DNA of 64,000 nt from Marinilongibacter aquaticus (GTDB taxonomy: Bacteria; Bacteroidota; Bacteroidia; Cytophagales; Spirosomataceae), in the NCBI RefSeq assembly GCF_020149935.1, contig NZ_CP083757.1:3001501-3065500 (forward strand). The letters are read 5' to 3'. Every line of letters starts with the position of its first letter. Within the stretch, counting starts at the first letter, position 1. Position numbers and translations under genes: made by a program. Below, one piece after another: positions 1-64,000 of the stretch. The notes below the pieces were generated by a model. That model did not search any database, had not been told where the DNA came from, and worked only from the letters and a program-made list of their open reading frames with translations.

Positions 1-531
1 TTCTATGTGGCGGCACAGATTATGTGCTGGACCTTCATTATCCAATATGCCGAAAGGTTGGGTTATTCGAAAGCGGAATCACAGACTTTCAATATAATTG
101 CAATGGTGATGTTTTTGCTGAGCCGGATGATTTGCACCTACATTTTAAAGTTTGTATCTGGAGCGAAACTCTTGATGCTTTTTGGAATTGGAGCTCTTTT
201 CACAGTTTCTGGAGCGATTCTTTTGCAAAACAATTTGGGCTTGTATTGCCTTATGGGCACGTCGTTTTTTATGTCTTTAATGTTTCCTACCATTTATGGA
301 ATTGGCTTGAAGGGTTTGGGCGACGACGCCAAAATTGGTTCGGCGGGTTTGGTAATGGCTATAGTGGGTGGAGCCTTAATGCCGCCATTGCAGGGAGCTT
401 TGATCGATTTGGGCGATGTGGGCTTTATCAAAGCAGAGAACTTCTCTTTCATTTTACCTTTGTTTTGTTTCGTGGTTGTGGTGTTGTTCGGCTGGAAAGC
501 GGGGAAGAATGAAAAGGCAAATGCAGCCTAA
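1..531 (+). CDS. FucP-family sugar:H+ symporter, C-terminal part (partial)
   Basis: The reading frame is already open at base 1, so the true start lies upstream. About 176 residues remain, roughly the last five membrane segments of a 12-segment major facilitator. The segment around AAQIMCWTFIIQY and the later run through GLGDDAKIGSAGLVMAIVGG match the FucP (L-fucose:proton symporter) branch, which in Bacteroidota also carries glucose, galactose, N-acetylglucosamine and other sugars. The protein would sit in the inner membrane and import a monosaccharide with a proton. The short polar C-terminus is normal for the family. The substrate cannot be read from this fragment, and its operon partners lie outside the window. 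Confidence 0.85.
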   Translation, partial: FYVAAQIMCWTFIIQYAERLGYSKAESQTFNIIAMVMFLLSRMICTYILKFVSGAKLLMLFGIGALFTVSGAILLQNNLGLYCLMGTSFFMSLMFPTIYGIGLKGLGDDAKIGSAGLVMAIVGGALMPPLQGALIDLGDVGFIKAENFSFILPLFCFVVVVLFGWKAGKNEKANAA

Positions 532-542
532 ACTTTATTCAA

Positions 543-550
543 TATATTTG
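543..550 (+). promoter_or_regulatory. Candidate -7 promoter element
   Basis: TATATTTG matches the Bacteroidota -7 consensus TAnnTTTG exactly and lies about 90 bases before the outer-membrane barrel gene. No convincing TTTG -33 partner is seen, so this is a weak call. Confidence 0.3.
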
Positions 551-639
551 CCCTGATAATTTTGACTCGATGGCGAGCACGAAGGACGTGTTGAAATCAA
601 TATCTTTCACGTCTTTTCGTTAGCTAAAAAAAATAATGC

Positions 640-1269
640 ATGCGAAGATTAATTTTAGGCTTGTTGTGCTTTCTGTTTGCTCTGCAAGCCTATTCTCAAA
701 CAATTCCATCGGGAGAACCCGAACCCACTGAAGAGCCGGTATATTTTGAAAAACCCAAACCGCTCTGGAAAGAAAAAATGCATTACGGAGGCAATTTGTG
801 GCTGGGTTTCTTTGGGGCTTTTTATTTGAATGCTTCGCCCATGGCGGGTTATGAAATCACGGATTCAGGAACCACAATCGCAGGGATTGGAACCAATATC
901 ATTTATCAAGGAGGCGGCAACACTTACAGCACATTTGCTGTGGGGCCACGCTTTTTTGTCCGACAAGCCGTTTGGAAAAGCATTTTTGTGCATGGCGAGT
1001 TTGAGCTTATGAATGCCCGAGCAGATCAATTTTACTCTTACCTGACCTCGCCCAATACTCAAACGGCCACCAATGAATTGCCCCGCAAATGGGAAGGCTC
1101 GCCCATGCTGGGCCTTGGTTTTTATCAGGGGCGTGGTGGACAGCAAGGGGGAAGTTTCATTTCTTTGATGTACAACTTTGGCTACAATTACGGCAAAGGA
1201 TATGTGAATCCCCAAGGCTTGATCAGTAACAACGTGCCTTTGATTCTGCGTTTCGGTTTCTTTTTCTAA
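640..1269 (+). CDS. Secreted outer-membrane beta-barrel protein, function unknown
   Basis: This is a 209-residue protein with a clear Sec signal peptide (MRRLILGLLCFLFALQAYSQ) and a short acidic, proline-rich linker (residues about 23-45). The rest is made of alternating glycine- and aromatic-rich strands such as GGNLWLGFFGAFYLNAS and YNFGYNYGKGY. It ends in FFF; a C-terminal aromatic residue is typical of proteins inserted by the BAM machinery. The size suggests an 8-stranded barrel. I recognise no specific family. Its last four bases overlap the end of convergent purU. The ATG at 640 is chosen because it directly precedes the signal peptide. Confidence 0.6.
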   Translation: MRRLILGLLCFLFALQAYSQTIPSGEPEPTEEPVYFEKPKPLWKEKMHYGGNLWLGFFGAFYLNASPMAGYEITDSGTTIAGIGTNIIYQGGGNTYSTFAVGPRFFVRQAVWKSIFVHGEFELMNARADQFYSYLTSPNTQTATNELPRKWEGSPMLGLGFYQGRGGQQGGSFISLMYNFGYNYGKGYVNPQGLISNNVPLILRFGFFF

Positions 1270-2105
1270 AGAATTACCGTTCGGTTTTCGTGAATGAACA
1301 CCTGGTCGTTGAACACAAGTTTAAGGGCTTTGGTGAGCACCGTGCGTTCCACATCTTTTCCTTCTCTCGACATGTCTTTGGCTGTAAAGCGGTGATCGAC
1401 TTTCTTTACGTCCTGTGCGATGATAGGGCCGTCGTCGAGATCATTGTTTACAAAATGAGCGGTTGCTCCGATAATCTTCACGCCGCGGTCGTAGGCCTGG
1501 CGATATGGATTGGCCCCAATAAAAGCGGGCAAGAAAGAATGGTGGATATTGACGATGCGGTCTGGAAACTGGGAAACAAAAGAAGGGGTTAAAATCCGCA
1601 TGTATTTTGCCAAAACGAGGAATTCTGGATTGTATGGAGCGATGGCCTCCGAAATAGCCATTTCGTGTGCTTCTCTGCTGAGGCCTTCATGGCTGATGGT
1701 ATGAAAGGGAATGCCAAACTTGCTTACATAGGGCTCCAGAATATCGTAATTGCTGATCACCGCTTTGATGTTTGCACTCAGTTCGTTGAAATGGAAACGT
1801 GTGATCAAATCCGAAAGACAATGATGTTCTTTGGTACACAAGATGACAATGTCCTTTTTTACTTTTGGATTGGTGCGAAAGTGGATTTCTGGATTTGGAA
1901 TTACTTTTCGCAGGTCAGAAATTATTTTTTCAGCGGGCAAATCGAGTGGGCTTTCGAATTCGGTTCGCATGAAAAACCAACCGGAAGGCGTGACATACTC
2001 ATCTTGCTTGAACACATTGCAGGTATTTTCGAACAAGACTTTGGTCACATGGTAAATGAGGCCTTTGGCATCTGGCCCTTCCATCAAAAGTATATGTTTT
2101 GTCAT
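1266..2105 (-). CDS. purU: Formyltetrahydrofolate deformylase
   Basis: PurU hydrolyses 10-formyltetrahydrofolate to formate and tetrahydrofolate in the cytosol, balancing one-carbon units and feeding formate to purine synthesis. The N-terminus (MTKHILLMEGPDAKGLIYHV) is an ACT-like regulatory domain. The C-terminal half is a formyl-transferase fold with HHSFLPAF, followed by GATAHFVN and DLDDGPII, which carry the catalytic Asn, His and Asp set of the family. The open frame extends 33 codons upstream to 2204, but that extension is basic and unlike the family. The ATG at 2105 gives 279 residues, the usual length. It stands alone between a convergent barrel gene and a divergent TPR gene. Confidence 0.93.
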   Translation of the reverse strand: MTKHILLMEGPDAKGLIYHVTKVLFENTCNVFKQDEYVTPSGWFFMRTEFESPLDLPAEKIISDLRKVIPNPEIHFRTNPKVKKDIVILCTKEHHCLSDLITRFHFNELSANIKAVISNYDILEPYVSKFGIPFHTISHEGLSREAHEMAISEAIAPYNPEFLVLAKYMRILTPSFVSQFPDRIVNIHHSFLPAFIGANPYRQAYDRGVKIIGATAHFVNNDLDDGPIIAQDVKKVDHRFTAKDMSREGKDVERTVLTKALKLVFNDQVFIHENRTVIL

Positions 2106-2311
2106 TTTTGCGATCTTTCTACTGCGAATCAAATGGAAACCGTAGAGTAAAAACAAGTCAATAGGGAAATATTTTTTCAATTTGTCCGCCTTCAGCGTGA
2201 ACAATGTCGGCCCAAAAAATCGTTTGGCTTATATTGTGTCTCCGTCATTAATCATTACATTTATTTGACTAATGCAGAGGCTATGCTTTCTAACCTTTAA
2301 TCGCTAAACCC

Positions 2312-3724
2312 ATGAATAGAAATCACAATGAGAATTACGAGGAGTTTGGGGATGCCATGTCTCAGAACATCAAGCGGTTCGAAAGCATGTTGGAGAATAA
2401 CGAATCGCAGTACCTCGACGAAATTGCTTACGAATCGATCAGCAATTTCTATATGGAGAAAGGGGAGTGGGAAATGGCGAATAAGGCTTGTCAGTTGGGT
2501 TTGGAACAATTTCCGTACTCTTTAGAACTGATTTTGAACAGCGTGCAGTTGAAGATCAACACCATGGAATTTGAAGAAGCCATGGAATTGCTCGATCGTG
2601 CGAGTACTTTTTTCCCGTTCGACCAAGAGGCCATTTTCATGCGTGGGGTGGTGTATAATCTTTTGGGCGAATACGATGAAGCCATTTCGGTTTTTGAAAA
2701 CGCGATTCACTCTTCGGATCAGAAGGACGAGATCGAATTTCAGCTGGGGCAGGTATACCAAAATAAAAATGAATTCGGGCGGGCGATAGAACATTACAAA
2801 AAGGCTCTTAAAAGGGGATACTCAAACGAGTTGATCTTTTATGAAATGATTTTCTGTGCCGATTTTGACAATCGCTTGGAAGAGGAAGTCGAGTATTTTC
2901 GCTCGCTGACAGACGAGGACCCTTATTCGCAACTGGCTTGGTTTGGCCTCGGTATCGTATGCCAACGTCTCGATAAAGTCGAGGAAGCCATTCAGGCTTT
3001 TGAATTTGCCTCCGTTATAAAAGATGACTTTGCCAGTGCCTGGTTCAATTTGGCGAACTGTTACCTTAGAGCCGAAAATTACACCAAAGCTCGAGACGCT
3101 TATTTGAAAACCGAAGAGTTGGAAGAGCCTTCGGCCGAGTTGTTTACGCATTTGGGTACAATTTCAGAGAAACTGGAAGAATACGGAGAAGCGTACCAGT
3201 ATTACCGCAAAGCGGCCGATTTGGAAGACACTTGGGATGAAGCTTGGTTTGGCATGGCTTCGGTGCTTTATGAGCAAGAAAAGTTTCTCGAGGCAGTACA
3301 TTTTGTGAAAAAGGCCATTGATTTGAACAAGATCAACGGTGAATATTGGCTTTTGCTAGGCGATTTAGAAGCAAGAATTGGCAATTTGGTTTCGTCGCAC
3401 GAATCGTATGCACGGGCCGCGGAACTGGACCCCGAAAATGTGGATATTTGGTTGAACTGGTCTTTGATTTATTTCGAGCAATCGACTTACAGCAAAGCGG
3501 TAGAGATACTGGAAGACGGCTTGAGCAGCGTGCCAGAAGAAGCCGACATTTATTATCGACTTACCGTTTATCTCATTTTCGATGGACAATACAACGAAGC
3601 CTACAAGTATTTGCAAGAAGCTCTCATTCTCGATTTTGACGGCCACGAGCAGATATATTCCTTTTTCCCGAGTCTTCAAACGCAAAAAGCCTTAAATCGG
3701 ATCATTGAGCAAAACAGGCCTTAA
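2312..3724 (+). CDS. Cytoplasmic tetratricopeptide-repeat protein
   Basis: A 470-residue protein without signal peptide or membrane segment, built almost entirely of TPR helical hairpins. Repeat signatures recur about every 34 residues, for example GEYDEAISVFENAI, NEFGRAIEHYKKAL, ENYTKARDAYLKTEEL and EYGEAYQYYRKAADL. I count about ten to twelve repeats after an acidic N-terminal region. Such solenoids are protein-binding scaffolds, and nothing in the sequence points to a partner. It is followed 94 bases later by a second, exported TPR protein, so the two may be co-transcribed. Homologues are common in Bacteroidota and usually carry no functional name. Confidence 0.8.
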   Translation: MNRNHNENYEEFGDAMSQNIKRFESMLENNESQYLDEIAYESISNFYMEKGEWEMANKACQLGLEQFPYSLELILNSVQLKINTMEFEEAMELLDRASTFFPFDQEAIFMRGVVYNLLGEYDEAISVFENAIHSSDQKDEIEFQLGQVYQNKNEFGRAIEHYKKALKRGYSNELIFYEMIFCADFDNRLEEEVEYFRSLTDEDPYSQLAWFGLGIVCQRLDKVEEAIQAFEFASVIKDDFASAWFNLANCYLRAENYTKARDAYLKTEELEEPSAELFTHLGTISEKLEEYGEAYQYYRKAADLEDTWDEAWFGMASVLYEQEKFLEAVHFVKKAIDLNKINGEYWLLLGDLEARIGNLVSSHESYARAAELDPENVDIWLNWSLIYFEQSTYSKAVEILEDGLSSVPEEADIYYRLTVYLIFDGQYNEAYKYLQEALILDFDGHEQIYSFFPSLQTQKALNRIIEQNRP

Positions 3725-3818
3725 GTTTCTGCAAAGTCTATTCTTTTGGCGAATTCTCATAAATTGGGCTAATTTGCATGTCTTTATTCAGAAAGTTTAG
3801 ATAACAAGTTTGGCCAGT

Positions 3819-5507
3819 ATGTGTAGACATGGCTTTGTGGTGCTTTGGGTGCTTGCGTTCTCGGTGAATGCACAGCAGAAGAATGTGGAAATACCACAGG
3901 CGGCCGAGAACCGCTTTGTCGAAGGTATGGGGTCCTATATTACCGAAGATTACAACGAAGCAGCCGAAACTTTCAAATCAATATTATCGGATTATACGCC
4001 CACGGCGGGTATTTACCACATATTGGCCAAAACAGAAGTAGCCCGCAAAGATCTTTATGCGGCCGAAATGGCCGCCCGCAAGAGCCTTGAGCTGGAAAAG
4101 GGGAACACTTATTACGAAGAATTCCTTGCCGATATTCTATCCAGAGAAGAAGAGTACGAGCCGGCCATAGACTTGTACAAAACGCTGATTAAGCAAAAGC
4201 CCTTGGAGATGGAAAACTATCTTCTTTTGGCCGAAATATATGAAAAGTTGAATGAGAGCAACGAAGCCATTAAGGTATACGATTTGCTCGAAAGGAATTT
4301 GGGCGTTGAAGAGGAAGTTTCAATGCGGAAGCAGCAGCTCTATTTACAGCAAAACAAAGTCAGTGAGGCCATAAAAGAAGGCGGCAAACTGATGGAATCG
4401 CAGCCGCTAAAACCCGAATATGCACTCAACCAGGCTCAGATTTTAATTCAGAACCAAGAATTGGAAGAGGCGGAAGAATTACTCAAGAAATTCTTGAAGA
4501 CCAATGCCGATACGGGCGAGGCCCACGTGATGTTGGCCGAAATATACCGACTGCAACACAATCAGGATGCTTGCGACCAAGAACTGTCGGCGGCATTGAT
4601 GAACCCCAAATTAAGTCCAGAAATAAAAGTAAGACTTTTGGGTACCTATATTCAATTGGCCGATAACAGTAGAAATGAGCAATTGTTGACCAAAGCCATT
4701 GGTTTCGGAAATCAATTGGCCAAAGACCATCCGGATATGGATCAGGTGTATATTTTTCTTGGCGATTTGTATGTCAAAACCAATCAGCCGGAAAAGGCCC
4801 GTGCCAATTACGAAAAAGCCATTGGTTTCAATAAGTCCATTTTTGCTGTGTGGGTAGCTTTGGTTGAAATGGATTTGGAGTTGAACGACAACGAGGCTTT
4901 GGCCAAGCACACGCTTCAAGGAACCGATTATTTCCCCAATCAGGCTTTTTTGTGGTATCATCATGCATTGGCCAATTACCGCTTAGGAGAATACAAAGAA
5001 TCGGAGATTGCTCTGGAAGAAGCGAAGTTTCTTTCTGAAGGAAATAAAAGCATGCAGCTTTCGGTTTGGATATTGTCGGCAAAAAATGCTTTGGCCCAAA
5101 ATGCGGTTGAAGATGCCGAGAGAGCGTATACCGAGGCTTTGAAGATTGACGATAGCAGTCCTTTACTGCTGGCCAACTATAGTCGATTTTTGGCTAAAAC
5201 GGGTCGGAATCTAGAAAAGGCGGAGGATATTTCAATCAAAGGATACAAAAGGAACCCAGAAAATCTGGAGTGGATTAAGGCTTGTGCAGAGGTTTTCCAT
5301 ATTGCGGGAAAAACAGCCGAAGCCGAAGCCGTTTTCAACAAATCTTTGCAACAGAATGTTTTGCTGGATGGCGAAGCCTACGAACTCTTTGGCGATATCG
5401 TGGCGAAAGAAAACAAAGAATCGGAAGCTTTAGAATATTGGCAAATGGCCCAAAGTTTGGGCAATCGCTCCACGGCTCTTCAAAAAAAGATATCGGAGCT
5501 TAAATAA
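3819..5507 (+). CDS. Exported tetratricopeptide-repeat protein
   Basis: A 562-residue protein starting with a Sec signal peptide (MCRHGFVVLWVLAFSVNAQ), then continuous TPR repeats (for example EDYNEAAETFKSIL, EYEPAIDLYKTLI, ESNEAIKVYDLLERN, NQPEKARANYEKAIGF). It is probably periplasmic. The open frame reaches a TTG at 3810, but the ATG at 3819 puts the signal peptide at the N-terminus. It is followed after 14 bases by the DUF4292 lipoprotein and then the EnvC-like protein. A TPR, DUF4292, EnvC order recurs in Bacteroidota, so a scaffold role in envelope assembly is a reasonable inference but is not shown here. Confidence 0.8.
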   Translation: MCRHGFVVLWVLAFSVNAQQKNVEIPQAAENRFVEGMGSYITEDYNEAAETFKSILSDYTPTAGIYHILAKTEVARKDLYAAEMAARKSLELEKGNTYYEEFLADILSREEEYEPAIDLYKTLIKQKPLEMENYLLLAEIYEKLNESNEAIKVYDLLERNLGVEEEVSMRKQQLYLQQNKVSEAIKEGGKLMESQPLKPEYALNQAQILIQNQELEEAEELLKKFLKTNADTGEAHVMLAEIYRLQHNQDACDQELSAALMNPKLSPEIKVRLLGTYIQLADNSRNEQLLTKAIGFGNQLAKDHPDMDQVYIFLGDLYVKTNQPEKARANYEKAIGFNKSIFAVWVALVEMDLELNDNEALAKHTLQGTDYFPNQAFLWYHHALANYRLGEYKESEIALEEAKFLSEGNKSMQLSVWILSAKNALAQNAVEDAERAYTEALKIDDSSPLLLANYSRFLAKTGRNLEKAEDISIKGYKRNPENLEWIKACAEVFHIAGKTAEAEAVFNKSLQQNVLLDGEAYELFGDIVAKENKESEALEYWQMAQSLGNRSTALQKKISELK

Positions 5508-5521
5508 AAGAAAAGTAAGCA

Positions 5522-6340
5522 ATGGCATTAAAAATGGCCCCTTGGCTCGGATTGCTGAGCCTATTGTTTTTTCAAACGTCTTGTAAAAGAAGCAAGCTGC
5601 AAAAGTCGATTGCCGAAATCCCGAAAACTGAAAAGGGAGCAGCCGATTCTTTAAAAGTGAGTGAGATTATATCGGATTTCGAAATCGTGGAAACCGATTT
5701 CGACTATTTGAAGCTTAAGAGCAAAATTGATTTGAAATCGCCGAATATTTCCCAGTCTTTTCCAGCCAATGTGCACATTAAAAAAGACAGCATCATTTGG
5801 GTTTCGGTTTCGGTGGGCATTGAGGCTGCCCGCTGCATTATCACGCCAGATTCCATTCAAATGCTCGACAGGATAAACAAGAAATACTATGCCCTGAGCA
5901 TTGCCGAACTCAATCGCCAATTCGATTTTGATTTCGATTTTCGGCTTTTACAGTCTGTTTTGATCGGCAATTTGCCAATTACGAGAAGCGATAAAGATAA
6001 ATTGGTAAGAAATTCGTTGTATGTGAGTCTGTTTCAGGAAGCTCGGGAAATTGATATCGAAAACCAGATTGATAACGTGAGCCATAAACTCACCACTATT
6101 TTGGCCGAAGACACCGAAGGGAAGAGCAAATTGGGTATTTCGTATTCAGATTTTGAAGAACTGGATTCGGGGCAGTTGGTGCCCTTTTCGATTTTTGCCA
6201 AAATAGATGTGTTGCAAAAGGGAGGTTTGCATACCACAACTTTGGATTTTAAGCACACGAAGTTTGAGTTTGTAGACAATACACTTCGGTTTCCATATTC
6301 TATTCCAAAGAGTTACCAGAAAGGAGAAATTGTCTTTTAA
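5522..6340 (+). CDS. DUF4292 lipoprotein
   Basis: A 272-residue protein with a lipoprotein signal ending in FFQTSC (acylated Cys near residue 21), so it is membrane-anchored at the outer or inner membrane. The rest, with stretches such as IVETDFDYLKLKSKIDL and the ending FPYSIPKSYQKGEIVF, fits the DUF4292 family, which has a LolA/LppX-like half-barrel character and is largely confined to Bacteroidota. The gene lies 14 bases after the exported TPR gene and 9 bases before the EnvC-like gene, so the three very likely form one transcript. The molecular function is not established. A lipid- or hydrophobic-cargo-binding role is possible. Confidence 0.75.
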   Translation: MALKMAPWLGLLSLLFFQTSCKRSKLQKSIAEIPKTEKGAADSLKVSEIISDFEIVETDFDYLKLKSKIDLKSPNISQSFPANVHIKKDSIIWVSVSVGIEAARCIITPDSIQMLDRINKKYYALSIAELNRQFDFDFDFRLLQSVLIGNLPITRSDKDKLVRNSLYVSLFQEAREIDIENQIDNVSHKLTTILAEDTEGKSKLGISYSDFEELDSGQLVPFSIFAKIDVLQKGGLHTTTLDFKHTKFEFVDNTLRFPYSIPKSYQKGEIVF

Positions 6341-6349
6341 TTTTGCATC

Positions 6350-7531
6350 ATGAGACTTTCGGCGATAAGCTTTTTATTGTTTTTCTTTTCGAGTTTCACG
6401 GTATTTTCGCAGAAAAGCCGCGACGAACTTGAAGAGGAAAAGCAGGCCAATCAGGCCCGAATAGAACGGGCACAAAGGGTTTTGCAGCAAACAAGCGAAA
6501 AGAAGAAATCGACTTTGGGAGAAGTGAAGGCCTTGAATGTCCAAATAAGCTCGCATTCGCGTCAGATAGCCCTTATTACGGAGGATATCACATTGATCGA
6601 TAAGGAAATAGGCAGCTTGGAGAAATCGAGTGCAGATTTGGAAAGCAAACTGAAAAACTTGAAAAGAGAGTATGCAGAAATGCTTTATATCGCTTCTAAA
6701 TCGAGTGGGAAATTGAATCAATTGAGCTTTTTGTTTTCGGCGAAATCATTCAACGACCTTGTGATGCGGTACAAGTATTTGGAACAATACACCGAGAGCC
6801 GAAAAAAGCAGGTTGAACAGATAAAAGAGGTGGCTGCCAAATTGGAAGAACGCCAAAAAGAACTGACCGCCAAACGCTCCCAACAAGAAAGTGTGGCCCG
6901 CTCAAAGCAAACCGAAGCCAACAAGCTGAATGCCTTGAAAAAGAAGCAGTCGCGATCGGTGGCCGAACTGGCGAAGGAGGAGAAAAAATTGAGAAGGGAA
7001 ATCGCGAATTCGAAAAAGGCGATCGCTAAATTGGATCGTTTGATTACTTCCTTGGTAACGAAATCCACGCGAGAGTCGAATGCCGCACCTAGAAACGAAG
7101 CGGTGGTGAATACGGCTTTGTCCAAGTCTTTTGCTCAAAACAAGAATAAATTGCCTTGGCCGGTTCGCAGTGGCTTCATTTCCGACCGTTTCGGGGTAAA
7201 GGACCATCCCATTTTGAAAAATGTAAAGGTAGACAACAACGGCGTAGACATTCAGACTTCGCCCAATGCACGTGTGAGTGCGGTTTTCGGCGGGGTGGTG
7301 TTGGATATTTCGCAAATTCCTGGACTGAATAACGTGGTGGCCGTGCAACACGGAGAATATTATACAATTTACGCCAATTTGGCCTCGGTGAATGTTTCGA
7401 TTAATCAAGAGCTTATTGCTGGGCAATTGATTGGGATTGCCGGGCAAAAAGATGGCGAATATGAAATAAACTTTCAGGTGTGGCACCAATTCGAGAAACA
7501 AAACCCGGAAAGTTGGTTGGCGAGAAAATAG
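6350..7531 (+). CDS. EnvC-like murein hydrolase activator with degenerate LytM domain
   Basis: A 393-residue protein with a signal peptide (residues 1-20), a long coiled coil (about 22-235, rich in Glu, Lys and Gln) and a C-terminal LytM/M23 domain (about 265-393). This is the layout of EnvC, which activates amidases at the division septum. The zinc and catalytic residues of active M23 peptidases are substituted. The first His of HxxxD is Asn296 (Asp300 remains), the His expected in the YAHL-type motif is Asn343, and the last His position is Asn374. It is therefore probably a non-catalytic activator in the periplasm. It lies 9 bases after the DUF4292 gene and 33 bases before panB. Confidence 0.85.
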   Translation: MRLSAISFLLFFFSSFTVFSQKSRDELEEEKQANQARIERAQRVLQQTSEKKKSTLGEVKALNVQISSHSRQIALITEDITLIDKEIGSLEKSSADLESKLKNLKREYAEMLYIASKSSGKLNQLSFLFSAKSFNDLVMRYKYLEQYTESRKKQVEQIKEVAAKLEERQKELTAKRSQQESVARSKQTEANKLNALKKKQSRSVAELAKEEKKLRREIANSKKAIAKLDRLITSLVTKSTRESNAAPRNEAVVNTALSKSFAQNKNKLPWPVRSGFISDRFGVKDHPILKNVKVDNNGVDIQTSPNARVSAVFGGVVLDISQIPGLNNVVAVQHGEYYTIYANLASVNVSINQELIAGQLIGIAGQKDGEYEINFQVWHQFEKQNPESWLARK

Positions 7532-7564
7532 CCTGAGTTCATTTGTAAACCAAAAACGAAAAGC

Positions 7565-8380
7565 ATGTCTGTACATTCTGAGATCAAACGTGTGACAACC
7601 AGTGTCCTCCAATCCATGAAAGACCGTGGAGAAAAAATTGCCTGCCTTACCGCTTACGATTATTCCATGGCGAGCTTGGTGGATGCCGCAGGTGTAGAAT
7701 TGATATTGGTGGGCGATTCGGCCTCGAATGTAATGGCTGGCCACGAAACCACTTTGCCGATTACTTTGGACCAAATGATTTACCATGCACAATCGGTAAT
7801 ACGTGGCGTGAAACGTTCTTTGGTGGTCGTCGATTTGCCATTTGGTTCGTATCAAGGAAACTCTACCCAAGCTTTGAAATCTGCGATTCGTATCATGAAA
7901 GAATCGGGAGCACATGCGGTTAAAATGGAAGGTGGAAAAGAAATTGAAGAGTCCATTACACGTGTTTTGAGTGCGGGAATACCGGTAATGGGACACTTGG
8001 GCTTAACCCCGCAATCCATCTACAAATTTGGGGGGTATAGTGTGCGGGCCAAATCGGAAGAAGAGGCCAGTCTATTGAAATCGAACGCCAAATTGCTCAA
8101 CGATTTGGGCTGCTTTGGAGTGGTTTTGGAGAAAATACCTCAAAGTTTGGCCGAAGAGGTTACTGCCAGTCTAGAGATTCCGACGATAGGTATTGGGGCA
8201 GGAAATGGTTGCGACGGACAAATTTTGGTTATTCACGATATGTTGGGCATCAACAAAGAGTTCAGTCCACGCTTTTTGCGTCGATATGCTGATTTGCACA
8301 CAGAAATGACCAATGCTTTTACGCACTATATCAAGGATGTCAAATCGGGTGATTTCCCGAATGAGCAAGAAAGTTATTGA
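7565..8380 (+). CDS. panB: 3-methyl-2-oxobutanoate hydroxymethyltransferase
   Basis: PanB transfers a hydroxymethyl group from 5,10-methylenetetrahydrofolate to alpha-ketoisovalerate, making ketopantoate for pantothenate and coenzyme A. The 271 residues match the family in length. Diagnostic segments are [34 protein letters not shown] (with the metal-binding Asp), [29 protein letters not shown] and [17 protein letters not shown]. The enzyme is cytosolic. No other pantothenate gene is adjacent. It is read in the same direction as the EnvC-like gene upstream and the ComEC-like gene downstream, so it may share their transcript. Confidence 0.96.
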
Positions 8381-8418
8381 TTTTGCTTAAATTGGATTTT
8401 TAAACTAAATCCAAGACT

Positions 8419-10431
8419 TTGAAGGCTTATCCATTTATTAGGCCTCTTTTGTTCTACATTCTCGGCCTATTGTTTCATGCTCATTTTGACGGCTATGCAA
8501 AGCTGTTTTTCTATGGGCTGATTTTCTCTTGCGGTGTTTTGCTTATCGGGCTTTATTTCAAAAGTGCGTGGGTAAGAAGCATTTCGCTTTATCTTTCAAT
8601 TTTTTGCTTTGCCTACACCCTGGCTGAATTCAAGGCAGAGGAAAGGTATAATTTAGGAAATATAGACGCCTATGTGGCTCGCGTGGAAAGTGCCGTTGAG
8701 CCCAAGCCAAAGTCGTTTAAGGTTCGGGCACGAATTGTAAGCATCAGAACAAAAGACGAGTGGAAAGACACGGAATTTTCGGCATTGCTTTATTTGCAGA
8801 AAAACGGAATTGAAAAGCCGAAATACGGAGATCTGTTTCTGGTTTCGTCCACTTTGCGAGAAATAGAAGGGCCGAAAAATCCGATGGAGTTTGATTATCG
8901 GAGTTTTCAGGCTCGAAGAGGGATTCATTACCACGATTTTCTTCGGACAAGTGATTTTAGTCTCTTGGGCAACTCGCCGCAGAGTGCGGTATTGGCCAAA
9001 GCTTTGCAATGGAATGATAAAGCGGCGGGCATTTTAAGTGCGGCAATTTCGGACAAAAAGGCTTTGGCTGTAGCAGAGGCTATGTTGTTGGGCCGAAAAG
9101 ACGATGTCGATTTTACATTGAGCGATCAATACGCCACAGCGGGGGCGGTACACATCTTGGCGGTTTCTGGTCTGCACGTGGGGATTTTGATGCTGATGTT
9201 GAACGCCATTTTTGGCTTTCTGAAACGTTTCAAACAAGGGCTTTGGCTCTATGGCTTGGTTACCCTCACTTTGCTTTGGATTTATGCATTGTTTACGGGG
9301 ATGTCGCCCAGTGTAACCCGAGCCACGCTGATGTTTTCACTTTTCCAATTGGGCACTTTGATTCGGCGAGACCGAAACAGCATTAATGTACTGGCAGCTT
9401 CGGCTTTTGTGCTTTTGCTTTTCAAGCCCAACTGGATTTTTGAAGTGGGCTTTCAGCTGTCTTATCTCGCTATTTTTGGCATTCTATTCCTGTATCCCTA
9501 TCTCAATCGGTTGGTTGAGCCACGCAATAAATGGGTGCGAAACCTCTGGCAAATCACAATTGTTTCGGTTTCCGCTCAATTGTTCACTTTCCCCTTGAGT
9601 GTATATTACTTTCATCAATTTCCCAGCTATTTTTTATTGACAAACCCATTGGTTACGGTTTTCAGTATGGGCGTTTTGTTTTGCGGTTTGCCCTATTTGT
9701 TTCTGTCTCAAATCCCGTTCGTCAATTTTCCGTTTTTGATCGGTTTAAAAACCAGTCTGAAGGTTTTGAATTTTGGTGTGGCGGGAATTTCGCAGTGGCC
9801 TTTGGCGAAGCTTTCGGGGTTTTCTTTGCACGTTTGGGAAGTCTTGGTTTTGTATTTCTTACTCATGTTTTTGGTTTTCTTCTTTTTACGGCGTGAACCC
9901 AAATTGCTTTTCGTGTCGTTGGCCGTGGCATTTGGGGTCTTGGCTTTCAATCTGCGAAAGGATTTTCGAGCGAAAGAGCAAAAAGAATTGGCGATTCATT
10001 ACATCCCCAAAGGATATGGGATGAGTTTTATTTCGGGGAAATCGGCCACATTTATTGGCGATTCGGCAAGTCTGGTGAGCGACCGTGTATACGGTTTTCA
10101 TTTGAAAAACTACTACGACCATCGCGGGGTAAACCACGTTCACTTCCAAGCGGTAGATAACCAAGCAGATATGTTCGAATGGTCTTGGGGGTATGAACAT
10201 TGGCTTTGGGTGAAGAATTACGGGAGGTACAGTGTGAAAGAAAGGTTTGACAAGGTTTTGATTTCGAACAATGCCGTCTATCGTTTGGCGGAATATTTCG
10301 AGAGCCCGCCCGGATTGATCTTGCTCGATGACAGCAATTCGGCTATGCGTGCACTCAAACTGAAAGCCGAGGCGGATTCTTTGGGCTGGAATGTGCTCTC
10401 TCTTTATGAAAAAGGAGGGCAGGTTTATTGA
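8419..10431 (+). CDS. ComEC/Rec2-family channel protein without an intact metallo-beta-lactamase domain
   Basis: A 670-residue inner-membrane protein. Residues about 1-200 hold early membrane segments and a DUF4131-like soluble domain. Residues about 205-510 are the competence domain, with HILAVSGLHVGILMLM and GMSPSVTRATLM typical of ComEC, the channel that brings single-stranded DNA into the cytosol. The last about 150 residues replace the usual metallo-beta-lactamase domain. They show no HxHxDH motif, only remnants such as ATFIGDSASL. Translation probably starts at TTG 8419, since no ATG or GTG fits the membrane N-terminus. Whether the cell is naturally transformable cannot be told from this gene. 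Confidence 0.85.
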   Translation: MKAYPFIRPLLFYILGLLFHAHFDGYAKLFFYGLIFSCGVLLIGLYFKSAWVRSISLYLSIFCFAYTLAEFKAEERYNLGNIDAYVARVESAVEPKPKSFKVRARIVSIRTKDEWKDTEFSALLYLQKNGIEKPKYGDLFLVSSTLREIEGPKNPMEFDYRSFQARRGIHYHDFLRTSDFSLLGNSPQSAVLAKALQWNDKAAGILSAAISDKKALAVAEAMLLGRKDDVDFTLSDQYATAGAVHILAVSGLHVGILMLMLNAIFGFLKRFKQGLWLYGLVTLTLLWIYALFTGMSPSVTRATLMFSLFQLGTLIRRDRNSINVLAASAFVLLLFKPNWIFEVGFQLSYLAIFGILFLYPYLNRLVEPRNKWVRNLWQITIVSVSAQLFTFPLSVYYFHQFPSYFLLTNPLVTVFSMGVLFCGLPYLFLSQIPFVNFPFLIGLKTSLKVLNFGVAGISQWPLAKLSGFSLHVWEVLVLYFLLMFLVFFFLRREPKLLFVSLAVAFGVLAFNLRKDFRAKEQKELAIHYIPKGYGMSFISGKSATFIGDSASLVSDRVYGFHLKNYYDHRGVNHVHFQAVDNQADMFEWSWGYEHWLWVKNYGRYSVKERFDKVLISNNAVYRLAEYFESPPGLILLDDSNSAMRALKLKAEADSLGWNVLSLYEKGGQVY

Positions 10432-10482
10432 TATTTGGGAATTTGCTTTTGAAAGCAGCTGTTTTCATTTTAAAAAATACGC

Positions 10483-11025
10483 GTGAATCTATCCGAAATC
10501 TATCTTCAAAATGCCCGTGAAAATTTCGCCGATTACAAATTGTTGGGTGAGCGGAGCATGGAACAAATGGCTGACGACGACCTTTTTTGGAAACCCAATG
10601 CAGTTTCGAACAGTGTGGCCGTTATTGTAAATCACTTGTGGGGCAATATGCTCTCGCGTTGGACCGACTTTTTGCATTCGGATGGAGAAAAGCCTTGGAG
10701 AAAACGTGACGAAGAATTCGAAGAGCAAATTACAAGCCGTAAGGAATTGGTAGAGAAATGGAATGCCGGTTGGGCTTGTCTTTTGCAAACCTTAGACAGT
10801 TTGGAGCCCGAGGATTTGGAGAAAAAAATCACTATTCGGGGGCAAGAACTGTTTGCCATTGAAGCCATCAACCGACAGCTCACGCATTATGCTTCGCATG
10901 TAGGACAGATTATGATGATTGGGAAAATGCGATTGGGCGAAAACTGGTCGGCACTTTCGATTCAAAAAGGGAAATCTCAAGAATTCAATCGAGAGATGAA
11001 AGGAATCAATCGGGAATCCATTTGA
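10483..11025 (+). CDS. DUF1572 / DinB-like protein
   Basis: A 180-residue cytosolic protein predicted to form a DinB-type four-helix bundle. Recognisable segments are the N-terminal FADYKLLGERSMEQM, then SVAVIVNHLWGNMLSRWTDF (with a candidate metal-binding His), and the late HYASHVGQIMMIGK (a second His region). These features fit DUF1572, a branch of the DinB/YfiT metalloenzyme superfamily, some of whose members use bacillithiol or mycothiol. That is of interest because bshC lies in the same window, but no specific reaction can be assigned. Translation starts at GTG 10483. Its 3' end overlaps the convergent adenosyltransferase gene by 20 bases. Confidence 0.75.
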   Translation: MNLSEIYLQNARENFADYKLLGERSMEQMADDDLFWKPNAVSNSVAVIVNHLWGNMLSRWTDFLHSDGEKPWRKRDEEFEEQITSRKELVEKWNAGWACLLQTLDSLEPEDLEKKITIRGQELFAIEAINRQLTHYASHVGQIMMIGKMRLGENWSALSIQKGKSQEFNREMKGINRESI

Positions 11026-11551
11026 CTTCTTCGACATTCAAATCTTGGCAACGTTTTCGGGCTAGTATAAAAAGATAATCCGAAAGGCGATTGAGCCAGA
11101 CGATTACGAGTGGATCAAGTTTTTCTGTGTCGTGCAGTCTTACCGTTTGCCTTTCGGCCCTTCGTGAAACGGTGCGTGCCAAATGAACATGCGAAACTTC
11201 GGCGTGCCCGCCGGGCAGAATAAAGTGTTTGAGTTCAGGAAGTTTGTCCACCATGGTGTCCATTTCCAGCTCCAATTCTTCTACGGCAGATTGTTCTATT
11301 TTCAGGCTTTCGCTGGCTTTGTTGCGGCTGTCGGCCAAGAGTGCACCGACGACAAATAGTCTGTTTTGTATTTTTAACAAGACGTCCTTTTCGTGCCCAT
11401 CTTCGCTTTGATCGCGAACCAAGCCAATCCAGGCGTTCAGCTCATCTAAGGAGCCAATGGCTTCCATTCGCAATGCTGCTTTGCTCACTCTTTCGCCTCC
11501 CCAAAGCGAGGTTTCTCCTAAATCGCCAGTTTTTGTATAAATCTTTGCCAT
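11006..11551 (-). CDS. PduO-type ATP:cob(I)alamin adenosyltransferase
   Basis: This enzyme moves the adenosyl group of ATP to cob(I)alamin, making adenosylcobalamin for B12-dependent enzymes. The 181 residues begin with MAKIYTKTGDLGETSLWGG, the ATP-binding segment of the PduO/MMAB family, followed by AIGSLDELNAWIGL. Near the C-terminus are RTVSRRAERQ, with the conserved basic residues, and VWLNRLSDYLFILAR. It is a cytosolic trimer in characterised relatives. No B12-dependent enzyme or cobalamin pathway gene is adjacent. The last 20 bases overlap the end of the convergent DUF1572 gene. Confidence 0.93.
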   Translation of the reverse strand: MAKIYTKTGDLGETSLWGGERVSKAALRMEAIGSLDELNAWIGLVRDQSEDGHEKDVLLKIQNRLFVVGALLADSRNKASESLKIEQSAVEELELEMDTMVDKLPELKHFILPGGHAEVSHVHLARTVSRRAERQTVRLHDTEKLDPLVIVWLNRLSDYLFILARKRCQDLNVEEVKWIPD

Positions 11552-11633
11552 AAATTACCGTATCCAAACTTGTAGGCTTAAATTTGCGGCCAATTCAACA
11601 AAAGCACAAGTATTTGTGCCTCTTCCCAAAGGA

Positions 11634-12137
11634 ATGGTAAATTTTTTCTTCAAAACGCTCCGTATAGTCTCTTTGATTGCCGTGCTGATCATGTTTATGT
11701 TTTGCTACGTGCAATTGCCCGACTCCATTGCGGTGAAACACGAGCCTACTGGCGAGCCGGTTGGTTTTATGGACAAACAACAGTTTTTTTATTTGGCCGC
11801 GGCACTTATTGTGGGGCTTTACTTGCTTTTTGGCCTGCTTCGCAACCAGTTCAAACGGCTGGATTTGAGCAAACTCAATCTCAACAGTCAATGGGCAAAC
11901 AAACCTGCTCATCTTTCGGCTATGTTGGTCGGCTGGGCCGATGCCTTTTTGGCCTTTCTCAATTTCTATATTTTGTTCAGCTTTTACGGTTTGAATAAAG
12001 TAAATCAGGAAATCAAACAAAGAATGTTGGAAGATTACAGCTGGTATTTGATTCTGGGTGGGTTGGGCTTGGTTTTCTTTGTTTGTTTCGTGCCTTTGCG
12101 ACTGCTTCTTTCGAAACCCAGTGAATACGTCGAATGA
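11634..12137 (+). CDS. Small inner-membrane protein of unknown function
   Basis: About 167 residues with roughly four hydrophobic segments: ISLIAVLIMFMFCYVQL near the start, FFYLAAALIVGLYLLFGLL, ADAFLAFLNFYILFSFYG, and YLILGGLGLVFFVCFVPLRLLL near the end. A periplasmic-looking stretch with KHEPTGEPVGFMDKQ lies between the first two. I do not recognise a named family. The open frame reaches GTG 11616, but the ATG at 11634 lies directly behind AAAGGA and starts just before the first hydrophobic segment, so it is preferred. The stop overlaps the queA start as ATGA (12134-12137), which suggests translational coupling. Confidence 0.65.
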   Translation: MVNFFFKTLRIVSLIAVLIMFMFCYVQLPDSIAVKHEPTGEPVGFMDKQQFFYLAAALIVGLYLLFGLLRNQFKRLDLSKLNLNSQWANKPAHLSAMLVGWADAFLAFLNFYILFSFYGLNKVNQEIKQRMLEDYSWYLILGGLGLVFFVCFVPLRLLLSKPSEYVE

Positions 12138-13339
12138 ACAAAGACATTCGCATAGCGGATTATGATTATCCATTGCCCGATGCTCGCATTGCAAAGTATC
12201 CCGTAGAGCCTCGAGACCAATCGAAACTGCTTGTATTCGAGAAAGGGCAGATAAAAGCGAAAGTTTTCACGGATTTGGTGGCCACCTTGCCCGATGATGC
12301 TTTTTTGGTTTTCAACAATACGCGGGTTATTCCAGCAAGACTGTTCTTCAGAAAAGCCACGGGAGCTTTGATCGAAATTTTCCTTTTGCACCCGGTTTCG
12401 CATGGCGGTATTGTGTCGCAAAGCATGGAGGCAACCGACGAAGTGGTGTGGGAATGCATGATCGGCAACAAAAAAAAGTGGAAAGGAGAAAGCTTGCTTC
12501 AGGAGGTGAAAACGGATGAACATTCCACCGTGTTTCAAGCCGAACTGATCGATCGAGAAAACAACCAAGTGCGTTTGAAGTGGGACAATGACGAGGTGTC
12601 ATTTGCCGAGTTGGTCAAAGCGTTTGGCCAAATGCCTTTGCCACCGTATTTGAACCGCGAAACGGAAGACCGTGATTTGGAAACATATCAAACGGTTTAT
12701 GCCGAAAATGAAGGAGCTGTGGCCGCTCCAACGGCTGGTTTGCATTTCACGGAAAGTACTTTCGGCGATTTGGTCAAAAGAGGAATTGATACGGGCTACA
12801 TCACGCTGCATGTGGGAGCGGGTACATTTCAGCCCGTGAAAGTAGATAATGCCCTTTCGCACGAAATGCACAATGAGCAAATGGTTTTCGATAAAACGTT
12901 TGTAGAGAAATTGGCTCAACACAGCAAAAATGTGATTCCCGTGGGCACTACCTCTATGCGGTCTTTAGAGAGTTTATATTGGTTTGGCGTGCGTTTGATT
13001 AAGGAAAACGCGAGCCACTTTTTTGTGCCCAAATTGTATCCCTATCAGTTTGAAAACGAAGAAGCAATTCCCGTGCAGGAAGCCCTGAAAGCCATATTGG
13101 ACCATATGGAAAAAAACGATCTCTCGAAATTGATTGGAGAAACGGAGATTTTCATTTTACCGGGGTATGTTTTTCGAATTTGCCGTGGAATAATCACCAA
13201 TTTCCATCAACCGAAATCTACATTGCTCTTGCTGATTTCTGCCTTGGTCGGCGAGAATTGGCGAAACATTTATGAGTACGCTTTGGAAAACGACTTCCGT
13301 TTTCTGAGTTACGGCGATTCGAGTTTGCTTATGCCTTAG
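12134..13339 (+). CDS. queA: S-adenosylmethionine:tRNA ribosyltransferase-isomerase
   Basis: QueA transfers and isomerises the ribose of S-adenosylmethionine onto preQ1 at position 34 of tRNAs, giving epoxyqueuosine. Diagnostic segments are YPLPDARIAKYPVEPRDQSK at the N-terminus, FNNTRVIPARL, GQMPLPPYLNR, AAPTAGLHFT, LHVGAGTFQPVKVD, GTTSMRSLES and, near the end, TNFHQPKSTLLLLISAL. The 401 residues exceed the roughly 350 of the E. coli enzyme, which is common in Bacteroidota. The start overlaps the stop of the small membrane protein, so the pair is probably one operon. The 3' end overlaps the convergent LacI-type gene by 11 bases. Confidence 0.96.
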   Translation: MNKDIRIADYDYPLPDARIAKYPVEPRDQSKLLVFEKGQIKAKVFTDLVATLPDDAFLVFNNTRVIPARLFFRKATGALIEIFLLHPVSHGGIVSQSMEATDEVVWECMIGNKKKWKGESLLQEVKTDEHSTVFQAELIDRENNQVRLKWDNDEVSFAELVKAFGQMPLPPYLNRETEDRDLETYQTVYAENEGAVAAPTAGLHFTESTFGDLVKRGIDTGYITLHVGAGTFQPVKVDNALSHEMHNEQMVFDKTFVEKLAQHSKNVIPVGTTSMRSLESLYWFGVRLIKENASHFFVPKLYPYQFENEEAIPVQEALKAILDHMEKNDLSKLIGETEIFILPGYVFRICRGIITNFHQPKSTLLLLISALVGENWRNIYEYALENDFRFLSYGDSSLLMP

Positions 13340-14351
13340 GCAAAGAAGTGCCGCGAACAATCAATTTATAAGGTAAAATCATTGTTTCCGCTTCGTGGAT
13401 ATTCGATTTCCCGCTCAGGTGATCGATCAAGCTTTGCACGGCCCTTTCACCCATTTCTTCGGCAGGATAATGGACCGTACTCAACTGCGGATCGATAATA
13501 CGGGCAATCGGGTCGTCGTTGAAACCAACAATCGAAACATCTTTCGGCACATCCATGCCCAAATGTTTTATCGAAGTCATAATGTTGGCGGCAAAGGCGT
13601 CATTCGAAACGAATATACCATCGGGTCGTGTTTCCGATTGGGCAATGGCTTTGACAATAGCAGGGCATTCTTCCATTTTAAGATTGCATACTTTCACTCC
13701 GTTTTCGCCAGAGCTTAGGCCGAAATCTTTTAAAGCTTGCTGATAACCCTTCAACCTGTCGGAATAGACATTTCTTTGCAAACTGCCCGTAACATGCCAA
13801 ATGTTTTTCCGCCCACACTCAATCAGGTGTTTGGTGGCGTCGTAGCCCGCCTGAAAATTGTCGATGATTATTTTCGGTACATGTGAGAGGTTCAAATGCC
13901 TATCGAAAAACAGGGTAGGGATGTTTTTGTTGATAAAAGGCTCGAAGTGTGAAGTGGTTTGTGTATCGAAAGAAGCCGAAACCAAAAGGCCATCTACACG
14001 CGAATTGTAAAGCGTAACCGCATTGGCTTGTTCTTTTTTTTCTGACTCCAAGGATTGGGCAATGATGAGGTTGTATCCAGCCTTGTTGGCTACTTTTTCC
14101 ATACCGCCCAGCACATTGGCCATAAAATACGAATCGAGTTTCGGTACAATCACGCCCAAAGTATTGGTCGATTTTTTACGCAGGTTTTTTGCGAAATGGT
14201 TGAGTTGATACCCGTATTTCTTGGCCGCCGCATTTACTTTGGCTTTCGTATTTTCGTTCAGTGCCGGATGATCGTTCAGAGCTCGGCTCACGGTTGAAGG
14301 CGATAGGCCCAACTTTTCTGCCAGATCATATATGGTCACCTCCTTGTTCAT
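13329..14351 (-). CDS. LacI/GalR-family transcriptional regulator
   Basis: A 340-residue DNA-binding repressor or activator. The N-terminal helix-turn-helix (VTIYDLAEKLGLSPSTVSRAL, residues about 5-25) is typical LacI. It is followed by a hinge and a periplasmic-binding-protein-like effector domain (TLGVIVPKLDSYFMANVLGG, DGLLVSASFD, GFNDDPIARIIDPQLSTV). The start is set at ATG 14351; an upstream GTG at 14366 adds five residues. It is divergent from uxuA with 238 bases between the two starts. That position makes it the likely regulator of the glucuronate/xylan side-chain genes, responding to a uronate-derived effector (inference). A candidate operator overlaps its own promoter. Confidence 0.93.
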   Translation of the reverse strand: MNKEVTIYDLAEKLGLSPSTVSRALNDHPALNENTKAKVNAAAKKYGYQLNHFAKNLRKKSTNTLGVIVPKLDSYFMANVLGGMEKVANKAGYNLIIAQSLESEKKEQANAVTLYNSRVDGLLVSASFDTQTTSHFEPFINKNIPTLFFDRHLNLSHVPKIIIDNFQAGYDATKHLIECGRKNIWHVTGSLQRNVYSDRLKGYQQALKDFGLSSGENGVKVCNLKMEECPAIVKAIAQSETRPDGIFVSNDAFAANIMTSIKHLGMDVPKDVSIVGFNDDPIARIIDPQLSTVHYPAEEMGERAVQSLIDHLSGKSNIHEAETMILPYKLIVRGTSLPKA

Positions 14352-14382
14352 CCGATTTTCTTCCACTTTTGTAAAATTTTCC

Positions 14383-14407
14383 GATCAAAATTAAATTTAA
14401 TTAGATC
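14383..14407. promoter_or_regulatory. Candidate operator palindrome over the lacI-type promoter
   Basis: A 25-base imperfect inverted repeat bounded by GATC on both sides, with an AT-rich core. On the minus strand it contains TAATTTTG (14386-14393), an exact TAnnTTTG -7 box pointing into the regulator gene, about 35 bases before its ATG. Overlap of palindrome and promoter would suit autoregulation. This is inferred from position only. Confidence 0.35.
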
Positions 14408-14504
14408 AGGATAAAATGCAATCGGTTGAAAACTTAATTTTATTTTTAAATTCGCATTACGATTGGTCTTGTCCTTTGTGGATGCAAAACTAAAATAATT
14501 TAGA

Positions 14505-14521
14505 ACAATACGTTTTATTGT
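14505..14521. promoter_or_regulatory. Candidate operator upstream of uxuA
   Basis: ACAATA and TATTGT form a perfect 6-base inverted repeat around CGTTT, 68 bases before the uxuA start. It resembles LacI-type operators in size and in having a CG near the centre. No clear TAnnTTTG box is seen next to it; TACGTTTT inside it has one mismatch. Confidence 0.35.
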
Positions 14522-14589
14522 GAAAATAGAAAGAGTTTTGGATAGACCATTTGGTTTGGGAATCCTAAAAATTAACATTCAACCTTAAT

Positions 14590-15786
14590 ATGAAACATAC
14601 CATGCGATGGTACGGCCCGAAAGACGGCGTATCGCTAATGGACATTCGCCAAGCGGGCTGTACAGGTGTAGTGACAGCCCTTCATCAAATTCCAGTTGGA
14701 GAAGTGTGGAGCCAAGAGGCTATTCAAGAACGAATTGATATCATTCAGGAAGACAACGAAAAATATACGCCGCTTACTTGGGATGTGGTGGAGAGCTTGC
14801 CCGTGCACGAAAGCATAAAAAAGGGTATTCCGGAAAGAGAAGAGTTCATTGCAAATTACAAGCAATCTTTGGCCAATCTGGCCAGTTGCGGCGTAAAAAC
14901 GGTGTGTTACAATTTTATGCCCGTGTTGGATTGGTCGAGAACACAACTCGATTATTCCATGGAAGATGGCTCTTACGCATTGCGTTTTGTGTATGTTGAT
15001 TTTGCGGCTTTCGATCTTTTTATTTTGAAGCGGGCTGGAGCAGAATCGGATTACACGCAAACGGTTCAGGAAAAGGCTAAAGCCCGATTCGAGGCCATGA
15101 GCGAAGAAGAAAGAAAGGAGCTTCAGACAGCTATACTGCAAGGTTTACCGGGTTCGGACGACGCCTTTGAACTGGGCACTTTTCAAGGGCTTTTGGATGA
15201 ATACAGACACATCGGCGATAAAGAATTACGAGAGAATTTGTACTACTTCATAAAACAAGTAGGCCCTGTGGCTAAAGAATTGGGCGTAAGGCTTTGCATT
15301 CACCCCGATGATCCACCTCGTCCATTGATCGGTTTGCCAAGAGTTCTTTCTACAGGGAAAGACATCGCACAATTGATGGAAGCCTATGACGATCCTGCCA
15401 ACGGCTTGACATTCTGTACCGGTTCTTTGGGCGTACGGGCCGACAATGATCTTCCTTCCATAGTTAAGCAATACGGCAATCGTATTCATTTCCTTCACTT
15501 GCGGACAACCTTGCGTGAAACCGAGGATTGGGTTTTCCATGAAGCTCCGCACATGGCAGGAGATGTCGATTTCTATGACGTGATAGAAGCCATCTTGTTG
15601 GAAGAAAAACGAAGAACAGAAGCTGGAGAAGAGGTCTGTGCGATTCCTATGCGACCAGATCACGGACATCATTTCTGGTCCGATTCAGGGAAAAAATATT
15701 ACCCTGGTTATTCGTACATGGGTCGTTTGAAGGGCCTTGCCGAATTACGTGGAATGGAAATCGCGATCGGACGGCAGTTGAAATAA
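14590..15786 (+). CDS. uxuA: Mannonate dehydratase
   Basis: UxuA dehydrates D-mannonate to 2-keto-3-deoxygluconate, the step that commits glucuronate-derived carbon to KDG. The 398 residues match the family length of about 390-400. The N-terminus MRWYGPKDGVSLMDIRQAGC is characteristic. The metal and active-site residues lie in LCIHPDDPPRP (Cys236, His238) and MRPDHGHH (Asp357, His358), with HLR near residue 303. The enzyme is cytosolic and usually uses Mn2+ or Fe2+. It is the first gene of a four-gene run (uxuA, CE15, GH67, SDR) transcribed away from the LacI-type regulator. Confidence 0.96.
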   Translation: MKHTMRWYGPKDGVSLMDIRQAGCTGVVTALHQIPVGEVWSQEAIQERIDIIQEDNEKYTPLTWDVVESLPVHESIKKGIPEREEFIANYKQSLANLASCGVKTVCYNFMPVLDWSRTQLDYSMEDGSYALRFVYVDFAAFDLFILKRAGAESDYTQTVQEKAKARFEAMSEEERKELQTAILQGLPGSDDAFELGTFQGLLDEYRHIGDKELRENLYYFIKQVGPVAKELGVRLCIHPDDPPRPLIGLPRVLSTGKDIAQLMEAYDDPANGLTFCTGSLGVRADNDLPSIVKQYGNRIHFLHLRTTLRETEDWVFHEAPHMAGDVDFYDVIEAILLEEKRRTEAGEEVCAIPMRPDHGHHFWSDSGKKYYPGYSYMGRLKGLAELRGMEIAIGRQLK

Positions 15787-15798
15787 AACGTGGCCCTC

Positions 15799-17136
15799 AT
15801 GAAATATTTAACCCTAACCTTTTTAATTTTCTTTTCAAGCTTTCGTGTGCAGGCCCAATTTCTTTCAAAGGCCGCACGCGACAGCTTGGCTCGTATTTCG
15901 AACTACGAACACCATTTGGAATTGGCCGCTTTAGGCATTGAAAAGCTGCGTAACGGAGCGAACGGGAATGATCCGAAAGCTCCAAATTATGTAAATTATC
16001 TTGAAGAAAAGGCCAGTATTTACCCCAATCTCCCCAATCCTTTATTCACAAACGGAAGGCTGAAAGTAGAGGATGCGGAAACGTGGTGGAAAGTACGCAG
16101 GCCCGAGATTGTGGAAATGTTTGACCGTGAAGTGTATGGTCGTATGCCAGAAAACCTACCAGAAGTCGATTGGCAAGTGATCGAGACTAAAGAAGAGCAA
16201 ATCAGCGGGCAAGCGGTTGTCAGTAAAAGAATCCGAGGAGTGGTCGACAATTCAAGTTACCCAGCTGTGGCCGTGCATATCGAACTGAACTTATCGGTAC
16301 CCAAAAAACAATTGGGCAAAGGTGTGCCGGTGGTCATGGAATTCAGTTGGGGTTTTGATTTTAGAAGAAGGGAAGGCGACAATTCAAAAACGTGGAAAGA
16401 GCAGGTGGTTGACAGGGGATGGGCCTTTGCCACCCTGATTCCGACCTCTGTTCAGGCAGATAATGGAGCGGGCTTGCGTTCGGGAATTATCGGCCTTTGC
16501 AACAAGGGACTTCCTCGCCAAACAGATGATTGGGGAGCCTTGCGGGCTTGGGCTTGGGGTGGAAGTCGTGCAATAGATTATTTTGAGAGCAATCCGGATA
16601 TAGACGCCAAACGAGTGGCCATTGAAGGGCATTCCAGATATGGAAAGGCCGCAGCGGTCGCGATGGCTTATGATACGCGTTTCGCAGTGGGTTTTATTTC
16701 TTCTTCTGGAGCTGGCGGGCTGAAGTTGTATAGACGCGATTATGGTGAGCAAGTAGAAAATGTGGCTGGAACGGGCGAGTTTCATTGGATGGCTCCGAAT
16801 TTCATGAAATATGCGGGCCCATTGTCTTGGGACGACCTTCCGGTAGATGCTCACGAATTATTGGCTTTGATTGCCCCTCGACCTGTTTTTGTCAGTGCAG
16901 GAAATAAGGGCGATCAATGGGTAGATCCCAAAGGCATGTTTGAAGCTGCAGCGGAGGTCAGTCCTGTGTATACCCTCTTGGGCAAAAAGGCTTTGGGCAC
17001 CTCTCAGTTTCCTCAAGTGGAGGAGGGCGTTTTGGATGGAGATTTAGTGTACCGTCAACACAATGAAGGGCATACGCCAAATCCCAATTGGCCTTATTTC
17101 CTTGATTTTGCGAGCCGTTATTTTGAACCAAACTGA
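15799..17136 (+). CDS. CE15 glucuronoyl esterase (secreted)
   Basis: CE15 enzymes hydrolyse the ester between 4-O-methyl-glucuronic acid of xylan and lignin alcohols. The protein is about 445 residues with a signal peptide (MKYLTLTFLIFFSSFRVQAQ), so it acts outside the cytosol. The nucleophile serine is in IEGHSRYGKAA (Ser279), the bacterial CE15 form of the GxSRxGK motif. The catalytic His is in QHNEGHTPN (His425). SSSGAGGLKLYRRDYGE fits the substrate-binding region. The frame is open to GTG 15790, but ATG 15799 directly precedes the signal peptide. It lies 12 bases after uxuA and 10 bases before the alpha-glucuronidase, which supports the substrate assignment. Confidence 0.88.
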   Translation: MKYLTLTFLIFFSSFRVQAQFLSKAARDSLARISNYEHHLELAALGIEKLRNGANGNDPKAPNYVNYLEEKASIYPNLPNPLFTNGRLKVEDAETWWKVRRPEIVEMFDREVYGRMPENLPEVDWQVIETKEEQISGQAVVSKRIRGVVDNSSYPAVAVHIELNLSVPKKQLGKGVPVVMEFSWGFDFRRREGDNSKTWKEQVVDRGWAFATLIPTSVQADNGAGLRSGIIGLCNKGLPRQTDDWGALRAWAWGGSRAIDYFESNPDIDAKRVAIEGHSRYGKAAAVAMAYDTRFAVGFISSSGAGGLKLYRRDYGEQVENVAGTGEFHWMAPNFMKYAGPLSWDDLPVDAHELLALIAPRPVFVSAGNKGDQWVDPKGMFEAAAEVSPVYTLLGKKALGTSQFPQVEEGVLDGDLVYRQHNEGHTPNPNWPYFLDFASRYFEPN

Positions 17137-17146
17137 ATTTGCACAC

Positions 17147-19282
17147 ATGAACAAAACCACAAAACCAAACTTATTGAAAAAAGCCTTGCTCTTTTTTGCG
17201 GTGCTTCTCTCTGGCCAAACTTATGCTGACGATGGGGGCAGGCTTTGGCTCAAATACGATTTGATCGCCGATCAGGCCGTGCGTGAAAATTACGCGAAAT
17301 CGTTCGATAAAATAGTCTTGCTCGAGCATTCAGAGCGGATAATTCTGGCAGCAGAAGAACTGCAAGTGGCCTTGAAAGGGCTTTTGGGCAAAGATGTACC
17401 GATTGAAGATTTTAGCGAAAGGCCGAAAGAAAAGCACAAGAATGCAATACTCTTGATGTTGGATCAGGACAATACAAAACTCGAAACAGACGGTTACGCT
17501 TTATTTTGCAAGAATGGGTTGGCCATGATTTCCGCCCAAAACGATTTGGGCGTACTTTATGGAGTTTTTGGCCTTTTGCGTAAAATACAGACCGAGCAGA
17601 CTTTGGATTGTGACGAGGTGGAAAATCCGAAAATAAGATGGCGGATGCTCAACCATTGGGACAATGCCAATGGAACCGTAGAACGCGGTTATGCCGGCTC
17701 ATCGATTTGGAAGTGGTTTGAACTGCCCGAACGCATCGATCCGCGGATTGTGCAGTATGCACGTGCCAATGCATCGATCGGGATTAATGCGGTATCTATA
17801 AATAACGTGAACGCCAGTGCACGTTTTCTTACTGCCGAATATTTAAGAAAAATAAAAGGCGTCGCCGATGTGCTGAGACCTTATGGCATCAAAGTGTTCA
17901 TTTCTGTCAATTTTAAAGCTCCCAAAACATTGGGAGGCTTGGAGACTTCAGATCCGCTCGACGAAGGAGTGAAGAACTGGTGGCAAGAAAAAACCGAAGA
18001 GATCTACAGCTACATTCCCGATTTTGGCGGCTATTTGGTGAAAGCCAATTCGGAAGGAGAACCCGGACCGCAAGATTACGGACGTACGCATGCCGATGGA
18101 GCGAACATGTTGGCGGAGGCCATGAAAGGCCACGATGGAATTGTGGTTTGGCGTGCTTTTGTGTACAATGCCGATCCCAATGGCGACCGTTTCGAAGAGG
18201 CCAACAAACAGTTCAAACCATTGGATGGGCAGTTTGACGATAAGGTCATAGTGCAAGTGAAAAATGGGCCAATTGATTTTATGCCCCGCGAACCTTTTCA
18301 TCCCATGTTTGGGCAATTCCCGAAAACACAATTGGGCATCGAATTTCAGATTACACAAGAATATCTTGGGCATGCTACGCATCTGATATACTTGGCTCCC
18401 ATGTTCAAAGAGTGTTTGGATTCCGACACCTATGCAAAGGGTAAAGGCAGTACCGTAGGGCGAGTGGTGGACGGGAGCCTCTATCAACAAAAACAAACGC
18501 TTATGGCTGGTGTAGCCAATACAGGATCGGATGCAAATTGGACGGGCCATCCCTTTGGGCAGGCCAATTGGTATGCTTTTGGGCGTTTGGCTTGGGATCA
18601 TACCCTTTCAGCTGAGCAGATTGCCCAAGAATGGACGGGCATGACCCTGACAAACAAGAAAAATCCCGAAAAGGAAATTGTGGATATCATGATGGCTTCA
18701 TTGCCCACGTATATCAATTATACCTACCCCTTGGGCTTGCACCATATGATGGGCGAGGGACATCATTACGGTCCGCAACCTTGGCTGGCTAAAAGCGGAA
18801 GGCCAGATTGGACTTCGGTATACTATCACCGAGCAGGAAAGGATGGCATAGGGTTTGACCGCAGTGGCGGAATGAGCAAGGCGTTGAAACTGTACGCTCC
18901 CGAAGTCCAAAAGAAATGGGGCAACCCTGCCACTTGCGACCTGAACTATTTGATGTGGTTTCACCATTTACCTTGGAATTATAAGCTGACCACAGGACGA
19001 ACGCTTTGGGACGAATTGATGACACGCTATTATTTGGGCGTAGAGCAAGTGAAAGATTTTGAAAACCGTTGGCATAATTTGAAAGGGCAGATCGACAATG
19101 CATTTTACGAGAATGTAAACAGTCGGTTGAAAATTCAGGAAAGGGAAGCGAAATGGTGGCGAGATGCCTGCTATTTGTATTTTGAACAATTTTCAGGCTT
19201 GCCTTTGCCCAAGGGATTACAGCCCCCCAAAAGAACATTGGAAGAGGTGAAGGCTTTGGAAAAAGTATATCATCTGAGATAG
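17147..19282 (+). CDS. GH67 alpha-glucuronidase (exported)
   Basis: It removes glucuronic or 4-O-methyl-glucuronic acid from the non-reducing end of xylo-oligosaccharides. The 711 residues match the GH67 length of about 680-730. A signal peptide (to about residue 26, LLSGQTYA) directs export, probably to the periplasm. Residues about 30-150 form the N-terminal domain, followed by a TIM barrel. The catalytic acid lies in SEGEPGPQDYG (Glu303). The paired carboxylates lie in GPIDFMPREP (Asp377) and TQEYLG (Glu405), 28 apart as in characterised members. The frame continues upstream into the CE15 gene; ATG 17147 is chosen because the signal peptide follows it. Confidence 0.95.
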   Translation: MNKTTKPNLLKKALLFFAVLLSGQTYADDGGRLWLKYDLIADQAVRENYAKSFDKIVLLEHSERIILAAEELQVALKGLLGKDVPIEDFSERPKEKHKNAILLMLDQDNTKLETDGYALFCKNGLAMISAQNDLGVLYGVFGLLRKIQTEQTLDCDEVENPKIRWRMLNHWDNANGTVERGYAGSSIWKWFELPERIDPRIVQYARANASIGINAVSINNVNASARFLTAEYLRKIKGVADVLRPYGIKVFISVNFKAPKTLGGLETSDPLDEGVKNWWQEKTEEIYSYIPDFGGYLVKANSEGEPGPQDYGRTHADGANMLAEAMKGHDGIVVWRAFVYNADPNGDRFEEANKQFKPLDGQFDDKVIVQVKNGPIDFMPREPFHPMFGQFPKTQLGIEFQITQEYLGHATHLIYLAPMFKECLDSDTYAKGKGSTVGRVVDGSLYQQKQTLMAGVANTGSDANWTGHPFGQANWYAFGRLAWDHTLSAEQIAQEWTGMTLTNKKNPEKEIVDIMMASLPTYINYTYPLGLHHMMGEGHHYGPQPWLAKSGRPDWTSVYYHRAGKDGIGFDRSGGMSKALKLYAPEVQKKWGNPATCDLNYLMWFHHLPWNYKLTTGRTLWDELMTRYYLGVEQVKDFENRWHNLKGQIDNAFYENVNSRLKIQEREAKWWRDACYLYFEQFSGLPLPKGLQPPKRTLEEVKALEKVYHLR

Positions 19283-19305
19283 ATTTTTAACTAAAAGAAA
19301 AAAAC

Positions 19306-20061
19306 GTGAGTATATTTTCATTGGAAGGGAAATTGGCACTTGTTACAGGTGGTGGAACCGGCATCGGTTTGGCCATCACCAGAGCCTTTGTGGCGGCAGG
19401 GGCCGAGGTTGTAATTACAGGCAGAAGAGAGCAGGTTTTAGCCGAAACCGCAGAAGATTTGGGTGAAAAAGTGCACTATCGTGTGAATGACGTATGTGAG
19501 GTCGAGAGCCTTCCTGCCTTGGTCGAAGACATTGAAAAGAATATAGGCGAAATCGATATTCTGGTGAACAATGCAGGCATCAATCAAAAGAAGCCCGCTT
19601 TGGAGGTTACTGATGAAGAATTCGACCGCATAATTAAAACAAACTTATACGGCGTTTTTGCCCTTACTCGCGAGGTGGGCAAATGCATGACGGCCCGCAA
19701 AAGAGGTTCGGTTATCATGATTTCAAGTATGTCGGCTTATTATGGAATCGACCGTGTTGTCTCTTATACGGCTTCGAAAACAGGAGTGGAAGGCCTAACA
19801 ATGGCTTTTTCTTCGGAATTTGGAAAGGACAATGTGCGTGTGAACGCCATCGCTCCCGGCTTTATCGAAACGGCGATGATGCTGAAAGCAATGGATAGCG
19901 ATCCTGCCCGCAAAATGAAAGCTTTTGATAAAATTCATTTGCAGCGTTGGGGCCAGATCGATGATGTGGCCCATGCGGCTGTTTTTTTGGCTTCGGATGC
20001 CAGTGCGTATATCACTTCGGTTTCTCTGCCTGTGGATGGCGGAAACAGCAAAGGTTTCTAA
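19306..20061 (+). CDS. SDR oxidoreductase, probable mannonate/fructuronate oxidoreductase
   Basis: A 251-residue classical short-chain dehydrogenase. It shows the NAD(P)-binding TGGGTGIG near residue 15, VNNAG at about 88, the catalytic Ser (MISSMS) and YTASK with catalytic Tyr and Lys, and ends in PVDGGNSKGF. By sequence alone it resembles gluconate 5-dehydrogenase and KduD-like enzymes. Because it is the last gene of the uxuA-CE15-GH67 run, 23 bases after GH67, the best inference is D-mannonate oxidoreductase (the UxuB role, as for the SDR-type enzyme of Bacillus), supplying UxuA. Translation starts at GTG 19306. A KduD-type reaction remains possible. Confidence 0.75.
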   Translation: MSIFSLEGKLALVTGGGTGIGLAITRAFVAAGAEVVITGRREQVLAETAEDLGEKVHYRVNDVCEVESLPALVEDIEKNIGEIDILVNNAGINQKKPALEVTDEEFDRIIKTNLYGVFALTREVGKCMTARKRGSVIMISSMSAYYGIDRVVSYTASKTGVEGLTMAFSSEFGKDNVRVNAIAPGFIETAMMLKAMDSDPARKMKAFDKIHLQRWGQIDDVAHAAVFLASDASAYITSVSLPVDGGNSKGF

Positions 20062-20070
20062 AGATAGGAG

Positions 20071-20105
20071 GTGTTGGCATTTCGTCAAAAAACGGGTGCC
20101 AACAC
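20071..20105. terminator. Hairpin between convergent SDR and helicase genes
   Basis: GTGTTGGCA and TGCCAACAC form a perfect 9-base stem with a 17-base loop, in the 53-base gap between two convergent genes. No T-run follows on either strand, so it may act as a 3'-end stabiliser rather than a classical intrinsic terminator. Confidence 0.35.
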
Positions 20106-20114
20106 GACCGGGCA

Positions 20115-21383
20115 TTATTCGGGTTTACTTTTCGGCTTTGGCCCCTTTTTGTTTCTGGGCGAGCCCTTTTTCCTGAATGGCTTTTTGCCCCCTTTTCGGA
20201 AAGGCTTTTTTCCGGCCGTTGTTTTTTTCTGAGGGCTGTATTCCGGCGTTTCGCCCAATTCGCTGGGGACTTCCTTTTTAGGAATGTCTGTGCCGATCAG
20301 GCTCTCGATACGAAAGAATTTTCTTTGGTCTCTAGGGTTGATCAGCGTAATGGCGGTACCTGCGGTGCCTGCTCGTGCGGTACGCCCTATACGATGCACA
20401 TAATCTTCAGGGTCGCCTGGGCAATCGTAGTTGATTACCAGATCGATACCCGTTACATCTATGCCTCTCGAAATGATATCCGTACCAATTAAAACGCGGA
20501 CTTTGTTGGCCTTGAACTGATTCATCAAGTCTTCGCGTGCGGTTTGCTCCAAATCCGAATGAAAACCTTTGGCTTCCAACCCAATTTTACGCAGTTCCTT
20601 TTCAATTTCCTTTACGCTTTCGCGTGAAGAGGCAAACACGATAATGCTTTTGTAATTGCTGTCTTTCAAAAGGCTGGTCAGTAGCGGAAGCTTTTGCTGG
20701 TCGTAAAGCACATAGGCTTGCTGGTCAATGCCTTCCGCGGGTTTTGAAATGGCGATATTGATCTGATCCGGCTCACTCAAAATTTTCCGAGCCAATTGGC
20801 GGATTTCAGGTGGCATTGTGGCCGAAAAGAGCAGTGTTTGTCGTTTTTCGGGCAAATAGGAGATAATTCGGAGGATGTCGCCCAAGAAACCCATATCCAA
20901 CATACGATCCGCTTCATCCAAAATCAGGTGCTGGAGCTTACTGAAATCGGTTTTGTTTGAATTGAGCAAAGAAATCAATCTTCCCGGTGTGGCAATCACA
21001 ATATCTGCTCCCGCTTCCAAGGCTCTTTTCTGCGTTACAAAAGTTTCGCCATCGCCGCCGCCATAAACGGGTATCGAGCTCACGCCGGTGAAATACGAGA
21101 GGCCTTCAACTTGCTGATCGATTTGAATTGCCAATTCGCGGGTAGGGGCAATAATCAGGGTATTGAGATGCCTTTCATTTTCGGGCAACTGTACAATTTT
21201 ATGTAAAACCGGAAGAAGAAAAGCCGCAGTTTTTCCTGTTCCCGTTTGAGCACAGGCAATAAGGTCTTTGTTTGCAATAATTTTGGGAATGGCAAATTCC
21301 TGAATTGGCGTCGCATTTTCGAAGCCAATGGCGTCAAGCCCTTCAATCAGTTTGTCGTCAAGTGTTAATTCTCTAAAATCCAA
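20115..21383 (-). CDS. DEAD-box RNA helicase, RhlE-like
   Basis: An ATP-dependent RNA helicase of 422 residues with the full motif set: Q motif NATPIQEFAIP, Walker A AQTGTGKT, PTRELA, TPGRL, DEAD in LDEADRMLDMGF, SAT, RGIDV and HRIGRTARAG. The C-terminal about 50 residues are very basic (KPFRKGGKKPFRKKGSPRNK), an RNA-binding tail as in RhlE and related helicases. It probably works in ribosome assembly or RNA turnover, often with cold adaptation. Translation seems to start at TTG 21383, which gives the expected N-terminus MDFRELTLDDKL. The gene converges on the SDR gene and diverges from purH. Confidence 0.93.
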   Translation of the reverse strand: MDFRELTLDDKLIEGLDAIGFENATPIQEFAIPKIIANKDLIACAQTGTGKTAAFLLPVLHKIVQLPENERHLNTLIIAPTRELAIQIDQQVEGLSYFTGVSSIPVYGGGDGETFVTQKRALEAGADIVIATPGRLISLLNSNKTDFSKLQHLILDEADRMLDMGFLGDILRIISYLPEKRQTLLFSATMPPEIRQLARKILSEPDQINIAISKPAEGIDQQAYVLYDQQKLPLLTSLLKDSNYKSIIVFASSRESVKEIEKELRKIGLEAKGFHSDLEQTAREDLMNQFKANKVRVLIGTDIISRGIDVTGIDLVINYDCPGDPEDYVHRIGRTARAGTAGTAITLINPRDQRKFFRIESLIGTDIPKKEVPSELGETPEYSPQKKTTAGKKPFRKGGKKPFRKKGSPRNKKGPKPKSKPE

Positions 21384-21533
21384 GTGGTCGAGTTTTGATG
21401 GATGATATGTTCTCTGTACGAAAATAGGACATCGAATTGTTTATTCAATACCGCTTACGGGTTTTCTCGTATGCTTGCGTGTATTCAATTGCATACTCAT
21501 GGGCAATTTCCTGTATTTTAAATTCAAATGCAT

Positions 21534-21541
21534 TATTTTTG
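21534..21541 (+). promoter_or_regulatory. Candidate purH -7 promoter element
   Basis: TATTTTTG matches TAnnTTTG exactly and lies 39 bases before the purH start. No TTTG -33 box is found at the usual distance; TTTC at 21507-21510 is the nearest. Confidence 0.45.
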
Positions 21542-21579
21542 CGGTTTGATTTACATTCAATAAGAAACGAACCTTCGAA

Positions 21580-23094
21580 ATGGCCAAAAAAATTCAATCG
21601 GCACTGATTTCTGTTTTTTACAAAGACGGTCTGGACAAAATAGCAAAGCTTTTGCACGAAAACGATGTACAGATTTACTCTACAGGAGGAACCCAAACAT
21701 TCATCGAGGATTTGGGCATTCCGGTTACCGCAGTAGAAGACCTGACATCCTATCCTTCTATTTTTGGTGGCAGAGTGAAAACCCTGCATCCCAAAATTTT
21801 CGGTGGGATTTTGCACAGACGTGAAAATGAAGGTGATGTGAAAACCGCTGCCGAAATGGAAATCCCCGCGATCGATTTGGTCATTGTGGATCTTTATCCT
21901 TTCGAAGAAACAGTGGCTTCGGGAGCCTCGGAAGACGATATCATTGAGAAAATTGACATTGGTGGCATCGCTTTGATTCGCGGTGCGGCCAAGAATTTCC
22001 AAGATGTGTTGATCGTTTCTTCTCGCAATCAGTACGATGAAGTGTTCGATATACTTTCTGAAAAAGAGTGCGGTACAGATTTGGAAGACCGCAAACGTTT
22101 TGCGATGAAAGCTTTTGGAGTGAGCTCGCATTATGATTCGGCAATCCATGCCTATTTCGCAGGCGACGAAAATGGAGGCAACTTCAGAGCGGCAGAAAGA
22201 AAAACATTACGATACGGCGAAAATCCGCACCAATCGGCCACTTTCTATGGCGATTTGGATGCGATGTTCAAACAGATTCACGGAAAAGAATTGTCGTACA
22301 ACAACCTTGTGGATGCCGATGCCGCTGTGCGTTTGATCGACGAGTTCGATACGCTCACTTTTGTGATTATGAAACACAACAACGCCTGTGGCGTGGCTTC
22401 GGCAGAAACGGCTGTGGAAGCGTATAAAAATGCTCTTTCTTGCGATCCGGTTTCGGCTTTTGGTGGTGTGATCAGCACAAACACCACGGTAGACAAAGCT
22501 ACGGCGGAGGAAATGCATTCGTTGTTTTTCGAAATTTTGATCGCTCCAGCATTTGAGCCTGAAGCTTTGGAAATCTTGACCAAAAAGAAAGACCGCAGGT
22601 TGTTGATCAGAAAAGAACTCGAGACATCAAAAAAACAGTTCAGAACACTTTTGAACGGTGTGCTTGAGCAGGATAAAGACTTGGCAATCGAGAAAGCGGC
22701 AGATTTTAAGCCCGCCACGAACAGAAAGCCTAGTGTAGAGGAAGAGAAAGCTTTAGAATTTGCCTTGAAAATTTGTAAGCACTTGAAATCGAACAATGTG
22801 GTTTTGGCGAAAGACGGACAATTGTTGGCCAGTGGAGTAGGCCAAACCTCGCGTGTAGATGCTTTGAAACAAGCGATTGAAAAAGCCAAAGAATTTGGTT
22901 TTGACTTGAACGGAGCCGTGATGGCATCTGAAGCCTTTTTCCCTTTCCCCGATTGCGTGGAAATTGCTCATGCCGCAGGCATCACGGCAGTGGTGCAGCC
23001 AGGAGGTTCCATTCGTGATCAGTTGTCTGTTGATTTCTGCAATGAAAACGAAGTGGCCATGGTCATGACGGGTGTACGCCATTTCTTGCACTAA
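21580..23094 (+). CDS. purH: Bifunctional AICAR formyltransferase / IMP cyclohydrolase
   Basis: PurH performs the last two steps of IMP synthesis: formylation of AICAR with 10-formyltetrahydrofolate, then ring closure. The 504 residues fit the family. The N-terminal MGS-like cyclohydrolase domain shows IYSTGGTQTFIED, DLTSYPSIFGGRVKTLHPKI and VDLYPFEE. The C-terminal formyltransferase domain shows LRYGENPHQSA, KHNNACGVAS, SCDPVSAFGG and FPFPDCVEIAHAAGI. It is a cytosolic dimer. It is preceded by a good -7 box and followed by a strong terminator, so it is probably a single-gene transcript. PurU in the same window also acts on 10-formyltetrahydrofolate. Confidence 0.97.
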   Translation: MAKKIQSALISVFYKDGLDKIAKLLHENDVQIYSTGGTQTFIEDLGIPVTAVEDLTSYPSIFGGRVKTLHPKIFGGILHRRENEGDVKTAAEMEIPAIDLVIVDLYPFEETVASGASEDDIIEKIDIGGIALIRGAAKNFQDVLIVSSRNQYDEVFDILSEKECGTDLEDRKRFAMKAFGVSSHYDSAIHAYFAGDENGGNFRAAERKTLRYGENPHQSATFYGDLDAMFKQIHGKELSYNNLVDADAAVRLIDEFDTLTFVIMKHNNACGVASAETAVEAYKNALSCDPVSAFGGVISTNTTVDKATAEEMHSLFFEILIAPAFEPEALEILTKKKDRRLLIRKELETSKKQFRTLLNGVLEQDKDLAIEKAADFKPATNRKPSVEEEKALEFALKICKHLKSNNVVLAKDGQLLASGVGQTSRVDALKQAIEKAKEFGFDLNGAVMASEAFFPFPDCVEIAHAAGITAVVQPGGSIRDQLSVDFCNENEVAMVMTGVRHFLH

Positions 23095-23118
23095 GAAAAA
23101 CCTGAAATAAGAAAGAGG

Positions 23119-23149
23119 AAAGGCTTGGTTTTGAACCGGGCCTTTTTTT
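23119..23149 (+). terminator. Intrinsic terminator of purH
   Basis: A 12-pair stem, AAAGGCTTGGTT with AACCGGGCCTTT (two G-U pairs), closes a TTG loop. The T-run extends four bases beyond the stem. It begins 25 bases after the purH stop. Confidence 0.85.
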
Positions 23150-23221
23150 GTTGGTTTTGGTTAAAATAAATGAAGCGTTCTTTGACTTCCGTTTGAATTT
23201 GTAAATTCGATCCACAAAAAA

Positions 23222-24379
23222 ATGTGCATGAAATACAGTTCGATCCTCCTGTTCATAATCTTCTCATTTTCGGGTAAAGCCCAAGTCGACTGGCAAAAGA
23301 GCTATGGCGAAGCCCAAAGTAAAGCCGTTGAAGAAGGAAAGAAAGTGCTTGTGGAATGCTATCATCCCGAATGTTCGCATTGTCAGGCCTTCAATGCAAA
23401 CCTCGAATTGACAGAGGTTTACTCAAAAATAAACGAAGAATTTGTAGGCTACCGCATCGATTTAAGTGCCGCCGAAGATGTGAAAGTCTTAGACAGTTTG
23501 GGCATTCATGTGCAATCCTATCCCGTGCTTTTGTTTTATTCTTCCAAAGGCGATTTCTACAATTTTTTAGAGCCTTCTGCAGAAGACGCAAGCCTGTTTT
23601 TGCGGCAATTGCATGAAGTGAAAAATCAGGATGTGCGAACTGTGGCGTCTTCGAGCATCAACGGACTTGGCCGAAAAGCCCAATATTATATGTTGCTCGA
23701 CGACATGCCGAATAACAATGCGATGGCCGATGCGATGGCTCAGGAATTGGGCGAAGCAAACCTGAACAGTCAGTTGTCGTGGTTTCTGTTCAAGCGTTGC
23801 GTGCTGTCGATTGACAATACCCTGTTTCGTTATTGGATTGATCACCAAAAAGAAGCGGAGGCTTTCGAAGGCACCAAGGGTATTGAGAACACTTTTTATA
23901 GCAAATTTTACAATATGCGGCGGGCATTGCTGAAGAGCAAAGCCGTGAAAATGGAGGCTGTCGACGATTTGAAGAGCACCTTGGAAAAGCTTGGCAGCGA
24001 TGAAAAAAAACGTGTGCTGATGTCGTGGGATGCCGAATTGCTGTATTATTTTCAACAAGGCTTGACGGACAAAGCACAGGATTACTGCAATTATATGCTT
24101 CAACTTTTTCCAGAGCCCGTTTCGTATCTGACCATTTACCAGTTCATCAATTTGCACACCGATTCCAGAAATTACTTTGATTGGTTTAAGGCACAAGAAG
24201 AAAAAGTGCAGGCGGGTTTGAAAAATGCGAACGAGCGAAAAATATATTTTGAAGAATCGGCCAAGTTCTATGGCCAATCGGGCGATAAATCGCAATGCCG
24301 CAACTTGCTGAATAAAGCCAAAGACAATGGCTTGCCCGAAAATAAAGTATTGGAAATCACCCAAAATTTCTGTCTTTAA
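23222..24379 (+). CDS. Exported thioredoxin-like protein
   Basis: A 385-residue protein with a signal peptide (to about residue 21, FSFSGKAQ), then a thioredoxin-like domain. VLVECYHPECSHCQAF holds a CxxC pair (Cys51, Cys54), and VQSYPVLLFYSSKG supplies the cis-proline segment. The C-terminal about 250 residues are helical without a recognised family and could form a TPR-like scaffold. It is probably a periplasmic thiol-disulfide protein or a thioredoxin-fold protein that reduces or isomerises substrates; the partner is unknown. A second ATG at 23228 would trim two residues. It sits alone between purH and the beta-CASP nuclease. Confidence 0.8.
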   Translation: MCMKYSSILLFIIFSFSGKAQVDWQKSYGEAQSKAVEEGKKVLVECYHPECSHCQAFNANLELTEVYSKINEEFVGYRIDLSAAEDVKVLDSLGIHVQSYPVLLFYSSKGDFYNFLEPSAEDASLFLRQLHEVKNQDVRTVASSSINGLGRKAQYYMLLDDMPNNNAMADAMAQELGEANLNSQLSWFLFKRCVLSIDNTLFRYWIDHQKEAEAFEGTKGIENTFYSKFYNMRRALLKSKAVKMEAVDDLKSTLEKLGSDEKKRVLMSWDAELLYYFQQGLTDKAQDYCNYMLQLFPEPVSYLTIYQFINLHTDSRNYFDWFKAQEEKVQAGLKNANERKIYFEESAKFYGQSGDKSQCRNLLNKAKDNGLPENKVLEITQNFCL

Positions 24380-24429
24380 TCATAAATTGATCTTGTAGTT
24401 TCACTACGGATTATCGTAACTTTAAATCT

Positions 24430-25824
24430 ATGCGAGTACAATTTTACGGAGCTGCACAACGCGTGACAGGCAGCAAACACCTATTAACCAGCCAATACGG
24501 CACGAAAGTACTGTTGGATTGCGGACTTTTTCAAGGGATAGGCACCACAGAACTGAATCAGGAATTTGGCTTTTCGGCGAGAGAAGTGAATCATGTGATT
24601 CTTTCCCATGCCCATATCGATCATTCGGGGCTTTTGCCCAGATTGGTGCGACAGGGTTTTAATGGCACGATTTTCTGCACGCCTGCCACCAAATCACTTT
24701 GCGAAATCATGCTGTTGGATTCGGCCAGAATTCAAGAAAGTGATTTGAAATGGGTAAATCAGAGAAGAAAGAAAAGAGGCGAGGAGTTGATAGACCCGCT
24801 TTACGAAGAAGAAGATGCTCAAAAGGCTTTGGACTTGATGCAGACTGTCGGTTACCATAAACCGTACGAAATCGAAGAAGGCTTTCATTTCAGTTTTTAT
24901 GAGGCCGGACATATTTTGGGTAGTGCCGGGGTATTCGTCGAATTTGAAGAAAAACAGGAAAGGAAAACCTTGTTTTTTACTGGAGATATTGGCCGAAGGG
25001 CCGACAAGATTTTACGTTCGCCAGAGCCTTTCCCACAGTCGGATTATATTATTTCTGAATCGACATATGGCGATAAACTGCACACGCCCGAGCCGGATGT
25101 GAAAGCCCATTTGCTGCGTATTGTACGCAAAACTTGTGTAGAAAATGCAGGGAAACTGATCATTCCCGCTTTTTCTGTGGATCGTACGCAAGAGCTGATC
25201 TATGCGTTGGATGTGCTCTCGAGCGAAGGGAAATTGCCCAAAATTCCGGTGTACATCGACAGCCCTTTGTCGGTGAAAGCAACCATGGTGATGCGGAATC
25301 ACGAAGAAGAGTTCAACGAGGAAATATTGGATTACATCAAAAAAGATGGAGATGCCTTTGGTTTTGATAACCTGAACTACATTACAAAAGTGGAAGACAG
25401 CAAGGCGATAAACAATTACAAAACGCCCTGTGTCATTATTTCGGCATCGGGTATGGCCGAAGCGGGAAGAATAAAGCACCACATAAAAAACAACTGCGAG
25501 GATTCCCGAAATACCATTTTGATTGTCGGCTATTGCTCACCGAGTTCATTGGGTTATCAGATCAAAAACAAGGCTGAGAAAATCCGTGTTTTTGGTGAAG
25601 ACCTTGAGCTGAATGCCAATGTGGAAGTAATGGATTCTTTTTCGGCCCACGGCGATTACGAAGAGATTATCGATTACCTAAAGTGCCAAGAGGCCAGTAA
25701 AGTGAAAACCTTGTTTTTGGTGCATGGAGAAATTGAAACGCAGCGAATTTTCAAGGATAAATTGCATGCCGAAGGTTTCAACAATGTAGAAATCCCCAGC
25801 CAGGGACAAGGCTTTGAATTGTAA
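24430..25824 (+). CDS. Beta-CASP metallo-beta-lactamase RNA nuclease
   Basis: A 464-residue cytosolic protein of the CPSF73-like group. The zinc-binding HAHIDHSG lies near residue 60, a further His in EAGHILGSAG and the Asp in FTGDIGR. The beta-CASP insertion follows (YGDKLH, FSVDRTQELIY, YIDSPLSVKAT). Then come ISASGMAEAGRIKHH, SFSAHGDYEE and FLVHGE, which complete the active site. Relatives cleave or trim RNA in bacteria and archaea. No partner gene is adjacent, and the GH16 gene 14 bases downstream seems functionally unrelated. The target RNAs are unknown. Confidence 0.9.
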   Translation: MRVQFYGAAQRVTGSKHLLTSQYGTKVLLDCGLFQGIGTTELNQEFGFSAREVNHVILSHAHIDHSGLLPRLVRQGFNGTIFCTPATKSLCEIMLLDSARIQESDLKWVNQRRKKRGEELIDPLYEEEDAQKALDLMQTVGYHKPYEIEEGFHFSFYEAGHILGSAGVFVEFEEKQERKTLFFTGDIGRRADKILRSPEPFPQSDYIISESTYGDKLHTPEPDVKAHLLRIVRKTCVENAGKLIIPAFSVDRTQELIYALDVLSSEGKLPKIPVYIDSPLSVKATMVMRNHEEEFNEEILDYIKKDGDAFGFDNLNYITKVEDSKAINNYKTPCVIISASGMAEAGRIKHHIKNNCEDSRNTILIVGYCSPSSLGYQIKNKAEKIRVFGEDLELNANVEVMDSFSAHGDYEEIIDYLKCQEASKVKTLFLVHGEIETQRIFKDKLHAEGFNNVEIPSQGQGFEL

Positions 25825-25838
25825 ATTTTTTAGTAGTC

Positions 25839-26642
25839 ATGATAAAATACACCTGTCTATCCATTCTGGCTTTCGGGGCAGTTTTTTCAAGCTGTTCGAA
25901 GCAAGAAAGTAAAACGACTGAACGCAAACTCGTCTGGAGTGATGAATTTGAAGAAGAAGGTTTGCCCGATTCTACCAAGTGGGCGTACAAGGTAGGCGGA
26001 AACGGTTGGGGAAATAATGAGCTGGAATATTATACTGAAGCCGACAGTGATAATGCCTTTGTGAAAGAGGGCATTTTGCACATAAGGGCTGTAAAGGAAG
26101 AAAAGGAAGGAAATGACTACACTTCGGCACGTTTGGTTACACAGGGCAAAGCCGAATGGACATACGGTAAGTTCGAAGTGCGAGCGAAATTGCCCAAAGG
26201 GCGTGGGCTATGGCCGGCCATTTGGATGCTCGGCAAGGATATTGAGAGCAAGGGCTGGCCTTTGTGTGGTGAAATCGATATCATGGAAAATGTGGGCTAC
26301 GATCTGGATACTCTGGTTGGAACGATTCATTGCCAGGCCTTCAATCATGTAAAAGGAACCCAAAAATCGAAAAAGGTTTTTATTGACAAGCCAGCAGATG
26401 AATTTCATGTCTATGCGATCGACTGGACAAAAGATAAAATCGACTTTTTGCTGGACGACAAGGTGTATTATACTGTAGAAAACACGTACAATACAGAGGA
26501 AGAATGGCCCTTCAACAAACCTTTTTACCTCATTCTCAATGTAGCCGTAGGCGGAAACTGGGGTGGACAAAAAGGGGTAGACGATACCGTTTTTCCCCAG
26601 AGCATGGAGGTTGATTGGGTACGCGTTTGGCAGAAAGAATAA
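25839..26642 (+). CDS. GH16 glycoside hydrolase, lipoprotein
   Basis: A 267-residue lipoprotein with signal and lipobox (AVFSSC, Cys19). The GH16 jelly-roll domain includes KLVWSDEFEEEGLPDSTKW, GLWPAIWMLG and the catalytic GEIDIMENVG (Glu145, Asp147, Glu150), the ExDxxE form found in beta-1,3-glucanases and agarases. The C-terminal WPFNKPFYLILNVAVGGNWGG is closest in style to laminarinases (beta-1,3- and beta-1,3-1,4-glucanases). It would act at the cell surface or in the periplasm on beta-glucans. It stands alone, 14 bases after the beta-CASP nuclease gene, with no SusCD or other enzyme beside it. Confidence 0.9.
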   Translation: MIKYTCLSILAFGAVFSSCSKQESKTTERKLVWSDEFEEEGLPDSTKWAYKVGGNGWGNNELEYYTEADSDNAFVKEGILHIRAVKEEKEGNDYTSARLVTQGKAEWTYGKFEVRAKLPKGRGLWPAIWMLGKDIESKGWPLCGEIDIMENVGYDLDTLVGTIHCQAFNHVKGTQKSKKVFIDKPADEFHVYAIDWTKDKIDFLLDDKVYYTVENTYNTEEEWPFNKPFYLILNVAVGGNWGGQKGVDDTVFPQSMEVDWVRVWQKE

Positions 26643-26706
26643 GCCGAAACAATGCATATTTTGCACAGGCTAGGATATAAATTGGCCTGTGCAAAATGGC
26701 GGGGTA

Positions 26707-27618
26707 TCAACCCAAGAACTGCTTCACGTAGTTTCGGGCTTGGCGAATAGCCAAATGTACATCTTCTTCGCTTCCTTCGTAAGCTTTGTCTTCCACTTCG
26801 ATAACCACAGGTCCACGGTAACGTACATCCGTGAGGGCTGCAAAAAATGCACGCCAGTTTACATCGCCCAAACCGGGTAATTTCGGTGAATGATATTGTA
26901 AAGGATTGGCCAAAATACCCACTTGATCGAGCTTATCTTTGTACACTTTTACATCTTTGATGTGAATGTGATGCAGGCGTTCTTTGTAGGCATAGATGGG
27001 CTTGATTTCATCCATATGCTGGAAAATCATGTGCGAAGGGTCGTAGTTCAAACCGAACAAAGGAGTGGGGAAGGTTTCAAACATCACATCCCAAACGGCT
27101 GGGCTGATCGCCAAATTTTTACCTCCGGGCCATTCGTCGTTGGTGAAGAACATGGGGCAATTTTCAATGCCAATTTTTATCCCTTCCTTTTCCGCAGTTT
27201 CAATAATCGGTTGCCAAAGCTTTTTGAACAAAACCAAGTTTTCGTCCATATTGAGCGACTGGTTTCGGCCAATAAAGGTGTTCATTACCGGAATATTTAG
27301 GCTGTTACAAGCCCGAATAATTTTTTTGATGTGTTCGATATAGAATTCCGATTTCTGGCTGTCGGCATCCAAAGGGTTTGGATAATATCCCAATCCAGAA
27401 ATTTGAATGTGCCTCTCCGAAAGTTTTTTCTGAATGGCGTTCACATCCATGTTTTCGACATCAATGTGCGTGACACCGGCATAGCGGCGGGTATCGCCAC
27501 TGGCTCCAGGCCAGCACATCATTTCCACACATTGGAACTGGTTGTCTGCGGCAAAGTCGATGACTTCGTCGAATGAGTTGTCTTGTAAAATGGCCGAAAC
27601 AAAGCCTAATTTGAGCAT
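26707..27618 (-). CDS. Sugar phosphate isomerase/epimerase family protein (TIM barrel)
   Basis: A 303-residue protein of the xylose-isomerase-like TIM-barrel (AP endonuclease 2) superfamily. The barrel motifs are MLKLGFVSAILQ, QCVEMMCWPG, GLGYYPNPLD, GIENCPMF (metal-binding Glu), LNYDPSHMIFQ (Asp and His), HHIHIKDVK and VVIEVEDKAY (final Glu). Together these give the four-residue metal site of the family. Members isomerise or epimerise sugars, sugar acids or inositols. The substrate is not deducible, and no pathway gene is adjacent. There is no signal peptide, so it is cytosolic. Confidence 0.82.
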   Translation of the reverse strand: MLKLGFVSAILQDNSFDEVIDFAADNQFQCVEMMCWPGASGDTRRYAGVTHIDVENMDVNAIQKKLSERHIQISGLGYYPNPLDADSQKSEFYIEHIKKIIRACNSLNIPVMNTFIGRNQSLNMDENLVLFKKLWQPIIETAEKEGIKIGIENCPMFFTNDEWPGGKNLAISPAVWDVMFETFPTPLFGLNYDPSHMIFQHMDEIKPIYAYKERLHHIHIKDVKVYKDKLDQVGILANPLQYHSPKLPGLGDVNWRAFFAALTDVRYRGPVVIEVEDKAYEGSEEDVHLAIRQARNYVKQFLG

Positions 27619-27737
27619 AGCTTATTCTTTTTCACGAAGATAATTTCCCGGGTTTTGGAATGGAAATTTTTCAATAAAGAATCGGAGAAATTGGGGTAAA
27701 TTGTGGAGGCTTCGTACGAAGGCCCCCTGTAATCCAG

Positions 27738-27745
27738 TATTTTTG
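27738..27745 (+). promoter_or_regulatory. Candidate promoter of the FUSC gene
   Basis: TATTTTTG matches TAnnTTTG exactly and ends 10 bases before the ATG, implying a very short 5' leader. A perfect 12-base palindrome, CTTCGTACGAAG (27710-27721), lies 16 bases upstream, near the -33 region, and could bind a regulator. Confidence 0.4.
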
Positions 27746-27755
27746 GTACAGCATT

Positions 27756-29978
27756 ATGGAAAAGTATCGGCAACACCTGTTTTCATTCGAAATCGTGAAA
27801 GGCGTTTTCATGACGCTTTCGCTGGTTGTTCCTTTGTATTTGGGCTTTCATTTCCATGCCTTTGCCGAAGGGTTCAGCTTCGCTTTGGGTACGATGTTCA
27901 CCTTTTTGCCCAATACCGATGGCAGCAAGAGGCACCGCTTCTTGGGAATGCTCATTTCCTTGGTCTTGTGTCTTTTTTTGGTGGCCGTGAGTCAATGGCT
28001 CTTTCGCTGGTCTATTTGGGCATTTGTTCCCTTTTTTGGCTTCGCTTTGTTTCTGGTTTCCATACTTCCGGTGTACGGTTTTAGGGCTTCAATGGTGGCT
28101 TTTTCGGGAAATATGGCATTGGTTATGGCCTTTGCTCTTATGAAAAACCACATGCCCATGCACTGGCAATTGGCCTTAATTGGTTTGGGCGGGCTTTCGT
28201 ATATGGCATTGGCCAGCCTTACCCATTGGTTGTTTCAGAACCGTAACATTGCCTTACGTTTAGCCGACTGCGTGGAAAATACGGCCGAGTTGCTGAAAGT
28301 GCGTCATGCTTTGCGTTGGGATAACAACAGGCAGGTCGTAGAATTGGATGATCGCTTTATTCAATTGCAAGTGGATTTGAACGCCGAGCATGAATTGCTT
28401 CGTGAATTGTTGTTTCGGAAACGAAAATTGGGCGGGCACTCGAATCGAACAGGGCGATTTTTGATGATTTTTGTCAAGATGCTCGATTTGTATGAGTTAT
28501 CGATGGCTTCGGGGGCTGAAATCGAAGAATTGAGGGATAATTTTCTCGACAGGGATGAAATTACAAAGCCGTTTCGCGAGATGTCGGCTTCGACGATTGT
28601 ACACCTCTATGCCTTGGCAGAGGCTCTCCGAAAAGGAAAGGAATTGCCGCTTGAAAATAGCGAAAATGCTTTTGAAGGTTATTGTGAAGGGCAGATCAGG
28701 GTGTATGTGGATGAATTGAAATTGCCGAGAGCTCGCGAAGGTGTTTTTTTGCTGCGTAATCTACTCGACCTCGAAAACAACAAGTGGGCGATTGTGCAGG
28801 AAGCCAAACGCATTTATGCCAATATTCTCGAAGGACAGGAAGTGGCCCATCCTCGCGACGACCGCCGCATGTTTATCAGCACGCAAGATTACGATTGGCG
28901 AACTTTAAAATCAAATTTGAATTTTTCGTCTGCGGCTTTCAAACATGCTTTGCGTTTTACAGCAGCCATGTTGCTGGGCCTGCTGGCCGGTCAGTTGGTC
29001 ATGCATCAGAATTACTATTGGATTTTGCTCAGTATTGCGGTAATTCTCAGGCCCAATTATGGTCTGACAAAAGACCGTGCAATCAATCGGGTTTTTGGTA
29101 CCATTCTCGGAGCGGTGATAGCTTTGGCATTGACCTACATCTATCCGAACAAAACCTTTTTTGGTATTTTGGCCATTCCTTCCACTTTTGTGGGCTTTAC
29201 TTTTTTGCAAAGGAATTATAAGCTCGCCGCTACGTTTATCACGATTAGTGTGCTTTTGCTATATGGCATTTTGGTCGAAGATACCTTGACAATCATTTTT
29301 TATCGGCTGATTGACACGCTTATTGGGGCGTTGATTTCTTTTGCCGCGATATTTTTATTGTGGCCGGCATGGGAAGAGCAATCCATTCGTACCAGTTTTA
29401 TTGAGTCTATTCAGGCTCTTCGCAGTTATTTGGCCGAAATCGACGATAAATATCAATCGAAAGAGTTGCCGAATAACAGTTACCGTTTGGCAAGAAAACA
29501 GGCATTTTTTGCAACCAGCAATTTGAATGCGGCATTTCAGCGACTGACCGAAGAACCCGAATCGAAGCACGATCATCAGGCACAAGTTTACGCTTTTGTA
29601 GTACTGAACCAAACCTTTCTCAATGTCTTGGCTGCTTTGGGTACATACATTCGAAACCATGAAACCACGCCGGCTTCTTCGGCCTATAACACCTTGGTCA
29701 GCCACATAGATGAGAATTTGCTGAGTGTGGAAAAGGCCTTGCTGCATGAAAATTACCAGAGCCATTATGCAGAGGAGGAAACCGAAGCCGCCGCTGCGAT
29801 GCTCGAAAAAAAGTACGATGAATTGCAAGATATTCGCAACCGCGAATTGGAGATGGGTTCGGAAGGGATCAGCTCAGAATTGAGAAATAGATTGCAGGAA
29901 GGCCGTTTGATCACCAATCAATTGAAATGGCTTTACAGCTTATCTCAAAGCATGAAACAGGTGACGGTTTACTTGTAA
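27756..29978 (+). CDS. FUSC-family inner-membrane protein (YccS-like)
   Basis: A 740-residue protein with two membrane bundles separated by a large soluble part, the FUSC/YccS layout. Residues about 15-180 hold the first set of membrane segments (FMTLSLVVPLYLGFHF, LISLVLCLFLVAVSQWLF, FGFALFLVSILPVYGF). Residues about 180-390 are soluble and helical. Residues about 395-540 hold the second set (AAMLLGLLAGQLVM, ILLSIAVILRPNYGLTKDR, TILGAVIALALTYIYP). The RPNYGLTKDRAINRVFGT loop is a family hallmark. Relatives are linked to aromatic acid efflux, but function here is unproven. It converges on murE with only 8 bases between stops. Confidence 0.85.
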   Translation: MEKYRQHLFSFEIVKGVFMTLSLVVPLYLGFHFHAFAEGFSFALGTMFTFLPNTDGSKRHRFLGMLISLVLCLFLVAVSQWLFRWSIWAFVPFFGFALFLVSILPVYGFRASMVAFSGNMALVMAFALMKNHMPMHWQLALIGLGGLSYMALASLTHWLFQNRNIALRLADCVENTAELLKVRHALRWDNNRQVVELDDRFIQLQVDLNAEHELLRELLFRKRKLGGHSNRTGRFLMIFVKMLDLYELSMASGAEIEELRDNFLDRDEITKPFREMSASTIVHLYALAEALRKGKELPLENSENAFEGYCEGQIRVYVDELKLPRAREGVFLLRNLLDLENNKWAIVQEAKRIYANILEGQEVAHPRDDRRMFISTQDYDWRTLKSNLNFSSAAFKHALRFTAAMLLGLLAGQLVMHQNYYWILLSIAVILRPNYGLTKDRAINRVFGTILGAVIALALTYIYPNKTFFGILAIPSTFVGFTFLQRNYKLAATFITISVLLLYGILVEDTLTIIFYRLIDTLIGALISFAAIFLLWPAWEEQSIRTSFIESIQALRSYLAEIDDKYQSKELPNNSYRLARKQAFFATSNLNAAFQRLTEEPESKHDHQAQVYAFVVLNQTFLNVLAALGTYIRNHETTPASSAYNTLVSHIDENLLSVEKALLHENYQSHYAEEETEAAAAMLEKKYDELQDIRNRELEMGSEGISSELRNRLQEGRLITNQLKWLYSLSQSMKQVTVYL

Positions 29979-29986
29979 ATTCGTGT

Positions 29987-31435
29987 TTAAGAAAAGGCTT
30001 CGAGCAGCTCTTCTTTGTCGTCGAAATGGTGTTTTACACCTTTTATTTCCTGATAGTTTTCATGCCCTTTCCCGGCCACCAAAATAATGTCGCCAGCTTG
30101 TGCCAACATAACAGCCGTTTTAATGGCCTCTTTACGGTCGAGAATCGACAATACCTTTCTTTTCAAACTGATGCTCACGCCCGCTTGCATATCTTCTATT
30201 ATGGCCTGAGGCTCTTCATTTCTTGGATTATCAGAGGTAAGAATCACCTTATTGCTCATTTGGGCAGCAATTTGTGCCATTAATGGTCTTTTGCCTTTGT
30301 CGCGGTTTCCTCCACAGCCCACCACGGTAATCAATTGTTGGTCATCGCCCTTGAGTTCATTAATGGTTTCGAGCACATTTTGAAGGGCATCGGGTGTGTG
30401 GGCATAATCCACAATTCCCACGATCTCTTCTTTGGAGTGTACTTGTTCGAATCGGCCCGGCGGCGGCGTAAGTTGAGACAGTTCTTTGAGTATCTCTTCT
30501 TCATCTTCGCCCAAAAGCACAGCTGTGCCATAAACTGCCAACAAATTGTATGCATTGAATTTGCCGATCAATTTAAACCAGACCTCGTGCTCATTGATTT
30601 GCATTTGAATGCCAAAAAAGCCCACATCGAGTATCTTTCCTTTGAAATCGGCTACTCCTCGAAGAGAATAGGCGTGCTTTTTTGCCGCAGTGTTTTGCAA
30701 CATGACTTTACCGTTTTTATCGTCGGTATTGGTCAAGGCAAAGGCCGTTTTAGGAAGCTGATCGAAAAAGCCCTTTTTGGCTTCGATATAATTTCTGAAT
30801 GTCTCGTGAAAATCGAGGTGATCTTGGGTGATATTCGTGAAAATGCCGCCTGCAAAATGCAGTCCCGCAATACGCTCCATAACCACAGCATGCGAGCTCA
30901 CTTCCATAAAAACGTATGCACAGCCCTTTTCAAGCATTTTTTGTAAAAGGGCGTTGATGGCCAAGGCATCGGGCGTGGTGTGTGTGCTGGCGATTGTTTC
31001 GTCTTCAATCTGATTTTGAACCGTCGAAAGCAGGCCGCAGACATGACCCAAACCGCGAAACAAATTGAAGAGCAAAGTGGCGGTTGAAGTTTTGCCGTTG
31101 GTTCCCGTAATGCCGATCAACTTTAATTTTTCAGACGGATGTCCATGGAAATTGGCCGCCGCAATACCCAAAGCTTTGGCGGGTTTTTCAACTTGCAAAT
31201 AGGTAACTTCAGGATCTAAGTCTTCGGGAAGAACCTCACAAAGAATGGCCTTCGCCCCAGACGCAATGGCTTTTGAAATAAACTCGTGCCCATCCACTTG
31301 TGTACCTTTTATGGCAAAAAACAGGGAGTTTTCCTGCACTTTACGGCTATCGAATGCCAGTGATGAAATTTCACAATCGGTTTTACCCGAAACCGTGATC
31401 AATGGGATAGTGTAGAGAATATCGCTGAGAAGCAT
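29987..31435 (-). CDS. murE: UDP-N-acetylmuramoyl-L-alanyl-D-glutamate--2,6-diaminopimelate ligase
   Basis: MurE adds the third amino acid of the peptidoglycan stem peptide, using ATP in the cytosol. The protein is about 482 residues. It shows SLAFDSRKVQENSLFFAIKG at the N-terminus, the ATP-binding GITGTNGKTST, TNITQDHLDFH, VDYAHTPDALQNVL and the substrate-specifying DNPRNEEP. The DNPR form indicates meso-diaminopimelate rather than lysine. ATG 31435 is preferred to the TTG one codon earlier. It lies 12 bases downstream of the flippase gene on the same strand. No other division or cell-wall gene of the usual dcw cluster is adjacent. Confidence 0.95.
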   Translation of the reverse strand: MLLSDILYTIPLITVSGKTDCEISSLAFDSRKVQENSLFFAIKGTQVDGHEFISKAIASGAKAILCEVLPEDLDPEVTYLQVEKPAKALGIAAANFHGHPSEKLKLIGITGTNGKTSTATLLFNLFRGLGHVCGLLSTVQNQIEDETIASTHTTPDALAINALLQKMLEKGCAYVFMEVSSHAVVMERIAGLHFAGGIFTNITQDHLDFHETFRNYIEAKKGFFDQLPKTAFALTNTDDKNGKVMLQNTAAKKHAYSLRGVADFKGKILDVGFFGIQMQINEHEVWFKLIGKFNAYNLLAVYGTAVLLGEDEEEILKELSQLTPPPGRFEQVHSKEEIVGIVDYAHTPDALQNVLETINELKGDDQQLITVVGCGGNRDKGKRPLMAQIAAQMSNKVILTSDNPRNEEPQAIIEDMQAGVSISLKRKVLSILDRKEAIKTAVMLAQAGDIILVAGKGHENYQEIKGVKHHFDDKEELLEAFS

Positions 31436-31447
31436 CAAGCCTAAAAT

Positions 31448-32950
31448 TTATTGAGCCATTTTCAATTCGTCAAAGCCCTTTCTTTCGAAAAAATAGATGG
31501 CTGCCAAAAAGCCAAATATTTGCAGCAAGTGCACAGGAATAGAAAAGCCCAGATGTTCGATTTTAAAATACGAATTTAGGAGAATTAATATTCCCGCGGC
31601 CAGCAGGTAAAGGAATATTTTTAAGCTTTCGTATGGAACGGGGAAATGTTTTTGTCCTAAAATATAGCAGGCCGCAACCATGGCGAAAGAACTGAAAGCA
31701 AAGCTGTATGCACAACCCATGTAACCCAATTTTGGGATAAGCACCATGTTCAATGCGATGGTGATCAACATCGCTCCAAAGGTAATCCACGTGCCGTAGT
31801 GTGTTTTGTCGGTCAGTTTGAACCAAATCGAAATGTTGCCATATACCCCGATGAAAAGATTGGCCAAAAGCAATGTACTGACCACGACCAAGCCGCTGCG
31901 GTAAGAAGGTCCAAGCAGCAGGCCGATCCAATCGAGGTTGATCGATACCGCCAGCCAGATTACGATACAGGCCAATGTAAACCACTTGGTGCTGATGGCG
32001 ATCATTTTGGGCGAATTTTTGTCGCCCATTTTCGAGAAGAAAAAAGGATCTGCGGCATAGCGATAGGCTTGCACGACCAAGGTCATGAAAATCGAAAGTT
32101 TGTACACATTCGAATAAATACTGAAAGCATCTTCGGTACTGAGGCCGGAATAGAACCCGTCAGGGAGTAATTTCCGGAACATCAAACGATCGGCCGTGAG
32201 GTTGATAGAACCCGCCAAACCCATGATGAGCAAAGGATAGGCGTATTGTAAAACAGGCTGAAGTTTTTCCCAATTGATTTTGAACCGAAACCCAATAAAT
32301 TCTTTCCAAAGTAGCACGAGTGTTACAGTACTGGCTACGTAATTGGCCCAAATTATGTAATCGGGACCGATGGATGGCTTATAAAAATAGGCGGCAAAGG
32401 GCTGCAAACTGGGCAAGAAATTGCCAAGCAGAATACCTTGGCAGAAAATGAAATAGAAGACGTTCAGCCCAATGTTGATGGAAATGTTGATCAATTTTAT
32501 TCGCACGAAGCGTCTGGCCTTGTTTTGGGCACGCAGTTTCACAAAGGCAATGGCACAGATCGCGTCTACGGCCATAATGATCGCCAGCCACTTTACCAAA
32601 TGGGCTTTGCCGGGATATTCGAGGTAATTGACAATCGACGTAGCTGAAAAGTAAATGAGGCAAGAAAGGAAAAGCCCAAGCAAGAGTACGAAACTCAGAA
32701 TATGGTTAAAATAATCTTGTTGATTTTCTTTCTTGCTTCCGTAACGGAAAAAAGTGGTTTCCATGCCAAAAGTGTAGATCACGTTCAGCGGAATGACCCA
32801 GGCATAAAGCTCCACATTGTCGGACAGCACACGCGGCAACTCGAACACTCGCGTATGCACGATCACCAACAACCAGTTGAGAAAGCGGCCCACAATGCTG
32901 CTAATACCGTAGAGCACGGTGTCTCCCGCCAGTTTTTTAATGAATGACAT
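31448..32950 (-). CDS. Wzx-type polysaccharide flippase / lipid-linked oligosaccharide exporter
   Basis: About 500 residues with 12 to 14 hydrophobic segments throughout, for example ILSFVLLLGLFLSCLIYF, ANYVASTVTLVLLW, IWLAVSINLDWIGLLLG and ILLNSYFKI. The N-terminal FIKKLAGDTVLYGISSIVGRFLNWLLV is typical of the MOP/MurJ/Wzx superfamily. It would move a lipid-linked glycan or peptidoglycan precursor across the inner membrane. The frame is open to 32977, but ATG 32950 gives the conserved start (MSFIKKLAG). It directly precedes murE on the same strand, which raises the possibility of a cell-wall rather than O-antigen substrate; this is inference. Confidence 0.82.
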   Translation of the reverse strand: MSFIKKLAGDTVLYGISSIVGRFLNWLLVIVHTRVFELPRVLSDNVELYAWVIPLNVIYTFGMETTFFRYGSKKENQQDYFNHILSFVLLLGLFLSCLIYFSATSIVNYLEYPGKAHLVKWLAIIMAVDAICAIAFVKLRAQNKARRFVRIKLINISINIGLNVFYFIFCQGILLGNFLPSLQPFAAYFYKPSIGPDYIIWANYVASTVTLVLLWKEFIGFRFKINWEKLQPVLQYAYPLLIMGLAGSINLTADRLMFRKLLPDGFYSGLSTEDAFSIYSNVYKLSIFMTLVVQAYRYAADPFFFSKMGDKNSPKMIAISTKWFTLACIVIWLAVSINLDWIGLLLGPSYRSGLVVVSTLLLANLFIGVYGNISIWFKLTDKTHYGTWITFGAMLITIALNMVLIPKLGYMGCAYSFAFSSFAMVAACYILGQKHFPVPYESLKIFLYLLAAGILILLNSYFKIEHLGFSIPVHLLQIFGFLAAIYFFERKGFDELKMAQ

Positions 32951-33030
32951 GGGCTTTAAAAGGCCAATTTTTTGCAATGTTAAGGATTATCCAAGCCAAA
33001 TCCTTTTAATCGCCTCGCAATTCTGATGCT

Positions 33031-36000
33031 TTATTCAGACTGAAAGAAAATCTCTGGAACACGATTGTTGGCCGCAACCAGAAGTGCTTTTCTTCCGTTT
33101 ATCGTGATTGGTTCGAGATGCCTTACTTCGCCTTTTGTATAGAATCCCGACGTTTTTGGCGGAACGTACCGAAAGCCGTTTTGCCCTGAATTCATCAATA
33201 CATTGCCTTTGCTGGCGTCGAGCGTTCCGAATTGCGGGATCATATCCTGAAAGTTTCCGGCCAAAACAAGATCTGGCAAACCATCTTGGTTGATGTCTTC
33301 CACGGCCATGCTGTTTATGCAGGAAAACTGCACCTCAACAGGCAAACTGCTGGTTTCGAAATGCCCATTTCCCTTGTTTAGAGCCAAAATATGTCGGGTG
33401 AAATTCACTTGTTTTTGTAAGCTGTTGTCCAAAATATCTTCACTGAAAAGGTCTTTTAACTCCTTTTTGGCGTACTCGGCATGTTTTATATTTCGTGTAT
33501 TCAAATTCGGGAACTGTTCGGTCATGTCTCTTTTCAGAAAAACAGGAATGTCTTTTCCTTGTATCGATTTGGTAATGACCTTGTCCATGTTTCCATTTTT
33601 ATCGAAATCGTTGACCCAAAGTTTCAATGGGTTCAGGCTGTCGGGATGCAACACAAAATTCTCGCCCACATTCCCAAGGGCCAAATCTATTTTTCCATCA
33701 CCATTGAAATCAGCGGCTTGTATGCTTCCCCAAAAGCCGTAAAAATGGGCGAGCTTGTTTTCCATACGAACAAACTGGCCTCGCTCGAATTTAAAAGTGG
33801 TGATCGGCATCCAGTCTCCTGCAACAACCAATTCGGCTCTTTGGTCGCCGTCGAGGTCGGCCCATTGGGCATCACGCACCATTCCCAAAGCTTTAAATGC
33901 GGGAGCCATTGCGGAATTCCGCTCCTTGAAAATGCCTTTTCCTTCATTGACCAGCAGGTAACTGTCCGGATTGTCGCCGTAAAATTTCGGGGTGCTTCTG
34001 CTGCCTACAAACAAGTCGAGGTCGCCATCTTGGTCGAAATCGTAAGGTCGCACTACACTGGTGTTGTTGCTTTGCTGCGGAATCGCCTGAATGTCAAAAC
34101 TAAAATTGCCTTTGCCGTCATTCAGGTAAAGTCTGTCGCGTAGTTGGCGTTGTCCAGATTTGTATTCATTTCCGCCCGAACCCACGAAGAGATCGAGGTC
34201 GCCGTCGCCATCGGCATCGAAGAATGCGGCCGCCGTATCTTCAAAATCAATGAAATCGGAAAAGCTGCTTATCTCTTTTTCGATAAATTGAGCTCCTTTC
34301 TGAATCATCAAATGGGCTATTTGCCCTTTCGCTCCGCCGATAAAGATGTCGTCGAGTTTGTCGCCGTTTACATCGCCAACCGCTATGGCCGGGCCTTCGC
34401 TCGACAATTTCACGGGAATATTCCGTTCTTCGAAATAATCTTCGTATTCGTTCTCTTGGTGTTTGGGTAAAGGAATATGGGCCGCAACAAACAAGGTTTT
34501 CTTTTCCGTTTTGCTCGATGGCAACGCTCTTTCTTGGGCGTCATTTTGTGCAAAAGATAGCGTTTGGTTTGCTTCTTGATTGTAAGCCAGGCTTACTTTT
34601 TTATTCGGCCAATCGATTTGTAAAGAATCTATTTTTGTGGCCTGACCCAATCCGAAAGTTTGTGTGTATTCGGTGCCCGATTGAAAACCGCGACTCGGAG
34701 TCAATTCACGGCTGAGCACCTCATTGCCCACATAGAGTTTCATTTTGGCTCCAATGGCCATGCTGTTTTTGCCATCTCCATGCAGCTTGATTTTGATCCA
34801 ATTGCTTTTGTTGTCGGTTGTGTTTCGGTAAACAAAGGCCTCTTCATTCACATTGTTCACCACCAAGTCAAGGTCACCGTCGTTGTCCAAGTCGGCATAG
34901 GCCGCACCGTTCGAAAACGATTCTTGGTCGAAACCGAAGTCTTGGGCTCGTTCTTCGAATTTCATGTTTCCCGTGTTGTAGAAGAAGTTGTTGGCTTGTG
35001 GTTTCGAAGGAATATGATCGAGAATGCTTTGCAGGCCTGTTTTTTTGCCCGAAAGGGCCATTTTTTGGGAAATCTCATTGGCAAAGAAATCAATGAAATC
35101 CTGATCGATGACATCGTGAAGTATGCCGTTGCTAATGTAGATGTCGTTTCTGCGGTCGTTGTCGGCATCAAACATCAAGGCCCCCCAGCTCCAGTCTGAA
35201 GCATCTACTCCTGCATAATTGGCAATTTCGCTGTAGGTACCGTCGCCATTGTTCAATTGCAGGGTATTCTGCATATATTGTTTGTAAAAGCCCTTTTCCT
35301 GCTTGAGTTTGAATGTATAATGGCTTTCAAAGGATGTTGTGGTTTTCAGGCGTTCTTCTGTATAAGGCAGCATATCGGTCACAAAAATTTCCTGGTATCC
35401 GTCGTTGTTGATATCGGCCATGTCGGCACCCATTGAGGCGAGGCTGGTGTGATCGAAGTGCGACTCCAACTCTTCGCTGAAAGTGCCGTCTTGCTGATTG
35501 ACATACAGATAATCCTTTTCGAAAAAATCGTTGGAAATATAAATGTCGGGGTAGCTGTCGTTGTTGATGTCGCCCACGGTTACGCCCAGTCCAAAACCGA
35601 TCAAGCTTCCGTAAATTCCGGCTTCTTCGCTGACGTCTTTAAATTGACCCTCGTCATTGCGTAGCAACCTGTCGCCGCCACCTTTCAAGAAGTCCTTTAC
35701 GGGCCAATCTTTGGCTCTTAACTCCCTATTGTTGGCAAAATTCAAGGTGTTTACAGGGATGAAACTGTTGTTCAGGATGTAGGCGTCCAAATCCCCATCG
35801 AGGTCGTAATCGAAGAAGGCCGCGTGCGTCGTATAGCCATTGTCGTCGATACCGTATGCTTTGGCTTTATCGGTAAAAGTAAGATCGCCATTGTTGATGA
35901 ACATCGCATTTTCTTGGCCAATGCTTTTTTGATAGCCCGCATTGCACACATAGATGTCCAAAAGGCCGTCGGCATTGAGGTCGACCATCACCACGCCCGT

Positions 36001-36363
36001 GCTCCACTTCTGTGCCTCGGCCACTCCGGCCTTTTCGGTGATGTCTTCAAATTGGAAATTTCCTTTGTTCAGATACAATTTATTTGACCCCATGTTGGCC
36101 GTGAAATAGATATCTGCTAGGCCGTCGTTGTTGATGTCGCCAATCGCTACACCGCCTCCGTTGTAGAAGTTTCGGTAGTTGAAAATGTTGAAATTTTCAT
36201 GGTTTTCGATGTCGTTTCGGAAGAGAATGCCCGTGGTTTCGCCATCCATTAATTCAAAAACGCCTGGCTTTTTGTTTTCGCAAGCACTGAGAATCAGGCC
36301 GAAAATACCCAAAGTCAAGAATGTGAAGAATATGCCGTTTTTACCTTTGCTTCGATTTTTCAT
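33031..36363 (-). CDS. CRTAC1-like lipoprotein B with 13 FG-GAP/VCBS repeats and UnbV/ASPIC domain
   Basis: An 1110-residue surface or periplasmic lipoprotein (lipobox LILSAC, Cys28). It carries 13 calcium-loop repeats of the type GDINNDGLADIYF (DxNxDGxxD). Seven lie before the UnbV/ASPIC domain, at about residues 75, 128, 185, 264, 316, 399 and 491. That domain spans about 520-600 and holds IGAKMKLYVG, TPSRGFQSG and IDSLQIDWP. Six more repeats follow (for example GDVNGDKLDDIFIGG, FDADGDGDLDLFVGSGGNEY). Seven repeats suit a seven-bladed integrin-like beta-propeller, so two propellers flanking UnbV are likely. The gene lies 17 bases after its paralogue and is the last gene of the susCD block. 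Its function is unknown; glycan or protein binding is possible. Confidence 0.87.
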   Translation of the reverse strand: MKNRSKGKNGIFFTFLTLGIFGLILSACENKKPGVFELMDGETTGILFRNDIENHENFNIFNYRNFYNGGGVAIGDINNDGLADIYFTANMGSNKLYLNKGNFQFEDITEKAGVAEAQKWSTGVVMVDLNADGLLDIYVCNAGYQKSIGQENAMFINNGDLTFTDKAKAYGIDDNGYTTHAAFFDYDLDGDLDAYILNNSFIPVNTLNFANNRELRAKDWPVKDFLKGGGDRLLRNDEGQFKDVSEEAGIYGSLIGFGLGVTVGDINNDSYPDIYISNDFFEKDYLYVNQQDGTFSEELESHFDHTSLASMGADMADINNDGYQEIFVTDMLPYTEERLKTTTSFESHYTFKLKQEKGFYKQYMQNTLQLNNGDGTYSEIANYAGVDASDWSWGALMFDADNDRRNDIYISNGILHDVIDQDFIDFFANEISQKMALSGKKTGLQSILDHIPSKPQANNFFYNTGNMKFEERAQDFGFDQESFSNGAAYADLDNDGDLDLVVNNVNEEAFVYRNTTDNKSNWIKIKLHGDGKNSMAIGAKMKLYVGNEVLSRELTPSRGFQSGTEYTQTFGLGQATKIDSLQIDWPNKKVSLAYNQEANQTLSFAQNDAQERALPSSKTEKKTLFVAAHIPLPKHQENEYEDYFEERNIPVKLSSEGPAIAVGDVNGDKLDDIFIGGAKGQIAHLMIQKGAQFIEKEISSFSDFIDFEDTAAAFFDADGDGDLDLFVGSGGNEYKSGQRQLRDRLYLNDGKGNFSFDIQAIPQQSNNTSVVRPYDFDQDGDLDLFVGSRSTPKFYGDNPDSYLLVNEGKGIFKERNSAMAPAFKALGMVRDAQWADLDGDQRAELVVAGDWMPITTFKFERGQFVRMENKLAHFYGFWGSIQAADFNGDGKIDLALGNVGENFVLHPDSLNPLKLWVNDFDKNGNMDKVITKSIQGKDIPVFLKRDMTEQFPNLNTRNIKHAEYAKKELKDLFSEDILDNSLQKQVNFTRHILALNKGNGHFETSSLPVEVQFSCINSMAVEDINQDGLPDLVLAGNFQDMIPQFGTLDASKGNVLMNSGQNGFRYVPPKTSGFYTKGEVRHLEPITINGRKALLVAANNRVPEIFFQSE

Positions 36364-36380
36364 AATCTATTTCGCATGCT

Positions 36381-39300
36381 TTATTTGGCCAAAGGCTGAG
36401 TTGATTGAAAGAATTGCAAACTTTGATTGTTTCTGGCAGCAATCCAATAAATTTTATTTTGAATCCGAATCTTTTCAAGGTCACGGATATCGCCGTCAAG
36501 AAGTAATCCAGAGTCTGTCGGAAGAACTGCGGAGAATTGCCCAGCACCTAAATTGCGAAGAATTAAACCGAAAGAGGCGTCGTAACGCGACTGATACATG
36601 CTGGCTCCTTCAAAGTTTCCGCCAATAAGCACATCCATTTTTCCGTCATTGTCCACATCTTCTGTCTGGAGTGTCATTATTTTCGAGACTTGGGCCAATT
36701 GCGGCAATTTATGTGCAGTGAAATGGCCTTGGCCATCATTTTCGAAATATTGCGAGGCGAAGGTGTTCACTTCTTTCATGTCTGCTCCATCCAGTTCTCC
36801 ATCATCGAAAAGTGTTTCGATATCCTTTCCTGCGAAATCCTTGGTTTTCTTGTGCTTTTTGGTGAAAATTTCGGGCATCTGGCTTGCCATTTCTGCAAGA
36901 ACATTGGCTGGGAAATAATGCCCCGATTTACTGTAAGCGACAATTTGCTCGGTAGATCCGTTTCGGTCGATGTCTTTCAGGTACATGCGGAGCGTTCCGT
37001 TTTTTTCTTTCAACAATTTGGTGTTAGTTCCCAAGTTACCTCCGATCAAATCGATATCGCCATCTTGATCAAAATCGTAGGCGAGCAGGCTTTGCCAAAG
37101 CCCTGTGTATTTTTCCAAGCCGTTTTCTCGCGGCTCGAGTTTGCCTTTGTGGTTTATGAACGTTTTCACGGGCATCCAGTCGCCACAAATGTTGAGATCC
37201 AGCCAACCGTCATGGTCAACATCCACCCATTGGGCATCGGTAAGCATACCTGCAAGTCTTAGTTCTGGAGCCATTTGCTCTGTGACATCTGTGAAGTGCC
37301 CTTTTCCGTCATTTTGAAGCAAAAACGAGCGTGGGGTTTTTCCGTACTGCTTGGCCATTACACGGCTGCCCACCACCAAATCCAGATCGCCGTCTTTGTC
37401 GAAATCGGCGGCCTTTACAAAGGCTTTGTTTTCGAACATTTCGGGTAGTGCCGAATCGTCTTTTACGAAATTCCCATTGCCTGTGTTGCGGTAAAATCGA
37501 TCTTTTAACTGCCGCATTTGATCGAAATATTCGTTTCCGCCTGAGACCACATAGAGGTCCAAATCATTATCGCCGTCGGCATCGAAAAATAGAGCATATA
37601 CATCTTCAGATGCGGCGTCATTCGCAAACAGGTCTACATTATTGGGCTCAAAAGAGCCTTTACTTTTTTGTAGATAAAGCATTCCCGACTGATACTTGGC
37701 TCCGCAAACGAAGAAATCGTCGAGGCCATCACCGTTAACATCGGCCACAGCGATTTTGGGGCCTTCGATGGAAAGTTTAAAGGGCATGAGCAGTTCGCGG
37801 TTGAAATCGTAATACGTGTTTTCTTTATGTACGAAATCAATTCCTTTGGGACTATCCTCTTCCTCAAAGAGCATCTTGTTTTCTCGCAAGGGCCAAGTGC
37901 GTATGTGCTCCACTGCATTTTGCTCGTCCAAATTCAACAATTGATTGATCTGTGGATTGTAAACGACTTCCGTTTTCTGGCTTTCCCAAATTACCCAAAG
38001 CGAGTCTATTTTTTGGGATTGACCCAAACCAAAATGCAATTTGGGTTCCACCGAGCTCAGAAAACCGCGAGTGGGCATAAGTTGGGCCACTTGGGTGCTG
38101 CTGTCGGAGAATAAAACTACCTTGGTGCCAATGCCAAAGGTGTTTTCTTTTTCGCCTTTGAATTGCAATTGAATGTAATTGTTCGGGGTGCCTTGGTTAA
38201 GGTATATGCCGGCAGGGGCATTGATATCGTTGGTAATCAAGTCTAAATCGCCGTCATTGTCCAAGTCGGCATATACGCTGCCATTTGAGCAATTCTTTTC
38301 GCCGAATCCCCAATCGTGGGAAAGGTCTTCAAACTGAAGGTTGCCTGTATTTCGATAGAAATAATTGTGCCATTTTCCGTCTGGCATCATCTCGATGGCC
38401 TTTTGTTCGAGGCTGAGCGAGGTGAGCACGTTGTAGTGCAGCGAATCGGAAAGCACAAACTGGAGATAGTCCAAATCGTTTGGTCGACGTAAAATGCCAT
38501 TGGTAATGAAAATGTCCTTTTGGCCGTCGTTGTCGAAATCGGCCATCAGTGGGCTCCAGCTCCAGTCTGTAGCCGCAACGCCCGCCATGAGTGCGATGTC
38601 GGAAAATTTCTCACCGCCAAGGTTCAGCTGCAAACAGTTTCGACTGTATTGGTTGTAGTAGCCGAATTCCAGTTTATACAGGTAAACATCCAGAGGGTCT
38701 TCGCCCACAGTCGATTTTTCCACAGACTCGTCTTCTGGGTACATATCCAGAGTGATGATGTCGAAATAGCCGTCATTGTTGATGTCGGCCACATCCGAGC
38801 CCATGGAAGAGCGGCTCAAATGTTTGAAATGCGATTTGATCTCTTCTTTGAAAGTGCCGTCTTTTTGGTTGATGTAGTAGTAGTCGTCTTCATGAAAATC
38901 GTTGCTCACGTAAATGTCTTCCCAGCCGTCGTTGTTGATATCGGCTACAGCCAAACCTAGCCCATAGCCCATGGCAGCTTGGTAAATTCCCGTTTTCTGG
39001 CTGGCGTCAACAAATTTCCCGCCGATGTTCTCGAAAAGAATGTCACCGGCTTCATTGTCTTTCAAGGTGCGGGTATTCACACGATCGTAAGAGCGGGTAT
39101 TGTGCACGGCATGGTTCAATAGGTAGCAATCGAGATCGCCGTCTTTATCGTAGTCGAAAAAGGCCGATTGCGTGGAAAAGCCCGAGAAATCGAGGCCGTA
39201 TTGATGGGATTGTTCGGTAAATGTAAGATCGCCGTTGTTGATGTAGAGTTCATTGTTGCCCTGAAGGCCAAGGTATTTACTTACCGCACAAACATAGATA

Positions 39301-39695
39301 TCGAGCAGGCCGTCGCCGTTGATATCGGCCATACTTACACCGGTTTGCCATTCTGAAAAACCAGCGATCTGTGCGGTTTCGCTGATGTCTTCGAATTGGG
39401 GCTTGCCGTTTTCAAGGCCTTTGTTCAAGTAAAGTTTATTCTCGCCTTGATTCGAAACGAAGAAGAGGTCTGTCAGGCCGTCGTTGTTGATATCGCCCGC
39501 AGCCACACCGCCGCCGTCGTAGAAATAGAGGTAGTCGAGAATGTTGAAATCATCACTTTCTTTGAGTGTATTTTGGAAAGTAATGCCCGATTCTTCGGGC
39601 GAGAGTTTGTTGAATTGTCTTTGGGCGGGTTCGGTTTGGCAGGCCAAGTCAAGAACCAAAATGCTCAGGAAAGCGATAGCTTTTTTGCAAAACAT
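36381..39695 (-). CDS. CRTAC1-like lipoprotein A with 13 FG-GAP/VCBS repeats and UnbV/ASPIC domain
   Basis: An 1104-residue lipoprotein (lipobox in LVLDLAC, Cys19), paralogous to the next gene over its whole length. Seven repeats lie at about residues 68, 123, 181, 251, 303, 386 and 477 (for example GDINNDGLTDLFFV, FDYDKDGDLDCYLLN, ADLDNDGDLDLITND). Then comes the UnbV/ASPIC domain, about 505-590 (IGTKVVLFSD, MPTRGFLSS, IDSLWVIWE), and then six repeats including FDADGDNDLDLYVVSGGNEY and EDVDNDGKMDVLIGGN. The loops should bind calcium. No enzymatic motif is seen. It follows susD on the same strand after a 79-base gap holding a terminator-like hairpin. A role as an accessory surface-binding protein of the SusCD system is inferred from position. 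Confidence 0.87.
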   Translation of the reverse strand: MFCKKAIAFLSILVLDLACQTEPAQRQFNKLSPEESGITFQNTLKESDDFNILDYLYFYDGGGVAAGDINNDGLTDLFFVSNQGENKLYLNKGLENGKPQFEDISETAQIAGFSEWQTGVSMADINGDGLLDIYVCAVSKYLGLQGNNELYINNGDLTFTEQSHQYGLDFSGFSTQSAFFDYDKDGDLDCYLLNHAVHNTRSYDRVNTRTLKDNEAGDILFENIGGKFVDASQKTGIYQAAMGYGLGLAVADINNDGWEDIYVSNDFHEDDYYYINQKDGTFKEEIKSHFKHLSRSSMGSDVADINNDGYFDIITLDMYPEDESVEKSTVGEDPLDVYLYKLEFGYYNQYSRNCLQLNLGGEKFSDIALMAGVAATDWSWSPLMADFDNDGQKDIFITNGILRRPNDLDYLQFVLSDSLHYNVLTSLSLEQKAIEMMPDGKWHNYFYRNTGNLQFEDLSHDWGFGEKNCSNGSVYADLDNDGDLDLITNDINAPAGIYLNQGTPNNYIQLQFKGEKENTFGIGTKVVLFSDSSTQVAQLMPTRGFLSSVEPKLHFGLGQSQKIDSLWVIWESQKTEVVYNPQINQLLNLDEQNAVEHIRTWPLRENKMLFEEEDSPKGIDFVHKENTYYDFNRELLMPFKLSIEGPKIAVADVNGDGLDDFFVCGAKYQSGMLYLQKSKGSFEPNNVDLFANDAASEDVYALFFDADGDNDLDLYVVSGGNEYFDQMRQLKDRFYRNTGNGNFVKDDSALPEMFENKAFVKAADFDKDGDLDLVVGSRVMAKQYGKTPRSFLLQNDGKGHFTDVTEQMAPELRLAGMLTDAQWVDVDHDGWLDLNICGDWMPVKTFINHKGKLEPRENGLEKYTGLWQSLLAYDFDQDGDIDLIGGNLGTNTKLLKEKNGTLRMYLKDIDRNGSTEQIVAYSKSGHYFPANVLAEMASQMPEIFTKKHKKTKDFAGKDIETLFDDGELDGADMKEVNTFASQYFENDGQGHFTAHKLPQLAQVSKIMTLQTEDVDNDGKMDVLIGGNFEGASMYQSRYDASFGLILRNLGAGQFSAVLPTDSGLLLDGDIRDLEKIRIQNKIYWIAARNNQSLQFFQSTQPLAK

Positions 39696-39714
39696 ATCTT
39701 TAATCGATTGTACT

Positions 39715-39751
39715 AAAAAATGAAGCGAGGCAGTCTTTACGAATGCCTCGC
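39715..39751 (-). terminator. Terminator-like hairpin after susD
   Basis: Read on the minus strand, GCGAGGCA and TGCCTCGC pair perfectly around an 11-base loop, followed by TTCA and a six-T run. It begins 24 bases after the susD stop and 20 bases before the start of CRTAC1-like lipoprotein A. It could reduce expression of the two downstream genes relative to susCD. Confidence 0.65.
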
Positions 39752-39774
39752 CAATTTATACAGTTTGCCCAAGA

Positions 39775-41265
39775 TTAGTTTGTATAGCCTGGGTTTTGTT
39801 GCAACAATGGGTTTGCATCGATACGTGGCTGTGGAATCGGGAACAACTCTTTGTTTTTGTCGGTGTTGCTCATGAATTTCCACGGAGTGGTGAATTTGTC
39901 GAAACGGATCAGGTCGTTTCTTCTCCAGCCTTCCCACGCCAACTCACGACCGCGTTCTGCCAAAATGGCGTCGCTGTCTACGCTGGTCAATGCTTCGATA
40001 CCCGAACGCTCACGCACGGTATTTACCAAATCCAAGGCTTCGGCTGTTTTGCCCAAATGAAGACCCGCTTCGGCTTTCATCAGCAGGGCATCTGCCAAAC
40101 GGAAGAACACGAAATCGTTGTCTTGATCAGAAACTTGGTTGCCTACTTGAATTTGATATTTCTGTGAACGTGCACCTGCAATCTGATATTCAGGATCGGC
40201 AGATGTCATTTCGTCTTTAGGAATATCTGCGATGAACTCCAATGGATTGTTGTTCGCATCCAAAAGGATTTCGCCGTCCGATGAATACTGCTGTCCGACC
40301 AACCACATGGCTTTTCTTTCATCTGTAGAGTCGAAAGAATTGTAGAAATCGGCCATTGTACAGAATCCGTTCCACGGGCTTACTCCCAAGTCGAAAGTTC
40401 TCGCATTCTGATAATGCAGCGTACGCATCTGGAAGTTCATTCCACCCGCCAATGATTTATCAAATGGAATGTTGAAGATGGCTTCTGGCGAGTTCTCATT
40501 GGTTGTGGTAAAGTTATCCAAGGTGCTGGCGGTCAAGCTATAGTTTCCGGCCGAAATCACTTTGTCGATAGTGTCATATGCTTTTTGCCATTCGGCGGTG
40601 CCGTTGTATACTTCGGCGTTCAGGTATACCTTGGCCAATAGCATATTGCCCACATCTTGGTTCATACGGGCATACACTTTTTCGCTGGGTAAGCTGGGGA
40701 TAGATTCCGTCAGCTCTTTTACGATAAAGGCATATACCTCAGCTCTAGATTTTGTTTCGGCAACAGAATTGGCATCCGTCACGATCGGTACGTTTCCGAA
40801 CATATCGATGGCCATGAAATAGTAGAAGGCACGAATTGTACGCAGCTCATCTACCGCCGCTTGGCTATTGCCCACTACAGGGATCAATTGGTTTACTTTC
40901 GAAATCTCTCCAAAAATAAAGCCCCACACGTCGTTGATCGGCGTATGCAATGGGCCGTAGGTGTGTCTCGAATAATGCAGCCAGTTTCCGCCGTCATACC
41001 AGTCGCCACCGCGTGTAGGTACGATCAATTCGTCGGATGTGACCTCACTTGGGTTGAACCAGTTGTCCATCAATCCACGCATACCACCATAGGCTGGGCC
41101 AACGGTTGCTTTGATCTGATCATCGGTAAGCAAAAACTGGTCTGCAGGAATAGCATCGTAAACGGGTTCTGTAAGATCTGTACAGGATTGCAATGGCAAG
41201 GAAAGAATGACACCGCCTGCCAAAGCTTTAAGAAGATTATTTTTATATTTTTTCATTTCGTTCAT
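39775..41265 (-). CDS. SusD/RagB-family outer-membrane lipoprotein
   Basis: A 496-residue SusD-like protein, the surface lid that binds a glycan or peptide and passes it to the SusC channel. The signal ends in a lipobox (SLPLQSC, Cys28). The TPR-type helical domain includes AAVDELRTIRAFYYFMAIDMFGNVPIV, the hallmark segment with FYY and GNVP. The C-terminus has FRLADALLMKAEAGLHLGKT, ALDLVNTVRERSG, GRELAWEGWRRNDLIRFDKF and the ending NPLLQQNPGYTN. It starts 16 bases after the susC stop on the same strand. Its ligand cannot be named. An alternative ATG lies three codons downstream at 41256. Confidence 0.95.
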   Translation of the reverse strand: MNEMKKYKNNLLKALAGGVILSLPLQSCTDLTEPVYDAIPADQFLLTDDQIKATVGPAYGGMRGLMDNWFNPSEVTSDELIVPTRGGDWYDGGNWLHYSRHTYGPLHTPINDVWGFIFGEISKVNQLIPVVGNSQAAVDELRTIRAFYYFMAIDMFGNVPIVTDANSVAETKSRAEVYAFIVKELTESIPSLPSEKVYARMNQDVGNMLLAKVYLNAEVYNGTAEWQKAYDTIDKVISAGNYSLTASTLDNFTTTNENSPEAIFNIPFDKSLAGGMNFQMRTLHYQNARTFDLGVSPWNGFCTMADFYNSFDSTDERKAMWLVGQQYSSDGEILLDANNNPLEFIADIPKDEMTSADPEYQIAGARSQKYQIQVGNQVSDQDNDFVFFRLADALLMKAEAGLHLGKTAEALDLVNTVRERSGIEALTSVDSDAILAERGRELAWEGWRRNDLIRFDKFTTPWKFMSNTDKNKELFPIPQPRIDANPLLQQNPGYTN

Positions 41266-41281
41266 GTTTTAAGTCTAATCT

Positions 41282-44200
41282 TTAGAAGCTTAAGTTGGCA
41301 CCAATTGTGAAAGCACGGGTTTTGTAATAGGTCTCACGTACGTCGATCCCCGGAGCTCTTCTGTTGTCTCCGTCTACTTTCAATTCTTGGCTCACTTCCG
41401 GGTCTACACCTGTATATTTGGTGAAAAGCAACAGGTTGTTGCCCGCGATATAGAAACGTACGCGGTTGATGAAGTCTCCTTTCACAGGAAGGTTGTAGCC
41501 CAAAGAAGCGTTGTTGACACGAAGGAAATTCCCTTTCTCCACGTAATAGTCCATCGGAATAGTGGTGTTGTCGTTGATTGGTGAAGTTAAAGCAGATTTC
41601 AAGGCATTCGATTCTGCAATACGACCATCCTGACGGCCTATCAACAGGCGGTTGGTGTTCATGATGTCGTTGCCCAAATTGCTCGTCAACATAAACATCA
41701 AATCGAAATTTTTATAACGGAAATTGTTCGTCAAACTTCCCACAAATACGGGGTTCGGGTTTCCAATATACGTTCTGTCGTCACTGTTTGGATCAACCAC
41801 ACCGTCGCCATTCAAATCTTTGAATACGTATTTGCCTTGATCGTCGATATGATCAACAATCGCTCCGTAGAACGCTCCCACGGGGTGTCCTTTAGTCAAT
41901 ACCGAGAAGTTTACCGCCGATGTACCACGAATGTAGTTACCCAAGCTAGTAGTTAGGAAAATGCGATCCGGAGCTGCGAATTTGTTGCTGCTCAAGCCAA
42001 TCACTTCGTTGTGGTTGATCGACGCGGCAAGTGTTGAGCTGAAAGAGAAGTCCGTTTTATCTACCCATTGATATGTCAACGTACTCTCAAAACCTTCGTT
42101 TTGCATGCTACCCACGTTGGCTAGAATAGTAGGATATACGTATCCCGCTTCCTGAGGTGCGTTCACTGTGTACAGCAAGTCTTTGGTTTGACGCGTGTAA
42201 TAATCCAATGAACCGGAAAGCTTGCCTTTCATAATCGAGAAGTCAACCCCAATGCCGTAGTTTTCGTTTACTTCCCATTTCAAATCCGGGTTCGGGTTTG
42301 ATGTGATCTGATAAGCGGGCAAGAAAGTGCCTGTTTCGCCATCGTAATAGGTTCCGTTCTGACCGTAGAAAGAGCGTGACTGCAAAGGATCGATCCCTTC
42401 AGAGTTACCTGTACGACCCCAGCTGGCACGGATTTTCATGTTGTCAAGCCAAGCCAAAGATTGCATGAAAGGCTCTTCGCTGATTGCCCAACCTACAGAC
42501 AAAGAAGGGAAGAAACCCCATTTGTTGTTGTCTCCAAATTTGGTTGAGCCATCGCGACGGAAGTTGGCCGTGGCAAAATATTTGTCTTTCAAGCTATACT
42601 GCACGCGGCCTAAGAATGAAACCAGTTTGTATTCGTTTTTATACGAACCAATGAAATCGGGATGGCTTCGGATACCCAAACCAAGTCCGATATTGTCTGC
42701 ATGCAAAAGGTCGGTAAGGAAGTTGTTGTTTGATACTCCAAAACCGTTTTTCTCCACATCTTGGTATGTGTAACCTACCAATACATTGAAATTGCTGCTG
42801 CCCAAATCTTTCACGTAGTTCAATGTCGACTCAAACTGTTTGTCGTTTACGGCATCCAAACCTCTGAAAGCCGAGTTGCCCAAGAAGCTACGCACGGGTA
42901 CACCCGCATTTGAGTTTTGGAAAGCGTTTGTGTTTTTGGTTTCTGTACGCAAAGTTCCGCCCAAGTGGAAAACCAATCCCGGAAGAATCGTATAGTTTGC
43001 TTGTACATTCGAAAGCAAGTTGATCAGGTTCTCGTCTTGTCTTCTGTTCTCGGCCACAGCCAATGGGTTGAAGTTTGAGAACGTACCGGGCAATTGGAAA
43101 TAAGTGCCGTCGCTATTGTAAACGGGGTCTGTTGGACGCATGTTTTGGGCAAGGCCCAGAGCGATGTTTTGAGCAATTCCACTGGTTGAGTTGATCGCCG
43201 AGAAGTTGAATTTCAAATTCAGTTTATCGTTCAAGGCTTTAGAATCCAAGTTTAAGCGAGCATTCCAGCGGCTTTTGTCCGAACCGATCATCGTACCCAC
43301 TTGATCGAGATAACCCACAGATGCACGATAAGAGGAGTTTTGACTACCGCCAGACACACTCAAATTGTAGTTTTGTGTATTGGCCGTACGGGTAATTACA
43401 TCCAGCCAATCGGTATTAGCTCCATTGTCGTCGAAATCGACACCAAATTTTTGGGCGGCTTGTCTGAACTCAGAACCATTCATCAAATCTGGTTTTTGAG
43501 CGATAGTTTCAAATCCGTAATATGTATTGAAATCTACCGAAGTTTTGCCCGATTTTCCTCTTTTCGTGGTGATGATAATTACACCGTTGGCACCTCTGGA
43601 ACCATAAATCGCAGCAGAAGAAGCATCACGAAGAACATCGATTGTCGCGATATCGTTGGGGTTTACGTTTTCGATCGGTGCACCTATCACCCCATCGATT
43701 ACGTACAAAGGGCCAGACCCGGCACTCAAAGAACCCGTACCTCTAAGACGCACAGTTGGGGATGAATTCGGGTCGCCACTACTTTGGGTAATCACAAGGC
43801 CAGCCACCTTTCCTTGGGCCGCAGCCAGCGGGTTGGTTACAACCCCAGGGTTGAAGTCTTTCGAATCTACAGTCGATACCGTACCCGAAATCGATTTACG
43901 TTTCTGCGTACCGTATCCCACAACCACAACTTCTTCCAAGGTTTGATCGTCACTGTCTAGCGTGACATCGATAACACTTCGGTTGCCTACGACTTCTTCT
44001 TTCGTTTGCATACCTACAAAACTGAACACGATGGTACCATCACTGGGTACATTGTTCAGTACATAATTTCCTTCAAAATCAGTAGAAACGCCATTGGTCG
44101 TTCCCTTTACTTGCACAGTTACACCCGGGAGCTCTTCGCCGTTACTGTCTTTTACATTCCCTGAAACTTTGATGCCCTGAGCCTGAGCGGCAAAGGTCAG

Positions 44201-44296
44201 TCCGCATAATGCAAACACGAAAAGGATCACTTTTCGCCACATTCCAATTGATCGACCGTAGCCCGAAAGGCTGGGTGGGTAAAATTGATTTGCCAT
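41282..44296 (-). CDS. SusC/RagA-family TonB-dependent outer-membrane transporter
   Basis: A 1004-residue TonB-linked channel. After the signal (FALCGLTFAAQAQ, to about residue 40) comes a carboxypeptidase-D-like domain (about 43-115, VSGNVKDSNGEELPGVTVQV). The plug follows, with the SusC hallmarks GYGTQKRKSISGTVS, NPLAAAQGKVAGLVITQ, VRLRGTGS and PLYVIDGVIG, and then a 22-stranded barrel ending in AFTIGANLSF. There is no STN domain, so it is not wired to a sigma/anti-sigma pair. It pairs with the SusD gene 16 bases downstream. A good promoter lies 90 bases upstream. Start ATG 44296 is kept; ATG 44242 (MWRKVILFVF) is the alternative. Confidence 0.95.
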   Translation of the reverse strand: MANQFYPPSLSGYGRSIGMWRKVILFVFALCGLTFAAQAQGIKVSGNVKDSNGEELPGVTVQVKGTTNGVSTDFEGNYVLNNVPSDGTIVFSFVGMQTKEEVVGNRSVIDVTLDSDDQTLEEVVVVGYGTQKRKSISGTVSTVDSKDFNPGVVTNPLAAAQGKVAGLVITQSSGDPNSSPTVRLRGTGSLSAGSGPLYVIDGVIGAPIENVNPNDIATIDVLRDASSAAIYGSRGANGVIIITTKRGKSGKTSVDFNTYYGFETIAQKPDLMNGSEFRQAAQKFGVDFDDNGANTDWLDVITRTANTQNYNLSVSGGSQNSSYRASVGYLDQVGTMIGSDKSRWNARLNLDSKALNDKLNLKFNFSAINSTSGIAQNIALGLAQNMRPTDPVYNSDGTYFQLPGTFSNFNPLAVAENRRQDENLINLLSNVQANYTILPGLVFHLGGTLRTETKNTNAFQNSNAGVPVRSFLGNSAFRGLDAVNDKQFESTLNYVKDLGSSNFNVLVGYTYQDVEKNGFGVSNNNFLTDLLHADNIGLGLGIRSHPDFIGSYKNEYKLVSFLGRVQYSLKDKYFATANFRRDGSTKFGDNNKWGFFPSLSVGWAISEEPFMQSLAWLDNMKIRASWGRTGNSEGIDPLQSRSFYGQNGTYYDGETGTFLPAYQITSNPNPDLKWEVNENYGIGVDFSIMKGKLSGSLDYYTRQTKDLLYTVNAPQEAGYVYPTILANVGSMQNEGFESTLTYQWVDKTDFSFSSTLAASINHNEVIGLSSNKFAAPDRIFLTTSLGNYIRGTSAVNFSVLTKGHPVGAFYGAIVDHIDDQGKYVFKDLNGDGVVDPNSDDRTYIGNPNPVFVGSLTNNFRYKNFDLMFMLTSNLGNDIMNTNRLLIGRQDGRIAESNALKSALTSPINDNTTIPMDYYVEKGNFLRVNNASLGYNLPVKGDFINRVRFYIAGNNLLLFTKYTGVDPEVSQELKVDGDNRRAPGIDVRETYYKTRAFTIGANLSF

Positions 44297-44385
44297 ACAG
44301 TTTGATTAAAAAATTAGAGTAATAAATGGTTATAGTGTATTGGTAGAATTTTTCTTAAATGGGTACTAAATTGCCTATACAGTTG

Positions 44386-44418
44386 CAAAATTACCATTAT
44401 TTAACGCCTAAGTCCAAA
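44386..44418 (-). promoter_or_regulatory. Promoter of the susCD block
   Basis: Read on the minus strand, TTTG (44415-44418) and TAATTTTG (44386-44393, exact TAnnTTTG) are separated by 21 bases, close to the Bacteroidota promoter arrangement. The -7 box ends 89 bases before the susC start. Confidence 0.6.
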
Positions 44419-44521
44419 AAAAACAAGTATGGATATTCCATTTTTTTATAGAAAGATGTAGGTATTTATGCTATCTGTCAATCATTCAGTGCATTGGCAT
44501 GGAGACCTAAGATTTTCGCAA

Positions 44522-44529
44522 TATCTTTG
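44522..44529 (+). promoter_or_regulatory. Candidate promoter of the FAD/Fe-S oxidoreductase gene
   Basis: TATCTTTG matches TAnnTTTG exactly, 29 bases before the ATG. The nearest upstream TTG (44494-44496) is 25 bases away, slightly far for a -33 box. Confidence 0.45.
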
Positions 44530-44558
44530 GTGGAAATTTTTAAATAGCAAAGCCCAAG

Positions 44559-47525
44559 ATGCAATTCGAAGACTTAAAAAGAACCTTTCAGGGGGAGTTC
44601 CTCGACGATAAAATCACGAAAACACTGTATGCAACCGATGCTTCTGCCTACCGTGAGGTGCCTTTAGCCGTGGCTTTTCCAAAAGGAGAAGAGGATATTC
44701 TGAACTTAATAAAATTCGCAAACAAGAAAAAAATCACGCTTATACCGCGTACGGCGGGCACTTCTCTGGCCGGACAAGTGGTGGGCAAAGGTATTGTCGT
44801 TGATGTTTCGCGAACGTTCACGAAGATTTTGGAAGTGAACAAAGAAGAGTCTTGGGTGCGTGTACAACCTGGCGTTGTTCGCGACGAACTGAACCTGCAT
44901 TTGGCACAATACGACTTGTTTTTCGGTCCCGAAACCAGTACCGCCAACCGGGCCATGATTGGTGGAATGGTGGGAAACAATTCTTGTGGATCGAATTCGG
45001 TGATTTACGGCAGTACCCGCGACCATGTGATGGAAGTGAGGGGCTTTTTGAGTGATGGCAGTCCGGTTGTGTTTAAGGAATTGTCTGAAGAGGCGTTCGA
45101 GGAGAAGGTGGAAAAGGCCAAGTTTAAACCCGTACCGGAAAGAAATTTGGAAGAGCGGCTCTATCTGCATATTGCCGAGCTTTTGGCCAATAAAGACAAT
45201 GCCGAGGAAATCAGAAAAGAATTCCCGAAAAGGAGCATCCCGAGGCGAAATACAGGCTACGCCATCGATGAATTGCTTGAGACAAACGTGTTTAGTCCAG
45301 AATCGGAAAGGAATTTCAATTTCTGTAATTTGATTGCCGGTTCGGAAGGCACCTTGATGTTCATCACAGAAATAAAACTGCACGTAAACCCAACGCCTCC
45401 GAAATTCAAAGCTGTTGTGGCAGGGCATTTCGAGTCTATCGACCATTCATTGCGGGCCAACATTATCGCTCTGAAATACAAACCTTCGGCTGTGGAGCTG
45501 ATGGATCATTATATTTTGGAATGTACCAAGGCCAATCGCGAGCAAATGGCGAATCGCTTTTTTGTGGAGGGAGACCCTAAAGCACTTTTGGTAATTGAGC
45601 TTTTTGGCGAGAGCCAGGACGAAATCGTGGAAAAGGCCCAAAAAATGGAAGCTGAAATGCGGGCTGCGGGCTACGGCTATCATTTTCCGGTGCTTTTTGG
45701 AGAGGATATCAAAAAGGTGTGGACATTGAGGAAGGCCGGCTTGGGGCTTCTTTCGAATTTACCGGGCGATGAGAAGGCGGTGCCTGTGATCGAAGATACG
45801 GCCGTAGATGTGCACGATTTGCCCGAATACATTGCCGAGTTCAATGAGACTTTGGCCAAACGCGGCATGAGTTGTGTGCATTATGCCCATGCAGGCTCGG
45901 GCGAGTTGCACTTGAGACCGATCATCAATTTGAAAACTAAGGAAGGAAATGAGCAATTCAGGGCTGTGGCTCAGGATATTTCAGATTTGGTGAAGAAATA
46001 CAAAGGTTCTTTATCCGGCGAACATGGCGATGGCCGACTGCGGGCTGAATTTATTCCGCAACAAATCGGAGAGAAGAATTACCAGTTGATTCGAAAACTC
46101 AAATACACTTGGGATCCGAATGGTGTTTTCAATGCCAACAAGATCGTAGACACGCCGGCCATGAACGAGATGCTGCGTTATGAGCCTGGCCAACAAACAC
46201 CCGCTTTCGGCACGGTGTTTAAGTTTAAAGATCAGAATATTTTACAGCATGCCGAACAGTGCAATGGCTCGGGAGATTGTAGGAAATCGCATTTGAGCGG
46301 AGGCACAATGTGCCCCAGCTATATGGCCACCAAAAACGAGAAGGACACGACACGTGCTCGGGCCAATATTTTGCGTGAGGCTTTGACTCGTAAAGAGGGC
46401 CAGGTGGCTTTCGGTCCGGTTTCTGGCGATGGACTTGATCGTTTCGACAGCAAAGAGGTGAAAGAGGTTTTGGATTTGTGCTTGCTGTGCAAAGGTTGTA
46501 AGTCTGAATGCCCGAGCAATGTGGACATGGCCAAAATGAAAATGGAGTTCCTCTACCATTATCAAAAGAAAAATGGCGTGCCTACCCGATCGAAGATGAT
46601 TGCCAATTTTGCCAAGATGAGCAAATTGGGGGCAATTGCTCCCGGTTTCTACAACTTCCTGTTTAAAACAGACAGCCTCAGAAGGTTGGGCAATAAATTG
46701 GTCGGTTTTCATCCCGACAGAACCATGCCCTTGTTGCACAATACCACTTTGCAAAAATGGTACAACAAGCACAAAGCCGAATTTCAGGAGGGCGAAAAAG
46801 GAAAGGTGTATTTCTTTTGCGACGAGTTTACGAATTACAACGATGTGCACATTGGGCAAAAGGCTATTCAGTTGTTGCACCAATTGGGTTATGCGGTTAT
46901 CATTCCAGAGCATGTCGACAGCGGGAGGCCTTACCTTTCAAAAGGTATGCTCGATGAAGGCAAAGAGCGGGCAAATTTGAATGTAGAAATGCTTGCGGAT
47001 CTGATTTCGGCCGACACGCCTTTGCTTGGCATTGAGCCGTCTTGTATTCTGGCTTTCCGCGATGATTATCCCGAATTGGTGAACGACGAATTGGTGGAAA
47101 AGGCCGAGGCTTTGGCTCAAAACGCTTTAATGATCGATGAGTTTATTGCCCGTGAAATGGATGCGAAACGCATTGACAAAACGATGTTCAAGACAGAAAA
47201 GAGATTGGTCAAACTGCATGGGCATTGTCAACAAAAGGCGGTAAGCTCCATGGTGCCCACCAAAAAAATGCTTTCGCTTCCGGGCTACGAGGTGCAGCTG
47301 ATTCCGAGCGGTTGCTGTGGCATGAGTGGCTCGTTTGGTTATGAAAGGGAGCATTACGACATCTCCATGAAAATTGGCGAATTGGTGCTTTTCCCTACCG
47401 TACGCAAGCAGGCAGACGATGTGATTATTGCCGCACCGGGCACCAGTTGCCGCCATCAGATTCACGACGGCACCGGAAAAGAAGCCAAACACCCTGTGGA
47501 GATACTTTGGGAAGCTTTGAATTGA
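44559..47525 (+). CDS. Fused FAD-linked oxidase and Fe-S oxidoreductase (GlcD-GlcF / YdiJ type)
   Basis: A 988-residue cytosolic or membrane-associated 2-hydroxyacid dehydrogenase. Residues about 20-530 form an FAD-binding PCMH/GlcD-like oxidase (TLIPRTAGTSLAGQ, GPETSTANRAMIGGMVGNNS, HYAHAGSGELHLRP, SGEHGDGRLRAEF). Next come two ferredoxin-type clusters (CNGSGDCRKSHLSGGTMCPSY and CLLCKGCKSECPSN). Two cysteine-rich CCG segments close it (HGHCQQKA, SGCCGMSGSFGYE). The fusion resembles YdiJ and D-lactate or glycolate dehydrogenases that pass electrons to quinone. The substrate is not deducible. It lies 25 bases before pepA in the same direction and carries its own -7 box. Confidence 0.88.
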   Translation: MQFEDLKRTFQGEFLDDKITKTLYATDASAYREVPLAVAFPKGEEDILNLIKFANKKKITLIPRTAGTSLAGQVVGKGIVVDVSRTFTKILEVNKEESWVRVQPGVVRDELNLHLAQYDLFFGPETSTANRAMIGGMVGNNSCGSNSVIYGSTRDHVMEVRGFLSDGSPVVFKELSEEAFEEKVEKAKFKPVPERNLEERLYLHIAELLANKDNAEEIRKEFPKRSIPRRNTGYAIDELLETNVFSPESERNFNFCNLIAGSEGTLMFITEIKLHVNPTPPKFKAVVAGHFESIDHSLRANIIALKYKPSAVELMDHYILECTKANREQMANRFFVEGDPKALLVIELFGESQDEIVEKAQKMEAEMRAAGYGYHFPVLFGEDIKKVWTLRKAGLGLLSNLPGDEKAVPVIEDTAVDVHDLPEYIAEFNETLAKRGMSCVHYAHAGSGELHLRPIINLKTKEGNEQFRAVAQDISDLVKKYKGSLSGEHGDGRLRAEFIPQQIGEKNYQLIRKLKYTWDPNGVFNANKIVDTPAMNEMLRYEPGQQTPAFGTVFKFKDQNILQHAEQCNGSGDCRKSHLSGGTMCPSYMATKNEKDTTRARANILREALTRKEGQVAFGPVSGDGLDRFDSKEVKEVLDLCLLCKGCKSECPSNVDMAKMKMEFLYHYQKKNGVPTRSKMIANFAKMSKLGAIAPGFYNFLFKTDSLRRLGNKLVGFHPDRTMPLLHNTTLQKWYNKHKAEFQEGEKGKVYFFCDEFTNYNDVHIGQKAIQLLHQLGYAVIIPEHVDSGRPYLSKGMLDEGKERANLNVEMLADLISADTPLLGIEPSCILAFRDDYPELVNDELVEKAEALAQNALMIDEFIAREMDAKRIDKTMFKTEKRLVKLHGHCQQKAVSSMVPTKKMLSLPGYEVQLIPSGCCGMSGSFGYEREHYDISMKIGELVLFPTVRKQADDVIIAAPGTSCRHQIHDGTGKEAKHPVEILWEALN

Positions 47526-47550
47526 AAATCTTTTTTTGAAAAAATAAGCG

Positions 47551-48996
47551 ATGACGATAAAAACAATTTCCGAACTGAAATCGGCCGATGTGTTGATCTC
47601 AGCTTTTATAAAAACAGATGAGTTGGAAGAACAGCTGTCTTCTAAGGGCTTTGAGTGGGCAGTGGATAGTTTTGCAGCCGAAAAAGGCGAAAGTTTGGTT
47701 TTCTTGAAAGAAAGTCGGCAACTGAAGCAGGTCTTGTTGGGTTTGGGCAAAAACGCAAAAAACGCCGATGTGCTCTTTGTGTTCCGACAGTTTTTCGCCG
47801 CTCAAAAGACCAAGTTGAAAGGCAAAATTGTGCTGGACCTGAGAGGTTTGGAAGGCTATGCGGAGTTTGTAGCCAATGGTACTTTATTGGCTTCGTACAA
47901 TATCGGTTTATTGAAAACCCGTGAAAAGGAAGAAGAAAGTGTATTCAATAAAGGATCTGAACTTTTCATTTGGGTGGATGAAGACAAAGAGAAGCTGGCG
48001 AAATTGGCTGTAAAAAAGGGGCTTGAGACGGCAGAAACGCAGATGAATGTAATGGCTTTGGCCGATGCCCCTTCCAGTCATAAATCGCCTGATTTTGTAG
48101 CGAAATACATTAAAAAGTCAGGAAAGAAGAATGGTTTTGAGGTGCAGGTTTACGACGAAAAAGCTTGTGCAGAAATGGGCTTTCATGCTCTTTTGGCTGT
48201 TGGTCGGGGAAGCGTCGATCGGCCGCCGCGTATGGTGGTGATGGAATACAAAGGCAAAAAGGCCAAGAAAAAAGTGGGTTTGGTGGGCAAAGGCGTAACC
48301 TTCGATACGGGAGGCATCTCTTTGAAGCCGGGTAGCGGAATGGAAGACATGAAGCACGATATGGGCGGATCGGTCGCGGTAATTGGAGCGATGGAGTTGG
48401 CGGCCAAACTGAAATTGGATGTGCACCTTGTGGGCATTGTGGCTCTTACGGAAAACTGCATCGACGGTTTGGCCATTAAACCGGGTGATGTAATTCAGTC
48501 TTATTCGGGCAAAACAATCGAGGTAATCAATACCGATGCAGAAGGACGTTTGATTTTGTCGGATGCGATACACTATATGGCCAAAGAGTTTGAGCCTGAG
48601 GTGATGATCGACTTGGCGACACTAACGGGAAGTTGTATACGAACGCTGGGCCATAAAGCCGCGGGCCTTATGACCAACAACGATGTACTTGCTCTTAGCC
48701 TTGAAAAAGCAGGTATGGAAACGGGTGAGAAATTGTGGCGATTGCCCTTGTGGGATGATTATAGAGCCGAATTGGATTCGGATGTAGCCGACATAAAAAA
48801 CTTGGGTTCTGCATATGCGGGAGCTACAACTGCAGGGAAATTCTTGGAATTTTTCACAGATGGGCATGCCAATTGGGCTCATCTCGATATCGCCGGAACA
48901 GCCTTTATGAAAACGGCCTTTGCCAAACAAACCTCGGCTACAGCCTATGGCGTACGTTTGTTGACGCAATTTGTTGAAAACTACATTGAAGAGTAA
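47551..48996 (+). CDS. Leucyl aminopeptidase, M17 family
   Basis: A 481-residue cytosolic di-metal aminopeptidase that removes N-terminal residues from peptides. The catalytic C-terminal domain holds VGKGVTFDTGGISLKP (metal-binding Lys and Asp), MEDMKHDMGGS (Asp), VINTDAEGRLILSDA (Asp, Glu and catalytic Arg) and DLATLTGS. The N-terminal about 170 residues form the variable domain that builds the hexamer. The sequence corresponds to PepA, but no role beyond peptide turnover can be read. It ends in a bidirectional hairpin terminator shared with the convergent sulfatase. Confidence 0.94.
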   Translation: MTIKTISELKSADVLISAFIKTDELEEQLSSKGFEWAVDSFAAEKGESLVFLKESRQLKQVLLGLGKNAKNADVLFVFRQFFAAQKTKLKGKIVLDLRGLEGYAEFVANGTLLASYNIGLLKTREKEEESVFNKGSELFIWVDEDKEKLAKLAVKKGLETAETQMNVMALADAPSSHKSPDFVAKYIKKSGKKNGFEVQVYDEKACAEMGFHALLAVGRGSVDRPPRMVVMEYKGKKAKKKVGLVGKGVTFDTGGISLKPGSGMEDMKHDMGGSVAVIGAMELAAKLKLDVHLVGIVALTENCIDGLAIKPGDVIQSYSGKTIEVINTDAEGRLILSDAIHYMAKEFEPEVMIDLATLTGSCIRTLGHKAAGLMTNNDVLALSLEKAGMETGEKLWRLPLWDDYRAELDSDVADIKNLGSAYAGATTAGKFLEFFTDGHANWAHLDIAGTAFMKTAFAKQTSATAYGVRLLTQFVENYIEE

Positions 48997-48998
48997 AA

Positions 48999-49030
48999 TT
49001 AAAGCCCTTGGTCTTGACCAAGGGCTTTAA
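48999..49030. terminator. Bidirectional terminator between aminopeptidase and sulfatase genes
   Basis: A near-perfect palindrome with 15-base arms (TTAAAGCCCTTGGTC and its complement) around TT; the realistic loop is TCTTGA with about 13 pairs. The A/T-rich ends provide short U-tracts on both strands. It lies 2 bases after the pepA stop and 7 bases beyond the sulfatase stop. Confidence 0.75.
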
Positions 49031-49037
49031 AATCAGC

Positions 49038-50543
49038 TTACCACATTTTTGTGCTTTCGTCGAATTCGGCTTTCAATTCTGCCAATTTCTTTGGATTTTC
49101 TTTCGCCAGATTGTGCTCCTCTTTGGGGTCTTCTTTCAGGTTGTAGAGCTTGTCTTCATCGCTCCATCCCGATTCTATATTCGTGAGCTTCATCAAGGCT
49201 ACGCCGCCCGAAGGTTCTACGTATTTCCAATCGCCTTTGATAATGGCTTTGGCCATATGACTGTCCACAATTACACTGGAACGGCTTTGCGAGGATTTGC
49301 CAATAAGAGCCTCGAAGCGAGCTCTGCTGTCTTTTTTATCGTTTACGGGCACATGCAGATAATCGGCAAAAGAGGCCAACAGGTCTATTTGGCTAAATAG
49401 GGCATCCGAAACCGAAGCCTTTTTGATTCCTTTTGGCCAGCTCACGATCATCGGTACGCGTGTGCCCGCCTCCAAGATGGAGTACTTTCCGCCGCGATAA
49501 ATGCCCCATGGAGTATGTCCATTCAATTGGGTTACCGCACCATCTTGGTAGCCATCGTCGAGTACGGGGCCATTGTCGCTTGAAAATACGATGATTGTAT
49601 TTTCGTCCAGATCGAGGTATTTCAATTGTTTCAGGATTTCGCCTACGGCCCAATCGACTTCTAAGATAGCATCACCTCGGAATCCCAACCCACTTTTTCC
49701 CTTAAAAATAGTGGCCGGTACACGGGGCACGTGGGGTTCTGTAAGGCAGTACATCAAAAAGAATGGTTTTTCCTGATTTTTTTCAATGAACTCTTCGGCT
49801 TTGTACAAGAAGGTGAAAGGGATTTCTTCATCAACCCAAGAGGTCATTTTTCCGCCTTTCTTCCAGCCGATTCGTCCTACATTGTTGACAATCGTCATAT
49901 CGTGGCCGTGATTGGGAGAGGCTTTCATTTTCAAAAGCTCTGGGTTTTCCTTTCCTGTAGGTTCATTGCCAATTTTGTGTTTATAATTCACTTCGATGGG
50001 GTCGTTTGGATCGAGAGCAATCACATCGTGGTTTTCCATAAACACAGTGGGTACGCGGTCTTCGGTTGCTGGAAAAATGAAGGAGTAGTCAAATCCCACT
50101 TCATTGGGGCCAGGGCTAATGGGTTGGTTCCAATCCTTTTCAACCTGTGTGCCCAGGCCTAAATGCCATTTTCCAACCATTCCGGTAGTGTATCCGGCGT
50201 CTTTGAAAACAGTGGCCAAAGAGGCCTCGTCGGTAGGGATGATCAACTTGGCATCGCCAGGGAGCACCCCTGTGCCTGTTTGACGCCAAGGGTATTTGCC
50301 CGTCATCATGCCGAATCGGGAAGGGGTACAGGTGGCAGAGGTTGTTCTCGCATTGGTAAATCGAACCCCTCGTGCGGCCAATTTGTCAATATTGGGGGTG
50401 TGCAATTTTGTGGCTCCGTAAGAGCTGAGGTCGCCGATGCCCAAATCATCGGCATAAATGACAATCACATTGGGCTTTTTTTGGGCCAAAGCCGAAAAGC
50501 TGCATAATGCGATAAAAAAGGTGATTTTCAATAGGTGTTTCAT
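49038..50543 (-). CDS. Secreted arylsulfatase-type sulfatase (formylglycine-dependent)
   Basis: A 501-residue sulfatase with a signal peptide (to about residue 21, CSFSALAQ). The N-terminal VIVIYADDLGIGDLSSYGA gives the calcium-binding Asp pair. SATCTPSRFGMMTGKYPWR carries the CxPSR motif whose Cys72 is converted to formylglycine. Later come GKWHLGLG and the second metal site in VFSSDNGPVLDDG. It would remove sulfate esters from a polysaccharide or small molecule outside the cytosol; the family S1 subfamily cannot be set by eye. No formylglycine-generating enzyme or polysaccharide lyase is adjacent. It converges on pepA. Confidence 0.93.
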   Translation of the reverse strand: MKHLLKITFFIALCSFSALAQKKPNVIVIYADDLGIGDLSSYGATKLHTPNIDKLAARGVRFTNARTTSATCTPSRFGMMTGKYPWRQTGTGVLPGDAKLIIPTDEASLATVFKDAGYTTGMVGKWHLGLGTQVEKDWNQPISPGPNEVGFDYSFIFPATEDRVPTVFMENHDVIALDPNDPIEVNYKHKIGNEPTGKENPELLKMKASPNHGHDMTIVNNVGRIGWKKGGKMTSWVDEEIPFTFLYKAEEFIEKNQEKPFFLMYCLTEPHVPRVPATIFKGKSGLGFRGDAILEVDWAVGEILKQLKYLDLDENTIIVFSSDNGPVLDDGYQDGAVTQLNGHTPWGIYRGGKYSILEAGTRVPMIVSWPKGIKKASVSDALFSQIDLLASFADYLHVPVNDKKDSRARFEALIGKSSQSRSSVIVDSHMAKAIIKGDWKYVEPSGGVALMKLTNIESGWSDEDKLYNLKEDPKEEHNLAKENPKKLAELKAEFDESTKMW

Positions 50544-50632
50544 TTTCGAAAGGTAGTTTAGAAATGCAAAATACGCTTATCGCGAGAATTGTTGATTTAT
50601 TCCACAAGTTCGGGTCAAAATAATACCTGAAA

Positions 50633-51115
50633 TTAAAAGAGTTCCATCACTCCATTGGCGATTCGGTTTTCATGGGCCAAGAGCCATTTCTTTTTCGATA
50701 AGCCGCCGGCATATCCGACCAGTTTGCCGTTTTTACCGACCACTCTGTGGCACGGGATAAGAATGGCAATAGGATTTTTGCCATTGGCCGAGGCCGCCGC
50801 ACGAATCACCTTTTCGTCTCCCAGCCTTATGGCGAGGTCTTGATAGCTAAGCGTTCGGCCAAAAGGAATTTGGCATAATTCTTTCCATACCTTCACTTGG
50901 AAATCCGTGCCTTCTGGAGCGAGTGCGAGACCGGGGTCTGGCATATTGCCCGCAAAGTAATCGTCCATGGCTTTGATGAGTTTCGACATGATCTCGGGCT
51001 GAGCGACACTGTTTTCTTCAATTTTATCGCAAAAAGTAATGCCTTTGACAGCGGTATTGTCGGTTTGCAGTTTAAGCACTCCACAAGGAGAAGGATAGTA
51101 ATGGGTCGAAAGCAT
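50633..51115 (-). CDS. ogt: Methylated-DNA--protein-cysteine methyltransferase
   Basis: A 160-residue suicide DNA-repair protein that moves the methyl group from O6-methylguanine to its own cysteine. The active site is IPCHRVVGKNGKLVGYAGG (Cys122). FGRTLSYQDLA and IRAAASANGKNP form the DNA-binding helix-turn-helix part, and the N-terminal about 70 residues are the small alpha/beta domain. The length matches Ogt-type proteins without an Ada domain. It is transcribed divergently from murF, with 72 bases between the starts. Confidence 0.94.
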   Translation of the reverse strand: MLSTHYYPSPCGVLKLQTDNTAVKGITFCDKIEENSVAQPEIMSKLIKAMDDYFAGNMPDPGLALAPEGTDFQVKVWKELCQIPFGRTLSYQDLAIRLGDEKVIRAAASANGKNPIAILIPCHRVVGKNGKLVGYAGGLSKKKWLLAHENRIANGVMELF

Positions 51116-51187
51116 GCCCTTCTGGTTTTGAATTGATCTGAAAATTAGAAATTTTGCACGAAATTAGCCCCCCAATAAGAACAAGAA

Positions 51188-52468
51188 ATGTCGATAGAGG
51201 AATTATATACTTTATTTTTAAAGTCTTCCGGAGTGTGTACGGATACGCGGAAAATTGAAAAGGATTGTCTGTTTTTTGCTTTGAAAGGCGGAAATTTCAA
51301 TGGGAATGCTTTTGCGAAAGAGGCTCTGGCCAAGGGTGCATTGTATGCGGTGATTGATGAAAAAGAATATAAGGGAGCCGATTGCCTTCTTGTGGAAGAT
51401 GTGCTGGAAACCTTGCAGGAATTGGCCAACTATCACAGAAAGCAATTCGATATTCCGGTTTTTGCTCTCACGGGGTCGAATGGAAAGACCACCAATAAGG
51501 AGCTTTTGAAAGCCGTTTTGAGCAAAAAGTACAAGGTGCATGCCACACAGGGCAACCTCAACAATCACATTGGGGTTCCGCTTACGCTGCTTTCTATGCC
51601 CAAAGAAACGGAAATGGCAATTGTTGAAATGGGTGCAAATCATCAGAGGGAAATTGCCATGTTGTGTGCCATTGCCGAGCCGACCCACGGTTTGATCACC
51701 AATATTGGGAAAGCCCATCTGGAAGGTTTTGGAGGAGAAGCGGGTATTGAAAAAGGAAAAGGCGAGCTGTACGATTATCTGAAAAATGCCCAAGCTTACG
51801 CCTTTGTCAACGAAACAGACCCGAAACTCATGGAAATGGTGAAGGCTCGGCAGATGATCTTGGTTGTATATTATGGTAAACCTGGTTTGCAAATGCTATC
51901 GGCTTCGCCACAGGTGGTGTTTAAAATAAGCGAAGAAGGCGAATCGGTCTCCAGTCATTTGAGTGGCGAATACAATTTCAAGAATATAGAAAATGCCGTG
52001 GCCGTGGGGCAATATTTCAATGTACCCGATGAAAGCATAGCAGAGGCGATTTCGGCCTACAATCCCGACAACAACCGCTCTCAGAAAGTGGAAAAGGGTA
52101 GCAATGTGGTGTATTTGGATGCCTATAACGCCAATCCCAGCTCGATGGAAGCGGCCTTGAGAAATTTCATACAACTGGAAACAGAAGGCCCGAAAATGGT
52201 GATCTTGGGTGATATGTTTGAATTGGGAGAATACAGTCAGGCTGAGCATGAAAAGGTGGGAGCATTGGTGGCCCAAGGCAAGTTTGATTTGGTGGTGCTC
52301 TATGGCGAGAACATGAAAGCGGCCCTTGAGCATTTGCCTTTGGCCTATTATTTCACAGACAAGTTTTCATTGCACAATTGGATTCACGACTTGAAGCTTG
52401 AAAATTATACTGTTTTGATAAAAGGTTCGCGTGGGGTAGCCCTCGAAACGGCCGTGAAGTTTATTTGA
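51188..52468 (+). CDS. murF: UDP-N-acetylmuramoyl-tripeptide--D-alanyl-D-alanine ligase
   Basis: MurF adds the D-Ala-D-Ala dipeptide to the UDP-MurNAc-tripeptide, the last cytosolic step of peptidoglycan precursor synthesis. The 426 residues show VCTDTRKIEKDCLFFALKG, the P-loop ALTGSNGKTTNKELL, NNHIGVPLTLL, IVEMGANHQREI, DNNRSQKVE, YLDAYNANPSSMEAAL and VILGDMFELGEYS, all typical of the family. It stands alone between ogt and ahcY. MurE lies 20 kb away on the other strand, so neither gene is beside the other in this stretch. Confidence 0.96.
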   Translation: MSIEELYTLFLKSSGVCTDTRKIEKDCLFFALKGGNFNGNAFAKEALAKGALYAVIDEKEYKGADCLLVEDVLETLQELANYHRKQFDIPVFALTGSNGKTTNKELLKAVLSKKYKVHATQGNLNNHIGVPLTLLSMPKETEMAIVEMGANHQREIAMLCAIAEPTHGLITNIGKAHLEGFGGEAGIEKGKGELYDYLKNAQAYAFVNETDPKLMEMVKARQMILVVYYGKPGLQMLSASPQVVFKISEEGESVSSHLSGEYNFKNIENAVAVGQYFNVPDESIAEAISAYNPDNNRSQKVEKGSNVVYLDAYNANPSSMEAALRNFIQLETEGPKMVILGDMFELGEYSQAEHEKVGALVAQGKFDLVVLYGENMKAALEHLPLAYYFTDKFSLHNWIHDLKLENYTVLIKGSRGVALETAVKFI

Positions 52469-52509
52469 GGTAAAGGGCGATCTCGTTTTTAGATAAAAAA
52501 CCGTATATA

Positions 52510-52542
52510 TTTCTATATCAAAGATAATTTTATGTAATTTTG
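52510..52542 (+). promoter_or_regulatory. Promoter of ahcY
   Basis: TAATTTTG (52535-52542) matches TAnnTTTG exactly. TTTC (52510-52513), one mismatch from the TTTG -33 box, lies 21 bases upstream. The -7 box ends 64 bases before the start codon. Confidence 0.5.
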
Positions 52543-52606
52543 CCGTTAATTATAGAAAATTCAAATATTGAATATTAAGGTTTGTAGTTAAAATAACTTT
52601 TAAGAT

Positions 52607-53923
52607 ATGTCAACAGAAACAAGCACCTATTTGGAGTACAAAGTCAAAGACATCAGTTTGGCCGAATGGGGCCGTAAGGAAATTACTTTGGCCGAGGCAG
52701 AAATGCCGGGTTTGATGGAAATCCGTAAAGAATATGGGCCTTCTCAGCCTTTGAAAGGGGCCAAAATAGCGGGCTGTTTACACATGACTATCCAAACGGC
52801 TGTGCTGATAGAAACCTTGGTTGAATTGGGTGCAGAAGTGACCTGGTCTTCTTGTAACATCTTCTCCACGCAAGACCATGCGGCTGCGGCTATTGCAGCT
52901 GCGGGAATTCAGGTGTATGCATGGAAGGGCATGACCGAGGAAGAATTTGATTGGTGTATCGAGCAAACTTTATTTTTTGGTGAAGAGCAAAAACCTTTGA
53001 ACCTGATTTTGGATGACGGTGGTGATCTAACCAATATGGTTTTGGATAAATATCCAGAATTGGTGCAGGGCATCAAAGGCCTTTCAGAAGAAACCACAAC
53101 GGGCGTGCACCGTTTGTACGAAAGACAGAAAAAAGGCACGTTGAGCTTGCCAGCAATTAATGTGAACGATTCTGTAACGAAATCGAAATTCGACAACAAG
53201 TACGGTTGTCGGGAGTCTTTGGTCGATGCAATCAGAAGAGCCACAGATTTGATGTTGGCTGGAAAAGTTGCGGTAGTCGCGGGATACGGTGATGTAGGAA
53301 AGGGTTCTTCAGAATCTTTGCGTGGAGCAGGCTGCCGTGTTTTGGTTACTGAAATCGATCCGATTTGTGCTTTGCAAGCGGCTATGGATGGCTACGAGGT
53401 CGTAACTATGGAAGAGGCTGTTTCGAGAGCACAGATTTTCGTCACAGCGACTGGAAATAAGGACATCATCCGTGGCGAGCATTTCGAAAAAATGCGTGAT
53501 AAAGCCGTGGTGTGTAACATTGGTCACTTCGATAACGAAATCGATATGGCTTGGTTGAACAAGAATTACGGAAACACCAAATCGGTGATCAAGCCGCAAG
53601 TCGATTTGTACAATATCAATGGCAACGATATCATCGTGTTGGCCGAAGGCCGTTTGGTGAACTTGGGTTGTGCAATGGGGCACCCTTCTTTCGTGATGTC
53701 ATGTTCTTTCTCAAACCAAACGTTGGCTCAAATCGAGCTTTGGAACAATACCGATCAGTACGAAAACGAAGTGTATGTATTGCCTAAGCATTTGGATGAG
53801 AAAGTGGCGGCCTTGCATTTGTCTCACGTAGGAGCGGCCTTGTCGAAACTGACAGAAGAGCAGGCTGAATACATTGGCGTAACGGTAGAAGGGCCATTTA
53901 AGTCTGATTTGTACAGATATTAA
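52607..53923 (+). CDS. ahcY: Adenosylhomocysteinase
   Basis: AhcY hydrolyses S-adenosylhomocysteine to adenosine and homocysteine, relieving product inhibition of methyltransferases. The 438 residues show [94 protein letters not shown], the NAD-binding [15 protein letters not shown] and the C-terminal [10 protein letters not shown], including the Lys and Tyr that contact NAD in the tetramer. A good promoter and a strong terminator bracket it, so it is probably a single-gene transcript. Confidence 0.98.
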
Positions 53924-53941
53924 TCGGCAACGTATAAATTG

Positions 53942-53978
53942 AAGCGGCCTCTCCTAAAACAGGAGAGGCCGCTTTTTT
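53942..53978 (+). terminator. Intrinsic terminator of ahcY
   Basis: A perfect 14-pair GC-rich stem (AAGCGGCCTCTCCT with its complement) closes an AAAAC loop. The T-run extends four bases past the stem, giving six consecutive T. It begins 19 bases after the ahcY stop. Confidence 0.92.
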
Positions 53979-54019
53979 ATTGACCAAATCCTAAACCAAT
54001 GGATTTCTCGCGATTGCCT

Positions 54020-54048
54020 TTTGTTCCGTAAACTTTCCACTAAATTTA
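54020..54048 (+). promoter_or_regulatory. Candidate promoter of the GH10 gene
   Basis: TTTG (54020-54023) and TAAATTTA (54041-54048, one mismatch from TAnnTTTG) are 17 bases apart, 21 bases before the ATG at 54070. Confidence 0.4.
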
Positions 54049-54069
54049 TGGACCGCTAACCTGTTGAAA

Positions 54070-55227
54070 ATGAAAACCAAATTTTTTTTTCTTCTGCTCT
54101 TTATTCTTGCCCAACATTCAATTGCTCAATATCCGGGCATTGAAAGCGACATTGAGGCCAACCGAAAAGGCGAACTCATAATCAAAACGAAACCCGGAGA
54201 GAAAATTTCCGTGGAGCAATTGAGCCACGAATTTTGGTTTGGTGCGGCTATAAGCAATGGCTTGGCCGAGCAAAACTGGTCGGAAGAAGATAAAAGGATT
54301 TACAAAGAAACGTTTTTGAAGAACTTCAATGCCGCAGTAACCGAGAATGCTGTGAAATGGCTGAGTATGGAAAGGAAGCAGGGGCATGTGAATTACGACA
54401 TTGTGGACGGTATTCTGCAATGGACAGCTGAACACGATATACCGCTTCGTGGACACAACATATACTGGGGAATTGAAAAGTTTGTTCAGCCGTGGTTGAA
54501 GGAGATGGACAATGCCGAGCTAGAAACGACACTCCGAAATCGTGCCCATGCATTGGCTTCAAAATACAAGGGGCGTTTTGCAGAATATGACCTGAATAAC
54601 GAGATGATTCACGGGAATTTTTATGCCGATAGATTGGGCGAGGGCATTACCAAAAAAATGGCCGATTGGGTACATGAGGCAGATCCCGATGCGAAATTGT
54701 GGGTGAATGATTACGATATTCTGACCGGTAAGCGGCTCGACGATTACATGGCTCATATTCGGAAATTGCAGGCTGAAGGTGTGCCCGTTGCGGGGATTGG
54801 TGTGCAAGGACATTTGCATGCAGAAACTTTTGATCGAACAGCAGTGAAAAGAGCTCTCGATTCGCTAGCCACTTTTGGTTTGCCCATTCGGATTACAGAA
54901 TTCAATGTGCCTGGCCAACGGACAAAATGGGTCAGCAACAAAAACGATAAGCTTAGCCCGGAGCAGGAATTGATCAAAGCCAAAGAACTGGTCGACTATT
55001 ACAAGGTTTGTTTTGCTCATGAAGGGGTTGAAGGCATTTTGCAATGGGGTTTTTGGGAAGGGGCCAATTGGATTCCTGCCTCGTCGATGTACCGCAAAGA
55101 TTGGTCGCCTACTCCTGCGGCCGAGGCTTATCAAGATTTGGTATTCAAAGAATGGTGGACAAAAACTTCGGGTTATGCCAATGCAGACGGCGAATCGCAC
55201 ATTCCGGCCTTTTTTCGGGGAATATAA
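54070..55227 (+). CDS. GH10 endo-beta-1,4-xylanase (secreted)
   Basis: About 385 residues with a signal peptide (to about residue 20, LAQHSIAQ). A short N-terminal segment (IEANRKGELIIKTKPGEKIS) resembles the one found before some GH10 domains. The TIM barrel then follows: FWFGAAIS, FNAAVTENAVKW, PLRGHNIYWG, the acid/base Glu178 in YDLNNEMIHG (where WDVVNE is more usual), GIGVQGHLH and the nucleophile Glu277 in PIRITEFNVPG. GH10 enzymes cut the xylan backbone; some accept other beta-glycans. The frame is open to TTG 54064, but ATG 54070 fits better. It has its own promoter and no enzymes next to it. Confidence 0.9.
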   Translation: MKTKFFFLLLFILAQHSIAQYPGIESDIEANRKGELIIKTKPGEKISVEQLSHEFWFGAAISNGLAEQNWSEEDKRIYKETFLKNFNAAVTENAVKWLSMERKQGHVNYDIVDGILQWTAEHDIPLRGHNIYWGIEKFVQPWLKEMDNAELETTLRNRAHALASKYKGRFAEYDLNNEMIHGNFYADRLGEGITKKMADWVHEADPDAKLWVNDYDILTGKRLDDYMAHIRKLQAEGVPVAGIGVQGHLHAETFDRTAVKRALDSLATFGLPIRITEFNVPGQRTKWVSNKNDKLSPEQELIKAKELVDYYKVCFAHEGVEGILQWGFWEGANWIPASSMYRKDWSPTPAAEAYQDLVFKEWWTKTSGYANADGESHIPAFFRGI

Positions 55228-55375
55228 AATCGTGGTTGGAGGGCTCGAAAGGCGAGTGAAACTCAGTAAAGAAAACAAAGCCTTGATCGTGGATTTTAGA
55301 TAAGCGAAATATGCGAGAAACCTTAGCCTTAAATGGGGCAAGCTTTTAAATTTGCGTCTCAAATTCAAAGAGTAC

Positions 55376-55939
55376 ATGTCAATCGAAATAACAAAGGCAA
55401 AAACAGAGGAAGAGTTGCAGGGAATTATTGCTTTGCAGAATCGAAATTTGAGAGACAATCTGACCCAAGAAGAGATGGACAAACAAGGGTTTGTCACTTT
55501 GGCCTACGATTTGGATTTTCTTCGGGCCATGCCTGCCGGCAATCATCATATTATTGCAAAAGATGGAGAACAAGTAATTGGCTATGTTTTGCTTATGGAT
55601 CGTTCTACGAACCATATGATGAAAGAAGGAGCCGGAATTTTCCCCATTTTTCATGAACTGGAATACAAAGGCCAAAAAATGAAGGAGGTGAATTATGTCT
55701 CCGTGGGGCAGGTATGTGTGGATAAAGACTATGCCGGTCAGGGCTTGTTGGGTAGAATGTACGCCCATTATCGAGCGTCTTATAAAGATCTTTATGAAAT
55801 GGCCATGACCGATATTTCGTATCAAAATGCCCGTTCGTTGAAAGGCCATTTAAAGGCAGGCTTTCAGGTACTCAAGCGTTTCTACGAGCCAGACGCCGAA
55901 GAAATGTGGGACATCGTAATTTGGGATTGGCGAGAATAG
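55376..55939 (+). CDS. GNAT-family N-acetyltransferase
   Basis: A 187-residue protein with a GNAT fold. VNYVSVGQVCVDKDYAGQGLLGRMY contains the acetyl-CoA pyrophosphate-binding segment (DYAGQGLLG). DISYQNARSLKGHLKAGFQVLKRF is the typical C-terminal NxxSxxxHxKxGF-like strand and helix. The open frame begins at 55352, but the ATG at 55376 (MSIEITKAKTEEEL) fits the usual N-terminus. The acceptor amine is unknown. The gene lies 48 bases before the type IX-secreted protein gene and is not obviously connected to it. Confidence 0.85.
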   Translation: MSIEITKAKTEEELQGIIALQNRNLRDNLTQEEMDKQGFVTLAYDLDFLRAMPAGNHHIIAKDGEQVIGYVLLMDRSTNHMMKEGAGIFPIFHELEYKGQKMKEVNYVSVGQVCVDKDYAGQGLLGRMYAHYRASYKDLYEMAMTDISYQNARSLKGHLKAGFQVLKRFYEPDAEEMWDIVIWDWRE

Positions 55940-55987
55940 AAAAGGGCTTTTGCTAAGGCCAAATAGTTGACAATTTATTAAAACAGA

Positions 55988-58900
55988 ATGAAGAAAACTC
56001 TACTCTTTTTACAACTTATATTATCCCATTTCTTATTTGCTCAAGAGCAAGTGAGCTTTATTTCAGGCCAAAATGGAGGGTCCTTCCCCGTATCCGTAGG
56101 TGAGTTTGAAGGAAAAGGGGTATTCCTAACCAGTGGCGATATCGTAAACGGAGATGTATGGTTAACGGACGGCACGAATGAAGGCACACAAAAGTTATGC
56201 AGTTTGTCTGACGATGGAAGTGTAATGGCGGTCTTACCTCAAGAAGAGGGAAATGCGAGGGTGGTTGGGGACAAACTTTTCATCAAAGTGGCCGATTCGT
56301 TGAATTTGCACATGGGTATTGTAAACTTGGTTTCAGGTGATGTGGAATACCTGGATATACCGAATTTTGAGGTATACAGTCTGAAAAGTGGATCGGCCCT
56401 AATAGTTGAGATGGTAGAGGATGGATCATCGCCTTTTGGTGAATTCATGTCTTCTTTAAGTGTATACGACGATAATGAGGGCTTGGTAAAGTTGGAAATG
56501 CCCAAAGATGCGGAAGGAATGGTGCCCAACTATGGCAATAAAGGGCAGGTGATCTTTAATGTGTCGGAATATGATTATGAACAAGGTGCAGAAGTACTAA
56601 AGGCCATTTATACATATGACGGACTAGAGTGGAAGGTATTGAATTTAGAAGATGATCAGGCTCAAAATGTGACATACATACAGTCATGGGAAGATCAGTT
56701 TTTACTTGTTTGTTTGAACAAATTGCTGCTGTGCGATTCAACGGGGAAATTGGAGGAGGTTTGGAAATCGGAGACGAATGGGGTCTATTATGAGAGTTTT
56801 GACTTGGAAGGAGATTTTGCATATTTCGTTTATTTGAACCGTTGGGGAGAGAAAAACAACAAGTGTATTGAACTGGATCTCAATACTAAATCCGTTCGGG
56901 AGGTGGGCTTCGACAATGATTTGGGTTTACGTTTTCCGTATAGTTTTGAAATGAAGGCTTATATGGGTCATGTATTTTTTCTCGCTTCTTCTACGGGCAA
57001 TGAGACAATGCACTACTTGTGGGATGTAAACTTTGATACTGGCCTTGGCCAATTCAAGCTAAATACGCAGAACAAGGACATGCATGCCTACTACGAATAC
57101 AAAATGGCCTCTTTGGGGCCATACTTATTCTTTGTGAGTTATGATCCTGAGTCTGAATATTCCACTTATCGCCATTTGATTTCATACGATATACGCAACA
57201 GCCAAGTCGAAGAGTATCCTGTTTTTGCTCATTCGGGATTCACCTATGGAAAACAAGATAGGCTATATATGGGTTTAAGTGAGAGGGATGATAATTTTGA
57301 GCCGTATGTGTTGAGCCAAGAGTCTGGAAAAGTTGCGTATGAGCTTCTTAAGGACCTTAACGACAGGGCTCAAGTTGTATTGAACGGTACGAAATTGAAC
57401 CAAAAATATTTGTTTGCTCAGGTGAATGGGGCTGTCGGTGGAGATTATTTGTATCAAATGGACCAAGCTGGAGAGGTGAGTAAAATAAATTTCCCGCTCA
57501 ATCAAGGATTCTACAAGTACTTGTCTATGTCATTTCCTCATTCGCCCCAATGGGGAGAGGGTCGGGCAGCCGCTTATATGGAGAACGGGGAGCGAGTTTT
57601 GTTTTCTGATGGATTTCAAAACCTCTTGTTGATGGATGGCAATTCGGTTACTCGGGTTGGGAGCTTGAGTTATTTTAATTGGTTTCCAAGCGTAGAGAAA
57701 ACAAAAGATGCTTGCACGGTTGAAATCAATAGTGAAGCGGGTCCTCAATGGGGAATATTCTCGATAAGTTCCAAAAATTGGGTGGGAGAAATGTGGCCGG
57801 TTGAATCTAAAGGCTATGCTTCAAGTCCTGTCTTTCATGCATTGGAGTCTGCATTTTTTGTCGAAGACTTGGTCAATGAAAAATACTATCTGGTAAACGA
57901 GAAGGATGGGAGAAAAGAAGAAATAGAAATAGGTGGAAATGCACAAGTAGTGGAGAGAAGGGTTTATTTTAAGAACAACAATGAGCTTTATGTCTTGGAT
58001 AGTGCACACAATTTTGAACCTCAGCGTTTAGAAACTTTTGCAAATGCAGAAAACTATGAATTGAAGTTTTTGGAGAATGGCTTTATTTTGGCTTCCAATA
58101 CAGTAGAAATTAATCAGCCGCAGTATTTGATTAAATCGGGAAAATCATGGCAAATTCAAGCAAAGAGCTTTTCCGGTTACGGAGCTTCGACATTTAAAGT
58201 GGAAGATGCTTTTTACATCAATTTGGGACTTAGCAATTACTTCCTCGACAGTAACCTGAATGATTTGCTTGAACTGGATATTGAAAATAGGATTGTGGGT
58301 GCCATGGCAGCAGAGGTAGGAAAGGATTTGATTTTCATTGGCGAAGGAGATGGGCCTTACCAAGGTGCTGTTTCTGCCGATTTTCGGAATAGGTCCTCTG
58401 GCGAATTGTCCGAGATCTGGAGGAAAGAGGGGATAAGTGGATTGAGGTTTAGTGATGATTTTTTAACTACGTATTTGAATAACGGCAGTGAGATTGGCAC
58501 TTTGGCATATTACGAGTCTGGAGAACTTAAAGAGCAGTCGATCTCAGAGCTCGGTTTGAATATTAGTGGAGTTGATTTTATAGCACACGATAAGCTTGTC
58601 TATTTCACTGATTTCAACCCCCAATTTTATGATCTGAAAAGTGGAGAGGCTTACAGTTTGCTAGGGGAGGAATATTTACACAATGGCCAGTGGCTTCTTT
58701 CCCTCAGGTACGACAAGAACTTTGGCTTTGAGCCTTTCTTGATGGACTTGGAAACTGGTGAAGGGAAATTCTACGACATCAATAAGGGAAAGGGGAGTTC
58801 CTTCGCCTACAATTTCTTTGAAATGGGAGGAGCTTTCTACTGTACTGCCTCGTCGAAGGGAGAGCATTTTCAATTGTGGAAATTGGAGAAAGATGGTCAA

Positions 58901-59164
58901 ATAGAGGATGTATTGGGTCTGAATGAACAAGAAATGGCAATTTTTATTTATCCGAATCCAACATACAATAGTTTCAAATATGATTTACCCGAAGGCGTTA
59001 CGGCCTCTTATATCTGGATTTATGATCTCAATGGTAGGGAGATAAAGGGCATTGAAATTGAGAATTCCAACACCGTCGATTTGGGTGAGTTGAGCACCGG
59101 AACATACATAATCAAGGTGAAGTCAAGCCAAGGTTTGCTTGTCCGACGAATTTCGAAACTTTAA
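55988..59164 (+). CDS. Large secreted protein with type IX secretion sorting domain, function unknown
   Basis: A 1058-residue protein with a signal peptide (LQLILSHFLFAQ) and a C-terminal type IX sorting domain (about 985-1058: IFIYPNPTYNSFKYDLPEG, WIYDLNGREIKGIEI, LGELSTGTYIIKVKSSQG, RRISKL). It should pass the outer membrane through the Por secretion system and stay attached or be released. The roughly 950-residue body has no recognised enzyme motif. It alternates short beta segments and acidic turns (WLTDGTNEGTQKL near residue 60 resembles the ELAT repeat seen in other such proteins), suggesting beta-propellers. Its codon use looks richer in AGT, GGA and AAT than the surrounding TCG- and GCC-rich genes, by eye only. 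Confidence 0.75.
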   Translation: MKKTLLFLQLILSHFLFAQEQVSFISGQNGGSFPVSVGEFEGKGVFLTSGDIVNGDVWLTDGTNEGTQKLCSLSDDGSVMAVLPQEEGNARVVGDKLFIKVADSLNLHMGIVNLVSGDVEYLDIPNFEVYSLKSGSALIVEMVEDGSSPFGEFMSSLSVYDDNEGLVKLEMPKDAEGMVPNYGNKGQVIFNVSEYDYEQGAEVLKAIYTYDGLEWKVLNLEDDQAQNVTYIQSWEDQFLLVCLNKLLLCDSTGKLEEVWKSETNGVYYESFDLEGDFAYFVYLNRWGEKNNKCIELDLNTKSVREVGFDNDLGLRFPYSFEMKAYMGHVFFLASSTGNETMHYLWDVNFDTGLGQFKLNTQNKDMHAYYEYKMASLGPYLFFVSYDPESEYSTYRHLISYDIRNSQVEEYPVFAHSGFTYGKQDRLYMGLSERDDNFEPYVLSQESGKVAYELLKDLNDRAQVVLNGTKLNQKYLFAQVNGAVGGDYLYQMDQAGEVSKINFPLNQGFYKYLSMSFPHSPQWGEGRAAAYMENGERVLFSDGFQNLLLMDGNSVTRVGSLSYFNWFPSVEKTKDACTVEINSEAGPQWGIFSISSKNWVGEMWPVESKGYASSPVFHALESAFFVEDLVNEKYYLVNEKDGRKEEIEIGGNAQVVERRVYFKNNNELYVLDSAHNFEPQRLETFANAENYELKFLENGFILASNTVEINQPQYLIKSGKSWQIQAKSFSGYGASTFKVEDAFYINLGLSNYFLDSNLNDLLELDIENRIVGAMAAEVGKDLIFIGEGDGPYQGAVSADFRNRSSGELSEIWRKEGISGLRFSDDFLTTYLNNGSEIGTLAYYESGELKEQSISELGLNISGVDFIAHDKLVYFTDFNPQFYDLKSGEAYSLLGEEYLHNGQWLLSLRYDKNFGFEPFLMDLETGEGKFYDINKGKGSSFAYNFFEMGGAFYCTASSKGEHFQLWKLEKDGQIEDVLGLNEQEMAIFIYPNPTYNSFKYDLPEGVTASYIWIYDLNGREIKGIEIENSNTVDLGELSTGTYIIKVKSSQGLLVRRISKL

Positions 59165-59193
59165 AAGTTTTGTCCGAAGTCTTTTACTTTTAA

Positions 59194-60750
59194 TCAGCTA
59201 TCGAATTGTAGAATATTCATGCTGAAGTCCAATGGATCGAAGCTGTTGAGCAAACTGTTTATCAGATTGGGATTCTTTTCAAGAAAGGGGATCACATTTT
59301 CTTTTCTTTCTTGTAATCCACCGCTCGGGAAAAGCTCCTCTTTCAGTTTGCCAACCTGCCGCATGGCGGCCTCATGGTTCCTTTTTTCGGCACGTACCAT
59401 TTTCTTTTCCATGCTTTCGAGCAAATGCACGGTCTTGGTTTGGAAGGCCTCGGTGGTGCGTCCAAGGGTGGGATCAATTTGTTCAGCTTGATTTTTCAAC
59501 TGATTAAAAGCTTGGGATATCAGTTCTTTTTCTGGAAGGACATCCAATTTGGCGGCACTTTGCTTTTTAAGGCAAAACTTTTTCAAGGTATCGAGATCGA
59601 GAAAACAATCCTCGGCACATAGACCCAGCTTTTCGAGTTCATCCTTTTGCTTTTTATCAATCATCAAGGCGAAATTCCGAGGTATCAAGGCTGGAAATTG
59701 CACGCCGTAAAAATCGAATACCGGCTTCAGTTGCAACCAGTAAGGTACTTCTGAAGGTCCTCCAATGTAGGCCAAATTTGGTAAAATCACCTCTTCGTAT
59801 AGCGGGCGAAGCACGACATTCGGACTGAAACGCTCTGGTTCGTTTGCGATCAATTGCTCGATCTCTTCTTTCGAAAAGGCAATTTCAGTGTTCAAAACCT
59901 TGTAAAGGTTATCTTCGTAAACTAGGCGTTCACGAAGGCCTTTGTCGAGGTAGAAGAAATTGATTTCACGGGCCGTAATCTGTGTTTTGTAGCCCAGCTC
60001 TTCAAGTTTTTGGCTTTGTTTGTGCACGAGCTCAAAGGCAGAGTTTTGTTGCAAATCATCCGAAATCACCGACTGGAATTGACTTTTGAGTGCGGCATCG
60101 TCTGCATCAAGAGTAATTAAACCTTCAGCTCCGAAAAGCTCATGCATATACGCCCTTACGGCATCGCCCAAAAGATTATTTTCTGAGTACGCCTTCTCAA
60201 AAACGGCTGAGGCTTTGCCCAAAGACTTTGCCATTTCGGCAAGGCCTTGCGTATGCATACGACCGACAGCTCCCGTTTGATTCGTTTTCCAAGTGTGTTT
60301 TTGGCCAAAAGCTCTGAAACTTTGGATTTCCTCCAAATCATGGTCTTCGGTGGCCATCCAATAAACCGGCACGAAGTTGTATTCGGGGTAAGCCTTTTTC
60401 AAGACTTTAGCCAGGTTGATGATGGTGACAATTTTAAAGATAATGTACAAAGGGCCGCTGTAAATATTCAGTTGATGGCCGGTGGTCACAGTAAAAGTAT
60501 TTTCTTTTAGCAGCATGCTGAAATCCTTTTCGGGGCTTAACTGTGCGTATTGCTGTTGGAGACTGTGTACCAAAACGCCCCTTTTTTCTTCAGTAAAAAC
60601 CTTGTTTTCGATTAGGTCTCTAAAGTTTTCCAGTTTTGGAAATTGATTGTAGAAACCTTTTAGTTCGGCCTTCTCGGACATGTAGTCCAAAAAAAGAGAG
60701 GAAAAGGCACCGGTTTTTTCGAGCGGGGTTTTTGTACAATGGGGTTCCAA
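59194..60750 (-). CDS. bshC: Bacillithiol biosynthesis cysteine-adding enzyme
   Basis: BshC joins cysteine to glucosaminyl-malate, the last step of bacillithiol synthesis. The 518 residues match the family. Segments include KTGAFSSLFLDYM at the N-terminus, TVTTGHQLNIYSGPLYIIFK, YNFVPVYWMATEDHDLEEI (ATEDHD is a hallmark), PNLAYIGGPSEVPYWLQL and a long coiled coil near the C-terminus (LLESMEKKMVRAEKRNHEA). Translation appears to start at TTG 60750, since no ATG or GTG fits before the conserved KTGAFS. BshA and BshB are not in the window. It is divergent from mnmD. Confidence 0.93.
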   Translation of the reverse strand: MEPHCTKTPLEKTGAFSSLFLDYMSEKAELKGFYNQFPKLENFRDLIENKVFTEEKRGVLVHSLQQQYAQLSPEKDFSMLLKENTFTVTTGHQLNIYSGPLYIIFKIVTIINLAKVLKKAYPEYNFVPVYWMATEDHDLEEIQSFRAFGQKHTWKTNQTGAVGRMHTQGLAEMAKSLGKASAVFEKAYSENNLLGDAVRAYMHELFGAEGLITLDADDAALKSQFQSVISDDLQQNSAFELVHKQSQKLEELGYKTQITAREINFFYLDKGLRERLVYEDNLYKVLNTEIAFSKEEIEQLIANEPERFSPNVVLRPLYEEVILPNLAYIGGPSEVPYWLQLKPVFDFYGVQFPALIPRNFALMIDKKQKDELEKLGLCAEDCFLDLDTLKKFCLKKQSAAKLDVLPEKELISQAFNQLKNQAEQIDPTLGRTTEAFQTKTVHLLESMEKKMVRAEKRNHEAAMRQVGKLKEELFPSGGLQERKENVIPFLEKNPNLINSLLNSFDPLDFSMNILQFDS

Positions 60751-60853
60751 GCAATTTTTTGTTTAGATCGTAAAAACGCTACAATTTAAATAAGCGTTCA
60801 CAGATTGCCATGAATGAATGGCAAGCATATGATATTTGTACTAAATTGTAGTC

Positions 60854-61480
60854 ATGATAAAAATTACAGCCGACGGCAGCAGCACGCTGTACTCGTCTAA
60901 GTTCGATCAACATTATCATTCGATTTTTGGTGCCAGGCAAGAGTCCGACTTGGTGTTTATCGACTTGGGTTTGAAATATGCGGTAGAGCATTTCGAGAAG
61001 GTAGAATTGCTCGAAATGGGCTTTGGCACAGGGCTAAACGCGATGTTGACGGCGAATTTTGCCTTTGAGTGCAAAAAGGAAATAGGCTATACAGGTTTGG
61101 AAGCTTACCCGATTGCTTTGGAAGAGGCAAAGGAGCTTAATTTTGAAGTCTACGAATTGCACAAGAAGTCGTGGGCAGAAAAGCATGCGATCAATCCGTT
61201 TTTTAGTTTCACAAAGTTCAACACCAAACTGCAAGATTTTACGACTCGGCACAAGTTCAATTTGGTTTATTACGATGCCTTTGCTCCCGAATCGCAACCC
61301 GAACTTTGGACCCCAGAAATATTTGCTTCCCTTGCGGGAATGATGGTCGAAGGGGGCGTGTTGACTACGTATTGTTCCAAAGGCTATGTGCAACGCAACC
61401 TGAAAGCTGCGGGCTTTAGTATAGAGAAGCATCCGGGCCCCGCAAGAAAGCGAGAGGTGATTCGAGCAATTTTGGCTTAA
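60854..61480 (+). CDS. mnmD: tRNA 5-methylaminomethyl-2-thiouridine methyltransferase
   Basis: MnmD methylates aminomethyl-uridine at tRNA position 34, the last step of mnm5s2U synthesis. The 208 residues correspond to the stand-alone methyltransferase half of MnmC; the FAD oxidase half is absent, as usual for MnmD. The SAM-binding site is VELLEMGFGTGLNAML. LVYYDAFAPESQPELWTPEIF is characteristic, and GGVLTTYCSKGYVQRNLKAAGF and the ending PGPARKREVIRAILA are typical. It is cytosolic. Upstream GATATTTG (60831-60838) is one base from the TAnnTTTG consensus. It is divergent from bshC. Confidence 0.93.
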   Translation: MIKITADGSSTLYSSKFDQHYHSIFGARQESDLVFIDLGLKYAVEHFEKVELLEMGFGTGLNAMLTANFAFECKKEIGYTGLEAYPIALEEAKELNFEVYELHKKSWAEKHAINPFFSFTKFNTKLQDFTTRHKFNLVYYDAFAPESQPELWTPEIFASLAGMMVEGGVLTTYCSKGYVQRNLKAAGFSIEKHPGPARKREVIRAILA

Positions 61481-61483
61481 AGC

Positions 61484-61514
61484 TTGGAAATGTTATGCAA
61501 GCATACTAAATTTG
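61484..61514 (+). promoter_or_regulatory. Candidate promoter of the cysteine-rich Fe-S protein gene
   Basis: TAAATTTG (61507-61514) matches TAnnTTTG exactly. TTG (61484-61486) lies 20 bases upstream, a good distance for a -33 box. The -7 box ends 22 bases before the ATG. Confidence 0.5.
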
Positions 61515-61536
61515 ATTACCCTGAACGAATGAACAA

Positions 61537-62331
61537 ATGAGTGAACAAAACCAATTTTCTGTGAAAACAATGGCCGAATTTGCAGCCGAAGGCAAGGAGC
61601 CCGAAATACTTTTTTGGGTTGGCTGTGCAGGTTCTTTCGACGATCGGTATAAAAAAGTGACACTGGCTTTCGCTAAAATACTGCACAAGATTGGAATTGA
61701 TTTTGCCGTGTTGGGCACCGAAGAATCGTGTACGGGCGATCCGGCTCGCCGAACAGGTAACGAATTTACTTTTCAAATGCTGGCGATGCAGAATATCGAG
61801 GTGCTCAATGGCTATGGCATAAAGAAGATTGTTACGGCTTGTCCGCATTGTTTCAACACTTTAAAAAACGAATATCCCGAATTGGGTGGGGATTACGAAG
61901 TGCTTCACCATTCGCAATACTTGCAGCAATTGCTCGATGAAGGCCGATTGAAAGTAGAGGGGGGCAGTTTTAAGGGAAAGAAAATCACTTACCACGATTC
62001 TTGCTATTTGGGCCGTATAAACAATGAATACGAAGCCCCAAGAGCTTTGATCAAAGCCTTGGACGGCGAATTGGTGGAAATGAAACGTTGCCGAACCAAA
62101 GGGCTTTGCTGTGGTGCTGGTGGAGGCCAGATGTTCAAAGAACCCGAAAAGGGAGATAAGGATGTGAATATAGAGCGAATAGAAGAAGCCTTGTCGACGG
62201 GAGCGGAGGCAGTGGCAGTCGCTTGCCCGTTTTGCATGACAATGATGAGCGATGGGGTAAAGAACAAAGAAAAAGAAAGCACAGTGAAAGTGTATGATTT
62301 GGCCGAGTTGCTCATTGAGCAAATGAACTAA
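61537..62331 (+). CDS. Cysteine-rich (CCG-domain) Fe-S oxidoreductase subunit
   Basis: A 264-residue protein with two cysteine-rich CCG-type segments. FWVGCAGSFD and ACPHCFNTLKNEYPELGG form the first. THE second is YHDSCYLGRINNEYEAPR, RCRTKGLCCGAGGGQMF and CPFCMTMMSDG. This architecture (HdrB/GlpC/LutA type) binds a non-cubane 4Fe-4S cluster and usually passes electrons between a partner dehydrogenase and quinone. No catalytic or ferredoxin-like partner is adjacent. The upstream mnmD gene is unrelated and 56 bases away, and the gene has its own promoter-like box. The physiological partner is unknown. Confidence 0.85.
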   Translation: MSEQNQFSVKTMAEFAAEGKEPEILFWVGCAGSFDDRYKKVTLAFAKILHKIGIDFAVLGTEESCTGDPARRTGNEFTFQMLAMQNIEVLNGYGIKKIVTACPHCFNTLKNEYPELGGDYEVLHHSQYLQQLLDEGRLKVEGGSFKGKKITYHDSCYLGRINNEYEAPRALIKALDGELVEMKRCRTKGLCCGAGGGQMFKEPEKGDKDVNIERIEEALSTGAEAVAVACPFCMTMMSDGVKNKEKESTVKVYDLAELLIEQMN

Positions 62332-62409
62332 AGCGTATATTTTTTGGACTGTTTGATGTATCCAGCTGGTGAGAAGAAGAGGTACATTTGGTTTATTAAA
62401 GAAAATCAA

Positions 62410-63168
62410 ATGGCACAGGAATGGAACTCAGCACTTTACGATAACGAATACGCCTTTGTATCGAAATACGGAGAGGATGTACTCGAGTTGTTGCAGGCTA
62501 AAAGCGGCGAACGGATTTTGGACTTGGGCTGCGGCACTGGCGATTTGGCCTCCCAAATAGCCGGTCAGGGCTGTAAAGTCGTTGGTTTGGACAGTTCGCC
62601 GCAGATGATTGAAGAGGCCCGAAGGAAATTTCCGGAGATTGACTTTGAAGTAGGGAATGCTGAACGTTTTCGGTTTGATGAAAAATTTGATGCGGTATTT
62701 TCAAATGCCACATTGCATTGGGTAAAGGATCAAAAGGCGGCAGTGGCCTGTGTTTTTGAGGCTTTAAAGCCGGGAGGACGTTTTGTGGCAGAATTTGGAG
62801 GAAAGGGGAATGTGGAAAGTCTTGTGCATGCACTTCGGCTCGTTTTGGAATCCCGTGGGTATTCCGAAAATGCTGGGCGTGAGATTTGGTACTTTCCCAG
62901 TATTGCCGAATATGCATCCATTCTTGAAGATGCAGGTTTTGATTTTCGTTTTGCCACTCTTTTCGATAGGCCAACAAAACTGGCAGGAAACGAAGGCATG
63001 TCGAATTGGCTTAAAATGTTTGCCAATCCTATCTTAGGAGGCTTGAATGAAAAGGAAAAAAATGAAGTGTTGAAGGATACCGTTGAGCGTTTGAGGCCCA
63101 GTCATTTCAAAGAGGGCGATTGGTATGCCGATTACCGTAGAATAAGATTTGTGGCACTGAAAGGGTGA
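62410..63168 (+). CDS. SAM-dependent methyltransferase (class I)
   Basis: A 252-residue Rossmann-fold methyltransferase. Motif I is ILDLGCGTGDLASQIA (residues about 37-52), then VVGLDSSPQMIEEAR (motif post I) and FDAVFSNATLHWVKDQ (motif II/III), followed by ALKPGGRFVAEFGGKGN. The layout resembles trans-aconitate or UbiE-like small-molecule methyltransferases, but the substrate is not deducible. The frame extends upstream to 62344, but ATG 62410 (MAQEWNSALYD) fits the family N-terminus. It lies 78 bases after the Fe-S gene and may be co-transcribed with it. Confidence 0.88.
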   Translation: MAQEWNSALYDNEYAFVSKYGEDVLELLQAKSGERILDLGCGTGDLASQIAGQGCKVVGLDSSPQMIEEARRKFPEIDFEVGNAERFRFDEKFDAVFSNATLHWVKDQKAAVACVFEALKPGGRFVAEFGGKGNVESLVHALRLVLESRGYSENAGREIWYFPSIAEYASILEDAGFDFRFATLFDRPTKLAGNEGMSNWLKMFANPILGGLNEKEKNEVLKDTVERLRPSHFKEGDWYADYRRIRFVALKG

Positions 63169-63287
63169 GGCCTAAAGTTTGGGAAAAAGTTCACCTGAAT
63201 TCCAACCGTTTAATATTTTTTCGCTTCTATTAAGAATGAAAGTGCACGCGAATGCGTTTAAGAATTCACAAGAAAAAGCACAGAATT

Positions 63288-63788
63288 ATGTTTAAGGATT
63301 TTGATAAAATGCCCATGCTCTCGAGAGTGTGGATTTACCAGAGCAATCGACCACTTACGGCCAAAGAAGAAAACATCGTACACTATACTTTGAAAGGGGC
63401 TATAGAGCAATGGAATGCTCATGGAGTTCCTTTATTGGGTTCTGTGCAAGTCTTGCAAAGTCGATTTGTAATTGTGGCTCTCGACGAAAATATGAATCAA
63501 GCCAGTGGTTGCTCGATCGATGCTTCTACGCATTGGTTGAAGAAATTGGGAGAAGAACTGAGTGTTGATTTCTTTGATCGCTCCTTGATCTATGAAAAGG
63601 ATGGACTGCTCGAATCGGCTCCAGTGTTTGGTTTGAAAGCTGTGGTAGAAAGTGGGGCCATTGGTCCAGAGACTGTCGTATTCAACAGTTTGGGCATTCA
63701 GAATATCAGTCAATTGCAAACAGCATGGAAAGTTCAGGCGGATAAATTTCCCTTTTTGGCAAAGTTTTTCAGTAAGCAAGTGGCTTAA
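63288..63788 (+). CDS. Conserved Bacteroidota protein of unknown function
   Basis: A 166-residue protein beginning MFKDFDKMPMLSRVWIYQSN, then PLTAKEENIV and a middle segment with RFVIVALDENMNQASGCSID, where the Cys and neighbouring residues look conserved. Relatives I recall from Bacteroidota genomes are often labelled as ABC transporter ATPase, but there is no Walker A, signature or Walker B motif, so that label is unsupported. ATG 63288 is preferred over the open start at 63252. No signal peptide or membrane segment is seen. It lies 119 bases after the methyltransferase gene, with no obvious link to it. Confidence 0.7.
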   Translation: MFKDFDKMPMLSRVWIYQSNRPLTAKEENIVHYTLKGAIEQWNAHGVPLLGSVQVLQSRFVIVALDENMNQASGCSIDASTHWLKKLGEELSVDFFDRSLIYEKDGLLESAPVFGLKAVVESGAIGPETVVFNSLGIQNISQLQTAWKVQADKFPFLAKFFSKQVA

Positions 63789-64000
63789 TCAAGAATACTG
63801 GCCTCGGGAGCCGACTTGCCTAAAAGCATTTGGTTATGTTTTCAAAACGAATGTGGAAGTACTAATTAATTAGTAAAGTTCTCTTTGCTTTTTAGGGCTC
63901 AAATCTAACTCAAAAATAATTGTGGCCTTTGTGCATACATATTCGTAAAATTATATCTACATTCGTCTACACAACTAGAATTTACACACGCAGCATGGGA
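63789..64000. other. AT-rich intergenic end of window
   Basis: About 210 bases of AT-rich sequence follow the last gene. I see no further gene except a possible start codon ATG at 63995, too close to the edge to judge, and no hairpin or repeat. Confidence 0.4.

Follow-up and report, generated by a model that had tools for sequence, protein, structure and literature searches.

The window, a 64,000-nucleotide stretch of the Marinilongibacter aquaticus genome, includes an operon that we read, with reasonable though not high confidence, as encoding a SusCD-type outer-membrane oligosaccharide importer with paired A- and B-type, calcium-stabilised double-propeller lipoproteins as accessory surface proteins. 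Bacteroidota import nutrients mainly through SusCD systems, which are known structurally for the most part from gut Bacteroides. The operon was confirmed as a cluster of four genes on the minus strand, susC, susD and the genes of two lipoproteins, LP1 and LP2; the open reading frames match exactly the gene order and the gaps of 16 (susC-susD), 79 (susD-LP1) and 17 bases (LP1-LP2) given in the initial annotation of this DNA. The features of the locus are:

44296..41282, minus strand: susC, 1004 aa, predicted TonB-dependent outer-membrane transporter (TIGR04056)
41265..39775, minus strand: susD, 496 aa, predicted lid lipoprotein (PF07980)
39695..36381, minus strand: LP1 (type B), 1104 aa, predicted CRTAC1-like propeller, ASPIC domain and second propeller (PF07593, PF13517)
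36363..33031, minus strand: LP2 (type A), 1110 aa, paralogue of LP1 with the same domain make-up (PF07593, PF13517)
39715..39752, minus strand: terminator-like stem-loop with a T run between susD and LP1, fold z -3.5, possible attenuator
44386..44418, minus strand: promoter-like site of Bacteroidota type, TTTG-N21-TAATTTTG, upstream of susC, a weak pattern match
44559-47525: FAD/Fe-S dehydrogenase gene, divergent from susC, 262 bases apart

The susC product belongs to the SusC/RagA family (784 bits against TIGR04056, cut-off 368) and carries a CarboxypepD_reg-like domain at its N-terminus; no STN domain was found in it. Its closest relatives of solved structure are the dextran SusC 8AA4 (E 1e-117) and the levan SusC (5T3R, 8A9Y). 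The susD product matches PF07980 with 112 bits and its gene follows 16 bases after susC on the same strand, which defines the two as a SusCD pair; by homology, SusC is its TonB-driven channel, over which SusD forms the lid. Orthologues of this SusD were detected in 12 of 38 relatives at E <= 1e-80.

Aligned end to end, LP1 and LP2 are 43% identical. Each contains about 11 FG-GAP stretches and, as had been noted initially, a UnbV_ASPIC domain, present once (PF07593; 64 and 74 bits, cut-off 23.4), and both are thereby members of the UnbV_ASPIC and FG-GAP family. The 13 DxNxDG repeats first reported per lipoprotein had to be corrected to 14 DxDxDGxxD-type (calcium-type) loops, of which seven precede and seven follow the ASPIC domain. 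In the AlphaFold model of LP1 (pLDDT 93.2), residues 25-593 match CRTAC1 (9ETN; Z 39.8, 2.4 A over 458 residues), and residues about 604-1104, C-terminal to this propeller and ASPIC module, are predicted to form a second beta-propeller. The description of these proteins as CRTAC1-like is therefore apt for the first half of each, but their second half is predicted to be a further propeller; with 14 loops, versus seven in the short ASPIC class, they are not of single-propeller CRTAC1 length. No bacterial relative was found among the matches listed to solved structures; the second propeller took up the VIA-align and Foldseek lists, so that further relatives may exist. A lipobox is present in both lipoproteins and the N-terminal cysteine is invariant in an alignment of 26 sequences, while a crude pattern count of the acidic surface-export motif after the lipid cysteine gave no clear enrichment. 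By their lipobox, LP1 and LP2 would be lipid-anchored, and they are probably exposed at the surface.

In a rival reading the lipoproteins are themselves enzymes, with one or both propellers acting on the ligand at the cell surface, for instance as a lyase or dehydratase, and the operon would then not be enzyme-free. We regard this as unlikely. The second half does resemble the propeller of aldos-2-ulose dehydratase (4A7K, Z 28.5), but many unrelated propellers score alike (Z 24-31), and profile searches with LP1 and LP2 gave no sequence match to a catalytic family. Outside the calcium loops, 94% of the long-class survey set versus 13% of short ASPIC proteins share a conserved DWSW motif, which would also fit an enzyme, and two copies of different types could catalyse different steps; against this, separate hydrolases are often encoded in operons with such lipoproteins, and the same lipoprotein family occurs beside very different hydrolases.

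The linkage of UnbV/ASPIC lipoproteins to susCD, which the initial annotation had named as a test of its proposal, proved to be conserved across the phylum, with SusC-SusD directly and contiguously upstream of the lipoproteins in 57 of 65 loci (counting only named loci with enough upstream sequence). In this genome 10 of 11 ASPIC genes adjoin SusC/SusD; one lipoprotein locus here (L017) has no SusCD nearby, and one relative (L044) has an orthologue of the SusCD without a lipoprotein. In an even draw over the phylum, 12 of 20 long but none of 17 short (~600 aa) ASPIC proteins were linked to SusCD (p = 7e-5), and SusCD was undetected near the other eight long ones. Only long-class proteins show the linkage. 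Of 61 Bacteroidota genomes drawn evenly, 28 encode the UnbV_ASPIC domain itself, and no match to it was found in one Bacteroides control genome. In the open-access literature we found no paper that combines SusCD with lipoproteins of the FG-GAP/ASPIC type.

On the lipoprotein tree LP2 falls in clade A (support 1.0) and LP1 in clade B, and judged by their sequences the two are ancient, distinct types. We rejected a recent tandem duplication because their clades are separate and orthologues of each type occur in other genera; the types also differ in their order, which is B-A in the window and A-B in most other loci. Both types are encoded together in 38 of 41 multi-lipoprotein operons, versus 23.7 expected, a count reached in none of 20,000 shuffles, and this co-occurrence suggests that they act jointly and are not spare copies. 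In the SusC phylogeny, the proteins associated with these lipoproteins group together (12 changes, versus 29.6 with a minimum of 22 in shuffles), and SusC and lipoprotein distances are correlated (0.50-0.64, a level not reached in 2,000 permutations). As this is weaker than the co-divergence of SusC with SusD (0.9), the lipoproteins appear to have been exchanged at times.

A terminator-like hairpin was found at 42 of 59 susD-lipoprotein junctions, versus none of 86 susC-susD and one of 64 lipoprotein-lipoprotein junctions. We did not accept it as a feature unique to these operons, because 4 of 12 susD junctions without such a lipoprotein in this genome also carry one (difference from susD-lipoprotein junctions, p = 0.02). 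The hairpin after susD probably lowers lipoprotein expression relative to susCD. It means that expression of the lipoproteins may be partly uncoupled from that of susCD, as would be expected if they were surface adhesins or scaffold proteins that are co-transcribed with SusCD and stand outside uptake. Their propellers are integrin- and CRTAC1-like, and FG-GAP/ASPIC-type propeller domains often mediate protein contacts. Across the phylum, however, the gene order is conserved, the two types are paired and the lipoproteins keep to particular SusC lineages, and the linkage is limited to the long class; we consider such a role rather unlikely. The promoter-like site of susC is intergenic and correctly oriented; four such patterns occur in the window versus 3.7 expected by chance, a number no better than chance.

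The operon had been described as lacking an enzyme or regulator, which is correct for the four-gene strand but overlooks the divergent dehydrogenase gene. By open reading frames and profile searches, no CAZyme or other polymer-cleaving enzyme is encoded in the operon or directly adjacent to it and no dedicated regulator (sigma/anti-sigma, HTCS, SusR) beside it, and on both counts the locus is not a PUL. The dehydrogenase is a neighbour of susC in five relatives as well, with a DeoR-type gene between the two in three of these (called by Pfam in L034, by eye in L035 and L042). Together with the absence of a CAZyme, this arrangement could point to the same architecture importing something other than a carbohydrate, such as a hydroxy acid or a peptide. 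All 21 genomes tested, however, encode the dehydrogenase, including those that lack this SusCD; a functional link between the two is for this reason unproven, and we did not accept the dehydrogenase as a pathway enzyme of the system. Further evidence against a non-carbohydrate ligand, which we judge quite unlikely, comes from SusC being nearest to dextran and levan SusCs and from the wider lipoprotein family being found beside CAZymes. Genes downstream of the lipoproteins in other loci encode GH100, GH127, GH30, GH65, GH37, GH97, GH5 and sulfatase, as well as PfkB and FGGY kinases and MFS and SSF transporters; sigma factors neighbour 10 of 80 and FecR-type genes 9 of 80 other loci. A PAP2-type partner is frequent at other loci and gave no match in this genome, an empty search result that carries little weight. 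The proposal of a ligand that needs no cleavage does not extend to the family, where glycoside hydrolases, sulfatases, sugar kinases or sigma/anti-sigma pairs are encoded in many relatives' loci; we rejected it as a rule because enzymes are such common neighbours elsewhere. The enzyme-free operon is one variant. The ligand is probably a carbohydrate, as judged from neighbours in other genomes, none of which are encoded at this locus, and from the similarity of SusC to glycan SusCs.

In the importer that we favour, the lipoproteins would catch the ligand on or near SusCD, probably docked on it, and pass it to the SusD-SusC cavity. They would hold the place of the SusE/SusF-type binding proteins of gut Bacteroides, a replacement already suggested initially and strengthened by the position of their genes right after susD and by the two old types being kept together. 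Since no hydrolase is encoded in this operon, what it imports is probably an oligosaccharide already cut down by other enzymes or other organisms. Only tentatively do we extend this to an obligate heteromeric A and B capture module docking on SusC2D2, which would constitute a phylum-wide machine class that differs from the utilisomes of the gut and has escaped study because the usual gut models lack it.

These lipoproteins form a large family with one predicted domain make-up, and most of its long-form members are linked to SusCD. The type is almost unstudied, and because the same gene set recurs phylum-wide it is probably a common, overlooked part of sugar capture in Bacteroidota. If the lipoproteins dock on SusCD, they would be a clear structural target, and carbohydrate importers in genomes from soil and sea could readily be recognised by them, even at loci that lack CAZymes. 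White et al. pointed out that work on marine and soil relatives is needed to learn whether utilisomes are general (PMC7618045).

SusC forms stable utilisomes with additional lipoproteins (PMC7618045). The closest comparison is with the levan and dextran utilisomes of Bacteroides thetaiotaomicron (SusC2D2 with GH and SGBP lipoproteins; PMC7618045), whose SusCs are the solved structures most similar to the SusC described here and where SusC-SusD and two further lipoproteins are likewise encoded together. Here, in contrast, the lipoproteins are paralogous double propellers and not a hydrolase and a binding protein, the operon has no hydrolase, and any complex with SusCD is putative. The genes of SusE/SusF and other surface glycan-binding proteins also follow right after susD, but their products differ from the propeller-ASPIC-propeller arrangement with 14 calcium-type loops predicted here. 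BtuG, a seven-bladed propeller lipoprotein that forms the lid on BtuB (PMC10404256), likewise stands beside a TonB-dependent transporter, a likeness in architecture for which we claim no sequence relation; whereas BtuG is itself the lid, here SusD would be the lid, the double propellers are additional and the partner is of the SusC family, and the locus is thus not of BtuG type. With CRTAC1 and the UnbV_ASPIC family the lipoproteins share the propeller and ASPIC module, from which they depart in being lipoproteins of twice the length, with a second propeller of about 500 residues and a link to a bacterial transporter.

The four-gene cluster is best read as a SusCD importer of carbohydrates in which one type A and one type B double-propeller lipoprotein would serve as capture proteins, a reading built on homology, synteny, A/B pairing and predicted fold. 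The gene set and coordinates of the initial annotation were reproduced: susC, susD and two paralogous lipoprotein (LP) genes lie on the minus strand with gaps of 16, 79 and 17 bases. The features discussed are:

33031-36363, minus strand, LP2, type A, 1110 aa
36381-39695, minus strand, LP1, type B, 1104 aa
39715-39752, susD-LP junction, terminator-like hairpin
44559-47525, divergent from susC, FAD/Fe-S dehydrogenase gene

SusC was identified by TIGR04056 (784 bits, cut-off 368) and SusD by PF07980 (112 bits); among solved structures, the nearest to the window SusC are the dextran and levan SusCs. LP1 and LP2 are 43% identical in a full-length alignment, and both contain one UnbV_ASPIC domain along with about 11 FG-GAP stretches. 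The 13 repeats initially counted per lipoprotein became 14 calcium-type loops on recounting, seven of them on either side of the ASPIC domain, consistent with two seven-bladed propellers. The LP1 structure, predicted from an alignment of 80 relatives, had a mean pLDDT of 93.2 and a pTM of 0.93. Its residues 25-593 matched the mouse CRTAC1 crystal structure (9ETN; Z 39.8, 2.4 Å over 458 residues, 23% identity), and residues from about 604 to 1104 form a second beta-propeller in the model; many unrelated propellers match this part at Z 24-31. As a sequence search of solved structures with the family profile matched only CRTAC1 and integrin alpha chains, no bacterial member of the family appears to have been solved. 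That the propellers are catalytic is one main rival to a capture role.

Within the M. aquaticus genome, 10 of the 11 UnbV_ASPIC genes adjoin SusC/SusD, one of them (locus L015) convergently with its SusCD. The exception, in L017 (6122-10540), is a long-form LP gene directly after a gene of about 400 aa that by eye resembles N-acylglucosamine 2-epimerase. At another locus, L012 (genome 1706001-1726000), SusCD is followed by three ASPIC genes that differ in architecture (a complete double propeller, a fusion of TPR, FG-GAP and ASPIC at 9069-12593 and a short form at 7201-8988) and then by an NqrB/RnfD-like membrane protein. Two SusC genes on the M. aquaticus contig (1163786-1166869 and 2113282-2116365) have identical scores and their adjoining SusD genes near-identical ones, and so look like the outcome of a recent duplication or a mobile copy.

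Orthologues of the window SusD were detected in 12 of 38 relatives, but in neither of the two further genus members searched. At least one LP lies downstream in 10 of these 12 loci, and two or more in seven; of the others, L041 ends at a contig end and L044 has no LP. The family alignment, run against 84,980 species genomes, picked out 80 named loci, most of them in Bacteroidota. Upstream sequence exceeded 6.5 kb at 65 of these, and at 57 of the 65 SusC and SusD were contiguous, on the same strand and directly upstream. Since the named loci were picked by similarity to the query, we also drew an even sample of the phylum, where SusCD lay beside 12 of 20 long (~1,100 aa) but 0 of 17 short (~600 aa) ASPIC genes (Fisher p = 7e-5; the short count excludes an eighteenth locus with mixed short and long genes beside SusCD). 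The conserved linkage on which the initial reading depended was thus borne out in relatives and phylum, and it is specific to the double-propeller class. Median calcium-loop counts are 14 for this class and 7 for the short one; a DWSW motif occurs in 94% of the long proteins in the survey set and 83% of those in the even draw, versus 13% of the short class.

In a tree of 161 long lipoproteins, LP2 fell in clade A (63 members, support 1.0) and LP1 in clade B (65 members, support only 0.60). Both types occurred together in 38 of 41 operons with at least two copies, all assignable to A or B. Label shuffling gave a mean of 23.7 and never reached 38 in 20,000 trials, though related operons are not independent and the independent events are fewer than those counted. 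This co-occurrence is easier to reconcile with a working pair than with spare copies. The usual order after susD is A then B; in the window it is B then A.

A SusC tree combined 64 LP-linked sequences with 36 that lack LPs, the latter all from M. aquaticus, which limits the comparison; label changes numbered 12 versus 29.6 after shuffling (shuffled minimum 22). Distance correlations, which partly reflect shared species history, were 0.91 for SusC-SusD, 0.50 for SusC and the first LP, and 0.54-0.64 within LP types; none of 2,000 permutations was as high as the observed SusC-SusD and SusC-LP values. The lower SusC-LP correlation shows that LPs have been exchanged to some extent. A second main rival takes the propellers to be adhesins that are only co-transcribed with SusCD; as capture proteins, the LPs would be surface-exposed and probably docked on SusCD.

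A terminator-like hairpin follows susD at 42 of 59 susD-LP junctions, versus 0.4 expected from shuffles and versus 0 of 86 susC-susD and 1 of 64 LP-LP junctions; its sequence varies between operons while its position is constant. It is common but not exclusive to LP operons, as 4 of 12 M. aquaticus susD genes with other same-strand followers also have one. Attenuation there would fix how much susCD is made relative to the accessory genes, with susC and susD in excess over the lipoproteins.

Downstream of LPs at other loci are GH100, GH127, GH30, GH65, GH37, GH97 and GH5 enzymes, sulfatases, PfkB and FGGY kinases, and MFS or SSF transporters, which points to carbohydrates as the ligand class of the family at large. 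No gene of these kinds adjoins the window operon, nor was any seen by eye within the nearest orthologous operons, and a ligand other than carbohydrate is the third main rival; a carbohydrate is the probable ligand of the window system. The divergent dehydrogenase (nearest YdiJ, score well below cut-off) keeps its position in five relatives of several genera (L034, L035, L037, L038, L042), and in three of them (L034, L035, L042) a DeoR-type gene separates it from susC. As a YdiJ-like enzyme is present in all 21 genomes tested, we dropped a functional tie to the operon and regard the adjacency as positional.

Other neighbours recurred among the 80 survey loci. A lipoprotein-like PAP2-superfamily protein of about 445 aa (e.g., L097:16229-17578), presumably resembling vanadium-dependent haloperoxidases, is encoded near LP genes in 30, in 25 of these on the same strand and no more than three genes downstream; it has no match in the M. 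aquaticus genome. In many A/B operons its gene is followed by one for a protein of about 300 aa that combines a hydrophobic N-terminal stretch with a GyrI-like domain (12 loci, e.g., L119:8710-9618). A lipoprotein family of about 190 aa occupies susD-LP or LP-LP positions in 16 loci (e.g., L086:9444-10007, L051:9262-9885); it matched no Pfam or NCBIfam family, and its confident model (pLDDT 90.6) had no significant PDB match.

Our search of the open-access literature turned up no description of the phylum-wide pairing of SusCD with two types of double-propeller lipoprotein; these neighbours have surely appeared in gene annotations already, and SusCD and the component domains are known. The capture role is plausible because SusC bears additional lipoproteins in utilisomes (PMC7618045) and BtuG, a seven-bladed propeller lipoprotein, serves as a lid on BtuB (PMC10404256).
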